DNA of 64,000 nucleotides from contig NC_088717.1 in the NCBI RefSeq assembly GCF_963576615.1, positions 19,330,108 through 19,394,107 on the forward strand, read 5' to 3'. The number at the start of each line of letters is the position of its first letter. Within the stretch, counting starts at the first letter, position 1. The notes beneath the pieces are model-generated. The model did no database searches. It was not told the DNA's origin and saw only the letters and a list, made by a program, of their open reading frames with translations. Shown here in pieces: positions 1 through 64,000 of this stretch. The DNA is from Watersipora subatra. Its lineage: Eukaryota; Bryozoa; Gymnolaemata; Cheilostomatida; Watersiporidae. The position numbers and the translations under genes were made by a program.

Positions 1-569
1 TTGGAAAGCGATTCTAATCTACGGCAGTTTCGGGATGGCAGCGATTAACTGTTCGTTTTTGAGCTTTTAAGAGCTTGTAATCAAATTTTCACATATTTTG
101 CACCTACAACACAGCAGAGTAAGACATGGTGAGTCTTTTGATACCAAATAACTGTAATATGAATTTTGTTGCAAGTCAACCTTTAACTTTCCTAGCCTTG
201 TGCCTTTTGCTTAAATGGCTTTTTGTTCTCTTACCTTGGGGAGGACTCCTTTTTATTCACTTCTTGTCAATGTGAGATCCTAGCTTATGCTTTACTGGAA
301 TTGAGCAGCATGACCAAGAAGTACTCGCGGTTCACCGGTTAGACGCTGACTTACTATCGGAAGGTTGATGGTTCGAGTCATACAAGATTCATTGGTGCAT
401 TATGAACTTAATAAGACCACAAATTCTTCTGGACTACATTAACTCAAAATTGGTAGACTACTCATAAAGCCCAGATGGCTTTCTCATGGCTTATAATTAA
501 TTTGTGAGTTTTCTTTTGAGAAGCATGACAAACTTTGGCTCTGAAATTATATCAACTTTATATTTATAG
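1..569 (+). other. Intron of gene A; weak tRNA-like SINE remnant
   Basis: No exon was found. Around 330-390 a stretch with GGTTAGACGCT and ATGGTTCGAGTC resembles pol III A and B boxes of a tRNA-derived SINE, but it is short and degenerate. The upstream gene A exon (equivalent of 63452-63643) is not in the window. Confidence 0.3.
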
Positions 570-3500
570 TAAACTTCAGGGTGGTTGTGGTGGACTCCAA
601 CATGATGCCCCATAGAGGTTCCTGCAACGTTAAGATAAAGGTGAATCATATATACATGTACTTCATACGCAACAGATGAGAGCCTCGTCATATTGGTCGT
701 GTTCTATTCATCAACTTGTTACTAAGCAGCCTGTTGATATGTGGATATGCATGTGTCTGCATACAGCACACATATTTTTGTTCTGTCAGGGTTCAGTTTT
801 TACACAATATTCGTAACTGAAGTCTTACATAGAGCTATAATATATCCAGAATAAGTTTCTTCACACGTAATAACCCATATGTCTATACATGATACTAGGA
901 TGCTGAGGGCAACAAGATCAAACAGTGGAGGGATGTGGAGCTAGAAAGTGGCACACTCACTCTCAACTTGGAGTTGTCTGATCAACCCGTTTTGGGAGAC
1001 TGGACTATTAAAGCAACAACTGATCAGGTTTTTACTTTAGGAGTTGTCTGCTCTGCAGCATCTATTGCTTATCCTTCACTCAAACATATGAGAAACTTTG
1101 TTGTTGTAGCTCAACCAAATAGCGCTGTCAGAAATTATGAGACCGCCCAATAATTCATGCCTTTGTTCATTTTGACACTCCTGCTGGAGCCATGTTAATC
1201 TATTTACTTACCACATAATGCACATCACTTGATGCAAAAGTTTCTCCTTATTCTAGCAAAATAAAGCAATAGCGTTTTGGTCACATTTTGTAGCAGAGGT
1301 GATGAAATAAGTTGGAGTTGTATTATCATGTTATACCTTTAGTACCTGATCACTAGCCACTTTACACCATGACTGGCCCTCGTCAGAACTACCAATTATT
1401 ACAAAAGTAATTCAAAATATGTTGAGATAGTATCACAAAACTAATTAGTTGGGAATACAATAAGAAAATAACTAGGCTATCTTTTAATTCTAATCAAGGT
1501 CAGTTGTATACGCGTTTTCATCGAAAAACCTATTTTTTAATTGATGCTCAATGGTAACCCACTATATAATAATTGTTAGAGAATTTTGCATTTAATGGTA
1601 CTACATAGTTTGTGGTAGTTTTTAGTAAAATTAAGGCAGCAATTCATCACTATCAAATACCTCTTAAATGTGAGGTGGTCATATAACATACTCTAGGTAA
1701 CGTAATATTACATTGTTTAATAATAGTTGGTAATTATGCTTAGGGAGAAGTTGAAGAAAAAACAATATCCATCGCTAAATACGTCTTACCAAAGTTTGAG
1801 GTGACTCTTGATGCCCCGACTTATATTTTGGTTAGAGATTCACAACTGATGGTCACGATAGAAACAAAGTAAGTATTATTCTAGTCATGATCTACAGACC
1901 AGTAGACTCTGAGCTTACTACAAAATAGATCACGATTTGTCCATTTGGTACAGGTACACATTTGGAAACGGAGTGGATGGAGTGGCTACAGTATCAATAA
2001 CCAATAAGAATGGTGCGATATCTACATATGACAACAGATTGAGAAGATATTTCTATCTAGATAGAACTCTTGAACTCGGCAGCCTTCCAGTAAGTCGGCA
2101 AAATCCTTCTGTCATTCAACGCAAAATTTAACACTTATTGATTTGACTCTGTAAACCGTGGATATGCTCATTATCATTTAGTAAGTTGATAGCCCCACAC
2201 TAGGTTTAACCTTTGACCTTTATACATTTGTAGCTGATATTTGATATTTGTAGCTGGTTGATGGTAAAGTTGAGGTGAAACTCAGCAGAGGTCAGCTGGC
2301 AAGAATATCACGACTTGCAAATGGAGATGAATTAGAAATTTCAGTTAATGTAACTGAAACGCTCACAGGTAATAGCACTACTATAGCACTACTATTATAG
2401 CACTACTATAGCACTACTATAGCACTACTATAGCACATTTATATAGCACTACTATAGCACAATTATATAGCATTACTATAGCACTACTATAGCACATTTA
2501 TGTAGCACTACTATAGCACTACTATAGCACATTTATATAGCACTACTATAGCACATTTATATAGCATTACTATAGCACTACTATAGCACTACTAGAATAG
2601 CACATTTAAATCTTTAGTTATGCTGAGATCTGTACAATTGTATAAAAGCATGTATATCTTGATAGTCATTATAATTGCATGAATATATCCGTAGTTTTAT
2701 TTAGACTCGGACATAACAGAAGTGATTTAAAGATCTATATAAAACTGTAGTTTCCTAGAAGCATGTACAGATTAATAGTTTTACAAAGAGGTGTATATAT
2801 TTGTAGTTGTAAAAAGAGGTTTATATATGGGTAGTTGTATCAAAGAGGTGTATATATCAGTAGTTGTACAAAGAGGTGTATATATTAGTAGTTGTATCAA
2901 AGAGGTGTGTATATTAGTAGTTGTATAAAGAGGTGTATATATTAGTAGTTGTATAAAGAGGTGTATATATTAGTAGTTGTATAAAGAGGTGCATATATTA
3001 GTAGTTGTATAAAGAGGTGCATATATTAGTAGTTGTATAAAGAGGTGTATATATTAGTAGTTGTACAAAGAGGTGTATATATTAGTAGTTGTATAAAGAG
3101 GTGTATATATCAGTAGTTGTATAAAGAGGTGCATATATTAGTAGTTGTATAAAGAGGTGTATATATCAGTAGTTGTATAAAGAGGTGTATATATTAGTAG
3201 TTGTATAAAGTGATGTGTATACAAGTAGTTGTACAACGAGATGTATATATTGCTAGCTGTATAAAGACCCAATGCTCCCTGTTTCTATAGGAATAACGAG
3301 GAATCAGAAAGAGACCGTGAAGGTTTTAAGCTACTCTGAGCGAATTGAGTTCCTTTCAGCATCTCCCGCTACCTTCAAACCTGGCTTCCCCTACACTGGA
3401 TTTGTAAGTCTTATATTTATACCCTCTTTGTAAGCTAGTTGCTGGTACATCCAGTTTAGTAGTGAGTTGACTCATTATTATACCATTTACATATTCCTTG

Positions 3501-4156
3501 CTTCTATGAAACAGCAAAACAACAGACTTTCAAGGAAAAGATTTTCATGTTAATAGGTCTTAGTCGATGAACTTTAACGAAGTTTTAGTAGATTTTATCA
3601 GAAATTTTTGGCATTTTACTATTATTTGCGATTGTTGTTAACGCTTGATGTGATCTGACTGCCAGGATGTTTCATGATTAATGTAGACAAAGTTTTATCG
3701 AGCTTCAAACACTCAGAAGAAAATTACTTGGCGAAATGACATCACTAGTTGCTATCATTGCTATAGTTGATATCGCGTTCAAGTTGCTGCCTTACATGTC
3801 TCTATTCTATTGGTCTCTTTGCAACTATAGACACCATAATCGCATTGTTGCTTGATATGAAAGTTTTAACTGTGATCAAGTTTTGGTCAATTTTAATCTT
3901 GAAACATCCTGGCAGTCAGACATTCAAAACAATCGTAAATAATTAAAACATACTAATAATTTTTGATAGAATCTACTGAAATTTTGTGTAAGTTCATTTT
4001 GTAATTATTTTGTACGTCTTGAGACGTACCTTCAGTAGATGTTATGTCTAAAAGGAAATCAACTTATAGCTGACTACTTACACTTTCAGTTGAAACTGAG
4101 TCAAGTAGACGGAGGAATTGTTCCTAATCCAAGGAAAGCAGTAATAGTAGCAGAGA
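570..4156 (+). CDS. Gene A exons 1-7: macroglobulin domains MG2 to MG4
   Basis: Exon 1 (570-640, phase 1 in, 0 out) reads [18 protein letters not shown], the canonical start of MG2. Exon 2 (899-1027) continues [10 protein letters not shown] to LGDWTIKA. Exon 3 (1744-1868) has [15 protein letters not shown], the MG2/MG3 junction. Exon 4 (1954-2089) reads [14 protein letters not shown], diagnostic of the family, and is 15 codons longer than its gene B counterpart. Exon 5 (2254-2368), exon 6 (3291-3403, [10 protein letters not shown]) and exon 7 (4090-4156, [14 protein letters not shown]) complete MG3 and enter MG4. Phases match gene B exons 2-8 exactly. The intervening introns carry minisatellites and one MITE-like element. 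Confidence 0.9.
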
Positions 4157-7100
4157 GTAAGTTTGTTTATACACTTTATTATTATTTCTATCAACTATAT
4201 CATTATTATTATTCTTTTTTAACAAGTTTGTAAACATTAGCATTATTATAGAAATTTACATGTAGATTTATAACACTTTTTAAGATTATTTGGTTTGAGA
4301 AGGGATCGTTTTAAGCACATTTAACTTTTTTGGAATTGCGGAATAATTGTGCGGATATTTAATACAAATAATTAGTAATGATGATATTAATAATTTGAAT
4401 TATTATTATAATATTTTCACTGTTTTAAATTAGTATTTTATTGTTATTTGTTATTATTTATTATTATTATTTTGTGGTTTACCACGCGGGTCGCTGCACT
4501 TGGAATTTATGGTCCCGGGCATTAGCTATATGCTAAAAATACTACCCATATAGATTTCTGATACAGATAGCCCACATGAGTATTCATTTAGCTCCTAGTA
4601 GCACTGGTCATTGTTAAATATACTGTAGCTCAAAGAGTTCTGATATATTGAAAATCATCTAATCTCAAGTACTAGTTCTCTATACTTCCAATATTTCATT
4701 CTTCTTTACCAATCCTGTGTCTTTTATTACATCTGTGTCTATAATTTAGTATCAATTTTACCTATATATAAATCTCAGTTTTTGTCATTTTATTAAACTT
4801 GGTGTCAAATTATAGCAATTAAAATCCACACAGCACTAGATTTGATCTCTGGATCTCCTCTTCTATTTTGCGCTTGTTCATACACCCTTTCACTAACCAT
4901 TCTTTAGTCCTTTGACAAGGTTCCAGTTCCACTTACATCTTGGTGAGGTTTTGAGAAATGGACAACTCTAAAACTGCTAGTAATTCATCGAAGAGTTCAA
5001 AGAATCTCATGAAATTACCTCTCTACTGGTTACTGACCAATTCCTAGCAGACTTAGTCCAGCAAAATATTATGCTTTTTTGCCGTATATCACAACTGCCC
5101 GTTGCATATTGCATTTGAGAAAGTTCATTTATTTTATTGCTATTCTTATAATAATTGTTGTAATGTTGTTACAATTATTGTTATTAGTACTGTAGTCCCG
5201 TACACCTTGAGAGATCATCATGTGTAATAAGTATGTCTACAATTATTCAAGGGTATTGCAAAATGGTCCAGTAGCCAGTTGAATCCGCCTGAATCCCAGT
5301 TGAATAGTGCGCATGAATGTAAATCTAGATATCGGAGTTCAACTCCTGTCAACATCAATTGTTATAATTCTTGTTAATCATACTATTATTGTTAGGTTTT
5401 GAAGATAGATTCTATACATATGGTCAACGAAGAACCACTTTTGAAACAAATTCCTCTTTCCTTTCCAATGGATTGGCTGAATTCTCACTAGATATACCTT
5501 CTAGTGCAACCAGAGTTACTCTCACAGTAAGTACTTCAACACTAGCAACCAGAGTTACTCTCACAGTAAGTTCTTCAACACTAGCAACCAGAGTTACTCT
5601 CACAATAAGTACTTCAACACTACCAACTAGAGTTACTCTCACAGTAAGTACTTCAACACTACCAACCAGAGTTACTCTAACAGTAAGTACTTCAACACTA
5701 GCAACCAGAGTTACTCTCACAGTAAGTACTTCAACACTAGCAACCAGAGTTACTCTCACAGTAAGTACTTCAACACTAGCAACCAGAGTTACTCTCACAG
5801 TAAGTACTTCAACACTAGCAACCAGAGTTACTCTCACAGTAAGTACTTCAACACTAGCAACCAGAGTTACTCTCACAGTAAGTACTTCAACACTAGCAAC
5901 CAGAGTTACTCTCACAGTAAGTACTTCAACGGTAGCAATAGTTAAATTGCACAGTTGTTTGATTGTTCTTTTTAACTACGTTCAGTAAATCCATTCCTCT
6001 TTTCTTTTTTCAGGCCCGCTACGGTCGCCAATCAGTAACTAAATCTCTTAAAAGGATGAATTCAAGGAATGACAACTACGTACAGCTGTCTCTACAGACA
6101 AGCAGTCTTCAGGTAACGGTGATACAATTTTTATAATATTTCATATTATATTCATATTATAGCCGTATTATATTCTTATTATATACATAGTATATTATAT
6201 TCACGTTATCTTCATAATACAATTTTATATTACTTACTCTATATTATATTTATACTATATTTTTATATCATATTCATACTATAGTATATTCATATTTTAT
6301 TATAATCCTGTTATATTACCTTATATTATATTCACATTATATTTGAATTATGTTATATTTATATTATACTTATATCATCTCATAATATATTTGGTAATTT
6401 TTGTATTACACGTCTAATGTAAGCATTCACTGAAGCCCGTTAAGATTAAGGTTTCAAATAATCAGGTTTAATAATTGTGTCCCTATTGCTGACATAGACA
6501 ATAGAACCTTCTCTAGTCTTGCAAAAATTCTTCATGTCAAGGCTATTTTTGAGAAACTCACATAGACTGTGTCCCTAATCAAAAGTCATTCATCATTTTC
6601 AGGCTGGATCACAGGCCAACTTTAAGGTGACTTGTAGCATAGCGCGGCAGATTGTTGAATACCAAATTTGGTCTCGTGGTTTGATGGTAACTTCTGGTAG
6701 TGTGATGGTCAACACAGAGAGCTACTTCAGGTAAAACTTACTTTATAGATAAACTTACACAAAATTTTAGTCAATTTCGTCAAAAAGTATCAGTATTATT
6801 CTATCATTTGCAATTGTTTTTGATGTTTGAGGCGATCTGACGGCCAGGATGTTACAAGATTGAAATCAATAAAATTTGATTGCGGTTCAAACGCTCAGAT
6901 CAAGCGAAAGTGTGACTATGACGTCTATAGATGCAGAGACCAACAGAGTAGAGACACGTAATATTGCAACTCAAAAACACTAGCCAATATCAACTATAGC
7001 AACAATAACAACTAGTGACATCATTTTGCACGAATTTTTCTTCTGACCATTTGCGTTGCTTCTGAGCATTTCTTTTGAGATATTTTGTTGATCTTAATGT

Positions 7101-10100
7101 TGAAACATCCTGGCAGTCAGATCACCTCTAGCATCAAAAGCAATCTCGGATACGAGAAGAATATCAATACTTGCTGATAAAATCAGCTAAAACTTTGTGA
7201 AAGTTCATTTTTAATCAGAATAGAGCTACATTTACTAAACCTGCTCTTAGCTATATAGCTATATATATGGCTATATAGCTATATAGCCATATATAGCTAT
7301 ATAGCTATATATAGCTATATATATATATGGCTATATAGCTATATATATAGCTATATAGCCATATATAGCAATATAGCTATATATATATATAGCTATATAG
7401 ATGTGCTTTGCTAGTTTATAGCATTCAATGTGAATGTTTTAGATGAAGTTTTACTGCTGTCATCAGATGTTCCATTATCTCTGTACATTATGACTGTAAC
7501 TCAGACACTTTACACTGATTGTAGCGTTCAGATGACGGCGAGCATGTCACCATCAGCGAGGATTGTTGTATATTTCCTTGACCAGACACGAGACGGTTCT
7601 GCTGAACTCGTTGCGGATAGCCTCAACTTCAATGTTGATGGAGTATTTGAACGAAATCCAGTAGGTGCCAGCATTTTACCAGACTCACAGTTACACAACA
7701 TATGTTCGCTGCCTCTGAGAATCATAATCTCTTCCATTTAACAAACAATTTTGAAATTCTTTGAATTTTACTTTCTTGATAAAAAATTTTATGACTTTTC
7801 AATTTCAAGAATAGTTTAAAATGAGACACGAATCATCAATTTTTTACCTTCAGACAGCCATCTTTGTGACAGTGTGTCATGTCACAGCAGAGCGTGCCAC
7901 GTTATAAAAGGTCACGTCAAGTCTCATTATGCTGCCATGTTGCGCCATGTCACTTCACGGCTGTGTGATAAAGCATCATGCCATTTAGTGTCATGTCACG
8001 TTATTTTACATGTACTATTTAGTCTTGTGAAAAAAGCTATTTTAGAAGCAACTTTTACTTTTAATCCTGAAACTACCTCCGGTTTGTTCATTAGTAGTAA
8101 GTATTAATTATATTGTCATATATATATACAGGTGTAAGTATCAATTATATTGTCATGTATATACAGGTGTAAGTACTAATTATATAGTCATATATATCCA
8201 AGTGTAAGTATTCATTACATAGTCATATATATTCTAGTGTAAGTATTAATGATATCGTCATATATATCCAGGTGTAAGTATCCATGATATTGTCATATAT
8301 ATCCAGGTGTAAGTATCAATGATATTGTCATGTATACTGTATATTATTGTATATAAGTCTGTATCTTTCAGGTTGCAGTTTCATACAGCAAGGAAAGTGC
8401 TCAACCAGGTGAGAGTGTTGATGTACAGGTCACTGCAGTCTCTGGCTCTATGGTTGGTTTGCTGGCTGTAGACCAAAGTGTCCTGCTTCTGGCTGGAGGA
8501 AATGACATCACGCAAGCTGACGTACGTATCCTTAGTGATTGGTGCAGTGTCTGATTTGATTAGTACAAGCTCAGACAACTCCTTTACTATCACCACTTTC
8601 TACTTTATGAAACTTGCATTTTTGAAACAATTGAAAATTGATTCAAAAGTCATCTTTTATTAGCTGCGAATCTGTGAGACCTCTGAAACTAATCTTTAAT
8701 CTCAAATAAAATGTATTTCATATAAAAGAAATTATATTAGAAATTAAAATCTGTCCAATGAAGACTATATAAAGGATATACTATGTCTTTATTTTACTTT
8801 ATATATGCATGTATATACCTCTATACACATGTATTTATACCTGTATATATATATACCTGTATATATATACCTGTATACACATACATACAGGCATATATAT
8901 AGCTAACTGTAATTCCAGTAGTCATTGGGGCACTGGCCGCAATAACACCTGCGCATAAAATGTAGCTTGCCTAGATACTGGCAGCAATCAACTCGACTGA
9001 GTTGCAGAAAAGTGTGCTATTGGGAACAGCTAAGATCTTGAGGCGAGTGCTCAAACTCCCAGGTCTCTGGTAGGAGACCCGAGTTAGAGCAGAAATTACT
9101 ACCCATATGGGTTAACCAGAGAAAATTTTTTTTTATATATATTATATATGTTACACGGCTTCAAGTCATAGCAACAAACCTACTTTTACATAAAGCCCCA
9201 TGTAATATGCTCACATTGTGTCGTGATGCAGTTGAGTTCATATTTCTTACTCATCAAGTATTAGTTGGACAACTACCAGTTTTTTGTCACAGGTAATCTC
9301 TGAAATGAGGGAATATGACACAACTCCAAAGAATGACGATCAGGGTAATGTAGCCGTGTGCTTTTTCCCATACAGCACTGGTGGAACTGATACCTCATCT
9401 CTTCTTTCTAACTCAGGAATTGTCGCCCTTACCAACTCACTCATATATGTTGCACGTAAGTAAAGACATTGAACAACAATTTAAGTAACAGAAAGCTGGA
9501 GTATATTTAATATACAGTAATATATTTTTACTTTACTTTATTTCAGATATATAAAATATGTTTTTCCATGCAGCATAGACCCTGCTGTCTAGAGAAAAGT
9601 CAAAAAATTGTTTTACATTCACATTGAAAGTGTGTACTTCCAATAACTTAGCATAAAACCCTAAATCAAGTGAAAGTGATATAAAAAGAAAAGTTATTGA
9701 TACAAGCCAATAATACTACAGTTACTATACAGTCATTACTACAGCTACTATACAGTCATTACTACCGTTACTATACAGCTATTACTATAGTTACTTTACA
9801 GTCATTACTAAAGTTACTATACCGTTGTTACTACAGTTATTATACAGTCATTACTACAGTTATTATACAGTCATTGCTACAGTTACTATACAGTCATTAA
9901 ATTAAAAAGGTAGCTTCATTTTTTTTCTATTTGAAGGGCCAATGGGGGTGAGTTCGGGACGGTATTGGAATGGTTTAGGCTATTTACATGTATCTTACTA
10001 TTCGTAAAATGTAAAATCTCTATAATGTGATAGTTCTCGGAACAGATTATTTACATTGTAGGAGCATCTCCTGTATTAGCTTTTGCTTCTTTAATTATGG

Positions 10101-13100
10101 CGGTATCACCAATAGGGCTTTAAGTAAACATTTAAGGCATCATAAAGTCAACGATGCCTTTGGTCAATTAGTTAGCATCTATGAAGAGCTCATTGTCAGA
10201 TGTGTTTAGATTAACTGTCAACCAAATAAATTCATATTAAATGAATTTTTATATAAAGAACATGTTTTAATCAATAAATACGATCATTCAACCTTTTACA
10301 ATGCATATTACACCAGCTCGCTGTAGATTACACTTGTATATTGGATGTTAAAGCTGTATGATGCATGTTACATCAATGTGCTGCATATTACACCCGCATG
10401 TCACACATTCCAAAGGTCTGTCGCGTGTGACATACACCTCTACCAATTTTATTATTATGTCCATGAAAAATTTGTTGTAAACAGAATCAGTCTCAGGAAG
10501 AGCTCACAAAAATGGCCAATTCTAAATTTTCCGAATGCTTCTTGCTCTTGACTCAACCTATGAGTAGATAACTCCGATGAGTCAGAGGTTTCATCATAAG
10601 ATTGCATCTGATTCTTCGCTCGCCTTAGCCAGCAGGAACTGACTGAGCCTATCAGAGATTAGATACATTAGACACTTGCATATCACACCTTTCTACCGTA
10701 TACCACACTTGTCTGCTGTATATCACATCTGTCTGCTGCACATCACACTTCTCTGCTGCATATAACACTTGTATACTGCATATAATACCTTTCTTCTGTA
10801 TATCACAACTGTCTGCTCCATAAATTGCCTGTTTGCTGTATATCACAACTGTCTGCTCTATAAAATGCCTGTCTGCTTTACATCACATCTGCTTGCTGCA
10901 TATAACACCTGTCTGCTGCATATTACACCTGTATGCTGCGTATAACATCTGTATGCTGTATATAACATCTGTCTGCAGCAAATCACACTGGTCTGCTGCA
11001 TATCACACCTGTCTGCTGCATATTACACCTGCCTGCTGCATATTAAACCTGTATGCTGATAATATTACATTATCACTGCATCTTACACTTTTTTGCCTAC
11101 ATAACACTCATTTACACAGGGAGCACATGTGCTCATTTTACATAGAGTTTTCATAAACACAATCATTAACACGAATATTAGTAAAAACTGGACCATTACG
11201 CAGAACTCAACTTTATGGCCTCTAAAGAACTAGGAAGCAAGTGTGGAAAAGAAGCTATCGATGTCTTAGACCATTTTAAACTTTCTACCATTTTTATATA
11301 TACGTCATCATCATAACTGGAATGTAGTCATTACATATTTAATTAGTAAATATAATTTAAATACAATAAATATCATTTAAATGTATTAAAAGAATTTACA
11401 AATGAAGACTTAATGTATAACGTCTATTCAGTTTATTCAGTTAATGCAAGATGCAGGATAAATACGAAGCTTTGAGCTTGTAGCAGCAAAGTTCCTTTGA
11501 AAATACAAACAGACGTAGAGAACATGACTAAAAGTTTTGTACACATTTCCTCCGGCCTTGCAGACTCGCATAAACTTTTGTCTGTAACACCTCACGGCAG
11601 CAACTTCCCACCCTTGTGTAACTTATGCTATTTGCTAGCCAGTGTCAAGGTACATACTCTGTTCTGTTAGGAGAAAGGTACCCGAGCAGATACAGATATG
11701 TTTTGATGAGAAGAAGAGGCCCAGAGGACATTCTAGCGGACCCAATATTTTTGAAGGGTCCTGATTTGGTTGCTGATGAACGTTTAATGTCTGTTCCTGA
11801 ACCAAACTTTAATAATGCTGTTGAGCCTAAAGTACGAAAAATCTTTCCAGAAAGCTGGATATGGTCTAACCTAACTTCACAGTGAGTAATGAAAATGGTT
11901 TACTTTTTAAAGTGGACACTAAGTAGTTGTCTTTCCATGAGTATTTAAACTGATCCATGAAAGAATTTTTGCCACTTGACTGCAAATGCTATTTTAACTC
12001 TAACAATATTTGCTGAAAAAGTGCATTATGTCTATGGTGTGAATCTTTGAGTTTGCTGTTAAGCCAATAGTGTTTAGACAGACCCTCAGATATCACAATT
12101 TCTGATAGTTCTAGGTTTCTGTATTACTTCTATTGCCAGCAGACTAGATCTTATGTTTACGCCTCAAACTTATGTTTAAATAAAAGGAATGCCTTCGTTC
12201 TGTTTTAAAAATGTGATTCATACTTTATTCTACAAAGCTTCGATAGAACCTTGTTTTATTAACCAAACTATGTCTTTATTATTAGAAATGGTCAGGTGGT
12301 GATAACTACCACAGTCCCTGATACTATCACTTCGTGGGTGGCAAGCGCTTTTGCTGTATCCAATATGGCTGGTCTCGGGGTCTCTCCAGAAACTGCTAAG
12401 GTATGTATATATTCCCCATTTAACATCATGCAGCATTGTTCACTTCAGCGCTGTCTACGCATCAGCAGAAGGTTTCTATTTATGTTTCAGATGAGAGTCT
12501 TTAGACCTTTCTTTGTTTCTCTTAATCTACCATATTCAGTGGTGAGAGGTGAGCAGCTCGTTCTTCAAGCCATTGTTTTCAACTACCTGGACAGGGATGC
12601 AAATGTTACAGTCACACTTCCAGAGTCTGATGAGTACAGATCTATCGTAATTGACGATTCTGGTTTGATGGAACTTGCCCAAAAAATGGAGACTGTGACT
12701 GTGTTGGTATGTTTAATTGTATCAATGTGCTATTATTATATAAAAACTGTTTACCCTTTAGAAACTAACAGCTCTCATTTGAGTTTAGGTCGAATGCCTT
12801 CATCTTTTTCCTTAGCATATTTAGTCTTTTAATCCTCACCATCTTCCCTTCCCTTTTGAACACCATCTCATCATCCCTTTTGAACACAATCTCATCTTCC
12901 CTTTTGAAAACCATCACATCCTCCTTTTTGAACACCATCTCATCTTCCTATTTGAACACCATCACATCTTCTCTTTTGAACACCATCTCATCTTCCCTTT
13001 TGAACACCATCTCATCATCCCTTTTAAACACCATCTCACCTGCTCTTTTGAACACCATCTTACCTTCTTTTTTAATCACCCTCTCATCTTCTCTTTTGAA

Positions 13101-16100
13101 CACCATCTCATCTTTCCTTTTGAACACCATCTCACCTTCTCTTTTGAACACCATCTCATCTTCCCTTTTGAACACCATCTCATCTTCGTTTTAAACACCA
13201 TCTCATCTTCCTTTTGAACACCATCTTACCTTCCCTTTTAGACACCATCTCATCTTCTCTTTTGAACAGCATCTCATTTTCGTTTTGAACACCCTCTCAT
13301 CTGCCTTTTGAACACCATCTCACCTTCCCTTTTGAACACTATCTCATTTTCCCTTTTGAACACCCTCTCCTCTTCCCTTTTGAAAACCATCACATCCTCT
13401 TTTTTGAACACCATTTCATTTTCCTATTTGAACACCATCTCATCTTCCCTTTTGAACACCATCTCACCTTTCCTTTTGAACACCATCACATCTTCCTTTT
13501 TGAACACTATCTCATTTTCTCTTCTGAACACTATCTCTTCTTCCCTTTTGAACACCATCTCATTTTCTCTTTTGAACACCATCTCACCTTCCCTTCTGAA
13601 CACCACCACATCTTCCCTTTTGAACATCATCTCACCTTCCCTTTTGAACACCATCTCACCTTACTTGTCGTCTCTTTTCGGTGTCATTAAATGCTTTACA
13701 ATTTTTAAGGTATACATACTTAGAGGCTTTCAATGAACAGACTGTTGTTTTTTTTGTTTTTTTTTGTAGACCAACTGGTCCCATTTTGTATCATTCAAAA
13801 GCGTGGCCATTTGTGTTTCTGAGAAACAGGATTTGACAAGAAAATGCTGTTTTTATGCCAAAAACTTGCTTTATTTTTGTTTAATGTCTCAGCATTTATT
13901 TTTTATCTGGAAAATGTCTGACTTTTTCACCATGCTTAAAATTGCCATATTTTCTACTCTCATGAGACTATCGTCATTTTTTGTATCATTGTGAAGCACT
14001 GCTCTCTTTTTAACATTACAAGGTTTTCTTTCAGGCGAAGGCTAACAGTGGCACAACCATCTCCTTTCCTATCGTACCTGTGACAATTGGGTCAATGAAG
14101 GTCAGGGTCACTGCCACCACCCCTGGAGCTGCTGACGCCGTTCAGAGAGATCTGCTAGTTGAGGTTGCTATGGCGAAATTCTCTCAATAAACTTCTTGAT
14201 TCTAAACATGGTCCTAGCAATCCTTGAATACAAGGTCATATGATTGTCATTCTGGTGTCTGGACTAACTGCAGGCTGAGGGAGTGCAGAAGGAATACAAT
14301 CAAGCTGTACTCATTGATCTGAGCAACAGCTCTCTCTTCACAGAAACTCTGGCTATAGACTTACCCTCTAACGTTGTCAGCGATTCAGTACGGGTAGAGT
14401 TTTCTCTCATTGGTAAGCTTTCATTGCATTAAAGAACTTGAATGTAATTTCATAGGAGTTGCATTCTCTACACAAAATAGTGCTATTCATTCCAGATAGT
14501 TGCTGTATGATGTAGGGGATGTCATGGGACCCGCTTTGACTGGACTCGATAAGCTTATCAGGATGCCTTATGGCTGTGGAGAACAAAATATGCTCTTCTT
14601 TGCTCCCACAATTTTTGTTACTGAGTATCTCATGCAGACCAATCAACTCACAGCTGAAACTAAGGCTAAGAGTTTGGGATTCATGGAGAAAGGTCTGTAG
14701 TGTTTATGTGAGAGGAGTTTAAAAACTTAGGCTATGGTCTCTGTGCTATAACAGCTACTGGTTTACATACATCATTACTAGACAGTCATTGGTCAGAAGC
14801 ATTTCATCCTAATACAATATAAAGGGTGTTAGAGAAATAATATTTATCTATATATTACAAGATATGATATAACTCACCTGCGCCGTCTCGTCACTATTAG
14901 ATATATAAGGTGTCACACCTAAATTTTTACTTCCTGTGCGCCTTTTTAAAAAAGGAGCCAACTCATAGCTGTACTGTCTGGTCACTATTAGGTATATAAG
15001 ATGTCACACATTGGTCTTTACTTCCTGTGTGCCTTGTTCAAAAAATGATATAACTCACACCTGCACTGTCTTGTCACTTTTAGATATATAAGATGTCACA
15101 CATTGGTCTTTACTTCATGTGTGCCTTGTTCAAAAAATTATATAACTCCCAACTGTACTGTCTTGTCACTATTACATATATTAGGCGTCACACGTTGTTC
15201 TTTACTTCCTGTGTGCCCTGTTCAAAAAATGATATAACTCACACCTGCATTGTCTTGTCACTATTAGATATATAAGATGTCACACATGTCTTTACTTGCT
15301 GCTCACCTATTCTAAAAATAACTTTTTGTTTCTGACTGAAAATAGGTGAGGATACTGATGAATAGAATTCAATTACAGGTTATCAGAGAGAACTGACCTA
15401 TCAGAGATCGGATGGTTCATTCAGCGCATTTGGGCAAAGTGACCCTTCTGGAAGCATGTGGCTAACAGCTTTTGTAGTCAAGTCATTTCAACAAGCGAGA
15501 AGTTTTATTTTTGTGGATGAGAAGACAATTCTAAAAGCGGTTGACTGGATAATCAAAAGGCAAAATTCGGATGGGAGTTTTCCAGAACCTGGTCGCATCA
15601 TTCACAAGGAAATGTTGGTGAGCATTACCTAGTTACAAAAATCATGTAGTTGTGCTATAATATGCATAGCCACTATTCCTAGCGAGTGTCTTTTATAACA
15701 GGGTGGTGGAGCCAGTAGCAGAGTAACTTTGACGGCCTTTGTTCTGGCTGCCTTATCAGAAGTTCGAATCAGTTCTCCAAGACAGGTAGAAGGGCTTAGA
15801 ACTGCTTGGCGGTCTGGCCAGATGTATCTAGAAAGACAGGCGCGTGAACTTGCGGACCCCTACAGTTTGGCACTGACTTCTTACGCCCTTTTTAAATCCG
15901 GCAGTCCGTATGTCGATTTAGCATTTCAACCTCTTCAAAGACTTGCCATAACAGAAGGTAATTAGAAATGTTATGAGCATGAACACAATTTTACCATTTT
16001 TCAAAACAAGAGGCAGCTTTCTGGTACAATACATTTGTTAAAATGCATAATATCGACCTTAGTGTTTCTATGTATTGCTCTCTCAATTGATTTAGGCTTG

Positions 16101-18164
16101 TTTTAAAGAAAGATTGCCTGGAATAGGATTTGAACTCACAACTTTCAGCATAAGACCTATTGCTACTACCATGTGTGCCAATCCTTCAAATACCATGAAA
16201 GTTATACATATAGTTATTCTCTGTGCTTTATCCCCACATTTGATGATCTCTCATGTCGCTCGATACTGCCAGGGTACTAGTGATTTATAATTCATTCATG
16301 TAATTATTTAATTAGGGTACTTTTTTAGGGTATTTAATTAGTTTAATTGCAATAATAAAACTCTACCATTGCAAATATTTACCCTCAAAAAGGTTCAGAC
16401 TAAATAGAGTTGTCATATCGCACTTCTTACTTCTTTCTACATCTACTACTTTCTGCATTGATCTATGATTGTTTTAAGAACTCAGTGTATATTAGGTGGA
16501 ATGCAATACTGGCACCAGCCCCAACCAACTCCTGCAACCAACAGCAGAGCATGGAGGGCTCCACACCAGCAGGGTCGAGCTATTGACATAGAGCTAGCTG
16601 GTTATGTACTGCAGCTGGTCACAGAGAGATCTGGTGTCACAGAAGCGATGCCTATCCTTAAGTGGATTTCAGCTCAGAGAAACAGCAATGGTGGCTTCTC
16701 ATCAACTCAGGTTTGAGTCACTAATGCTATTTTTACACGTCCTTTCAAAATATGCCTAGCTCTTGTATCTACACACTAGAGCTATGCGTCTGTGCGTGTC
16801 GAGGTCTGATGTGAATACATCTATGAACTACTCTACATGAGCTAATATCATGCCTCTTCTACTGTTTCTAGGATACAGTTGTGGCATTACAAGCACTTGC
16901 TAAATATGCCAAAGTAGCATTTGGATCAAGTAATATGACTGTGGATGTTGCAGCAGCAGGACAAACCATTTCCTATAGCATCAGCTCTTCCAATGCTCTT
17001 TTGTTGCAAAGTCGGGTGGTTAGTAGTCCTTCCTACATTCTTGAGACAACCCTCAGCCAGTGTTACCTCATTCAGTTCTCTTCAGGTATCACATATATGT
17101 GTTATGGGTCTGACTTGTTTCTAGTTGGATGCTGATACCAAGTCTGTGAACCTATCAGCCAGCGGCTCTGGAGTAGCCTTAGCTCAAGTTTCTGTCAGTT
17201 ACAATGTGGAGGCATATGAACAAGAGCCCGCATTTGACACCGTAGCTACTATAATCAGTGAGTCAGACAAAAGGATTACTGTGAGAGTTTGTACCAGGTT
17301 AGTTATTACTAATGTAATATTCTGATTTGAGCTTTACAGCTTTACAGCTTTGCAGCAGTTTTCATAGTGAAGAAATGTACATATACAGATATCTCTGTAA
17401 AGGAATATGATACTAGTTTAAATTCCATACAGTCAGTGCGATATACATGTAAGACTGCTGAGGTGACAAGGGATGTGTGTGGTTACTAGGTGGTTGCTGG
17501 GTGGTACAACAGGCATGGCTGTTAAAGAGATCGGTATACCGAGTGGTTTCACGGCTGACATTGAGGCACTTGAGATGGAACGCTACGACGGAGTGAAGAG
17601 AATTGAAGAGGGTGACAGGAAGATTATTCTTTATTTTGATGAGGTAAGAGCACCTGTTGGACTTTCACTGTTGTTAGACTATCTTTCTAGCGAGTCTGTG
17701 GTTGTTTATTTGTTGTAAACTTCAGATGTCCATATATAGTAACTCTTTAAGGTGTATCCAGTGAACTGAAGGAAGTTCATAAGTATGTTTATGGTATGTT
17801 AACATACTACTTATAAATTACGAACTTTTCTAAGGAAGAACGCTCACAAATTAACAATCACTTGCAACCTTTTAAATTGCTCAAAAAAACAACAGTTGTG
17901 ACCAATTATAGACATCTAAATATATATTATTTAGTTTCCATGTTATTACAGCTTACAAGCGAGGAGAAGTGTGTAGAGGTCAATGCTGACAGAACAGGAT
18001 TAGTAGCTAAAGCTAGGCCAGTTGCTGTCAAGGTCTATGATTATTACGAGCCTGAGAACCAACAGACCATCTTCTACTCTAGCTCCCGTCTCGGTAACAA
18101 CAACATTTGCGATGTATGTGGAGATAACTGCGAGGGGTGCAGTGAATACTTGCGAAAAAAGTGA
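570..18164 (+). CDS. Gene A: thioester-containing protein (TEP/CD109/A2M family), 5'-partial, 26 exons visible
   Basis: Spliced from 26 exons: 570-640, 899-1027, 1744-1868, 1954-2089, 2254-2368, 3291-3403, 4090-4156, 5396-5526, 6014-6112, 6603-6730, 7525-7660, 8372-8521, 9293-9455, 11650-11881, 12286-12400, 12491-12706, 14035-14163, 14274-14412, 14516-14692, 15379-15617, 15702-15957, 16496-16710, 16872-17018, 17125-17297, 17490-17643, 17952-18164. All introns are GT-AG and the frame stays open for about 1321 codons to TGA. The order MG2-MG6, bait loop, MG7, CUB, thioester domain, CUB, C-terminal MG8 and a Cys-rich tail is that of secreted or surface TEPs. Such proteins are cut in the bait loop by proteases and then bind the attacker covalently through the thioester (family knowledge). 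The signal peptide and MG1 lie upstream of base 1. Weak points are the exon 14 acceptor and the exon 17 donor (GAG|gttgct). A true TEP is near certain; the immune role is inferred. Confidence 0.93.
2371..2600 (+). repeat. TAGCACTACTA-type short tandem repeat
   Basis: Tandem CACTACTATAG units with occasional CACATTTATATAG variants begin 2 bp after the donor of gene A exon 5 (2369), so the repeat virtually abuts the splice site. Confidence 0.85.
2775..3260 (+). repeat. 28-bp minisatellite in gene A intron 5
   Basis: About 16 units of AGTAGTTGTATAAAGAGGTG plus TATATATT, with point variants, end 30 bp before exon 6 of gene A. Confidence 0.9.
3567..3997. mobile_element. MITE-like element with long terminal inverted repeats, copy 1
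   Basis: The ends read ATGAACTTTAACGAAGTTTT and AAATTTTGTGTAAGTTCAT, which are inverted. Subterminal inverted blocks of about 100 bp contain GATCTGACTGCCAGGATGTT and its complement (AACATCCTGGCAGTCAGA). There is no ORF. The same element occurs at about 6747-7207, 35531-35983 and 61282-61714. The family is likely a non-autonomous DNA transposon; its superfamily is not identified. Confidence 0.75.
4760..4900 (-). repeat. Degenerate SINE-like remnant
   Basis: TATATATAAATCTCA followed by TCAAATTATAGCAATTAAAA and a GATCTC tract resembles the segment at 61720-61830. It is a probable relic of the same tRNA-like family as 35310-35460. Confidence 0.4.
5396..5916 (+). CDS. Gene A exon 8 with eleven tandem in-frame 5' splice sites
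   Basis: The exon starts after ttgttag at 5395 (phase 1) and encodes [17 protein letters not shown] through [20 protein letters not shown]. The first donor is GTAAGT at 5527. From there a 39-bp unit, made of 18 nt of exon end (ACCAGAGTTACTCTCACA) plus 21 nt of intron start, is repeated so that donors fall every 39 bp from 5527 to 5917. The third (5605) is mutated to ATAAGT, leaving ten usable GT donors. Because 39 is 13 codons, every donor joins exon 9 (6014) in the same frame, and each skipped donor would add 13 residues ([13 protein letters not shown]). The minimal exon of 131 nt is close to the 140 nt of gene B exon 9, so the first donor is probably ancestral. Which donors are used cannot be seen. 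Confidence 0.85.
5509..5937 (+). repeat. 39-bp minisatellite built from exon end plus splice donor
   Basis: Eleven units, each ACCAGAGTTACTCTCACA (exon 8 end) followed by GTAAGTACTTCAACACTAGC and a final A. Units 2, 3 and 4 carry variants, and units 5-10 are nearly identical, which indicates recent expansion on that side. Both strands are open for the full length. Confidence 0.95.
6014..9455 (+). CDS. Gene A exons 9-13: MG5 and MG6 up to the bait loop
   Basis: Exon 9 (6014-6112, [14 protein letters not shown]) and exon 10 (6603-6730, [15 protein letters not shown]) form MG5; the YQIWSRG block is typical of TEPs. Exon 11 (7525-7660) has [11 protein letters not shown] and [13 protein letters not shown]. 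Its donor (GTAGGT) is unlike the GTAAGT of gene B. Exon 12 (8372-8521) encodes [12 protein letters not shown] and is protein-identical to gene B exon 13. Exon 13 (9293-9455) ends in phase 1 after LTNSLIYVA and leads into the bait exon. By contrast exon 13 is strongly diverged from gene B exon 14. The introns hold a MITE-like element (about 6747-7207), an AT palindromic tract (7250-7400) and minisatellites. Confidence 0.88.
6747..7207. mobile_element. MITE-like element, copy 2
   Basis: It starts 17 bp after the donor of gene A exon 10. Its ends AAACTTACACAAAATTTTAG and AAAACTTTGTGAAAGTTCAT are inverted, and the subterminal GATCTGACGGCCAGGATGTT is inverted near 7100. It has no coding capacity. 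Confidence 0.75.
7250..7402. repeat. AGCTATAT palindromic simple repeat
   Basis: Self-complementary TATAGCTATATAGC/CATATATAGC units over 150 bp, able to fold into hairpins, about 120 bp before gene A exon 11. Confidence 0.85.
8095..8340 (+). repeat. Minisatellite with GTAAGTAT motif, gene A intron 11
   Basis: About seven units of roughly 35 bp, each with CAGGTGTAAGTATCAATGAT or variants, containing a consensus 5' splice-site string. The orthologous intron of gene B (44612-45050) has the same unit in about 13 copies, so this array predates the duplication or was exchanged. Confidence 0.9.
9690..9900 (+). repeat. 23-bp minisatellite
   Basis: About nine units of CAGTCATTACTACAGTTACT plus ATA, in gene A intron 13. 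Confidence 0.85.
10660..11065 (+). repeat. 20-bp minisatellite
   Basis: About 20 units of CTGCTGCATATCACACCTGT with variants; looser copies extend back to about 10290. It lies in the intron before the gene A bait exon. Confidence 0.85.
11650..11881 (+). CDS. Gene A exon 14: bait region (single version)
   Basis: The frame is open for 76 codons and ends [16 protein letters not shown], the conserved post-bait motif also present in both gene B bait exons, followed by CA|GTGAGT (phase 2). The first part is unlike gene B and Arg-rich ([18 protein letters not shown]). In this family the bait loop is the target of attacking proteases, so the Arg clusters suggest trypsin- or furin-like cleavage (inference). 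The acceptor is uncertain: I chose AG at 11648-11649 because it alone keeps phase 1 continuous with exon 13, but its pyrimidine tract is poor. No second bait exon was found in the 2.2-kb upstream intron, in contrast to gene B. Confidence 0.75.
12286..14412 (+). CDS. Gene A exons 15-18: MG7 and first half of CUB
   Basis: Exon 15 (12286-12400) encodes [17 protein letters not shown], exon 16 (12491-12706) [20 protein letters not shown], exon 17 (14035-14163) [19 protein letters not shown] and exon 18 (14274-14412) [16 protein letters not shown]. Together these are the MG7 core and the leading CUB strands that pack against the thioester domain. Exon 17 ends at GAG|gttgct, a weak donor in both paralogues (gene B GAG|gtctgt). 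Gene A residues after IVIDDSG differ from gene B (LMELAQKM versus STRNVKRQ). The 1.3-kb intron after exon 16 is mostly a 24-bp minisatellite. Confidence 0.88.
12842..13665 (+). repeat. 24-bp minisatellite in gene A intron 16
   Basis: About 34 units of CTTTTGAACACCATCTCATC plus TTCC. Since 24 is a multiple of three, long open frames (NTISSSLL) appear on both strands, but there is no reason to think they are translated. Confidence 0.92.
14516..14692 (+). CDS. Gene A exon 19: thioester exon (GCGEQNM)
   Basis: The intact thioester motif GCGEQNM is encoded at 14572-14592 within [19 protein letters not shown]. Cys and Gln of this motif form the internal thioester that couples to surfaces (family knowledge). 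The exon is taken to start at 14516 after gatgtag, because this gives [10 protein letters not shown] across the junction as in other A2M-family proteins. The upstream AG sites at 14495 and 14499 would bring in a stop or the wrong frame. Gene A has Phe where gene B and most relatives have Asn (MLFFAP versus MLNFAP). Confidence 0.93.
14865..15300 (+). repeat. About 93-bp tandem repeat, gene A intron 19
   Basis: About five units containing AGATATATAAGATGTCACAC and CTGTGTGCCTTGTTCAAAAA. The gene B intron has about two related units at 31495-31690, so copy number has changed since duplication. Confidence 0.85.
15379..16710 (+). CDS. Gene A exons 20-22: thioester (alpha-alpha barrel) domain with catalytic His
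   Basis: Exon 20 (15379-15617) reads [19 protein letters not shown] and ends PGRIIHKEM. The His codon at 15603-15605 aligns with the catalytic histidine of C3-type thioester domains, where it gives a fast-reacting, hydroxyl-preferring thioester (family knowledge). Exon 21 (15702-15957) has [13 protein letters not shown] and [19 protein letters not shown]. Exon 22 (16496-16710) has [16 protein letters not shown] and [11 protein letters not shown]. The helix-pair pattern is that of the TED barrel. Exon 21 is the most diverged of the three relative to gene B; exon 22 is nearly identical. Confidence 0.9.
16085..16290 (-). mobile_element. tRNA-derived SINE, copy 1
   Basis: On the minus strand, a leader starting near ACTAGTACCCTGGCAGTATC and GAGCGACATGAGAGATCATC is followed by a tRNA-like part with B box GAGTTCAAATCC. 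It shares this layout with 20790-21045, 24110-24310 and 30265-30500. Confidence 0.65.
16872..18164 (+). CDS. Gene A exons 23-26: end of TED, CUB second half, MG8 receptor-binding domain, Cys-rich tail
   Basis: Exon 23 (16872-17018) [18 protein letters not shown], exon 24 (17125-17297) [17 protein letters not shown], exon 25 (17490-17643) [17 protein letters not shown] and exon 26 (17952-18164) [16 protein letters not shown], ending [11 protein letters not shown] and a short basic tail before TGA. The Cys cluster (five Cys in exon 26) resembles the C-terminal cysteine signature of invertebrate TEPs. I see no hydrophobic GPI-type tail, so secretion is likelier than anchoring. For exon 23 I use the donor at 17019 (GTG|gttagt), which reproduces the gene B exon length and a normal family junction. 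Confidence 0.92.
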
Positions 18165-18366
18165 ATGACTGGTTTCTGATAAGAAATCAGCACATTTTGA
18201 ACGATTGCTGTCAGCTTTTAGTTTATCATATAGTGAGTAGTTGCAATGCTTTGCATTTATTAGTTGTGTATTTTATGCCAAATATTATTTTTATTACGTT
18301 ATAATAATAATTGGATGGCTTCAATTTCATAGAACTTATATAATCCATAAGTAGATTATATCAGAT

Positions 18367-18372
18367 AATAAA
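18367..18372 (+). terminator. Candidate poly(A) signal of gene A
   Basis: AATAAA lies about 200 bp after the TGA of gene A in an AT-rich stretch with no coding potential. It is the first canonical hexamer downstream of the stop codon. The assignment is positional only. Confidence 0.5.
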
Positions 18373-19089
18373 CACGCATGAATACTAACTCATGAGATTT
18401 AGTGTTTATAATGGTTATTATGCCATTTATGCCTTTTGCCAACATCTTGATTGCTTAATGAATTTCAAAAAAATTTTCATTCTGTCTAACAAAAATTCCC
18501 TTTTGTTGAACTAAAATGTTTCAAAAATCAGTTGAACTGCTGCTTGAACTTGTTCAACTCACAGAAAACCATTTGATTGCGACAGCCAATCAGAGCAGAT
18601 AAAGTGCAGTTTTATTTTCTCATGCAAAACAAGCTAGCAAGAGCTACTAGCAAATAAGAACGACAAACGCGTTTGTGTCATTCGTGAAACAAATTAGCAA
18701 TAATCAGGCAAATGTTAGCAACAGATTATTGGCTAGTGTATGCAGTCTTAGTGGAAATAAAATGAAAAATAATTATAGCACACAAATCCTTAACATTCCA
18801 AGCTTTGTTGCAAAAGGATTGATTAATTATGATTGTATAATGACATGTGTGATATTGGGAGCATTTTCTCTCGCAGATATGTTATAGAAAAGTATCGAAA
18901 CCTGTTTGATAAAAACAGTGCATAATTTTCTAATCACATACTGTTATACTATTATATACAACTAAAATATGGTGGTGAACTATATCAATTTAAAATATGT
19001 AACAGACAACATATTATGTTCAGGTTTTTTCGAACATCGGAAAGTATTAGATCAACTATCAAATTTTGTGATGATGTCTTGCGCAGTGT

Positions 19090-19280
19090 GCAAATGAATA
19101 AAGCAATAAGATCAATACAATCAATAAATAATCAATCAATCAAAAGCAATCAATAATATCAATAAAACTAATGAGATCAATATGACCAATAAGATCAATA
19201 CAATCAATACAATCAATAATATCAATAAAATCAATGAGATCAATAAGATCAATACAATCAGTACGATCAATAAAATAAAC
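19090..19280 (+). repeat. ATCAATAA-type tandem repeat
   Basis: Irregular units of ATCAATAAGATCAATACA over about 190 bp, downstream of gene A. Confidence 0.85.
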
Positions 19281-20739
19281 TTATTTTACGAGTTTATAAT
19301 AAAATTACTATCACTGGTGAATTCAAGTCAATATTAAGCTACATATGGCTGAGTTTGCCTTTTTATATCCTTGTAAAACTGGTCTCATAAGAACAACCTT
19401 TGAGATCGACTGTATTAATGCCTGTCTCCCACAATAACACTGAATGAAATGTCTCCTGATCAAAACCAACAAAAATACACTTCACGCAAGAATTACACAT
19501 GTGCAAAATATAGTGTCTGTAGTTTATAAAAAGGTCATACACTATGTTACCCGACAAATGAGCAGAAACAAGATGTCACTGCTATACAGCTGCAAGACTG
19601 CAATAAAAATAGAGATTGTGATAATATCTTAATATAACGTCTACTGCTTATAAACAGCCCATAAGTGTTAAAAAGGTGTATAAAAATTACTACAACTTAC
19701 TGCCATATTGACTTATGCCTAGCCTTCTGCGCAGTGTTCACTGTCAGTAAAACTGTCAGTAGTTCTGAGTTTGGCATGTATCAGCTACTACCAGCCTAAC
19801 ATCGTTAGATTAAAGAAATTTAACAAATTTTTAATCAAGATGCTGATGGTTTGCCAGTCTCACACAAACTGATTGCAATGTAAAATTAGCTAAAAATCTG
19901 ATTGGTTCGTTTACAAGATGATAAGACAACTTCGAAACTCTGTGATCAGGGATTAAAGAACTGTGGATCCCAATAAATTCTAACATTTTCAGCACAGAAA
20001 CAGAAAAGTCAATATGATTATTTGAATCTCAATTTATTAATTCACTTGATCACTAATTTTCAACTGCAATTGAAATAGTATTTTGAACAAATATAAATTT
20101 TATCACGGTGTACTGCTATTGCTGACTACACTACTAACAAGCTCAGCATTCTACTAGATAATCATGCAGTCATGTATGTGATGCTCAGTGGAGTAGTCAA
20201 TTGACACAATTACAAACAAAAAACACAATTTTGTTTCATTAATATTGTGTTGTTGGTACTAAAACACTCATTTGTTGTATTGTGTTTTATTATATTATTT
20301 TATATATTATATTGTGTTTTATTCACTGTAGAGTGCTAAAGTTATTTGATCTGATACTTCTTAAAGATTCTTTCTGTTAGTTGAACTTTTAACACTTTTC
20401 CAACTTTATAAACTCAACCTATTCTACATTTTATGGATCTTTGTGAAAGAAACAGCTGATACTCTGATTAACAAATAATTGTTAAAAATTCAAATGTCAT
20501 TATTATTATTCAAAAATTCAAATCATAGTTTTTTATTTTTACTTTGGAACACATTGATAATACATAAATGTGTCAGTTATTCTAGAAATTTCTACCATAA
20601 CAACAGCTATGTCCAATTTGTTTGAAACAACGGTTGGAGGTCCATAAAAATATAAAAGAACTTACAACATTTAGATTAGCAGCCTGGCATTCAGGGCTAA
20701 TCTATACAGGCCATAGTTCTATACTTTACTAAAAACAAT

Positions 20740-21045
20740 GTCTGTTTATCTGTTTGTCTGTTCGTCTGTTCGAAGACACGCTAAGAGGGTTAGGAAAAGA
20801 GATTACCTGGCTCAGGAATCAAACCGCAGATTCAAAAGCATACACACTATCATCACACTACTAGGTCACTTTAAAACTTTGTAGTACAATTATCCGCATA
20901 CTGATTAATCATGATGATCTCTCACATGACGCGAGACTGGCAAAAGCACTAGTTCAAAATAATTGTGCAAATTGTCTGCGCTTTATCGGCACACATGACA
21001 ATCTCTCACGTCACACTAGACTACCAGGGTACTAATTTTTGATAA
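20740..21045 (-). mobile_element. tRNA-derived SINE, copy 2, with GACAGACA-type end
   Basis: On the minus strand, a leader with TAGTACCCTGGTAGTCTAGT and two AGAGAT blocks, then a tRNA-like section, then a tail of CGAACAGACGAACAGACAAA. The leader appears partly duplicated (two CTCTCAC blocks at about 20920 and 21005). Confidence 0.6.
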
Positions 21046-21626
21046 TACTCATTTTACTCTACTGCACAAAGGAATTTCTAGCATTTACTTAGTACCTATA
21101 AAACTTACAAAGACTGGGCTCAAATAGGCCAGTACAGTTTGCTATGTACATGCCGTATTTTGAGGTGATAATAATTATTACTTAACACTTTTCTCATCTT
21201 CTCTTTTTTGCTCTTGTCTCTACTCTTTGTCTTTCTCTCTCTTTCTCTTCTTCTCTTGTGGCAATTGAGTCTCTACTGAGATGCTGCTAATCTGTAGATA
21301 GCTTTATCATCAAACCTCGACTTAAAATTCATTCCACATCTATTAAAAATCTTCAAAACATAAAAGAATATGAGCAAATATTTGTCTCTACATACAGAGT
21401 AATCTCCAGCATGTAACTTCCAAAAGTATTTGATAAATTACATTTTTGTGAGTAGCAGTTAACGGATTGGTAAAATTACATATACATGTAGTACATAAAT
21501 TACATTAAAGTACATTACATTATTTATGTAATTAAAATTATTACAGCAAATAAGGTTGCGTTTCACTCAACCATCGAGCCTATGCACCGCTACATTTCTG
21601 TTTGTGTGTCCCTAAGGTAAGATAAT

Positions 21627-21693
21627 AAAACTAACCAATGAAAAAGGCTTTTATTAATATTATTAATAAAAGCCTTTTTCATTGGTTAGTTTT
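21627..21693. repeat. Perfect 67-bp palindrome (33-bp arms, 1-bp centre)
   Basis: The left arm AAAACTAACCAATGAAAAAG... ending ATTAATA (21627-21659) is exactly complementary to 21661-21693. It is intergenic, upstream of gene C. It could be a foldback element or a recent inverted duplication. Confidence 0.95.
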
Positions 21694-22191
21694 CAGTTAG
21701 TTTTTACATATGGTATGACTTTTAACATTTAGTTCTTTAAATGCATTTTAATACTACACGTAATTGCTTGAAGTACTTATCATTGAGTTTTGAGTTTTAC
21801 AACCAATCAAGCGCAATACAATGCATTTCTATTACACTATTTGCTTCAACAAACAACGATTTCTTCATACGAAGCAGATATCGAAGCAGATTAGCTTTGG
21901 GATTGCTGTACTTGGGCTTAGCAGTGCGAGCCTCAAACTTTGTGGCGCGAACGGAAGCAGCTGATCTATTCATTATTTCGGCTGACTCGTCATCCTTCCC
22001 CTACTGTTCGATTGATTTTTGATTCCTTTGGAAACATGCAGCGAGTCACCGCTGCGAGACAGCTCAGAAAAGGCATTGACATTTTCATTCTCTAAGTGAC
22101 CATGGCTTGATTTGCCGCTCTCTTCCGCTATCACTCTAATTCTGCTAATATCAGCAATGATGCAGAAATAGCCACGAATGCTGCGAGCTTA

Positions 22192-22233
22192 TGACGTAAT
22201 ACTAGCATAGCTGTGAGTGCAGTGTATATATAA
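22192..22233 (+). promoter_or_regulatory. Candidate core promoter of gene C
   Basis: A TATATATAA box (22225-22233) sits 111 bp upstream of the gene C start codon, preceded by a CRE/ATF-like TGACGTAA (22192-22199). The spacing fits a short 5' UTR starting near 22255-22265. The assignment rests on motif and position alone; TATA-like strings are common in this AT-rich sequence. Confidence 0.4.
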
Positions 22234-22343
22234 TTGTGGGGGTATGAATGGTTGAATAAAGAATTAAAGGCTTTGAAGAAGACAGAAGTGGTATCCATTA
22301 GCACTGTCCAGTAGCAGTGTCCATCATAAGCGTGTGACTGATA

Positions 22344-25300
22344 ATGGAGGCTATAATCGGTAAACATCCGTTGGGCAAATCTGGGTTGACAGTTTCCAGC
22401 ATTGGTAAGTCTTGATGTTTGTGTACCATTTTACCATTGTTCAACGTTTCATCATTTTCTTAATGAAAACTGTTTTAGGTCTTGGCGTATGTAAAGATTT
22501 CTTTGGTTTTACCTTTAAAACTGGTAAACCGAATGGCACTGCTTGATTGTCATAAAATAAATTGATTCCGTAAAATAGATAGATTTTCCTTTAAAGCGTT
22601 GGGGTGAGTAGCTTGTAACCTGGTTCAGCGGAACAAGTGGAAGTTCCTCAAGCTAAGCTTTCTGTTTGCTTCGCATAGAAAAATTAAAGGTTCTCACTCT
22701 AAAATTTTCAAGTAACTGTCACAATTACTGTCACAATACTGTCACAACTGTCACAACTGTCACAAAATACTATTATTTTGTTTCTAATGTTTGGTAATAT
22801 TTTTTTGGGGCAGTTTGCGGCTTAAGTTCTTTGTTTAGCAAGGTTCTGTTTCAAGGTCATAAACATAAGAATAGTTTTCAAAGGCTGCACAATTATTAAG
22901 TATTTTACTATTTTCAAAGTTGCTAAGCGCTAAATCTATGAGTTGACATAAAGATTTTATTGGGTTTATTTAAATAAAAACCCAATGTAGAATTTGACAA
23001 ATTTTATGGCTTTGCTAATTTTATGGCTGTAAAATAGTTGAGTTAAAAATGTTTTTCATATAAACTGCTATGGAATAAAATTTTATGCACCAGAAGCTCA
23101 ATTTACTGTTATGTGGCTTAGCTGGGGAAGCTGGTGCATTCCATAGACTTTTCATACAAGGTAGGAGTTAAAAACTTCTGAATAGATGCTTGCATTTGCC
23201 CAATACATTTGCGTGAGAACTGAATATGTTACTTGTTGAACAGGAGTTGGAAGTGTTGGCCTTTCTGGATTACATGGTCCAACCGATGAGAAGGAAGCTC
23301 AAGAAGCGATAATCTATGCAATAGACAGCGGTGTTAACTTCATTGACACAGCACCATTCTACAACAACCGGCGGTGAGCAGCCAGCCCGCTTCCTGCTGC
23401 CTAATCAGATGTGTATTAATAGCTATCTTGCTCAGTGATGGTTTAAAAAATAACTTGCTAAAAACCTGTTTATTGCTTTAACTTTTACTAGGCAGAGTAA
23501 GACAAGTAAATTAATGGCAAATACCACGGTTATACCTAAACCTGTGTTGAGATAAGTAGGAGAGAATAATTCTTGTAGAGCTGAAGAACTACTAGGCGAC
23601 ATCGTGTCACAGTTCGACCGAGAAACTATTTGCTTGGCTACAAAAGTAGGGAGATATATGGATCCTGCCAGTGGCACACAGAGGTGAGTAGCTTGTAACC
23701 TGGTTCAGTGTTTGCTGTGAGACTTACTAGAACTAAGGAACTATGAAATAGCTATTTCTGTTGACAAATTGACTTCGGGCTTTTTCACTCGCTTAAATAT
23801 GTATGTTTAATACACTAGGTTACTCATGACAGTGGAGTTATGGCTCCCTGTACTTGCGCCTATGAGTAGTACGCATCTATGGTAGTACTATACTTTGTTT
23901 TACGGCATGAATATTATGACTTTATGAATATTATGGGAACATTCAGCATGTCGCCATGTTCACAATGGACGCCATGGTGCAATTGTTAAATTGGAATGTT
24001 GAATGTCGGGTTTTCTAGTTTTTATTTGTGACTGGTTGGTAGGAATAAATCTAGGTCGCAATTTTTATCATAAACAGCGCAGTGTCTGGTGGTGTCTGAC
24101 GTCTGAAGCCAGGGTTGAGAGGTTAAATAAAAGATAGTTTCCTACAGGATTTCAACTCGCGACATACGTGTTAATAGACCTTCACACTAACACCTGCACC
24201 AACCAACCAACCACCTCTTGACAATTCGGAATAGTTATGGACATACTTATTCTCTGTGCTTGCCGGTGCACATGACTCCTCACTGCCAGGGTGCTAGTGC
24301 AATAGTTCACATTTAGTTGTTTTTTGACGAGTGCATGTTACACATTATTATTGGGTTTTTGTACATTTTTCTGTCCTTTACAGTTTTGACTATTCTGCTG
24401 AAACGACGAAGGAAAGTGTGCTGAAAAGCTTACAATGTATGAAGCTGTCATACATAGACCTTGTGCAGATACATGATGTAGAACACGCGCCCAGCCTACA
24501 GACCCTTATCAATGAAACTATTCCATGTTTAGTAGATCTAAAAATATCTGGACTTATCAAGTCTATTGGTGTTACAGGTAAATTTATTTAGACATGATTG
24601 CTTATTGATTGATTGATTGATAACAATATTGCAAACATGATTGATTAATAAATTTAACATGATTGCTGTACAGTTAGCTTGTACATAAGTAATGTTTATT
24701 AGACAGCTAAGGTCATTGACACGAGCTGTTCCTTAGACAAATACACAATTCTCCCAGAGCTTGGTATTGAAGATGTAAACAAGGAGTCATGTTGGTTACC
24801 AACAATATTTGTATTCAGCATGCTGCCGGCAGTCGGCAAAATGGTTTTAACATTTTTTGTTGTCAGCTCAAATGATGTCACAACTGCCAGAGGAGCTGTC
24901 AAAACACTCCTGATTGATCCAACACTTCCTACATCAATATTTTTGCCATTGTTTTAGTAAAGATGCGAAAAGTTTAGGCTGTAATGCCATAAACATCTGA
25001 TAGCTTAGATTGGACCTGACAACCGTTGTGTTAGTTACCACAAGCATTCTGAAGCTTTGTTATGTGTTGCAGGCTACTCTACAAGGCATGTTCGGAAACT
25101 AGTCGAGGCCTGTATGGAGCATATAGATGTTGTCATGTCATACTGCAGACACAACGTGTATGATACCACTTTAGCCAGGGATCTACCATTTTACAAAAAT
25201 AACAACATTGGAGTGATAAATGCATCTCCCCTTGGTGAGTTGGCATCGAATTGGATCTACTGCATTAGCCATTATTGCTCCTATTAAAAGTTTATATCGA

Positions 25301-26732
25301 TGCCTATAAAAATATATCTACATGTATATTCATCTTCATAGTTTTTGTACCTAACAAACATCTTTCCCTACATGCAACAAGACAGCACAGATTATTGACT
25401 TACAAACAGACATTTTACTGACTTTTGCATTATGAGTTGTGTTCTCTTTACAGGAATAGGACTATTCACTAATGGAGAGAGCATAGCTTCTTGGCACCCG
25501 GCGACAGACGAGATAAAAGAAGCCTGCAAAGAAGCTGCAAACTACTGTGACTCTCAGGGAGTAGACATTGCACGACTAGCACTCAGGTACCTTGTCTTTA
25601 ATTTCTGTAATAATTGTGCAGTTATTAGACCAGTTAATAGCAGTAATCGTGCAGTTATTAGACCAGTTAATAGCAGTAATCGTGCAGTTATTAGACCAGT
25701 TAATAGCAGTAATCGTGCAGTTATTAGACCAGTTAATAGCAGTAATCGTGCAGTTATTAGACCAGTTAATAGCAGTAATCATGCAGTTATTAGACCAGTT
25801 AATAGCAGTAATCATGCAGTTATTAAACCAGTTAATAGCAGTAATCGTGCAGTTATTAGACCAGTTAATAGCAGTAATCGTGCAGTTATTAGACCAGTTA
25901 ATAGCAGTGATCGTGCAGTTATTAGACCAGTTAATAGCAGTGATCGTGCAGTTATTAGACCAGTTAATAGCAGTAATCGTGCAGTTATTAGACCAGTTAA
26001 TAGCAGTAATTTTGCAGTTATTAAATTGATGTTAACAAGTATACAACTGTCCAATTTCTGGAAGTCGATTATGAAAAGATGAGTGCTCTACCGAGGAGCT
26101 TATGAATCAGCCAATCATCATGTAGCTCTATACACTGTGTAGTCACATGCATCTATTCATCATAGAGTCGCATGTAGGTCGTCTATACACCGTTGGGTTG
26201 CATGTAGGTCTTTATACCGTGACCAACTTGAGGTATTATTCAAGAAAGTGTAATTCATTTTAAAAAAAGAAGGAAACTTCTAAAGCTACTCTAGGAGTCG
26301 TGGTCTGCAGTGGAAGATTAAGAATGCAATTTGGAGGACATATCAAATAAAAGGCAATTATTTCTAGAGCTATCAGTATGAGATTCAAGTTACAGGAGTA
26401 GTCCTCTCCTTGATATTATTTGAGCATCTGCTGCGCGCTTTGGTTTAGTGTTAGCTGAAATATATTGGCATATTACTAATCAACCAAGCTTACCGACTCA
26501 CCTCTTGTGTTATTACAGGCATTCCGCTGAGACAGAGGACATCTCGATGACACTATGGAGTAGCAGAAAGCTACAGCATATGAGGTCAAACATATCTTGC
26601 TCCATTTTACCACTGACGAAATTAGAAAAGTCCACTATGCAGTATATCAAAACAGAAATATTGTCACGCGTCCAGGACAAACATTGGGAAGAGCAGCTGG
26701 ATAAAGAAAATCCATTTTGGCCAATAGAATAA
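22344..26732 (+). CDS. Gene C: aldo-keto reductase, L-galactose dehydrogenase-like, 7 exons, 332 aa
   Basis: Exons: 22344-22404, 23244-23373, 23579-23683, 24384-24577, 25073-25234, 25454-25586, 26519-26732, all GT-AG with continuous frame. The protein starts MEAIIGKHPLGKSGLTVSSIG and is full length for the family. The AKR tetrad is intact: Asp and Tyr in FIDTAPFYNNRR, Lys in LATKVGRY, His in LVQIHDVEH. Further marks are NASPLGIGLFTNGE and WHPATDEIKEACKEAA, as in L-galactose dehydrogenase-like AKRs, which are cytosolic NAD(P)-dependent sugar or aldehyde oxidoreductases (family knowledge; substrate unknown here). The C-terminal cofactor region is unusual: SMTLWSSRKL where relatives have an LxGM-like motif. 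Intron 6 begins with a 33-bp minisatellite. The gene lies between the 3' ends of the two TEP genes, with no evident functional link to them. Confidence 0.93.
24105..24310 (-). mobile_element. tRNA-derived SINE, copy 3, in gene C intron 3
   Basis: On the minus strand, the leader CACTAGCACCCTGGCAGTGA is followed by AGCACAGAGAATAAGT and a tRNA-like part with B box GAGTTGAAATCC, matching the other copies. Confidence 0.6.
25612..26030 (+). repeat. 33-bp minisatellite in gene C intron 6
   Basis: Twelve units of GCAGTTATTAGACCAGTTAA plus TAGCAGTAATCGT begin about 25 bp after the exon 6 donor (25587). Units are open in several frames (AVIRPVNSSNR) because 33 is a multiple of three, but normal splicing removes the array. 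Confidence 0.95.
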
Positions 26733-28408
26733 TTGTAGCGCAAGGCAGGAGACCGGTTCCTTAGATTGCTGATCTGTTATCAACTAAACTAGATTGCTTC
26801 AACTAACCAGACACTTGTAACCACTTGTCACTCGCACCATGTCTAAGAAAGACTACACTGAGATTATTTTGTTATCGGAACTTTTTTTGCTGGAAACCTA
26901 GATTATTCAACATTAATTAAAGATCAAAGGGATGTTTTTGTATAATTTGTTCAATATAAAGAAAATAGTGTTGGATACTCAGTAAACGTGTAAAATATAA
27001 GCAGTGCTTTTTAAATAAGATTTAACAATCGAGATGATCACCTACAGCGTTTGCAAATAGTAAAACTTGAACCAGATGGAAGTTATCTGACACTTGCAGA
27101 ACTGGTCAGACTGACTCTGCTACCAGTAATACCTGTAATACCTGTAATCCAGTACCACCTGTATATATGTCTGGTTGATGGTGACTAAAGTGTCAAGCCT
27201 TATACAAGTAGGGTGAACTGGACAACCTTACGAAATAAAAAAACAAGATCTGAAAAGGCGCTGTGCTAAGCGATGAGCCGTGGCAGCATCTAGAGAACAA
27301 ACAAACCTATTCGTCAGCTACTGCACCAGTAAAGTACAACCGCTGCACTGCACCTTCCGTCAAAAGAGTGAATTCGGTCCGGCAAAAATTGCTTCCCAAT
27401 AGTGGAGCGCAGCTCTATAGAATAAATGGCAAATTTCACAATCAAACCACAACCATGTAGACTGCTGTAAGGGAGAGAAACTGAGCAAAGACTTGCTCTT
27501 GAGAGTTTTGCCTATTATCTGCTAGGCGGGTGAGGTGCACAGACAGACTCCTCAGCCAAAATGTCCCTTTGAAGGATAATTTGGCTGAATGGCAGAACCA
27601 AATCTATATGCATAAATCTCATAGTTTGTGGCCGTCTGTCGTTCGGCCTGTCCAGCTATAGCTATTAGTATCGAGCAATGACAAAATCTGCATCGCAAAA
27701 TATTTGATCTCGGAAACTCACTTTCACTTGGCTATATAGCCTAACTAATTAAGCTATGTGAGATACAATGGGTTTATTGGGCGATTGAGTCGTTCCACGG
27801 GTTAAAATTTGCATAGCGCTCTGCGTTACGCAACGTCACTAAAACTCTCACAGCTCTTATTAATAAGTTTAGCAGTATCGACACTAGTTTACTCAAATTA
27901 GCCATTGGCAATGTGCCAGGCTAATGGCAAGTGGAAGGTAACTACATTACCTGCCACTGTTTATAAGCAGTTTTTTGATACCCGTGCAACTCCAATCTTT
28001 CGGCTACTTCTCTCTTCTAGAACCTCCATTTGTTTCCTGTTTCTACACATTTCACACTGCACCCCATGTCTAAAGGGTATGTAGTCATTAGCTTAGAGTG
28101 AAGCTCTTGACATTCAGTATAATACCTCTCTTCTGCTTACGCGTCCTTTTTTATAAGAGTACCCATTTTTGACTGCATATGCAAATTCTTTGATAGTGTA
28201 CAGGAAGTCGTAACATAAATGCTTCCAAAATGGCAGTTCAACATAGAAGCTGAACATTAGAGAAGCTTGTAATGCAAAGTTCGAAATGTGCAAAATGGAT
28301 TGCAAGAAATTGTATTTACTAGAGATTATATAAAAACAGAAGATCTACATAGCTACTATTTGTAAATTACGTTTAGATTTGTGTTTTATGTTTTAGCAAG
28401 TTCGGTCT
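26733..28408. other. Intergenic region between gene C and the 3' end of gene B
   Basis: It holds the 3' UTR of gene C, with a possible AATAAA at 27234-27239, and that of gene B (minus strand). A short repeat at 27820-28000 shares CCAGGCTAATGGCAAGTGG with 61930-62085 (CCGGGCTAATGGCAAGTGG). No coding region is recognisable; the short ORFs at 27263-27460 and 28114-28305 lack any supporting feature. Confidence 0.65.
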
Positions 28409-29706
28409 TCACTTTCTTTTCCAGTAAGAGAAACATCCTTCGCAGTTATCTCCACATACATCACAAATGTTGATGTTACCGAGACGGGAGCTCGAGTAGA
28501 AGATGGTCTGCTGGTTCTCAGGCTCGTAATAATCATAGACCTTTACAGCAACTGGCCTAGCCTTAGCTACTAATCCTGTTCTGTCAGCATTGACCTCTAC
28601 ACACTTCTCCTCGCTTGTAAGCTGTAATAACAGGGAAACTAAATAATATATATTTAGATGTCTATAATTGGTCACAACTGTTGTTTTTTTGAGCAATTTA
28701 AAAGGTTGCAAGTGATTATGCGTGTTTTTCCGATGTTTGCAAGTGATTGTTAATTTGTGAGCGTTCTTCCTTAGAAAAGTTCGTAATTTATAAGTAGTAT
28801 GTTAACATACCATAAACATACTTATGAACTTCCTTCAGTAAACAGAATACACCTTAAACAGTTACCATATATGGACATCTGAAGTTTACAACAAATAAAC
28901 AACCACAGACTCGCTAGAAAGATAGTCCAACAACAGTGAAAGTCCAACAGGTGCTCTTACCTCATCAAAATAAAGAATAACCTTTCTGTCACCCTCTTCA
29001 ATTCTCTTCACTCCGTCGTAGCGTTCCATTTCAAGTGCCTCAATGTCAGCCGTGAAACCACTCGGTATACCGATCTCTTTAACAGCCATGCCTGTTGTAC
29101 CACCCAGCAACCACCTAGTAACCACACACATCCCTTGTCACCTCACCAGTCTTATATGGCACTGACTGTATTGAATTTAAACTAGTATAATATTCCTTTA
29201 CGGAGATATCTGTATAAGTACATTTCCTCACTATGAAAACTGCTGCAAAGCTGTAAAGCTCCAACCAGAATATTACGTTAGTCATAACTAACCTGGTACA
29301 GACTCTCACTGTAATCCTATTGTCTGACTCACTGATTATAGTGGCTACGGTGTCAAATGCGGGCTCTTGTTCATATGCCTCCACATTGTAACTGACAGAA
29401 ACTTGAGCTAAGGCTACTCCTGAGCCACTGGCTGATATGCTCACAGACTTGGTATCAGCATCCAACTAGAAACATGTCAGATCCATAATATGTGATACCT
29501 GATGAGCATTGAATACACTGGCTGAGGGTTGTCTCAAGAATGTAGGAAGGACTACTAACCACCCGACTTTGCAACAAAAGAGCATTGGAAGAGCTGATGC
29601 TATAGGAATTGGTTTGTCCTGCTGCTGCAACATCCACAGTCATATTATTTGATCCAAATTCTACTTTGGCATATTTAGCGAGTGCTTGTAATGCCACAAC
29701 TGTATC
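28409..29706 (-). CDS. Gene B exons 24-27: CUB end, MG8, Cys-rich tail
   Basis: 29560-29706 [18 protein letters not shown]; 29293-29465 [17 protein letters not shown]; 28961-29114 [17 protein letters not shown]; 28409-28621 [16 protein letters not shown], ending [11 protein letters not shown] then FSYWKRK and TGA. Exons and even introns here are nearly identical to gene A; only the last few residues differ (SEYLRKK in gene A). The final basic tail differs by small substitutions, not by a shift of the stop. Confidence 0.92.
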
Positions 29707-32700
29707 CTAGAAACAGTAGAAAAGGCATGATATTAGCTCATGTAGAGTAGCTCATAGATGTATTCACATCAGACCTCGACACGCACAGACGCATAGCTTT
29801 AGTGTGTAGATACAAGAGCTAGGCATATTTTGAAAAGGAGTGAAAAAATAGGATTAGTGACTCAAACCTGAGTTGATGAGAAGCCACCATTGCTGTTTCT
29901 CTGAGATGAAATCCATTTAAGGATAGGCATCGCTTCTGTGACACCAGATCTCTCTGTGACCAGCTGCAGTACATAACCAGCCAGCTCTATGTCAATAGCT
30001 CGACCCTGCTGGTGTGGAGCCCTCCATGCTTTGCTGTTGGTTGCAGGAGTAGGTTGGGGCTGGTGCCAGTATTGCATTCCACCTAATATACACTGAGTTC
30101 TTAAAACAATCATAGATCAATGCAGAGAGTAGTAGATGTAGAAAGAAGTAAAAAGTGCGATAAGACAACTCTATTTAGTCTGAACCTTTTTGAAGCTAAA
30201 TATTTGCTATATTATTTTTTATATATATTATTGTATTATGTATTATATTTTGCTAGTTTTATTATTAATGAACTAGTACCCCGGTAGTCCGATGTGCTGC
30301 AAGAGATTGTCAGGTATGCTAGTGATGCTAATAAAACACAGAAAATAAGTGCACAGTAATTTGAGCAACGTGGAAGGTGAATGGTTAGTACAGTTGGCTG
30401 CGCGTGAATGCTGCAGGTTCAAATCCTGAATGAGGCAATCATTTTTCTCAACCCGCAACCATAGCGACGGACTGACAGATGAATATAGCTCTTACTATAG
30501 CAAAGATAATATACTTACCAAAATGGCTGACCAGACTATAATCAAACTAATAAATTATTTTCCATAAATTATATTACAATGATTAAATAATTAAATGTAA
30601 AATTGATATAAAGATTAGTTTTAGAACCCTTGGTTCTATATAAAAATTATTATCCTCATACCTTCATGTTTGGCCAGCATTTCAAGAGGAAGAAAAGCTC
30701 TGTCCACATTGGAGCTGCCAGCCTTGAAAAGAGCATAGGAAAACAGTGCGAGACTGTAGGGATCAGAGAGAGCGGAAACGTGGCTATCCAAATAAACCTG
30801 CGCTTTCTTCTGAGCTCTTGCAAGATTTGCTGACGCGGCTGAAGAGGTTTGTGGAATGTCTGATATGGCAATTAAGACAAACGCTGTCAACGTTACATTG
30901 CTACTGGCTCCACCACCCTGTTATTAGAATCAAATATTAGGAATAATGGTTATGTATGTCAATGGTATCATGATGAGAGTAAACAATTCTATTTCCTTAA
31001 TCCCAAACTTGTTTGTTTCTACATTTGTGCTACATTTCTATTTAGTGATACTAACATACCACATCTACCATCGTATGTTTCAGTTTATGAACTGTCTATT
31101 ACTACCACTTACAATTCACTATCCCGACTCCTCCGCAATCCTATTAGATTATTTTTTATGACTACCAATACCAGTAAAAAGTTATACAAACACACCGTCA
31201 TTCCCTTGTGGATGATGTGACCAGGTTCTGGGAAACTCCCATCAGAATTTTGCCTCCTGATTATCCAGTCAACCGCTTTTGAAATTATCTCCTCGTCCAC
31301 AAAAATAAAGCTTTTCGCTTGTTGGAATGACTTGACTACAAAAGCTGTTAGCCACATGCTTCCAGAACGGTCACTTTGCCCAAATGCGCTGAATGAACCA
31401 TCCTCTCTCTGATAGGTCAGTTCTCTCTGATAACCTGCAGTTGAATTTTATTTATCAGTATCCTCACATATTTTCAGTCAGGGACCAAGAGTTATTTTTA
31501 GAACGGGCTTACAGAAAGTGAAAACGTGTGTGACATCTTATATACCTAATAGTGACAAGACAGTACAGCTATGAGTTGGCTCCTTGTTTTAAAAAGGCGC
31601 ACAGAAAGTGAAAATCTAGGTGTGACACCTTATATATCTAATAGTGACGAAACAGCGCAGGTGGGTTATATCATATCTTGTAATATATAGATAAATATTA
31701 TTTCTCTAACACTCTTTATCTTGTGTTAGGATGAAATGCCTCTGACCAATGACTGTCTGGTAATGATGTACGTAAACCAATATCTGTTATAGCGCAGAGA
31801 CAATAGCCTAAGTTTCTAAACTCCTCTCACATAAACACCACAGACCTTTCTCCATGAATCCCAAACTCTTAGTCTTAGTTTCAGCTGTGAGTTGATTGGT
31901 CTGCATGAGATACTCAGTAACAAAAATTGTGGGAGCAAAGTTGAGCATATTTTGTTCTCCACAGCCATAAGGCATCCTGATAAGCTTATCGAGTCCAGTC
32001 AAAGCGGGTCCCATGACATCCCCTACATCATACAGCAACCAGCTGGAATAAATACCACTATTTTGTGTAGAGAGTGCAACTCCTATTCAATTAAATTCAA
32101 GTTCTTTAATATAATGAACGCTTACCAATGAGAGAAAACTCTACCCGTACTGAATCGCTGACAACGTTAGAAGGTAAGTCTATAGCCAGAGTTTCTGTGA
32201 AGAAAGAGCTGTTGCTCAGATTAATGAGTACAGCTTGGTTGTATTCCTTCTGCACTCCTTCAGCCTGCAGTTAGTTCAGACACAGGAATGACAATCATAT
32301 GACCTAAATGACATATGAGAAGTTTATTGAGAGATATTACCCATAACAGACCTCAACTAGCAGAACTCTCTGAACAGCGTCAGCAGCTCCAGGGGTGGTG
32401 GCGGTGACCTTGACCTTCATTGAACCAATTGTTACGGGTACTATAGGGAAGGAGATGGTGGTGCCACGGTTAGCCACTGCCTACAATATACCAAAGCCAG
32501 AATGATCTCTCTAAGCCTGTATAAGTAGTTACAACAGCTACGATTACTGAAGAAAAAGGAAGTAGGACTCGTTAAAAGCAAAGTGTAGTAGAGTCTTACA
32601 GTCTAGAAGGTTTATCATGTTATGCCAGTCAAAGTAACGACAAAAAACTGCTTAGAGTTTATAAATTAGGTTCTAAATGCTCTTCTAAACATGACTTCAA

Positions 32701-35700
32701 TATGTCAAACTTTAACACAATCTTGGGTTTGCATATCTTGGGTTTGCATTGTGGGTGAGTGAAAATGCATGCTAGAAAGTGACAAACGTCAGCTAGACGT
32801 TATTACGGATTCATTCAGTGCAAGCAGCTAAAGAGACTACAGTGAAACAATAATTGTGTCTGACCAAAACTGTGACAGCTTCCTGTCGCTTGACATTTCT
32901 TGTGGAACCGGAGACGTCAATTACGATAGACCTGTACTCATCAGACTCTGGAAGTGTGACTGTAACATTTGCATCCCTGTCCAAGTAGTTGAAAACTATG
33001 GCTTGAAGAACGAGCTGCTCACCTCTAACCACTGAATACGGTAGATTGAGAGAAACAAAGAAAGGTCTAAAGACTCTCATCTGAAACATAAATAGAAACC
33101 TTCCGCTTGTGCGTAGATAGCGCTGAAGTACACAATTCTGCATAATGTTAAATGGGGAATATGTACATACCTTAGCAGTTTCTGGAGAGACCCCGAGACC
33201 AGCTATATCGGATACAGCAAAGGCGCTTGCTACCCACGAAGTGATAGTATCAGGGACTGTAGTAGTTACCACCACCTGACCATTTCTAATAATAAATAAA
33301 TGATTTGTTTAAAAAAATCTTTAAAAATATATGCAACGATTGTTTTTATATCAACCAGATTAATAAATTATTAAGTCATTAATATGATGATAAGGTGAAA
33401 TATCAATTATAATGGCAGAAAAGGAAAAGTTGGAAAATAAATACTAACACTGAGCTAGCGTAGTATATTAGTGAGTACTAACACTGAGCTAATGTAGTAT
33501 ACTAGGAAGTACTGACAGTGAGCTAGTGTACTATACCTGTATGTACTAACGGTGAGCTAGTATAGCATACTAGTAAGTACTAACAGTGAGCTAGTGTAGT
33601 ATACTAGTAAGTACTAACACTGAGCTAGTGTGGTATACCAGTAAGTACTAACAGTAAGCCAGTGTACTATACTAGCAAGTACTAACAGTGAGCTATTGTA
33701 CTATACTAGGAAGTACTGACTGTGAGCTAGTGTACTATACCTGTAAGTACTAACGGTGAGCTAGTATAGCATACTAGTAAGTACTAACAGTGAGCTAGTG
33801 TAGTATACTAATAGGTACTAACACTGAGCTAGTGTAGTATACTAATAAGTACTAACACTGAGCTAGTGTGGTATACAAGTAAGTACTAACAGTAAGCCAG
33901 TGTACCATACTAGCGAGTACTAACAGTGAGCTATTGTACTATACTAGGAAGTACTGACTGTGAGCTAGTGTACTATACCTGTAAGTACTAACGGTGAGCT
34001 AGTATAGCATACTAGTAAGTACTAACAGTGAGCTAGTGTAGTATACTAATAGGTACTAACACTGAGCTAGTGTAGTATACTAATAAGTACTAACACTGAG
34101 CTAGTGTGGTATACAAGTAAGTACTAACAGTAAGCCAGTGTACCATACTAGCGAGTACTAACAGTGAGCTATTGTACTATACTAGGAAGTACTGACAGTG
34201 AGCTAGTGTTCTATACCAGTAAGTACTAACGGTGAGCTAGTATAGTATACTAGTGAGTACTTACAGTGAGTTAGTGTAGTATAATAGTAAGTACTAACAG
34301 TGAGTTATTGTAGTATAATAGTAAGTACTAACAGTGAGTTAGTGTGGTATACTAGTAAGTACTAACAGTGAGTTATTGTAGTATACTATTAAGTACTAAA
34401 ATCAAGCTGCTGTAGACAACATCTCTCATCCATAACACTCAATACTTTCAATCTCACTCTAATATGCTCCGTATTTATCTTCCCATTTCATCCCTTTTTC
34501 TATTTCCTTTTTCTCTCCTTTAGGATGTTCCCACCTCTCCCTCATTTTTTATTCCAATCTACAGTAATTGCATTTTTTTCTCCATTCTTTCGTGCATCCT
34601 CCCATATCTCTTTTATGGTGCACCCTTTAGTTTTTATCTTTTTCATTTTTATTTATACCCCTCCTTGTCATTCTTTTTGCTCTCCTGTCCTTTTAATCTT
34701 TTAATTCCCCGTTTATTACTTACACAGATGTTACATTAGACCAAAGCCAGCTTTCAGGAAAAACTTTCCGGACAATTTCAGGATTTCCAGCACGGGGTGG
34801 AGCAGCCCCGGTGGGAGGAGCAGCCCCGGTGGGAGGAGCAGCCCCGGTGGGAAGCCTAAGCCCATCAATCATCGCAGGTGGCCTCCAATAGTCACGATAA
34901 TCATAATCTGGAATAAATCGAAAATATTAAAAACTCAAAGTATAAACCGCTCAAGCAAATACTCAACAGATTACTCCCGCTCTGCGCAGCAAAATATGAA
35001 TGTACATGTATTTGCATAACTTGGCACCTTTTCAACAGCCAGAGATCTGTTTGTCTTACTCAACTGTGCTTATGCGTCTTGTTACTAACACTAAGTGTAC
35101 TACTCCTGTATCATGTTTATATCAATAAAAACCAGCATTACCGAACTCCTCAAATGTTTCGACTTCTGTAAGCCGAATTAGTAGCAATACAAACATATTA
35201 TAGACCTTGGTCTAAACATCTTATAAACGGACATAAAGTTTGAACCTACTAGTGAAATCAGTTTTAGTGACTGAAAACACAGAGGTTGACTGATACAGTT
35301 ATATATACATCTATATATATAACTTTCAATGTTTGTATTTTATTCGGTGGAATTGTTTGTGTTAGTTCGACCATCAAAGAAAGGTTTAGATCTCAGAACC
35401 TCCAGTTCTGGAGGCGGCAAGCTCACCCATTTGGCTAGGCGTTCAGCTGATGGTGGCGACCAATAATAGTGAAAATATTCATCACATCAGTTAAAATACT
35501 CACACTTAAAGCGCTTGGGGTTATTAAAGTTGAATCTAAAAACCTTTTTTGTAGATTTCATCAGAAAGTATCAGTATTTTTCTATCATTTATGATTGTTT
35601 TTTGTTGTTTGAAATGATCTGACTGCCAGGATGTTTCAAGAATAAAATTGATAAAACTTGATCACGTTTACAATGCTCGCAAGAAAACTACGTGCAAAAT

Positions 35701-38700
35701 GACATCACTAGTTGTTATCATCGATAGTTAAAATCGGCTATTGGGTTCAAGTTGAAGCGCTTACGCGTCTCTGTTCTGTCAGTATCTTTGCAATTATAGA
35801 CGTTATAATCATTTATAATCGTTATAATCACTCTCGATTGATCTGAGCGTTTTAATCGCGATCAAGTTTTGTAAATTTGAATCTTGAAACATCCTGGCCA
35901 TCAGATCACCTCAAACATCAAAAACAATTGCCAGATGATAAAAAATATCGATACTTTCTGATAAAATCTCTGTGTAAGTTCATCTTTACCTAGTTATGCG
36001 CAACGTAAAAATTATTAAGCCGGTTTCAAACATGGCTATATTTTAGTGAAGATTTAACCTACTAGCTTACGAAATAAGTTACTCAAATGCATCGTATAAT
36101 TATTTTATTATCCTTACAATGCCGGGCATTTGGCTAGTTTGTTATTCAAGAAAATTACTATTTTTCTTTGATGTCATGCACAGTGCGCAAAAATCTGGAG
36201 TGGTAGCTGGCAACATTTAGCTAGTTGGTGGCTGTTTAGCAAAGCCCAACTAATTTTCACCACCAGTCAGTAGAATTGCTTGGGTAGATTATATGAAGGT
36301 ATTTTAAGTTTTTTGTTTTGAAGCAAAATTTATAACGAGCTCTAACTAGTTATTCCAAAAATTACAAACCTTGATCCGAATGTAACAAGAATGTTCCGAT
36401 GAAAAAAAATTCTCGTTAAATTCTGGCCATCGTCAAGATACCGCCAGCTGAATGTATATTTAAGAAAATTACTAGCAAAAACAGTTAATTTCATTTGCAG
36501 AAGATGGAATTCCGTTCAGGTTACTGACCACTACTTGCCAAACTTATGCAGCCAACAAGCAGTCCTGGCACTTGACAACTGTGTTTACTATCCACAAGTT
36601 CCGTTGAACCAATTTTTTAAAAGATCTAGCCTAATACCAATCACTTTTGATGGCCATGACTATTTACGTGGCACCAAATTGTGTCTATCGAGGCCTCGGC
36701 GATTACGTCACTTTGTGTCAGCTGTTTTCGAGATATGCAATTGCTTCAACATCTTTGGATGGAGGCATTCTTTCACTCACCACGAAATGTGGGTTTCGTC
36801 TGTATATCCAGTGATTTCAATCCGCTGTAAGCCTCAATGACAGGAAACAGATTAGCTTCCTCAAGTTGTGCCATTACTAGTGCTTTTGCATCAGCTCAAA
36901 CCTTTGGACTGTTTCAGAAAACTGGCCTTGACAACCACAATTCATAAACACTAAAAGAATAGTTGTTTTGGTTTTTTGTTTGATACCTGATGTGTCTTTC
37001 AACTAAGGAGGAATTATTTCAAATTTTATAGCAATCAAAGAATTGTTTATTATTTTCGGTGTATGTACCATTATTTTGCCCAGGTATATCCAAAATATCT
37101 GTAAATTGTGCACAAAGTACGGTTTTCGTGTCTCCTAAAAGTTGATGGAATCGATGCAAGCTCCATAATCTTTTCTTTCTTTCTAATCATAGATTGTATG
37201 GAAACAACTGCCTTCTGGTTTCTGTCGGTATCCAGTAATAGTCAACAGTAGCAGCCATTGCTCTGAAAGTCTGACTCTGGTCCAGTGTGTTTAAACTATC
37301 ATAAAGTATGGTGAACATGAACAGTACCCGTTTATTATACACAGAATTTTCACTGTAGCGCCCATGCTTTTCTTCTAGAGCTTTCCTTTGTCTCTCACTC
37401 ATCTTACTGCTCTACCACAACAGATACCCTTTTAGTTTTGTTTAGTTTTTCTTCATTTCTTATTATATTCCCTCCCTTTCTTTTTTTCTTTTACCTCTGT
37501 CCCTTAACATAATCTTTCCTTTCACCTCTGTCCCTTAACATAATCTTTTCTTTCACCTCTGCCCCTTAACATAATCTTTCCTGTCACCTCTGTCCCTTAA
37601 CATAATCTTTTCTTTCACCTCTGTCCCTTAACATAATCTTTCCTTTCACCTCTGTCCCTTAACATAAACTTTTCTTTCACCTCTGCCCCTTAACATAATC
37701 TTTCCTTTCACCTCTGTCCCTTAACATAATCTTTCCTTTCACCTCTGTCCCTTAACATAATCTTTCCTTTCACCTCTGTCCCTTAACATTATCTTTCCTT
37801 TCACGTATGTCCCTTAACATAATCTTTCCTTTAACCTCTGTCCCTTAACATAATCTTTCCTTTCACCTCTGTCCCTTAACATAATCTTTCCTTTCACCTC
37901 TGTCCCTTAACATAATCTTTCCTTTTACCTCTGCCCCTTAACATAATCTTTTCTTTCACCTCTGTCCCTTAACATAATCTTTCCTTTCACTTCTGTCCCT
38001 TAACATAATCTTTCCTTTCACCTCTGTTCCTTAACATAATCTTTCCTTTCACCTCTGTCCCTTAACATAATCTTTCCTTTAACCTCTGTCCCTTAACATA
38101 ATCTTATTATTCCTCCTCACTCCGCCACTCTATCTCATCCAATAAACTACCTCCTCTCCCAGGTTCCTCTAATACACTCCCTCTTTTCTCTCTCTCTCCA
38201 TCTTTTCTTTTTTGTCCTTTATTTTCTCCAAACTGTCTTCCCTTCACTATAATATCTCTTACATACATATTTAATCCAGTTTATACTTGCCTTCTCAATC
38301 TTATTTCCTTTAATCAGAAAGCTTATATAAATGATTAAGTTAAATTAATGCTGCTTATTTGAATTAATACAATTTTTCAACTCACACAGATGTCACATTA
38401 GACCAAAGCCAGCTCTCTGGAAACACCTTGCGAACAGATACACTTTCAGAATTTGTTGTTTTTGAAGGGGCAGCTCCAGTTGGAGGAGGACGTTGTTTCT
38501 CAATTAACCTAGGAGCCAGAGTACCCTTTGCAAATGCCTCGTTAGCGAATCCATTTAAGTGAACCAATGGGCGTATTCGCCATATATCTCCAAATCCACC
38601 AGTTGGTTCTGAAATTTTGAGAAGTTCACAACTCAACTCTAACAGGTGTATTTTGTATAGTCATCCAATACAACGTCAGACTGTAACCACGTGTTTAGAA

Positions 38701-41700
38701 AAATTAAAAATGATTTGAGACAAATAAATGCGAAAAATTGGAATAAAAATAAAAAAAAATTCGAGAAGACAACTCTGCAGATTTATTTAGTACAGTTGTC
38801 TAATGCAACGCCAGACTGCAACCAAGTGTCTAAAAGCATGATATTGCTCTTGCTTTTTCCCCTGCACCCAATGATCAAGGTGTGTGAATCACCGGCTATA
38901 CATGTGAAAGTTGAGAATACTGTCAATACACAAAATTTGCGAGTTTTTCGGTAGTGCATGAGCAATGTAAAACCTGGTTTATAACTTGATTAGACAGTTT
39001 TGTTAACAACTCCTCAAAAATACTTTTCTCATGAGCTACTGTGCTACCTATATTTTTTGCTTCATGTTACATCTCTAGATTATTTACGTCCAAACTAATG
39101 TACATGAAGCTTTTGCAGACCATTGGCTTTGCAACCAGCTGTCAAATCACATTAAACCAAGCATTCGACTTATCCAATCACATTAGACCAAGCATTAGAC
39201 TTATCCAATCAGATTAGACCAAGCGTTAGACATCCAATCACATTAGACCAAGCATTAGACTTATCTAAACGAATTAAACCAAGCATTATACCTATACAAT
39301 CATATTAGACCAAGCGTTAGACTTATCCAATCACATTAGACCAAGCATTAGACTTATCCAAATGGATTAGACCAAGCATTATACCTATCTAATCACATTA
39401 GACCAAGCATTACATTTATCTATACCCAATGGACAATACATTACATTCAATTTAACCATATAAGAAAGAGTGAATTGCAATATATGGCTAGATCAAATGT
39501 TACTAAATTAGTATAACAACATATGACCTTGACAGAAATACAACACAAAGTATGAGTGGTAGTTCAAGATCCTATAAGCAAAATCTCTCTTCACTACTCC
39601 TATTTGTCAAGATAGTATGTTCTAAAAGTAAGTGTATACAAGAAGGGTATGGCATGTTACAGACTTTTCTGCATGTCAAGCACAACTAACTACACAGCTA
39701 TGTGCTATAGCAGAAAAATCAATCAAAAACCAAGAGTAGTTACTATTGGTTTTTGATTTTCAGCTCCTTTTACTTTCTCGCTCTTTTTCACTACTTTCTC
39801 ATTTTCCTTCTTAACGTACTTGATTACACATTGCATTAAACCACATGGCTTCCATAAAATTCTATGAAAACCTAAATACAAAAAACTAAATTAAATTTTA
39901 AAAAGAATGAATGAATAAAGCAGTAATATTAAATAAAAACTTTATTGTTACTTTATGGTAGACAGAAAACTGAAAGTGCTGAGCAATGCGGAGGTTCAGA
40001 GATGCAGGTAGCAACACAGATATGCAGTGTAACTGCCTTAGATATACATGTAAACTAGGTTATTCTTATATAGCTTAGCTTAATTCTTATATAGTTTAGC
40101 TTATATTTGAAAATATTTTTATACTTTTTCAAAAATTTATTTTTATTTTCACAAGCTTCTTCACTTTCCTTTACAAGATTACAGTGTTTTAACAAACTCT
40201 GAAAGTGATACGTTGAAAATGTAAATGTTGAGGTGATCGGAAGTTGAGGTTTGACTTCAGATAGTAACTAGCAGTAAGTCCGGCTATGCCCAAGATATTT
40301 TTTATATTCAATCAGATTTTTCAATTTTCAATATTTCAATCAATATTTTCAATCCATTTTCAACCAGATAGCCATCAGGTGGGTGTTTAAGAGGCTGCTT
40401 CTCAGGAACCAGACAGAGTTTAAAATAAAAATAGTTTTACTAACCTGGCAGAAAGCTCGGAACATATGCTTGTGAAATTTGGATGAAATTGGAACAAAAA
40501 TGTGGAAACCCATCGCGTTTACGCAGACTAACAGACAGTCAAGGACAAAATAGGATTTATTACAATGGATGATGTTGAGATGTACTGTAGAGAGAGCATC
40601 ACACACATTAATAGACATCAGAGTGAAGAAAGAAGACATAGTACATGTTTTATTTGCAAAATAGAAACTTTATGCTCAGTGGAATCAGTCTATTGAATAG
40701 GTCTCACAGCTTACCTGCTTCATACACCTTTGCAGAAGTCAAAGCTAAAAGCCCAGAATTGTCCAGCAATTTCTTTGTATCCTCTCCACTTGTGACATAT
40801 GGATACCAGAAAAAGCCCACAGGTTTGGATACAGTGTCATAAGATTGCAACTGCGACACAACCTACATTAAGAGTAGAGACTATGTACAAGTCCTTTAAA
40901 AATGGATTTAATGGATTCATTTTGTCAACAGCTCTAAAACAGCTCTGTAACATGACATGAAAAGTGCTAAATCACATTTCACATGTGTCACAACATATAT
41001 ACTACATGAAAACTGTACGTGTAGTACATTCAAATCATAATATATTAAGTTAATCCACTTTGATATATTTTCTTCTTATTCAAACCGTCACATACTGGAG
41101 TAAATGTTATTATAGGAACATATAATACTGTAAAAACCCCTAACTGAACGCCATCTCTATTTGACTGTCACTATTAAAAAAGGGTTGAAAAATCGAGCGC
41201 TATGGCGTTTAGTTAGAGGTTTTACGATATGTTTGATTCAAGCCTAGGAAGGAAAAGAAAATTTTTAGTGTAGCAGTATATATAGACAAGCATGTTTCTG
41301 TTGAATATCTATGAACAAGCATGAAGCTATGTTAGTGGTTTTAAGCATTCAAAACGTGACACTGGTAAAGCTATCCAGTGAAAATTGGCATTAAATGATG
41401 TTTGTAATATGCTGCTTGGTCGCAGCTTGACTGTAGCTTGATACACCTACAGTATACTACCTAACACTTTCCAATATACTGACACAGTAGACAGGCCTAC
41501 CGTCAGTCTGTTGTGGGTGAAATACAATGGGCCTAACAGAGCAACATACTTTTATTTTCCTCAATTTGTATGAAAAACTCCTTCCCTCTTTCGGTAAGGT
41601 CCCCATATCATTAGTTTGCTTGTTTCTAAGAGTAGTATATCTGTAGTTTATCCGTTGCTAAGGGCGCCATGACCTGAGCTTGGCTGTTGCTAAGGTCACT

Positions 41701-44700
41701 ATGACCGTTGTTTAGCTGTTGTTAAAATCATCATATCCTTTATTTAGCCGCTTCTAAGAACACCATGACTTTCGTTTAGCCATTGCTAAAACTGCTACAT
41801 CATTAATTTAGCTTTGCTGGTCCTGATGAAGTCACGGAGATGTTAGCATTGCTGTCAAAATCACCTTATGTTTATCTTGGCTGTTGACAATAGAACTGTA
41901 TTTAGTTTTATTGCTGCCAATGTAGTCTGTTACCTCAATTTTATTATATACTAAGTGTCCATACAGTGACAGGCGTAGAGACGCACCCAGTATGGCACTG
42001 CAAAGCCATCATGGAAGCAGCCTGTCATTGTCATTCTGTAATGATTCAGCGCCGCTGTTTGGAATCGTATTCACCGCACGATGTACCATCTTTGTGCCAT
42101 GGAAACGGCCTTAGCGACCAACGGCGTTGCGCTTGCGTGGACAAATAGGTCTTGTTTGCCTGTTGGTTCAAATGCAAACATACATCTTGACATAAGGCAT
42201 CACACAACCATCACTCCACTATAGCGCCTGTGGAAACAGGAGCTGCTTGTCAGCCCGATGTAGAGTTTTAGCACTGGCACACTCGGGTGTCACTACACTA
42301 TCACTGTATGGAGACTTCGTAGTTACTATCATTAGTTGCTGAATCTACTTTATTAACTGATAGCCTATGAGGCACTGAGACATTGAGTCACTTGTGAAGA
42401 CAGCTCAATATTTGCAGATACCTAGTTGACAGATGAGCTAATATGTGAGTGGTGAAGCCCACAGTTATTAGTAAACCAAACCTGCTCAACCATGGGGTAT
42501 GTGCATATTAAAACAAGTTGAACTTTACAACTCTGTTTGCTATACGAGGCATTATTTGCTAAAATCTTGTTGTTTTGTACAATTAAAATGACTCGGGCTT
42601 AAAAAAGGTTTGGCAGAAAGTGTTTAAAAACATGTATTTTTGTAATCTGGTTTAGATTTCGCTTGATTGAAACTTTCATGATACTTGATGATCCAACAAC
42701 ATAGAGTGTATGTAGAGCGTATGTAGAGTGTATGTAGAGCTTATGTAGAGTGTATGTAGAGCGTATGTAGAGTGTATGCAGAGCTTAAGTAGAGCTTATG
42801 TAGAGGATTAAGAATTCGAGCAGCGGAAAAAGTTTGGTGCTGACAAACTCCTATCACTCCTAAATTTCTCTATTGGTTTCCTGCTCAAGTCAGTAGAAAA
42901 ATAGGCTACAGCTTCTGCGAGTAAAGAAAAAGCTGGCTTTAGGCAAGCATAGATGCGTCTTGAAAAGTGTTTTGCTCATGAGAAAAGGAATGTACATGTA
43001 CAAAGATATCTTTATCTATCTATTTATTTTAAATCTCGTTATCTCTTTATCACCTCTCGAGTGTGCGTGTGCGTGAGCATGTGTGCGAGTGTGTGTGTGA
43101 GCATGTGTGCGTGTGCATGAGCATGTGTGCGAGTGTGTGTGTGAGCATGTGTGTGAGCGTGTCTGTGAGCATATGTGCGAGCGTGTGTGTGAGCATGTGT
43201 GCGAGGGTGTGTGTGAGCATGTGTGCGAGTGTGCGTTTGTGTGTGAGCATGTGTGCGTGAGCATGTGTGCGTGTGTGTCTGTGAGCATATGTGCGAGTTT
43301 GTGTGCAAACGTGTATGTGCAAGTGTATGTCCAGTGTAAGTGTTCAGTGTCCAGTGTATGTGCAAGCGTGTGTGTGAGCGTGTGTGAGGGCATGTGTGTG
43401 TGTGTGTGTGTGTGTGTGAGCATGTGTGCGAGTGCGTGTGTGAGCATGTGTGCGAGTGTGCGTTTGTGCGTGAGCATGTGTGCGTGAGCATGTGTGCGTG
43501 TGTGTCTGTGAGCATATGTGCGAGTTTGTGTGCAAACGTGTATGTGCAAGTGTATGTCCAGTGTAAGTGTTCAGTGTCCAGTGTATGTGCAAGCGCGTGT
43601 GTGAGCGTGTGTGAGGGCATGTGTGCAAGCATGTGTGCGTCCGTGGGCGTGCGAGCATCTGCGCTCATGCTCATAGAACTGATAGGTTTTATACAATCTT
43701 ACCTAACTGCATGGAAACCTGCCTACAACTAAAACATCTATGCATCAACACGCAGCTTCTGCAACTGCTGTTATTCTGTGGTGTGTCGTTACAACACACC
43801 TGTAGTAGGATGCCAGAATGATGCGTGAAAAAATTAAATAATGACTGCAATTCAATGCTGCCAAATGACATTGGATTCCGTAAGTCTCTCACAGAAACAC
43901 CTCACAGGTAACAGTCAATAAGCATCTCCATACATAATTGGCAGCAATTAAACGTTGTCATGCAATCCTCTGACGCTAAAATTGTTTTCTATAAAAACAA
44001 ATCCTTTTACAAATGACATGCGATGTGAATAGACTGTGGCAAAGTCTTCATCGCAGCCTTTGTATCAGAGCACAAATCAATGTTGAACAACTAGATGAGG
44101 TAAATAGCTATGCCCAAACCAACTGCGGAATAAACTGCTACGGAATAATTTTGTGAATACTTATTACATGTGGTCTTTTAGGTGCACGGGACCGTCAGTG
44201 TACTAGTGTAAAGCAATAATAGAAAGCCTCAAATTCTGCGGCGCATAGACAAACTAAAGTACACATGCCTTTGGTGTGAATTGCTTCTTATTGAATACTA
44301 CTTGATGAGAATTTGATAGAAAGCTTTGCTGATATGGCAAAATATGCACGTTTCATGAAGTAGAAAGTGGTGATAGTATGGGAGTTATCTGAGCTTGTAC
44401 TAATCAAATTAGACACTGCACCAATCATTAAGGATACATACGTCAGCTTGCGTGATGTCATTTCCTCCAGCCAGAAGCAGGACACTTTGGTCTACGGCCA
44501 GCAAACCAACCATAGAGCCAGAGACTGCAGTGACCTGTACATCAACACTCTCACCTGGCTGAGCACTTTCCTTGCTGTATGAGACTGCAACCTGAAAGAT
44601 ACAGACTTATATACAATAATATACAATACACATGACAATATCATTGATACTTACAACTGGATATATATGACAATATCATTGATACTTACAACTGGATATA

Positions 44701-47700
44701 TATGACAATATCATTGATACTTACACCTGGATATATATGACAATATAATTAATACTTACAACTGGATATATATGACAATATCATTGATACTTACACCTAG
44801 ATATATAAGAGAATATCATTGATACTGACACATGGATATATATGACAATATCATTGATACTTACACCTAGATATATAAGAGAATATCATTGATACTTACA
44901 ACTGGATATATATGACAATATAATTAAAACTTACATCTGGATATATATGACATAATCATTGATACTTACACATGGATATATATGACAATATCATTGATAC
45001 TTACACCTGGATATATATGACAATATAATTAATACTTACACCTGGACACACTTATCATTATATAATTAACACATAAAATTAATAATTAACTCTTCAAATA
45101 AAATATAAGAAGCATCCGCTAGCCTAGCTAAAGCTCTACTCAATAGATTTAGAATCACTTACCTTATTTCTGTCAAAAGCACCTTCTACATTGAAGTTCA
45201 AGCTGTCCACTAACAGTTCTCCATCGACAACAGCATAGGCAAGAATTCTAGCAGAAGGAGCCATCTCAGCTTGCATCCCTACACTGAACAAGCACACAGA
45301 AACCTTTGTTAAACATGACCATAACAGGCTAATTGTGATGCTCATTGATATTGAAAGGTGAGAGAAAGAAAATCAGACTAAGAATACAAAGTAAACCTGA
45401 AATTATAGCGTAACAAAAATTTGTATGAGAAAAGACTCTATAACAATCATATAAAGGCACCGCATAAACATCAATCGTCTCATCGTATAAACATCAATCG
45501 TCTCATCGCATACACATCAATCGTCTCATCGTATAAACATCGAACCTCATGAAATAGATCTAAATAACCAAACCAAAACCTGTACCTGAATGAAGACTTG
45601 GTATCAACAATGATACTTCCTGATGTTATCATGGAACCACGCGCCCATATTTGGTAGTCAATTATTTGACTAGATTTTGTGGTGGACAGTGTAAAGGTTG
45701 CCGCAGAATTAGCCTACATTACAAACAAAACAGATACAAATTGTGGTGAAACTCCTTGTTTGTAGCAACTATGAGTTATCAGCAAGTCTCATGTAGCATA
45801 TTTCCTTATGATTTCACGTCTGTATATATTTGTTCCATATTTTGATACTTCATACAGTTGTTATACATTTTAACTGTAGGAACTTTGGGTTTAGTTTAAC
45901 TGTTGCTATGGCCCCCATTTCTTTAGTTTGGCCTTTGCGAAGACTAATATACCGGTATCTGTACTTTAGCTGTTGCTAAGTCCACTACATGTTTAGTTTA
46001 GCAGTTGCTATGACTACCATATCTTTAGTTTAACTGTTGCTAACTGTTGTATCTGTAAAGTAGCTATTGTCAAGGACACGATATCAATAATAAAAGCACT
46101 GAAATACTGAATACTGAAAGCACAATGCAATTAACTAAGACTCTCTTACCAGAGTTACACAGGCCTCTTCAGTAAAGTTATCAAGGATTACCTTAGGTTT
46201 GAGGGTATCTAAAGACAGCTGCAGGAAATTGCTGTTCTGAGATTTGGTCTGTTTGATAATCTTGGATGCTGTCACACCGACCTTGTTATCGTACTTCGCC
46301 TGTAAAACCGGTAAAAACTAGATTTGTTTTGAGGAAAAAGCAGAACAAAGCAAAAAGTCAGCGTGTATTAGATATATATAGCTTTAAGTATAAATAAGAA
46401 TGCAAAATGTTATGAAATTGCTGCTTTGCAAGTGTCTAGTGGCAGACTTCATGCCTAGACCTCACCCATCAGGTAACAGTAACAATAGTAGCCTACATAT
46501 ACATTTTATAAACATGTATATGTACATGTATATAAAATTACTATTTATCCTATTTTAAGACAAAGAAACAGATAAATGATATATGGTATGGCAACACTGG
46601 CTATACACTGAAGGACCGTTTCCTTATGATGGGGAGAGTACATTGTATAAATAAAGAGGAAGTACTGACATACATATACACTGAAGGACAGTTTCCTTAT
46701 GATGAGAAGAGTATATTGTATAAAAGAAAGAGGAAGTACTGACATACATATACACTAAAGGACAGTTTCCTTATGATGAGGAGAGTACATTGTATAAAAT
46801 AAAGAGGAAGCACTGACATACATATACACTGAAGGACAGTTTCCTTATGATGAGGAGAGCACATTGTATAAAATAAAGAGGAAGTACTGACATACATATA
46901 CACTAAAGGACAGTTTCCTTATGATGAGGAGAGTACATTGTATAAAATAAAGAGGAAGTACTGACATACATATACACTGAAGGACAGTTTCCTTATGATG
47001 AGGAGAGTACATTGTATAAAATAAAGAGGAAGTACTGACATACATATACACTGAAGGACAGTTTCCTTATGATGAGGAGAGTACATTGTATAAAATAAAG
47101 AGGAAGTACTGACATACATATACACTGAAGGACAGTTTCCTTATGATGAGGAGAGTACATTGTATAAAATAAAGAGGAAGTACTGACATACATATACACT
47201 AAAGGACAGTTTCCTTATGATGAGGAGAGTACAATGTATAAAATAAAGAGGAAGTACTGACATACATATACACTAAAGGACAGTTTCCTTATGATGAGGA
47301 GAGTACATTGTATAAAATAAATAGGAAGTACTGACATACATATACACTGAAGGACAGTTTCCTTATGATGAGGAGAGTACATTGTATAAAATAAAGAGGA
47401 AGTACTGACATACATATACACTGAAGGACAGTTTCCTTATGATGAGGAGAGTACATTGTATAAAATAAAGAGGAAGTACTGACATACATATACACTAAAG
47501 GACAGTTTCCTTATGATGAGGAGAGTACATTGTATAAAATAAAGAGGAAGTACTGACATACATATACACTGAAGGACAGTTTCCTTATGATGAGGAGAGT
47601 ATATTGTGTAAAATAAAGAAGAAGTACTGACATACATATATGGTGGTGCTCTCTGTGCCAGCTGGAACATCTACCAAGAGCTCAGCAAGACCATTGCTTG

Positions 47701-50700
47701 AAAAGTTGACAGTCACATCTTTAGAATTAGTTATGTAGTGAAGATGATGCCAGAAACCTCCAATCGAGCTATCTTCTTCACATAAAAACAAACAATAAAA
47801 CATAAAGTCGCAATAAGTGTGCCCTCAAAGACTAATAGTCTAAAGTTAAAAATTTATACTGAGCAGTGGGAGCAACGCCCGTAAACTATGGTATCGTAGA
47901 ATCAGAGTTTAACTAATTGCTGTAGCCTTCATCTGAAGATAAAACAGTTTTTGATGTGAATGACCAGAAGAGAGAATATGAATGTTAATAAAAAATAGGA
48001 TACTTCTGTGCCAAAACACAACAGGAAACCAACATAACAGACAAAAAGAACTGAGTGATAATGGAAAGCGCAGCATAACAGAGAATGAGAATGAAGTAAA
48101 TGCTACCCAGTCAACACCATTCAGACTTACTGACAACACTTTTAAAGGCAAGGTTCACACTGGCCTGCTTGGGCTGGAGCACGATTCCTCCATCCACTTG
48201 TGTTAATGACAGCTGTCAAACACAAACACGCCATTGGTTAAGACACCAGAAAGTGTACACAGCCTATGGCATACATGACATCAGGTGAGCAAGAGTATAC
48301 GGCCCATGAGGCATTAATACAGTATAAGATAACGTTGATTTGCAGATACAAACAATATAGAGAGACAGTGGGTGTACACACTATGAGATAACGATGACTT
48401 GTATATATATACAAGATACGAGATATGAGAGCTGAGTGTATACACTAGGAGATAACAGTGACTTGTACATATATACAATAAAACAGGCGGTGTATACACC
48501 GTAACGACAGCGAGTGTATACACTATTGTATTATATTGTATTACAAGACAATTGTATTATCTCAAGTAGGAATAGCCTCTACATTTTCTCTTCATTCGGT
48601 CGGACAAAGTACCAGAAAAGGTAGTCCAATACCTCATTTTTACATTTGCACCAGTACCGAAAGGCACCAGTATCGTCGAATTCAATGTTTTGATGAATAG
48701 CTTATGCAACAATTAAAATGTACTACGAACTCAAAGCTAAAAGTAAACGTACATAAGCTCTGTAGGTGAGTCCAGGTTTGAATGTACTGGGTGATGATGC
48801 TAGGAACTCCAGTTTCTCAGCATAGTTGTAGATTGTTAACTCTGAAGTGTCCTTCCGTTGTATTCCTTTAAAGAGATAAAATGCAATAATGGAGACAGAA
48901 CTTCGTTGCTCAAAAACATTAGTTTACATATTTAATAGCACAATTATGGAAAATGTGTCGCTGTATGTTTGCTCGTGACACATAACCGCACGTACTGTGG
49001 ATAAGAAAATACAACTGGCAATGGACACTTTGCTGTACCTGTAAGTTTCTCTGTTACATTAGCAGTGATTTTCAATTTGTCACCAGTTCTAAACAGTGAC
49101 ATCTGATCAAGTAGCTGCTTCGTGAATAACGCTTCAACCTTTCCATCTACTAACTACAAATATAGCATAGTGTTGTATGAACAGACAGGTGTAATAGAAC
49201 ACGCATTCCAGTATAGCAAACAGAAGGCACAATCAGATGTTCTATCGGGGAGAGTCAAGACAAAACTTGCATGAACTAGAAATGTACAGCTTCTTCTGAC
49301 TTACTGAAAGATCTTTAAGCTCGATCGATTGTCCACCATGATTATTTTTTATAGTGACTATGGCTGTTCCATCGACTCCTTTCCCAAATGTATACCTGTT
49401 ACAAAGGGTCAAATCATGACATGTGAGAAAGTATCTAGCTCTGATATATGAGAAAAAGTGTCAAACCATAATATGCTGGAAAGTGTCAAACCATGAGATG
49501 GGACAAGTGTCAAACTATGACATGAGAGAGTCTCAAACTCTGACATGTGAGAAAGTGTCAAACCCTGACATGTGAGAAAGTGTCAAACCCTAACATGTGA
49601 GAAAGGGTCAAAGCCAGGTTGACTGAATGGCAGTCACACAATCTTTTACTGCGTATTTTTGTAATAGAAACAAAGCTTACTTTGCTTCTACGGTGACTTT
49701 CAGCTGTGAATCCTTCACCAACATAAAGCTTGGGGCGTCAATATTCACCTCAAACTTTGGCAGGACGTATTTAGCAACAGTTACCTTCTTTTCCACAGCT
49801 TCTCCCTTAAGCAAATTGAAAATTATTCACTAGGTATATACTTTGATCACTGATAATGTAAGCAATTTAGGCAATCACGAGTCCAAACCCTTACAAGTTT
49901 TTCAACATACAACCTGAACCATGAAAAAATATTTACTTTGAATGTGAAGTCATTTCCATCAAACACAGCTGAAATTATTAAAAAAATTATCCTTCTGCAA
50001 CTAAAAGAATTACCAAAATATCAACATAATATAACTTGAGTCAATTTAAATTTAATTATCTGATGGAAATTAGAATAAGGCAAGCAGCATGTTTCTACCA
50101 CTCACTCTATCATCAAAGCATTGCAGAGCTTAAATTTTCATTCACATGTCTTTAACGTAAACTAACAATAAAACATTGTACTTCATTAATGTAATTTTTA
50201 TATAATTTTGGTTTTTAAATATATTTTTATTATAATTTTTTTACAGCACATTTATCATAATGCCATCCGCGATTTCTCAAATTAGTTATTGTCGTTTCAT
50301 TTGAGCTCAAGAAACAACTAAACAAAACACAGTGTATCCTTATAAGAATATTTGTTATATAGGATGGTTTTGACATACGGAATAAATGCCACACCGGATT
50401 ACTTTCATATGTAAAAGTTTGACTTTAGGGAAAATATAAACAAATAAAGCATTCTATACAAGAGCAAACCTAATACCTTATTTGTAACAGCTCTGATTGT
50501 CCAGTCTCCCAAAACAGGTTGGTCAGACAACTCCAAGTTAAGAGTGAGTGTACCACTTTCCAGCTTAACAGAATTCCACTGTTTGATCTTATTACCCTCA
50601 GGATCCTGGCATAAATGATAATTAGCAGGATAAACAAGCGAATATTTAAAAAATTTCGAGACAAATATAAGTTGACAAATAAGCAAGAAGTAATACATAG

Positions 50701-53700
50701 AACAAATGTACACTAAAACTAGATGATTTTTACTGTTCATGAAACAATGTTAAGTAATACTAACTGATTTTGTATCACTGTTGAGCAGTAAATTTTGGTT
50801 CACACTCTATCACATTATATCGGCATTAATCCCACAATACATCAGTGATAACAGTGTTCACACTATCACAAACCCATCTGCCTTTATCCAATTTGGATAA
50901 TATATTGTAATAACGGTCAGTGTACTTGAGATGAATAAAATTGAATCACTTTAAGAGCTAAACTATCTCAATTAAATGAAAAATAACTCTTCGTTGAAAA
51001 TAACTCTTTATTTACTAAATAATTTCGTGCCTGTTGGTACTCTTTGGATACAATTGGCTACATTGGAGAAGTCTCCAATATAATGCTCTCAATATACAAT
51101 ATGGCCGCTGAATTGATGAAATACTAGTCTCGCAGCAACTATCATGAAGAGAAATATAGATCAAATAATCCACGATGGCCAATCACCATCGCTGAAGTAG
51201 TGCACAGACTGCTGTGGATAAGTTTGACAGCTTGACAGCTGTCAAACAATATCCGAGGTGAGCCGACAATGTCATCAGTTTATGGTGCACATAGTTGACA
51301 AATAATTGACTAAGAGGACAACCCGTTCACACGACGGTAAAGTGTGGACCAGCCTTTAACTTCTAACTTACTTTTATCGCTATATCACACGAGCCTCTGT
51401 ACGGCATCATCTTGGAATCGATGACCACCACTCGGAAATTGACTGGAAGTAAAAATAGCTTGAGTGAGTTAAGCTAGCAATAATGAGACATAATCTACTA
51501 TACACGTTGAAAGGGCATCAAATTCTGATAGAAACTATGGCACCTTTGCTCAAAAGTTTATAAACGAATTCTAAAAGCTATTTGTAATGAGTTATCACAA
51601 AATAGGCTTAGTTCCACATGTATGACATAAACTGCCTCAACCGTAAAGCAGTCTAAACATTTGGTTACTTCAATAGCTCTACACTATGCATGCAGGGCTG
51701 ATCATGAAATAACTCACAGAGGTAGCAGCAGGTACCTGTGGTGGCAGCAGGTACCTATGGTGGCAGTTTTGTACATCCACTACCAAACTAAACTCAATGA
51801 ATGTATATTGGTTTGCCTTGTCCGATACATATTAAGTTTATACAGAGTGCAATTATAGAGAAATTAAAGATTTTAAAAGCTTGAATGGCAAACTGGTTAA
51901 TATTGTCCTGGCAGACTTTAGTAGCAGCCTTTCACCTTATCATGTTGAAAGGAGTGTATCAACTAGATAATACCTGTTTATAAGTGCATCGTACTTCCGA
52001 ACTGAGTAAACTAAAACGACAGTCCCAATGTAGCTACTGCAGACGACCTTAGGCTCAAGCTAACCAGATCAAGTTGTTCATCATAAATGCGCGTGTAATA
52101 CCTCAAATATTGAGTGTGATGCCTGCTTAGCTCACTGGAGGCTGTACAGGTTTTTAAGAGCATTTTGGCACAAACGTCGGCTCCGCGATCTTCACTAGGG
52201 TATGTTTTAGTCCAGTGACAAGAGAACCTTTACTACTGGAGACTTGACCTTGACTACTGGAGACATGCCCAGTTACAGAGAGCAATTTAAAGTTGGATAT
52301 CAATTCTTTTACTACCAGTGGACTTTTTTAAATTGAGCCCCAACTTGTTGTTTGTAGGTCAGGTGTTCTAGACCACCAGGCTACGGCTGCTCTCTGTTAT
52401 ACTTGTATATATATATGTATATATATATATACGGCTGTCAGGCGGAAATTGACAGTGACTTGCATCTTAGCGATGTATGTTTGGGTCAAGAGGTATGGTA
52501 GAGAAAAGGTGACCCAGTTCTCAGTATCTACCACATCCGGAACTGTCAGATTAACCTGAAGGGATGCCAGTGCAACACATCCAGTCTAACAGAGCCCGGT
52601 AGCCATTTCACTTGCCCAGTGTGTGAAGGACAGAGGTGGATTTTTAACATGCCCATGTTGTCAGTTTGGTACACGGGGCCTCCAAGTTATGGTCTAGATC
52701 CAAAAGACCCAGCAATTAAGGGTTGAAAGCTTGCTGAGAGCTTTTTGTCAGATCGGCATTAAGCAGGACTCAGACCACCAGTCAAAGGCGCTACCACTAG
52801 GCAACCCTGACACCTCTTGTATACATGTATATACATTATCCATTATTATATATTTATCATTATACATGTTTATACATTAACTAGATCAATGGCCAGCATT
52901 GCACAGGTAATAATAGTTTTTGCACAGAAAATTTAACATTAGTTGCTAAATTTGCTTGCCATTGGCTAAGCTTTTTACCCAATGAATTTGAGTAACTTAA
53001 GCTAGTAACTTGAGTTAGTTTAAATCTTTACTATAAAAGAACCTGTTTGAAGCTGTCTGAAGCCAGATTGCTTATAATCGTTATGCATCAAGCGTAAATT
53101 CAAGCATCCTAGTAGTAAACAATAGCATTTTCGCAAGTCCAGTGTAATCAGTATGATCTGTACAATTATTCAACAGCATAGCCAGGCAGACACGTAGGGT
53201 AATGGATAGTGAGACTGTCTGCAGACCTAAAGGTTTGAAGGACAAATCCAGTGTGCAACGGATCTATTATTCCTATAACTTTATTTCCATAACTAGACAC
53301 AAAAACACTGGGATCTATATATGGAAAGAGCTTCCACGAATAGTCAAGTTTAGATATCTATCTGGTGAAATTTAATGAAGACTACATTTAGGAATTATAA
53401 ATGGAAAATTATTTGTAAGTCCTAAATTTAATTTTGAAATATGTAATTTCAAATCCTTTTGTTTATAGTTAAGTTTAAAACTGGCTTTCAACTTTTTTGT
53501 CTGATTGAATTTTGTTCTGTGATCTAGTAAGACAATTACTAAAAAATACACCGTTAAAAACCATTGATGATGGCTCCATATGCTTGGCTAATATATTGCG
53601 TGGCTAATATATAGCGTGGCTAATATATAGCGTGGCTAATATATAGCGTGGCTAATATATAGCGTGGCTAATATATAGCGTGGCTAATATATAGCGTGGC

Positions 53701-56700
53701 TAATATATAGCATGGCTAATATATAGCGTGGCTAATATATAGCGTGGTTAATATATAGCGTGGCTAATATATAGCGTGGCTAATATGTAGCGTGGCTAAT
53801 ATGTAGCGTGGCTAATATATGGCGTGGCTAATATGTAGCGTGGCTAATATGTAGCGTGGCTAATATATGGCATGGCTAATATATAGCGTGGTCAATATAT
53901 AGCGTGGCCAATATATAGCGTGGCCAATATATAGCGTGCCCAATATATAGCGTGGCCAATATATAGCGTGGCTAATATATAGCGTGGCTAATATATAGCG
54001 TGGCCAATATATAGCGTGGTCAATATATAACGTGGCCAATATATAGCGTGGCTAATATATGGCGTGGCTAATATATGGCGTGGCTAATATATGGCGTGGC
54101 TAATATATGGCGTGGCAAATATATAGCGTGGCTAATATATAGTGTGGTTAATATATAGCGTGGCTAATATATAGCGTGGCTAATATATAGCGTGGCTAAT
54201 ATGTAGCGTGGCTAATATATAGCGTGGCTAATATATAGCGTGGCTAATACATAGCGTGGCTAATATATAGCGTGGCTAATATATAGCGTGGCTAATATAT
54301 AGCGCGACCAATATATAGCGTGGCCAATATATAGCGTGGCTAATATATAGCGTGGCTAATATATAGCGTGGCTAATATATAGCGTGGCTAATATATAGCG
54401 TGGCTAATATATAGCGTGGCTAATATGTAGCGTGGCTAGTATATAGCGTGGCTAATATATAGCGTGGCTAATATATAGCGTGGCTAATATATAGCGTGGC
54501 TAATATATAGCGCGACCAATATATAGCGTGGCCAATATATAGCGTGGCTAATATATAGCGTGGCTAATATATAGCGTGGCTAATATATAGCGTGGCTAAT
54601 ATATAACGTGGCTAATATATAGCGTGGCTAATATATAGCGTGGCTAATATATAGCGTGGCTAATATATAGCGTGGCTAATATATAGCGTGGCTAATATAT
54701 AGCGTGGCCAATATATAGCGTGGCTAATATATAGCGTGGCTAATATATAGCGTAGCTAATATATAGCGTGGCTAATATATAGCGTAGCTAATATATATCG
54801 TGGCTAATATATAGCGAGGCTAATATATATCGTGGCTAATATATAGCGTGGCTAATATATAGCGTGGCTAATATATATCGCGGCTAATATATAGCGTGGC
54901 TAATATATAGCGTGGCCAATATTTAGCGTGGCTAATATATAGCGTGGCTAATATATAGCGTGGCCAATATTTAGCGTGGCTAATATATAGCGTGGCTAAT
55001 ATATAGCGTGGCCAATATATAGCGTGGCTAATATATAGCGTGGCTAATATATAGCGTAGCTAATATATAGCGTGGCTAATATATAGCGTAGCTAATATAT
55101 ATCGTGGCTAATATATAGCGAGGCTAATATATATCGTGGCTAATATATAGCGTGGCTAATATATAGCGTGGCTAATATATATCGCGGCTAATATATAGCG
55201 TGGCTAATATATAGCGTGGCCAATATTTAGCGTGGCTAATATATAGCGTGGCTAATATATAGCGTGGCCAATATTTAGCGTGGCTAATATATAGCGTGGC
55301 TAATATATAGCGTGGCTAATATATAGCGTGGCTAATATATAGCGTGGCTAATATATAGCGAGGCTAATATATAGCGTGGCTAATATATAGCGTAGCTAAT
55401 ATATAGCGTGGCTAATATATAGGGTGGCTAATATATAGCGTGGCCAATATTTAGCGTGGCTAATATATAGCGTGGCTAATATATAGCGTGGCTAATATAT
55501 AGGGTGGCTAATATATAGCGTGGCCAATATTTAGCGTGGCTAATATATAGCGTGGCCAATATTTAGCGTGGCTAATATATAGCGTGGCTAATATATAGCG
55601 TGGCCAATATTTAGCGTGGCTAATATATAGCGTGGCTAATATATAGCGTGGCTAATATATAGCGTGGCTAATATATAGCGTGGCTAATATATAGCGTGGC
55701 TAATATATAGCGTGGCTAATATGTAGCGTGGCTAATATATAGCGTGGCTAATATATAGCGTGGCTAATATATAGCGTAGCTAATATATAGCGTGGCTAAT
55801 ATATAGCGTGGCTAATATATAGCGTGGCTAATATATAGCGTGGCTAATATATAGCGTGGCTAATATATAGCGTGGCTAATATATAGCGTGGCTAATATAT
55901 AGCGTGACTAATATATAGCGTGGCTAATATATAGCGTAGCTAATATATAGCGAGGCTAATATATAGCGTGGCTAATATATAGCGTAGCTAATATATATCG
56001 TGGCTAATATATAGCGAGGCTAATATATATCGTGGCTAATATATAGCGTGGCTAATATATAGCGTGGCTAATATATATCGCGGCTAATATATAGCGTGGC
56101 TAATATATAGCGTGGCCAATATTTAGCGTGGCTAATATATAGCGTGGCTAATATATAGCGTGGCCAATATTTAGCGTGGCTAATATATAGCGTGGCTAAT
56201 ATATAGCGTGGCCAATATATAGCGTGGCTAATATATAGCGTGGCTAATATATAGCGTAGCTAATATATAGCGTGGCTAATATATAGCGTAGCTAATATAT
56301 ATCGTGGCTAATATATAGCGAGGCTAATATATATCGTGGCTAATATATAGCGTGGCTAATATATAGCGTGGCTAATATATATCGCGGCTAATATATAGCG
56401 TGGCTAATATATAGCGTGGCCAATATTTAGCGTGGCTAATATATAGCGTGGCTAATATATAGCGTGGCCAATATTTAGCGTGGCTAATATATAGCGTGGC
56501 TAATATATAGCGTGGCTAATATATAGCGTGGCTAATATATAGCGTGGCTAATATATAGCGAGGCTAATATATAGCGTGGCTAATATATAGCGTAGCTAAT
56601 ATATAGCGTGGCTAATATATAGGGTGGCTAATATATAGCGTGGCCAATATTTAGCGTGGCTAATATATAGCGTGGCTAATATATAGCGTGGCTAATATAT

Positions 56701-59700
56701 AGGGTGGCTAATATATAGCGTGGCCAATATTTAGCGTGGCTAATATATAGCGTGGCCAATATTTAGCGTGGCTAATATATAGCGTGGCTAATATATAGCG
56801 TGGCCAATATTTAGCGTGGCTAATATATAGCGTGGCTAATATATAGCGTGGCTAATATATAGCGTGGCTAATATATAGCGTGGCTAATATATAGCGTGGC
56901 TAATATATAGCGTGGCTAATATGTAGCGTGGCTAATATATAGCGTGGCTAATATATAGCGTGGCTAATATATAGCGTAGCTAATATATAGCGTGGCTAAT
57001 ATATAGCGTGGCTAATATATAGCGTGGCTAATATATAGCGTGGCTAATATATAGCGTGGCTAATATATAGCGTGGCTAATATATAGCGTGGCTAATATAT
57101 AGCGTGACTAATATATAGCGTGGCTAATATATAGCGTAGCTAATATATAGCGAGGCTAATATATAGCGTGGCTAATATATAGCGTGGCTAATATATAGCG
57201 TAGCTAATATATAGCGAGGCTAATATATAGCGTGGCTAATATATAGCGTGGCTAATATATAGCGTGACTAATATATAGCGTGGCTAATATATAGCGTGGC
57301 TAATATATAGCGTGACTAATATATAGCGTGGCTAATATATAGCGTGGCTAATATATAGCGAGGCTAATATATAGCGTGGCTAATATATAGCATGGCTAAT
57401 ATATATCGTGGCTAATATATATCGCGGCTAATATACATCGCGGCTAATATATAACCTTCACTTGTCGATAACTAAAACCTCTTATCACAACTCTCAGACA
57501 TATTCATTTAATGTGCTATTGATTAGCTAGTAAGCAAACTAACGTGTAAAAATATAAAATATTTGCTATTTCACAGAAAATGTCAATTATTAAATTAAAG
57601 ATAAACAATGTAAAAATATAAAGTGAAAACCTAAATTTTCTTATAAAAACCAAATTACCAAAGTGGTATGGTAATTGGTGCTTTACCTTAGAGAGGTTTG
57701 CTGATAAATTGAGTGAGAGAGATATTCGCCATAACTTACACTTACTCACACCAGATGTACAATTCAATTCATTTAACACTTTTTGCTATTTTTACATATA
57801 GTGCTTTAATTTTTACCATCTTTTTACTTCATCTTACAAAACTAACGTTTTGAAAGAATAGCTCAAATTTTGTGCCGCATGAAGAGGTGATCGAAAACAA
57901 GATTGGACTGTATTCCTTGGTCAAATTCACCTCAAGTGAAGGATTGTTAGTGCTTGCAGCCAAAAAATGGTGATTGCAGTCTGAATTAAAAATTTTGAAG
58001 CACCTGTTTTTTATCAACAGAGGGATAATTTCAGGTGATCAGCAAGGCAAAAAGAACTTGATGGCATTAACAATATCTTTTAACTATATTTCAAATCAGT
58101 CACCATAGAGCTAAGAAATATTTAGCACCTCTGGGACTATATTCATACTCTATATGTAGAGTCTGCTTATAGGCTACATATTTCATATACCTGGGCTACA
58201 TAATTCTTATATTTTTTGTCCCTGCACCCTCCACTTCATGAGGAAATTGGCTGGTTTTCATATACATTCTGCTAACCGTTAACTTGCAATCTTATGTTGT
58301 AGCTAGTTGAATACCCATTTTATTACCTGTTGCACGGGTAATAAAAAAGTTTTGGCATGGAAATTTTATTTTTAATTGGCTAAATTTTATTACCCAATGA
58401 ATTTGAGTAACTTAAGCTAGTAACTTAAGCTAGTCTAAAGTCAGTTCCTCTGAAGCCAGTGTTAGGAAAAAAGTTTATGATCTTCAAGCGTGCTGTTTAA
58501 ATCAATCGGCATTAAACAGTGACAGGGGCAATAAGAATGATGGGCACAATTATTCCATAATATGGCCAGTTGGACGCGTAGTGTAATGAAGAGTATGTCT
58601 GCTTGCAGAACTAGAGGTTCCGAGTTCATTTTTAATGCAAAGTGGATTTTTCATTTCTATAACTTTATCGCTCTAACTGAACACACAAGGGACAAACACT
58701 GAGACATATATATATACATTATACATATTATCCCACGACCAAACAAGAGTGAAACGATTGATTGGGAGAATTATGATAAATGCACATGTGCACACAACTC
58801 CCGAAAAATTATCCGTTAACGGCCGTCACCAAACCCTTGCAACGAAATCCTATCAACAAATTTAACTATTTTTCAGTAAAGTCGTTTAAGTATAATAATG
58901 ATACAAAACGCATATAAACCTATTTCAATATGTTACCAAGCCTTTGAAAGGTTGACGCAAATTCCTGAAACTAACCCATCTGATCGGATTATACATATAT
59001 AGACAGATTTATTATGACGAAAATCGTCACAAAACGCTTGAAAAGCTTCGTTTAATAAAAGTTAAGACCGGAAATTGAAACGCCGAGCGACAGAGAATAG
59101 AACGATAAAGTTTTGCCACAAGTCGCCACAAAACGCTTGAACACCTTGGTTTATTAATAGTTTCGATCGACCTACGAAACGCCAGTCAAGCCGTGCGACA
59201 GATAGTAGAAATGTTTACTGTGTACTGTTTGTCTACTGTTTGAGGCGTAGACCGATTTACAGGTACGAAAATGTGGTACACAGTTTATCAGCCTACGTTT
59301 TTGTCCAATTACCGAAGGTTTTTCAAATTATCTAGAACATCAGCCAGATTTCTTTACATCTTATCTACAAGGTAGGGCGTTACTACAACGCCCTTTTATG
59401 ACAAGAATATTTCTTTATTTCACTCCAGTTTGCATAAAACTTCCAGACGCGTAAATGCCAACGCTTGCTCTCTCTTACATATCGCTGTCAAAACCATTCT
59501 ACATTCATCACAACACAACCAACTTTCAAACTGTATATTACACATCAGTTTGTCGTTTAACGTTTAATATTGTATTTCAGAGATATAATAAACATATTTC
59601 TTTATTGTTGGCATTGTTGTTGTTAGTTAAATTACGTACAGTAGGTTAGGTCTACAGCTTGAATTAATGTTTATTTTATTATTGTAAAACATAAGTTTGA

Positions 59701-62700
59701 GATAGTTAAATATTTATTTTATTAATATTTATTTCTGTTACATATCGCTGTCAAAACCGTTCTACATTCAACACTGTTATAGCTGAAAATCATGTTTTTG
59801 AAATAGCTGTATATTAGCAATGTTCCTACAAACGTAAATGTCAAGAGATTAGTTAATAGATAGGAAACTTAGCAGTTACAATACATTCCTACAGCATATA
59901 TTATCTCCCACTAACGGAAACAAGTATGCATCAACAACCATTGTTTACATGCTGCATACGTGTACAATATTCTTACCATTTGATTGTGGAGTTGGGAATT
60001 ACTTACTCAGTCCATATAACAGTGCAATAATAGGAACACTATAGCAACACTATAGTGTTGCTATAGTGTTCCTACTATAGCAACACTATAGTAGGAACAC
60101 AACTCCTATTCAGTCTATCCATTTATATAGAAGTAGCTTTATAGTTATATTCATTACATGTCTAGCAACTAAGGAAGCAACATCATTTATTTGTATACTA
60201 ATAGTTGATCGATCAACATGTATATTATATCATAATATCTTACGTCTAGACTGCTAATCTAACCCCAACCCAGTCTTTAGAGGGTTGGTTGGAGGTGTAC
60301 GTACAGTAGTGTATACATGAGGCATCGTTACATGAACTATAGCATTGGATTAGCCTTGTTGTAGAACCGTAACCTGACCATCACTAGACTACCTCCCACC
60401 TATCGGCATCGACACTCACATAGACGGTGAATAACATTATAGCATCAGCTAACCAGAGTCCTCTGCACCTAACGACAAACACAACTGAAGTGAAGACTAT
60501 CCATATATAAGGAGATTTGGACTCATACTAATACTGAAGGTAGATAGCTCATTTACAACAAAATAAGCTACAACAACACAACCAACTTTCAAACTGTATA
60601 TTACAATATATTTTACTTTTAACATTGCATTTCAGATATATAATAAACATATTTGATTATTGCTGTTGTTAGTTTAATTACTTACAGTAATTTAGGTCTA
60701 CAGCTTGAATTAATATTTATTTTAACCAACAAACTACTTTCAAATTGTATATTACACGGCAGCTTGCCATTTACTTTTAATATTGCATTTCAATATAATA
60801 AGAGATATAATAAACATATATCATTATTGCTGTTGTTATTTAAATTATGTACAGTAGTTAAGGTCTACAGCTTGAATTAATATTTATTTTATTATTGTAA
60901 AACATAAGTTTTAGATAGTTAATTATTTATTTTATTAATATTTATTTCTGTCACATTTCTGTTATTTCTGTTGCGCCTTTTTAGAGTCGTGCTCCCTCAA
61001 ATTTATTTTATATCATCTCAAACAAGTCTCATTTACATTATACTCTGTCAATTCCTGCTGAGAACTACTTTTTCGACAACTAACAGTACCCTTTCTTTTT
61101 TCCATTACTACTTTGGTCGTGGGCTGTATGACAGTGGAATTTCTAGTGTATATAATATATATATAATTATATATATAATATATATATTATATATATAATA
61201 TATATATAATATATTGTCGGTTCAAGTATTATGTTGTTATATTATAACAACATAATACTTTAACAGACTGAGTGTTAATAAATGAAATTTTAATAATTAT
61301 AAATTTTAATAAATTTTATCCGAAAGTATCAGTATTTTTCTATCATTTGCAATTGTTTTTGATGTTTGAGGTGATCTGACTGCCAGGATGTTTCAAGATT
61401 AAAATCAAAAAAATTTGATCGTGGGTAAAATGTTCACATCAAGCGAAAGTGCGATTATGATGTCTATAGTTGCAAAAAGACTGACAGAATAGAAACGTGT
61501 AACACTAACTTAAACGTAATAATCGATATCAACAACAGCCACGAGTGACATCATTTCAGTGGCACACACTTCTTCTGAGCATTTCAGTCGTGATCAAGTT
61601 TTGTCGATTCTAATCTTGACACATCCTGCAGTCAGATCGCGTCAATAATCGCTAATCGTAAAAAAATACCGACACTTTATTATAATAATCTGCGAAGATT
61701 TTGCATAAATTCATCTTATATATAAATCTCAAAGTTGGTTAGTTGGTTTGTCAAACTATAGCTATTAAAATTTAAGAATGAAATATCCTTTTGATGCTGG
61801 ATTAGATCTCGTAACCTCCCATTCTTCAAACAACATGCTAAACCTTTGAGCTAAGCGAAACACATGGAGATCATAGGGCGATATGAGTGGTTATCTAAAT
61901 TAAAATACGTATATCATTAGGTTACAGTGCAACGTCACAACAGATTGCCCTCACGGCTCTAATTAGTCACTATCTTGCTCAAATTAGCCCTGGGAAATGT
62001 GCCGGGCTAATGGCAAGTGGCATGCAAGCAACTACATCATCTGGCATTGTTATATAGGTTGTTTTTTTAATACCAACATTCCGCTAGTCTTTAAACATAA
62101 GTGAAATTGTCTGCTTTAATTCCGCTGAAGCTAATCTTTGATGATAGCTGGTCAGTTAGCTAACATCCGTAAGAATAAGCAATTAAGTCATGCAGTGGGA
62201 TGTCTTATCTTTGCTTTTAAATCAACCACAAGTTATGTGTTGTCAAGCAATATATTTACTGATTTCCTAGTGGTCCGGTTGGTTATTCGATAAAGCAAAC
62301 TTGCCAAACTTAAGATTGAATTCACCAAGGTGACAGCGATAAGGAGTCTGACAAGTAACAGATTAATGATTGAATCAACATTTCTTGAGTCTTGTGAACC
62401 CAAATCTTGACCTGTTTACCCAGCAGGTGGGCTATAATCAGACCCAAGGTGATAGTTATCGATAAGACAGTTTGCAAAGCATCAGTTGTGGTAAAAGAAA
62501 TGGAGGGTTCTGTAATTACAGCCTATGATTGCTGGTCAATGGCTAACAGTACAGCTATGAAAACCAACCAATTCCCTTCCTAAGGTCACCCAGTGGCGTA
62601 TATAGCAAGTAGAAAGTGCAGAGTCAAAATTAGTGTAAAAGATCAAATAAGAAATACATAGCCCAGGTATATGAAATATGTAGCCTATAAACAGACCCTA

Positions 62701-63643
62701 CATAGAGTATGAACATAGTCTCAGAGGTGGTAAATATTACCTAGCTCTATGGTGACTGATTTGAAATATAGCTACAAAATGTTGTTATGCCATCAATTTC
62801 CTCTCGCCTTGCTGATCACCTAAAATTATCCCTCTGTTGATGGAAAAACAGGTGCTTCAAAATTCTTAATTTAGACTTTGCAATCACCATTTTTTGACTG
62901 CAAATGCTAACAATCCTTCACTTGAGATGAATTTGACAAAGGAATACAGTCAAATAATGTTTTCGATCACCTTTACATGCGGCACAAAATTTGAGCTAAT
63001 CTTTCAAAACGTTAGTCTTGTAAGATAAAGTGAAAGAGCTGGTAAAAATTAAAACACTATATGTAAAAATAATTTTAAAAAAATGTCAAATGGATTGAAA
63101 CTACTTGTGCATCTGGTGTGATTAAAAGTTATAGCAAACATCAATTTATACTCACTCAATTTATTAACGAACTTATCCAAGGTAAAGTACTAATTACCAT
63201 TTCATTTTATTAATTTGGTTTTTGTAAGACAATTTAGGATTTCACTTCATATTTTTAAAATTATGATATATTAAATTTTATTTTAATGCTGCATGTAATC
63301 ACTTGAAGCTTTTATTATTATTGCTTAGGCTCGAGAACAAACACAACAAAATAGTGCGCAACATATTTTTACAAAGTTTAAACATATGAAGCAATTATCA
63401 GAAAGTATCAACTTCACACGTCATATTTAGACTGTACAGAAAGTGACTAACCAGTTTGAGAGGGTTTGTACTGCGCTTTGTCCGTCTGGATAAAAATTGA
63501 GACACTCTTAGATACAACAGTCACTTGTCCATATGACACGATTTCAGGAGCAGAAGGGTTAACCAACTGAAAAGCAACCCTAATCTGTGCGGAGCCTGGT
63601 CTTAGGTCTCTAGGGACAGATAGCGGAGCATCAAACACTTTTC
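28409..63643 (-). CDS. Gene B: thioester-containing protein, paralogue of gene A, 27 exon positions visible, alternative bait exons, 5'-partial
   Basis: Exons in transcript order (high to low coordinate): 63452-63643, 51372-51442, 50477-50605, 49681-49805, 49305-49395, 49039-49153, 48753-48865, 48131-48212, 47636-47775, 46192-46299, 45586-45713, 45163-45283, 44442-44591, 40715-40862, bait 38386-38608 or 34724-34907, 33171-33285, 32865-33080, 32352-32480, 32126-32264, 31846-32022, 31196-31434, 30662-30917, 29868-30082, 29560-29706, 29293-29465, 28961-29114, 28409-28621. With the first bait exon this gives about 1368 residues. Phases equal gene A throughout, and 19 of the 26 shared exons have identical length. 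The signal peptide and start of MG1 lie beyond 64000. A 19-nt open end at 63982-64000 before a gttagt donor might be part of the preceding exon, but this is weak. Confidence 0.93.
29868..31434 (-). CDS. Gene B exons 21-23: thioester domain with catalytic His
   Basis: 31196-31434 has [18 protein letters not shown] and ends HIIHKGMT, with the candidate catalytic His codon at 31208-31210. 30662-30917 has [19 protein letters not shown] and [19 protein letters not shown]. 29868-30082 has [16 protein letters not shown] and [11 protein letters not shown]. Exon 22 differs from gene A at many residues in its middle, while exon 23 has only about two changes. Confidence 0.9.
30265..30500 (+). mobile_element. 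tRNA-derived SINE, copy 4, in gene B intron
   Basis: The leader GAACTAGTACCCCGGTAGTC is followed by a tRNA-like section with A box TGGTTAGTACAGTTGG and B box GGTTCAAATCC, then a tail with CGACGGACTGACAGATG. This is the best preserved pol III promoter pair of the four copies, and gene A lacks the insertion in the matching intron. Confidence 0.75.
31495..31690 (-). repeat. About 93-bp repeat, two units (counterpart of 14865-15300)
   Basis: Two units containing GTGTGACATCTTATATACCT and GTGTGACACCTTATATATCT, in the gene B intron that matches gene A intron 19. Confidence 0.75.
31846..32022 (-). CDS. Gene B exon 20: thioester exon (GCGEQNM)
   Basis: GCGEQNM is encoded at 31946-31966 within [19 protein letters not shown]. 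The exon (177 nt) is almost identical to gene A exon 19, including the Leu/Met-rich helix [18 protein letters not shown]. The same gatgtag acceptor is used as in gene A. The residue after the motif is Asn, the common family state. Confidence 0.93.
32126..33285 (-). CDS. Gene B exons 16-19: MG7 and first CUB half
   Basis: 33171-33285 [17 protein letters not shown]; 32865-33080 [20 protein letters not shown]; 32352-32480 [19 protein letters not shown]; 32126-32264 [16 protein letters not shown]. Lengths and phases are identical to gene A exons 15-18. Donors at 32864 (TTG|gtcaga) and 32351 (GAG|gtctgt) are weak, but conservation with gene A supports them. Confidence 0.9.
33441..34400. repeat. 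34-bp minisatellite with 238-bp higher-order period
   Basis: About 28 units containing GTGAGCTAGTGTAGTATACT and AGTAAGTACTAACA. A block of seven units (238 bp) starting near 33715 recurs near 33953 almost unchanged. It lies in gene B between bait version 2 and exon 16. Confidence 0.92.
34724..34907 (-). CDS. Gene B bait exon, version 2 (alternative)
   Basis: It opens after ttattccag (phase 1) with [18 protein letters not shown], then three in-frame 18-bp repeats encoding PTGAAP, then [18 protein letters not shown] and donor ACATCTGT|GTAAGT (phase 2). It is 184 nt with no stops, has good splice sites and the same phases as version 1. The bait part is short, aromatic and Pro/Ala-rich, chemically unlike version 1. 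Alternative bait exons are known from some invertebrate TEP genes (for example fly and scallop, from memory), which supports mutually exclusive splicing here; transcripts are needed to prove it. Confidence 0.85.
34799..34855 (-). repeat. In-frame 18-bp coding repeat (PTGAAP x3)
   Basis: Three units of CCCACCGGGGCTGCTCCT within bait exon version 2. Length changes would lengthen or shorten the bait loop by six residues without shifting frame. Confidence 0.9.
35310..35460 (-). mobile_element. tRNA-like SINE fragment
   Basis: The minus strand reads GCCTAGCCAAATGGGTGAGC then GGAGGTTCTGAGATC, tRNA-like A and B boxes. It is related to 61720-61880 (GCTTAGCTCAAAGG and GGAGGTTACGAGATC). Confidence 0.55.
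35531..35983. mobile_element. MITE-like element, copy 3
   Basis: It has the same GATCTGACTGCCAGGATGTT block and complementary AACATCCTGGCCATCAGA near the other end. It lies between the two bait exons of gene B. Confidence 0.75.
36000..37490. other. Intron of gene B without recognised gene
   Basis: ORFs at 36535-36840 (+) and 37187-37402 (-) are open for 101 and 71 codons, but I recognise no domain and see no matching splice sites or paralogous support in gene A. Treated as intronic sequence. Confidence 0.5.
37493..38105 (-). repeat. 30-bp minisatellite between the bait exons
   Basis: About 20 units of CACCTCTGTCCCTTAACATA plus ATCTTTCCTTT on the plus strand, purine-rich in the sense of gene B. 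It starts about 280 bp downstream of bait version 1. Confidence 0.92.
38386..38608 (-). CDS. Gene B bait exon, version 1
   Basis: It opens after atttcag (phase 1) with [19 protein letters not shown], includes [20 protein letters not shown], and ends [16 protein letters not shown] with donor ACATCTGT|GTGAGT (phase 2). It is 223 nt long. Entry and exit phases, the final 16 residues and a PTGAAP motif are shared with the version 34724-34907, so inclusion of both in one transcript would duplicate the post-bait segment and break the frame (2-nt end meeting 2-nt start). The Lys/Arg content offers trypsin-like cleavage sites, as expected for a bait loop. Confidence 0.85.
39150..39425. repeat. About 31-bp minisatellite resembling the bait exon end
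   Basis: About nine units of CCAATCACATTAGACCAAGC plus ATTAGACTTAT. The string TCACATTAGACCAA is shared with the 3' end of bait exon version 1 (around 38392-38406). Confidence 0.85.
40715..45283 (-). CDS. Gene B exons 12-14: MG6 up to the bait loop
   Basis: 45163-45283 (acceptor tgttcag) reads [16 protein letters not shown] and [13 protein letters not shown]. 44442-44591 reads [19 protein letters not shown] and is protein-identical to gene A exon 12. 40715-40862 reads [16 protein letters not shown] to [12 protein letters not shown], ending phase 1 (G), which accepts either bait exon. The last intron-exon pair is separated by 3.6 kb containing a GT-rich array. Confidence 0.9.
41630..41930. 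repeat. Degenerate about 45-bp tandem repeat
   Basis: Repeated TTTAGCTGTTGCTAAG...CACCATGAC-like units, strongly diverged. A similar stretch (GTTTAGTTTAACTGTTGCTA) occurs at 45890-46075 in another gene B intron. Confidence 0.6.
42700..42805. repeat. 11-bp tandem repeat
   Basis: About nine units of TATGTAGAGCG/TATGTAGAGTG in gene B intron 13. Confidence 0.85.
43045..43665. repeat. GT-rich array (GAGCATGTGTGC) with a duplicated block of about 240 bp
   Basis: Units such as GTGTGAGCATGTGTGCGAG run for 620 bp. A complex segment containing GTGTGCAAACGTGTATGTGC and GTCCAGTGTAAGTGTTCAGT occurs twice, near 43298 and 43535. Long Cys/Val- or His/Thr-rich open frames here are products of the repeat. 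Confidence 0.9.
44612..45050 (-). repeat. Minisatellite with GTAAGTAT motif, gene B (counterpart of 8095-8340)
   Basis: About 13 units containing CAGGTGTAAGTATCAATGAT in the sense of gene B. It begins about 110 bp after the exon 12 donor and ends just before exon 13. Expanded about twofold relative to gene A. Confidence 0.9.
45586..46299 (-). CDS. Gene B exons 10-11: MG5
   Basis: 46192-46299 reads [17 protein letters not shown] to LSLDTLKPK, and 45586-45713 reads [16 protein letters not shown] then [18 protein letters not shown]. The YQIWARG block aligns with YQIWSRG of gene A. Exon 10 is 9 nt longer than in gene A. The intron between them holds degenerate TTTAGCTGTTGCTA-type repeats. Confidence 0.9.
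46594..47635 (-). repeat. 74-bp minisatellite repeating the exon 9 splice donor of gene B
   Basis: About 14 units; in the sense of gene B each starts GTATGTCAGTACTTCCTCTT and ends CTTCAGTGTATAT, so TATAT|GTATGT recurs every 74 bp (for example with GT at 47634, 47560 and 47486 on the minus strand). Units are more than 95% alike by eye. There is no variable spacer, so it is not a CRISPR. Confidence 0.95.
47636..47775 (-). CDS. Gene B exon 9: MG4 end, followed by repeated splice donors
   Basis: The exon encodes [19 protein letters not shown] to [20 protein letters not shown] and corresponds to gene A exon 8. The acceptor is taken as AG at 47776-47777 (tgtgaag). The donor is TATAT|GTATGT. This donor context is repeated about every 74 bp in the downstream intron. 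Read-through meets a stop within the first unit, so alternative donors here would truncate the protein, unlike in gene A. Confidence 0.85.
48131..51442 (-). CDS. Gene B exons 2-8: MG2 to MG4
   Basis: 51372-51442 [18 protein letters not shown]; 50477-50605 [10 protein letters not shown]; 49681-49805 [17 protein letters not shown]; 49305-49395 [16 protein letters not shown]; 49039-49153 [14 protein letters not shown]; 48753-48865 [16 protein letters not shown]; 48131-48212 [15 protein letters not shown]. Exon 5 (91 nt) is 45 nt shorter than its gene A partner, and exon 8 is 15 nt longer, both without changing phase. The protein is clearly more diverged from gene A here than in the C-terminal third. 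Confidence 0.9.
48310..48540. repeat. Degenerate tandem repeat (GTGTATACACTA...GATAAC)
   Basis: Four to five diverged units with GTGTATACACTA and GAGATAACAGTGACTTGTA in gene B intron 7. Confidence 0.6.
49415..49620. repeat. About 25-bp minisatellite
   Basis: About eight units of GTCAAACCCTGACATGTGAG plus AAAGT, in gene B intron 4. Confidence 0.85.
52440..52812 (-). mobile_element. tRNA-derived SINE, second family
   Basis: The minus strand begins GGTGTCAGGGTTGCCTAGTG, then GTAGCGCCTTTGACTGGTGG and TCTGAGTCCTGC, a clear tRNA-like head with A and B boxes, followed by a non-tRNA body of about 300 bp. Confidence 0.7.
52895..53325 (+). mobile_element. SINE-like repeat, third family, copy 1
   Basis: It shares ACCCAATGAATTTGAGTAAC and a tRNA-like section (CACGTAGGGTAATGGATAG, AAAGGTTTGAAGGAC) with 58325-58710. 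Both end with ACAC..AAACACTG and an AT-rich tail. Confidence 0.65.
53584..57453. repeat. 3.9-kb satellite of 16-bp units with exact 1200-bp higher-order duplication
   Basis: About 242 units of GCGTGGCTAATATATA. Variants (GCCAATATTTAGC, GTAGCTAA, ATATCG) are ordered into blocks; 54781-55980 is repeated as 55981-57180 with no difference seen on line-by-line comparison. A 304-bp (19-unit) sub-period also occurs (54781 and 55085). It lies in the long intron of gene B. Confidence 0.97.
57590..58300 (+). repeat. Inverted repeat, left arm
   Basis: About 700 bp that match the reverse complement of 62530-63270 at perhaps 80% by eye, for example ACCTGTTTTT next to AATTTTGAAGCACCTG and GCTCAAATTTTGTGCCGCAT. 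No complete ORF. The arms enclose 4.2 kb. Confidence 0.8.
58325..58710 (+). mobile_element. SINE-like repeat, third family, copy 2
   Basis: It has ACCCAATGAATTTGAGTAAC, then tRNA-like GGACGCGTAGTGTAATGAAG and AGAGGTTCCGAGTTC, then CATTTCTATAACTTTATCGC, matching 52895-53325. Confidence 0.65.
59440..60960. repeat. Direct repeats of an AT-rich block (three copies)
   Basis: The segment containing CTTTCAAACTGTATATTACA, AGATATAATAAACATAT and GGTCTACAGCTTGAATTAAT occurs at about 59518-59745, 60585-60725 and 60730-60955. Between them 60480-60560 has TATATAAGGAGATTTGGACT, which could be a promoter of an LTR-like element. Element type unresolved. Confidence 0.5.
60032..60073. repeat. Perfect 42-bp palindrome with overlapping second palindrome
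   Basis: AGGAACACTATAGCAACACT and its complement meet without spacer; the following TACTATAGCAACACTATAGTA forms an overlapping inverted repeat. Confidence 0.9.
61150..61215. repeat. (TA)-rich simple repeat
   Basis: ATATATAATATATATA tract of 65 bp, self-complementary. Confidence 0.9.
61224..61260. repeat. Perfect 37-bp palindrome
   Basis: AAGTATTATGTTGTTATA, one T, then its exact complement. It lies about 20 bp upstream of MITE copy 4. Confidence 0.9.
61282..61714. mobile_element. MITE-like element, copy 4
   Basis: It has TATCATTTGCAATTGTTTTT and GATCTGACTGCCAGGATGTT on the left and ACATCCTGCAGTCAGATC near the right end, inverted as in the other copies. Confidence 0.75.
61720..61880 (-). 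mobile_element. tRNA-like SINE fragment
   Basis: The minus strand reads CGCTTAGCTCAAAGGTTTAG then GGGAGGTTACGAGATCTAAT, followed by a tail with TTTGACAAACCAACTAACC. Related to 35310-35460 and 4760-4900. Confidence 0.55.
62530..63270 (-). repeat. Inverted repeat, right arm
   Basis: Reverse-complement partner of 57590-58300; shares TGCGGCACAAAATTTGAGCT, ACAGGTGCTTCAAAATTCTT and CAGGTATATGAAATATGTAG. It ends about 180 bp before gene B exon 1. Confidence 0.8.
63452..63643 (-). CDS. Gene B exon 1 (of those visible): end of MG1, start of MG2
   Basis: It follows ttttttcag at 63644 (phase 1) and reads [20 protein letters not shown], then [18 protein letters not shown], the FIQTDK..Y.P hallmark that opens MG2 in A2M/TEP proteins. 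The donor is G|GTTAGT. The joining codon with exon 2 (51442) restores [11 protein letters not shown]. The matching gene A exon must lie left of base 1. Confidence 0.9.
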
Positions 63644-63654
63644 CTGAAAAAAAT

Positions 63655-63920
63655 GTTATACTGTTGTATAACATATGTATGTTAATGGTTGTATATAACA
63701 TATGTTAACAGTTGTATAATATATGTATGTAAAAAGTTGTGTGTAACATATGTTAGCGGTTGTATAACATATGTATGTAAAAGATTGTGTATAACATATG
63801 TTAACAGTTGTATAATATATGTATGTTAATGGTTGTATATAACATACGTTAACGGTTATATAAAATATGTATGTAAAAGGCTGTATATAACATATGTTAA
63901 CGATTGTATATATGTATGCA
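63655..63920. repeat. About 45-bp minisatellite upstream of gene B exon 1
   Basis: About six units with TTGTATAACATATGTATGTT and ATATAACATATGTTAACAG; AACATATGTT is itself palindromic. Confidence 0.85.
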
Positions 63921-64000
63921 AAGAAGTTCTGAATGAAATTATCCAGAACTTTGACTTTCTGTTAACTTCCACACAACTAACCCTTGCTACGATTACACTC

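Follow-up and report, generated by a model that had tools for sequence, protein, structure and literature searches.

Watersipora subatra is a bryozoan of the order Cheilostomatida. The stretch of its genome that we analyzed (64,000 nt; hereafter the window) carries two CD109-like paralogues, gene A on the forward strand and gene B on the reverse strand. In each of them, a minisatellite lies over the donor of exon 8. The features are listed in Table 1, with exons numbered within the window.

Table 1. Positions of the gene features and donor-bearing arrays discussed in the text
Feature	Position	Strand	Remarks
Gene A, CD109-like thioester protein	580..18164	+	26 exons in window; first exons presumably upstream of window
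Gene A exon 8	5396..5526	+	131 nt; ends in phase 0; last 21 nt open array copy 1
39-bp minisatellite, gene A	5506..5938	+	TRF: period 39, 11.1 copies, 96% matches, no indels
First donor, GTAAGT	5527..5532	+	predicted to be the donor used
Gene A intron 8, if the first donor is used	5527..6013	+	487 nt
Broken donor, ATAAGT (copy 3)	5605..5610	+	
Last intact donor	5917..5922	+	would leave a 97-nt intron
Gene A exon 9	6014..6112	+	starts in phase 0
35-bp array, intron 11 of gene A	8097..8336	+	7 GTAAGT on the gene's strand; homologous to the array in gene B
34-bp array	33438..34399		antisense to gene B; 13 GTAAGT in ~28 copies
35-bp array, intron 11 of gene B	44632..45046	-	11 GTAAGT on the gene's strand; homologous to the array in gene A
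Gene B exon 9	46192..46299	-	starts AKYDNK
74-bp minisatellite over the exon 8 donor of gene B	46602..47640	-	TRF: 14 copies, all with GTATGT; copy 1 holds 5 exon nt
Gene B exon 8	47636..47775	-	ends ..ESTTIY, phase 0, then GTATGT

Two CD109-like genes and their public annotation

Our exon model of gene A, with splice sites chosen by hand, has no internal stops over its 26 exons, and all of the exons are in phase. A TAG near 14497, which was exonic in our first model, was considered as a premature stop and rejected: the CD109-type junction ..SLIGDVMG.. leads to an exon 19 start at 14516, so the TAG is intronic, and the annotated protein P0001 reads likewise. P0001, a 1005-aa "CD109 antigen-like" protein from W. 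subatra, was returned when we compared the spliced product to known proteins (100% identity over 78% of the query), and it corresponds to the 3' part of gene A.

Pfam identifies MG3, MG4, and A2M_BRD in a 443-aa test piece of gene A (MG2 is cut by the edge of the piece and fell below the cut-off) and identifies A2M_BRD, A2M, TED_complement, and A2M_recep in P0001. Both the gene A product and P0001 contain GCGEQ(N), the thioester motif of the CD109/TEP family. Relatives with solved structures include CD109 antigen (9fx2, 8s3o), thioester-containing protein 1 (4d94), and alpha-2-macroglobulin. As judged from its predicted product, gene A belongs to the CD109/invertebrate TEP family, with macroglobulin, bait-region, A2M, TED, and receptor domains in order.

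P0001 starts at the first methionine of exon 9, so the public annotation confirms no junction between exons 8 and 9 of gene A. P0121 (297 aa, 95% identical) is a relative of the 5' part of gene A and ends by reading through the donor after exon 3291–3403; its tail, VSLIFIPSL, is encoded in the window as well. Because of the P0001 start and the P0121 end, gene A may be poorly expressed or split. If it were a split or decaying gene that is not spliced through intron 8, with its two halves transcribed apart, then the array would lie in dead ground. We think that this is rather unlikely. Over 226 residues, P0121 and gene A show 10 differences, which makes P0121 another copy rather than gene A. Also, the exons of gene A at 1954–5526 contain no methionine, so exon 9 is also where the start would be placed in any transcript model that lacks the 5' end but extends across exon 8. 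Finally, the openness of all 26 exons argues against decay, with the proviso that we placed the splice sites by hand. More generally, the public gene models of this family look broken (P0001 and P0121 compared to 580–6112 of the window). For W. subatra, the accessible text of one report describes RNA-seq and deposited contigs for the second haplotype and names BioProject PRJEB62167 (PMC12902671).

A 39-bp array over the exon 8 donor of gene A

The 39-bp unit reads GCAACCAGAGTTACTCTCACA followed by GTAAGTACTTCAACACTA and codes for a Thr/Ser-rich unit of 13 residues. The initial annotation had described an array in which the donor recurs with every unit, and both TRF and the positions of GTAAGT (5527, 5566, 5644, 5683, 5722, 5761, 5800, 5839, 5878, and 5917, or 10 of the 11 copies) confirm this. 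It had counted eleven donors; there are eleven donor positions, but only ten are intact, as 5605 reads ATAAGT. Its division of the unit into 18 nt of exon and 21 nt of intron is one valid register, while the TRF start gives a first copy made up of the last 21 nt of exon 8 and 18 nt of intron.

The 11 copies show a total of 8 differences from their consensus, and copies 1 and 6–10 are identical. One of the changes falls in the donor hexamers (1 of 66 positions) and seven fall in the rest of the array (7 of 363 positions), so these numbers, small as they are, give no hint of constraint on the extra donors, which is what idle donors would show. We scored the donors with a matrix built from the 33 other donors of genes A and B. 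Across positions -3 to +6, the ten intact donors do not differ, and each scores 8.3 (76th percentile). Since they score equally, local sequence cannot pick among them.

Because the unit has 13 open codons and exon 9 starts in phase 0, it had been proposed that every donor would be in frame, and indeed all eleven positions (the ten with GTAAGT and the one with ATAAGT) give an open frame from exon 8 into exon 9. Depending on the donor, exon 8 would vary from 131 to 521 nt and the intron from 487 to 97 nt. The product could have 0, 1, or 3–10 extra units; the proposed range of 0 to 10 holds except for two, as a product with exactly two extra units would lack a GT donor (5605 is broken). Each added unit closes in ATRVTLT or PTRVTLT, and exon 9 opens with ARYG, so the residues ahead of exon 9 would be nearly unchanged whichever donor was used. 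Retention of the intron would end the protein early.

The junction lies after residue 272 of the 443-aa test piece, where Pfam places MG4 at 190–285 and the bait-region domain (A2M_BRD) from 295 on. The predicted insertion point of any extra units is therefore inside the MG4 domain, and not at the MG4/MG5 junction as originally stated.

How surprising is an open repeat? If the exonic part and GTAAGT are kept, the chance that a unit has a length divisible by three and no stop is 0.83 x 1/3, or about 0.28. For a random unit that starts with GTAAGT, the chance is 0.453 x 1/3, or about 0.15. As the copies are near-identical, the openness of the ten extra copies amounts to one event. The open repeat is weak evidence of function.

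The array could be used as a ladder, with several donors chosen in parallel (perhaps by tissue or upon immune challenge) and with 0, 1, or 3–10 Thr/Ser-rich units added to MG4. The open frame at 11 of 11 positions, the ten copies of GTAAGT, and the equal donor scores are all consistent with this, as are the intron lengths (97–487 nt), which fall within the range of the modeled introns of the two genes (84–2215 nt). There is also a possible parallel in prawn lectins, in which more coding repeats are reported to go with enhanced immune activities (PMC7536079), although those repeats are within an exon. However, donors from 5683 onward would give an exon 8 of 287–521 nt, and the longest other modeled exon is 256 nt. 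The chance of openness is not small (0.28, as above). A protein search with the ten-unit repeat tract returned no proteins from the 7,996 scored candidates, those that shared most words with it, but this is a weak test, as it also missed Watersipora relatives that share the flanks. Lastly, homologues lack repeat units at this place in MG4 (see below). Overall, we consider such a ladder unlikely. The proposal that the array can lengthen a TEP protein is sound as to layout and frame arithmetic, but the lengthening itself is a possibility on paper.

We also considered acceptors. At 13.9, the acceptor of intron 8 outscores all others among the 35 modeled acceptors of genes A and B (range 3.0 to 13.9). 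The 52 AGs in 5506–5938 score 2.3 or less, so we rejected splicing within the array as a likely route. An AG at 5985, which is 3' of the array, scores 5.6. As read from the sequence, use of the CACAG acceptor would place a TAA at the joint. Intron gain by tandem duplication is not indicated for this array either, as gene B has an intron at the same place and no AG in the array scores above 2.3.

Choice of donor in genes A and B

The paralogous array provides a control. In gene B, the first of the 14 donors keeps the frame, and all 13 later donors run into one and the same stop, because 74 is not divisible by three and the unit holds an in-frame TAA. As only the first donor keeps the frame, the full gene B protein requires the use of the first donor. 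The array in gene B also shows that such arrays can persist without being a coding reserve. The gene B donor, GTATGT, is weaker than the GTAAGT of gene A (5.4 versus 8.3).

The units of the two arrays differ in sequence, except for AGTACTTC 3' of the donor (read from the sequence). When we compared intron 8 of the two genes, which bears on whether the arrays have a common origin, we found no matching sequence within it. We also surveyed the junctions of 35 introns (25 from gene A and 10 from gene B) for tandem copies, using 20-mers, a range of 1,500 nt, and a limit of 3 mismatches. Among these 35 introns of two genes, the two homologous exon 8 donors are the only junctions with tandem copies; none of the 35 acceptors has them.

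We then aligned the product of the first donor of gene A to homologous proteins. None of the 17 homologues, which we picked from 120 that were listed, has repeat units at the junction. (P0001 was left out because it starts after the junction.) These 17 include both of the other Watersipora paralogues (..STTIY/AKYDNK.., with the slash at the junction). P0050, also among them, is longer by two residues a short way ahead of the junction, which indicates that this spot tolerates small length changes.

The favored reading of the layout is that a minisatellite with a donor in its 39-base unit lies across the end of exon 8 and the start of intron 8, that splicing probably uses mainly the first donor, and that the other nine intact donors would normally be silent within the intron. 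The array would have arisen by one duplication across the exon–intron border, followed by slippage or unequal exchange. The first donor would then be picked from the 5' end by "oriented scanning," as reported for intron 7 of human factor VII. If splicing slipped to a later donor, the gene A product would stay in frame and gain one or more 13-residue units in MG4, whereas the gene B product would run into a stop. The scheme thus allows for, but does not need, some minor use of the later gene A donors.

In experiments with duplicated donors, the intron-proximal site is often favored, and this speaks against the first donor. Such a preference would instead point to a single later donor, most likely 5917, that is used constitutively, so that the array would be a coding repeat and MG4 would be longer by about 130 residues. 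The frame is open through all of the copies, and the resulting intron of 97 nt would be within the modeled sizes. But the same rule would break gene B, in which 13 of 13 later donors lead to a stop. Furthermore, exon 8 would be 521 nt, or twice the longest other modeled exon, and the search with the repeat tract, weak as it is, returned no such protein. We view constitutive use of a later donor as quite improbable.

Predicted RNA pairing does not explain how the first donor would be chosen in gene A. The first donor has a mean unpaired value of 0.47, as compared to 0.31–0.60 for the other donors, so it is not singled out, and folding as the chooser is not supported there. An idealized gene A array folds at -116 kcal/mol, versus a mean of -82 (standard deviation 21.9) for 40 arrays of shuffled units, with no advantage for the first donor. 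Gene B offers a weak hint, as pairing there is lowest at the first of its donors (unpaired 0.30 versus 0.15–0.27).

We also picked eight gene A arrays from TRF (dropping lower-scoring rows at 4437, 6131–6391, 7248–7400, 8808–8884, and 16305). With random placement, 4.8 of the 8 would be expected to lie over a junction, but only one is found there (1 of 8; P of at most 1 = 0.007). Thus, arrays over junctions look selected against. In humans, selection against in-frame tandem sites in structured regions of proteins has been reported (PMC2279118). The exon 8 array is probably tolerated because its 5'-most copy keeps the old exon end.

Repeated GTAAGT (or ACTTAC on the other strand) is found in 4 of the 20 arrays that we checked: 10 in the 11 copies of the array at 5506, 7 in about 7 copies at 8097, 13 in about 28 copies at 33438, and 11 in about 12 copies at 44632. 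This raises the alternative that the array is a landing strip for U1 snRNP, which would strengthen the definition of exon 8 or guard the intron against early polyadenylation and would not itself be cut. The arrays at 8097 and 44632 might be taken as support, as these two are homologous, occupy the same intron in the two genes, and are sense to the gene. On the other hand, 16 of the 20 arrays have no such repeats, the array over the exon 8 donor of gene B has the weaker GTATGT, and the array at 33438–34399 is antisense to gene B. This antisense array implies that GTAAGT in the arrays of this window is not always tied to splicing. A landing strip for U1 seems very improbable.

We considered the two intron 11 arrays as further donor arrays at junctions and rejected this, because both are in the middle of the intron, at a distance from its donors (7661 and 45162). 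In these arrays, an acceptor-like CAG occurs two bases upstream of GTAAGT in 4 cases (8097) and 8 cases (44632).

The window has other repeats as well. An 11-bp array at 2369–2594 begins 3 nt past the donor start of the gene A exon at 2254–2368. About 242 copies of a 16-bp unit make up a 3.9-kb array at 53585–57453, in the presumed span of gene B. At 34795–34852, an 18-bp repeat whose minus strand would read TGAAPP lies where the bait region of gene B is presumed to be. As for bait regions in the paralogous proteins P0002 and P0003, both longer than 1200 aa, P0002 has two tandem bait-type segments and P0003 has one. Dispersed repeats with about 70–81% identity are found in introns of gene A and in the presumed span of gene B (3566–3984, 6744–7192, 35546–35988, and 61301–61715).

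Related systems and significance

Minisatellites that span a splice junction and carry its donor are a kind of element already described in other animals. In lancelets, tandem repeats over exon–intron borders, known as "mirages," are reported from Adh3, the globins BflGb6 and BflGb9, troponin C, and PGBD5 (PMC3087553, PMC3902484). In these reports, splicing is regular, and the repeats show instability in length that can even be somatic. Like the mirages, copy 1 of the gene A array spans the exon–intron border and the copies carry the splice signal (10 of 11 copies, and in gene B GTATGT in 14 of 14). The W. subatra array differs in phylum and in gene, in that its 39-bp unit is in frame and open with ten intact donors, and in that two paralogues have dissimilar arrays at the same donor.

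Intron 7 of human factor VII (F7) has highly similar 37-bp repeats with the authentic donor in the first, and only the most upstream donor is normally used, as described in the accessible text (PMC6627357). Gene A is alike in having donors of equal strength in its repeats, with the authentic donor in the first (as the homologues suggest for gene A). Unlike the 37-bp unit, which would shift the frame, the 39-bp unit would not, and for gene A the use of the first donor is a prediction. The factor VII rule also comes from mammals, whereas W. subatra is a bryozoan. In recent human paralogues, internal tandem repeats at exon–intron borders are reported to reshape genes and to create novel introns with transcript support (PMC2812944). 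In contrast, the gene A array makes no new intron and is known here from genomic sequence.

Within the TEP/CD109/A2M family, alternative exons are reported to give splicing variety (BgTEP2, CfTEP, and Drosophila TEP2), and where the location is stated in the accessible text, it is the highly variable or bait region (PMC7016707); the donor array of gene A is instead within MG4. The Rlec lectins of prawns have in-frame coding repeats of 30/33 bp in exon 2 whose number differs between genes, which was put down to slippage (PMC7536079). Those repeats are intra-exonic and do not involve donor choice, whereas the repeats of gene A carry donors. Among the papers listed by a search of one open-access library, none described a donor array in a TEP gene, as judged from title and the start of the abstract. 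The statement that this is not a described TEP feature stands in that scope, but the kind of array is familiar from lancelets and from human factor VII (PMC3087553, PMC6627357).

Three lines point to the first donor: the control in gene B, the 17 of 17 homologues without repeat units, and the precedents from lancelets and factor VII. On the best reading, the array is a minisatellite of the mirage type, its first donor is likely the one used, and the repeat is probably mostly silent. There is only a small chance, in our view, that it acts as a splicing ruler, in which ten in-frame donors would give a graded MG4 series (0, 1, or 3–10 units), copy number changes in the germline or soma would tune the series, and the gene B array would be an on/off switch via message decay.

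With these results, minisatellites that span junctions are known from a bryozoan and from an immune-type family as well. The most useful part is the paired arrays at the same donor of two paralogues. Genes A and B provide an unusually clean natural test of donor choice, since the array is frame-neutral in one paralogue and frame-breaking after copy 1 in the other. If it is true that the first donor alone is used in both genes, then donors would be chosen by their position in the transcript rather than by their sequence, outside mammals as well. If later donors are used, an immune-type protein would have a new means of varying in length.
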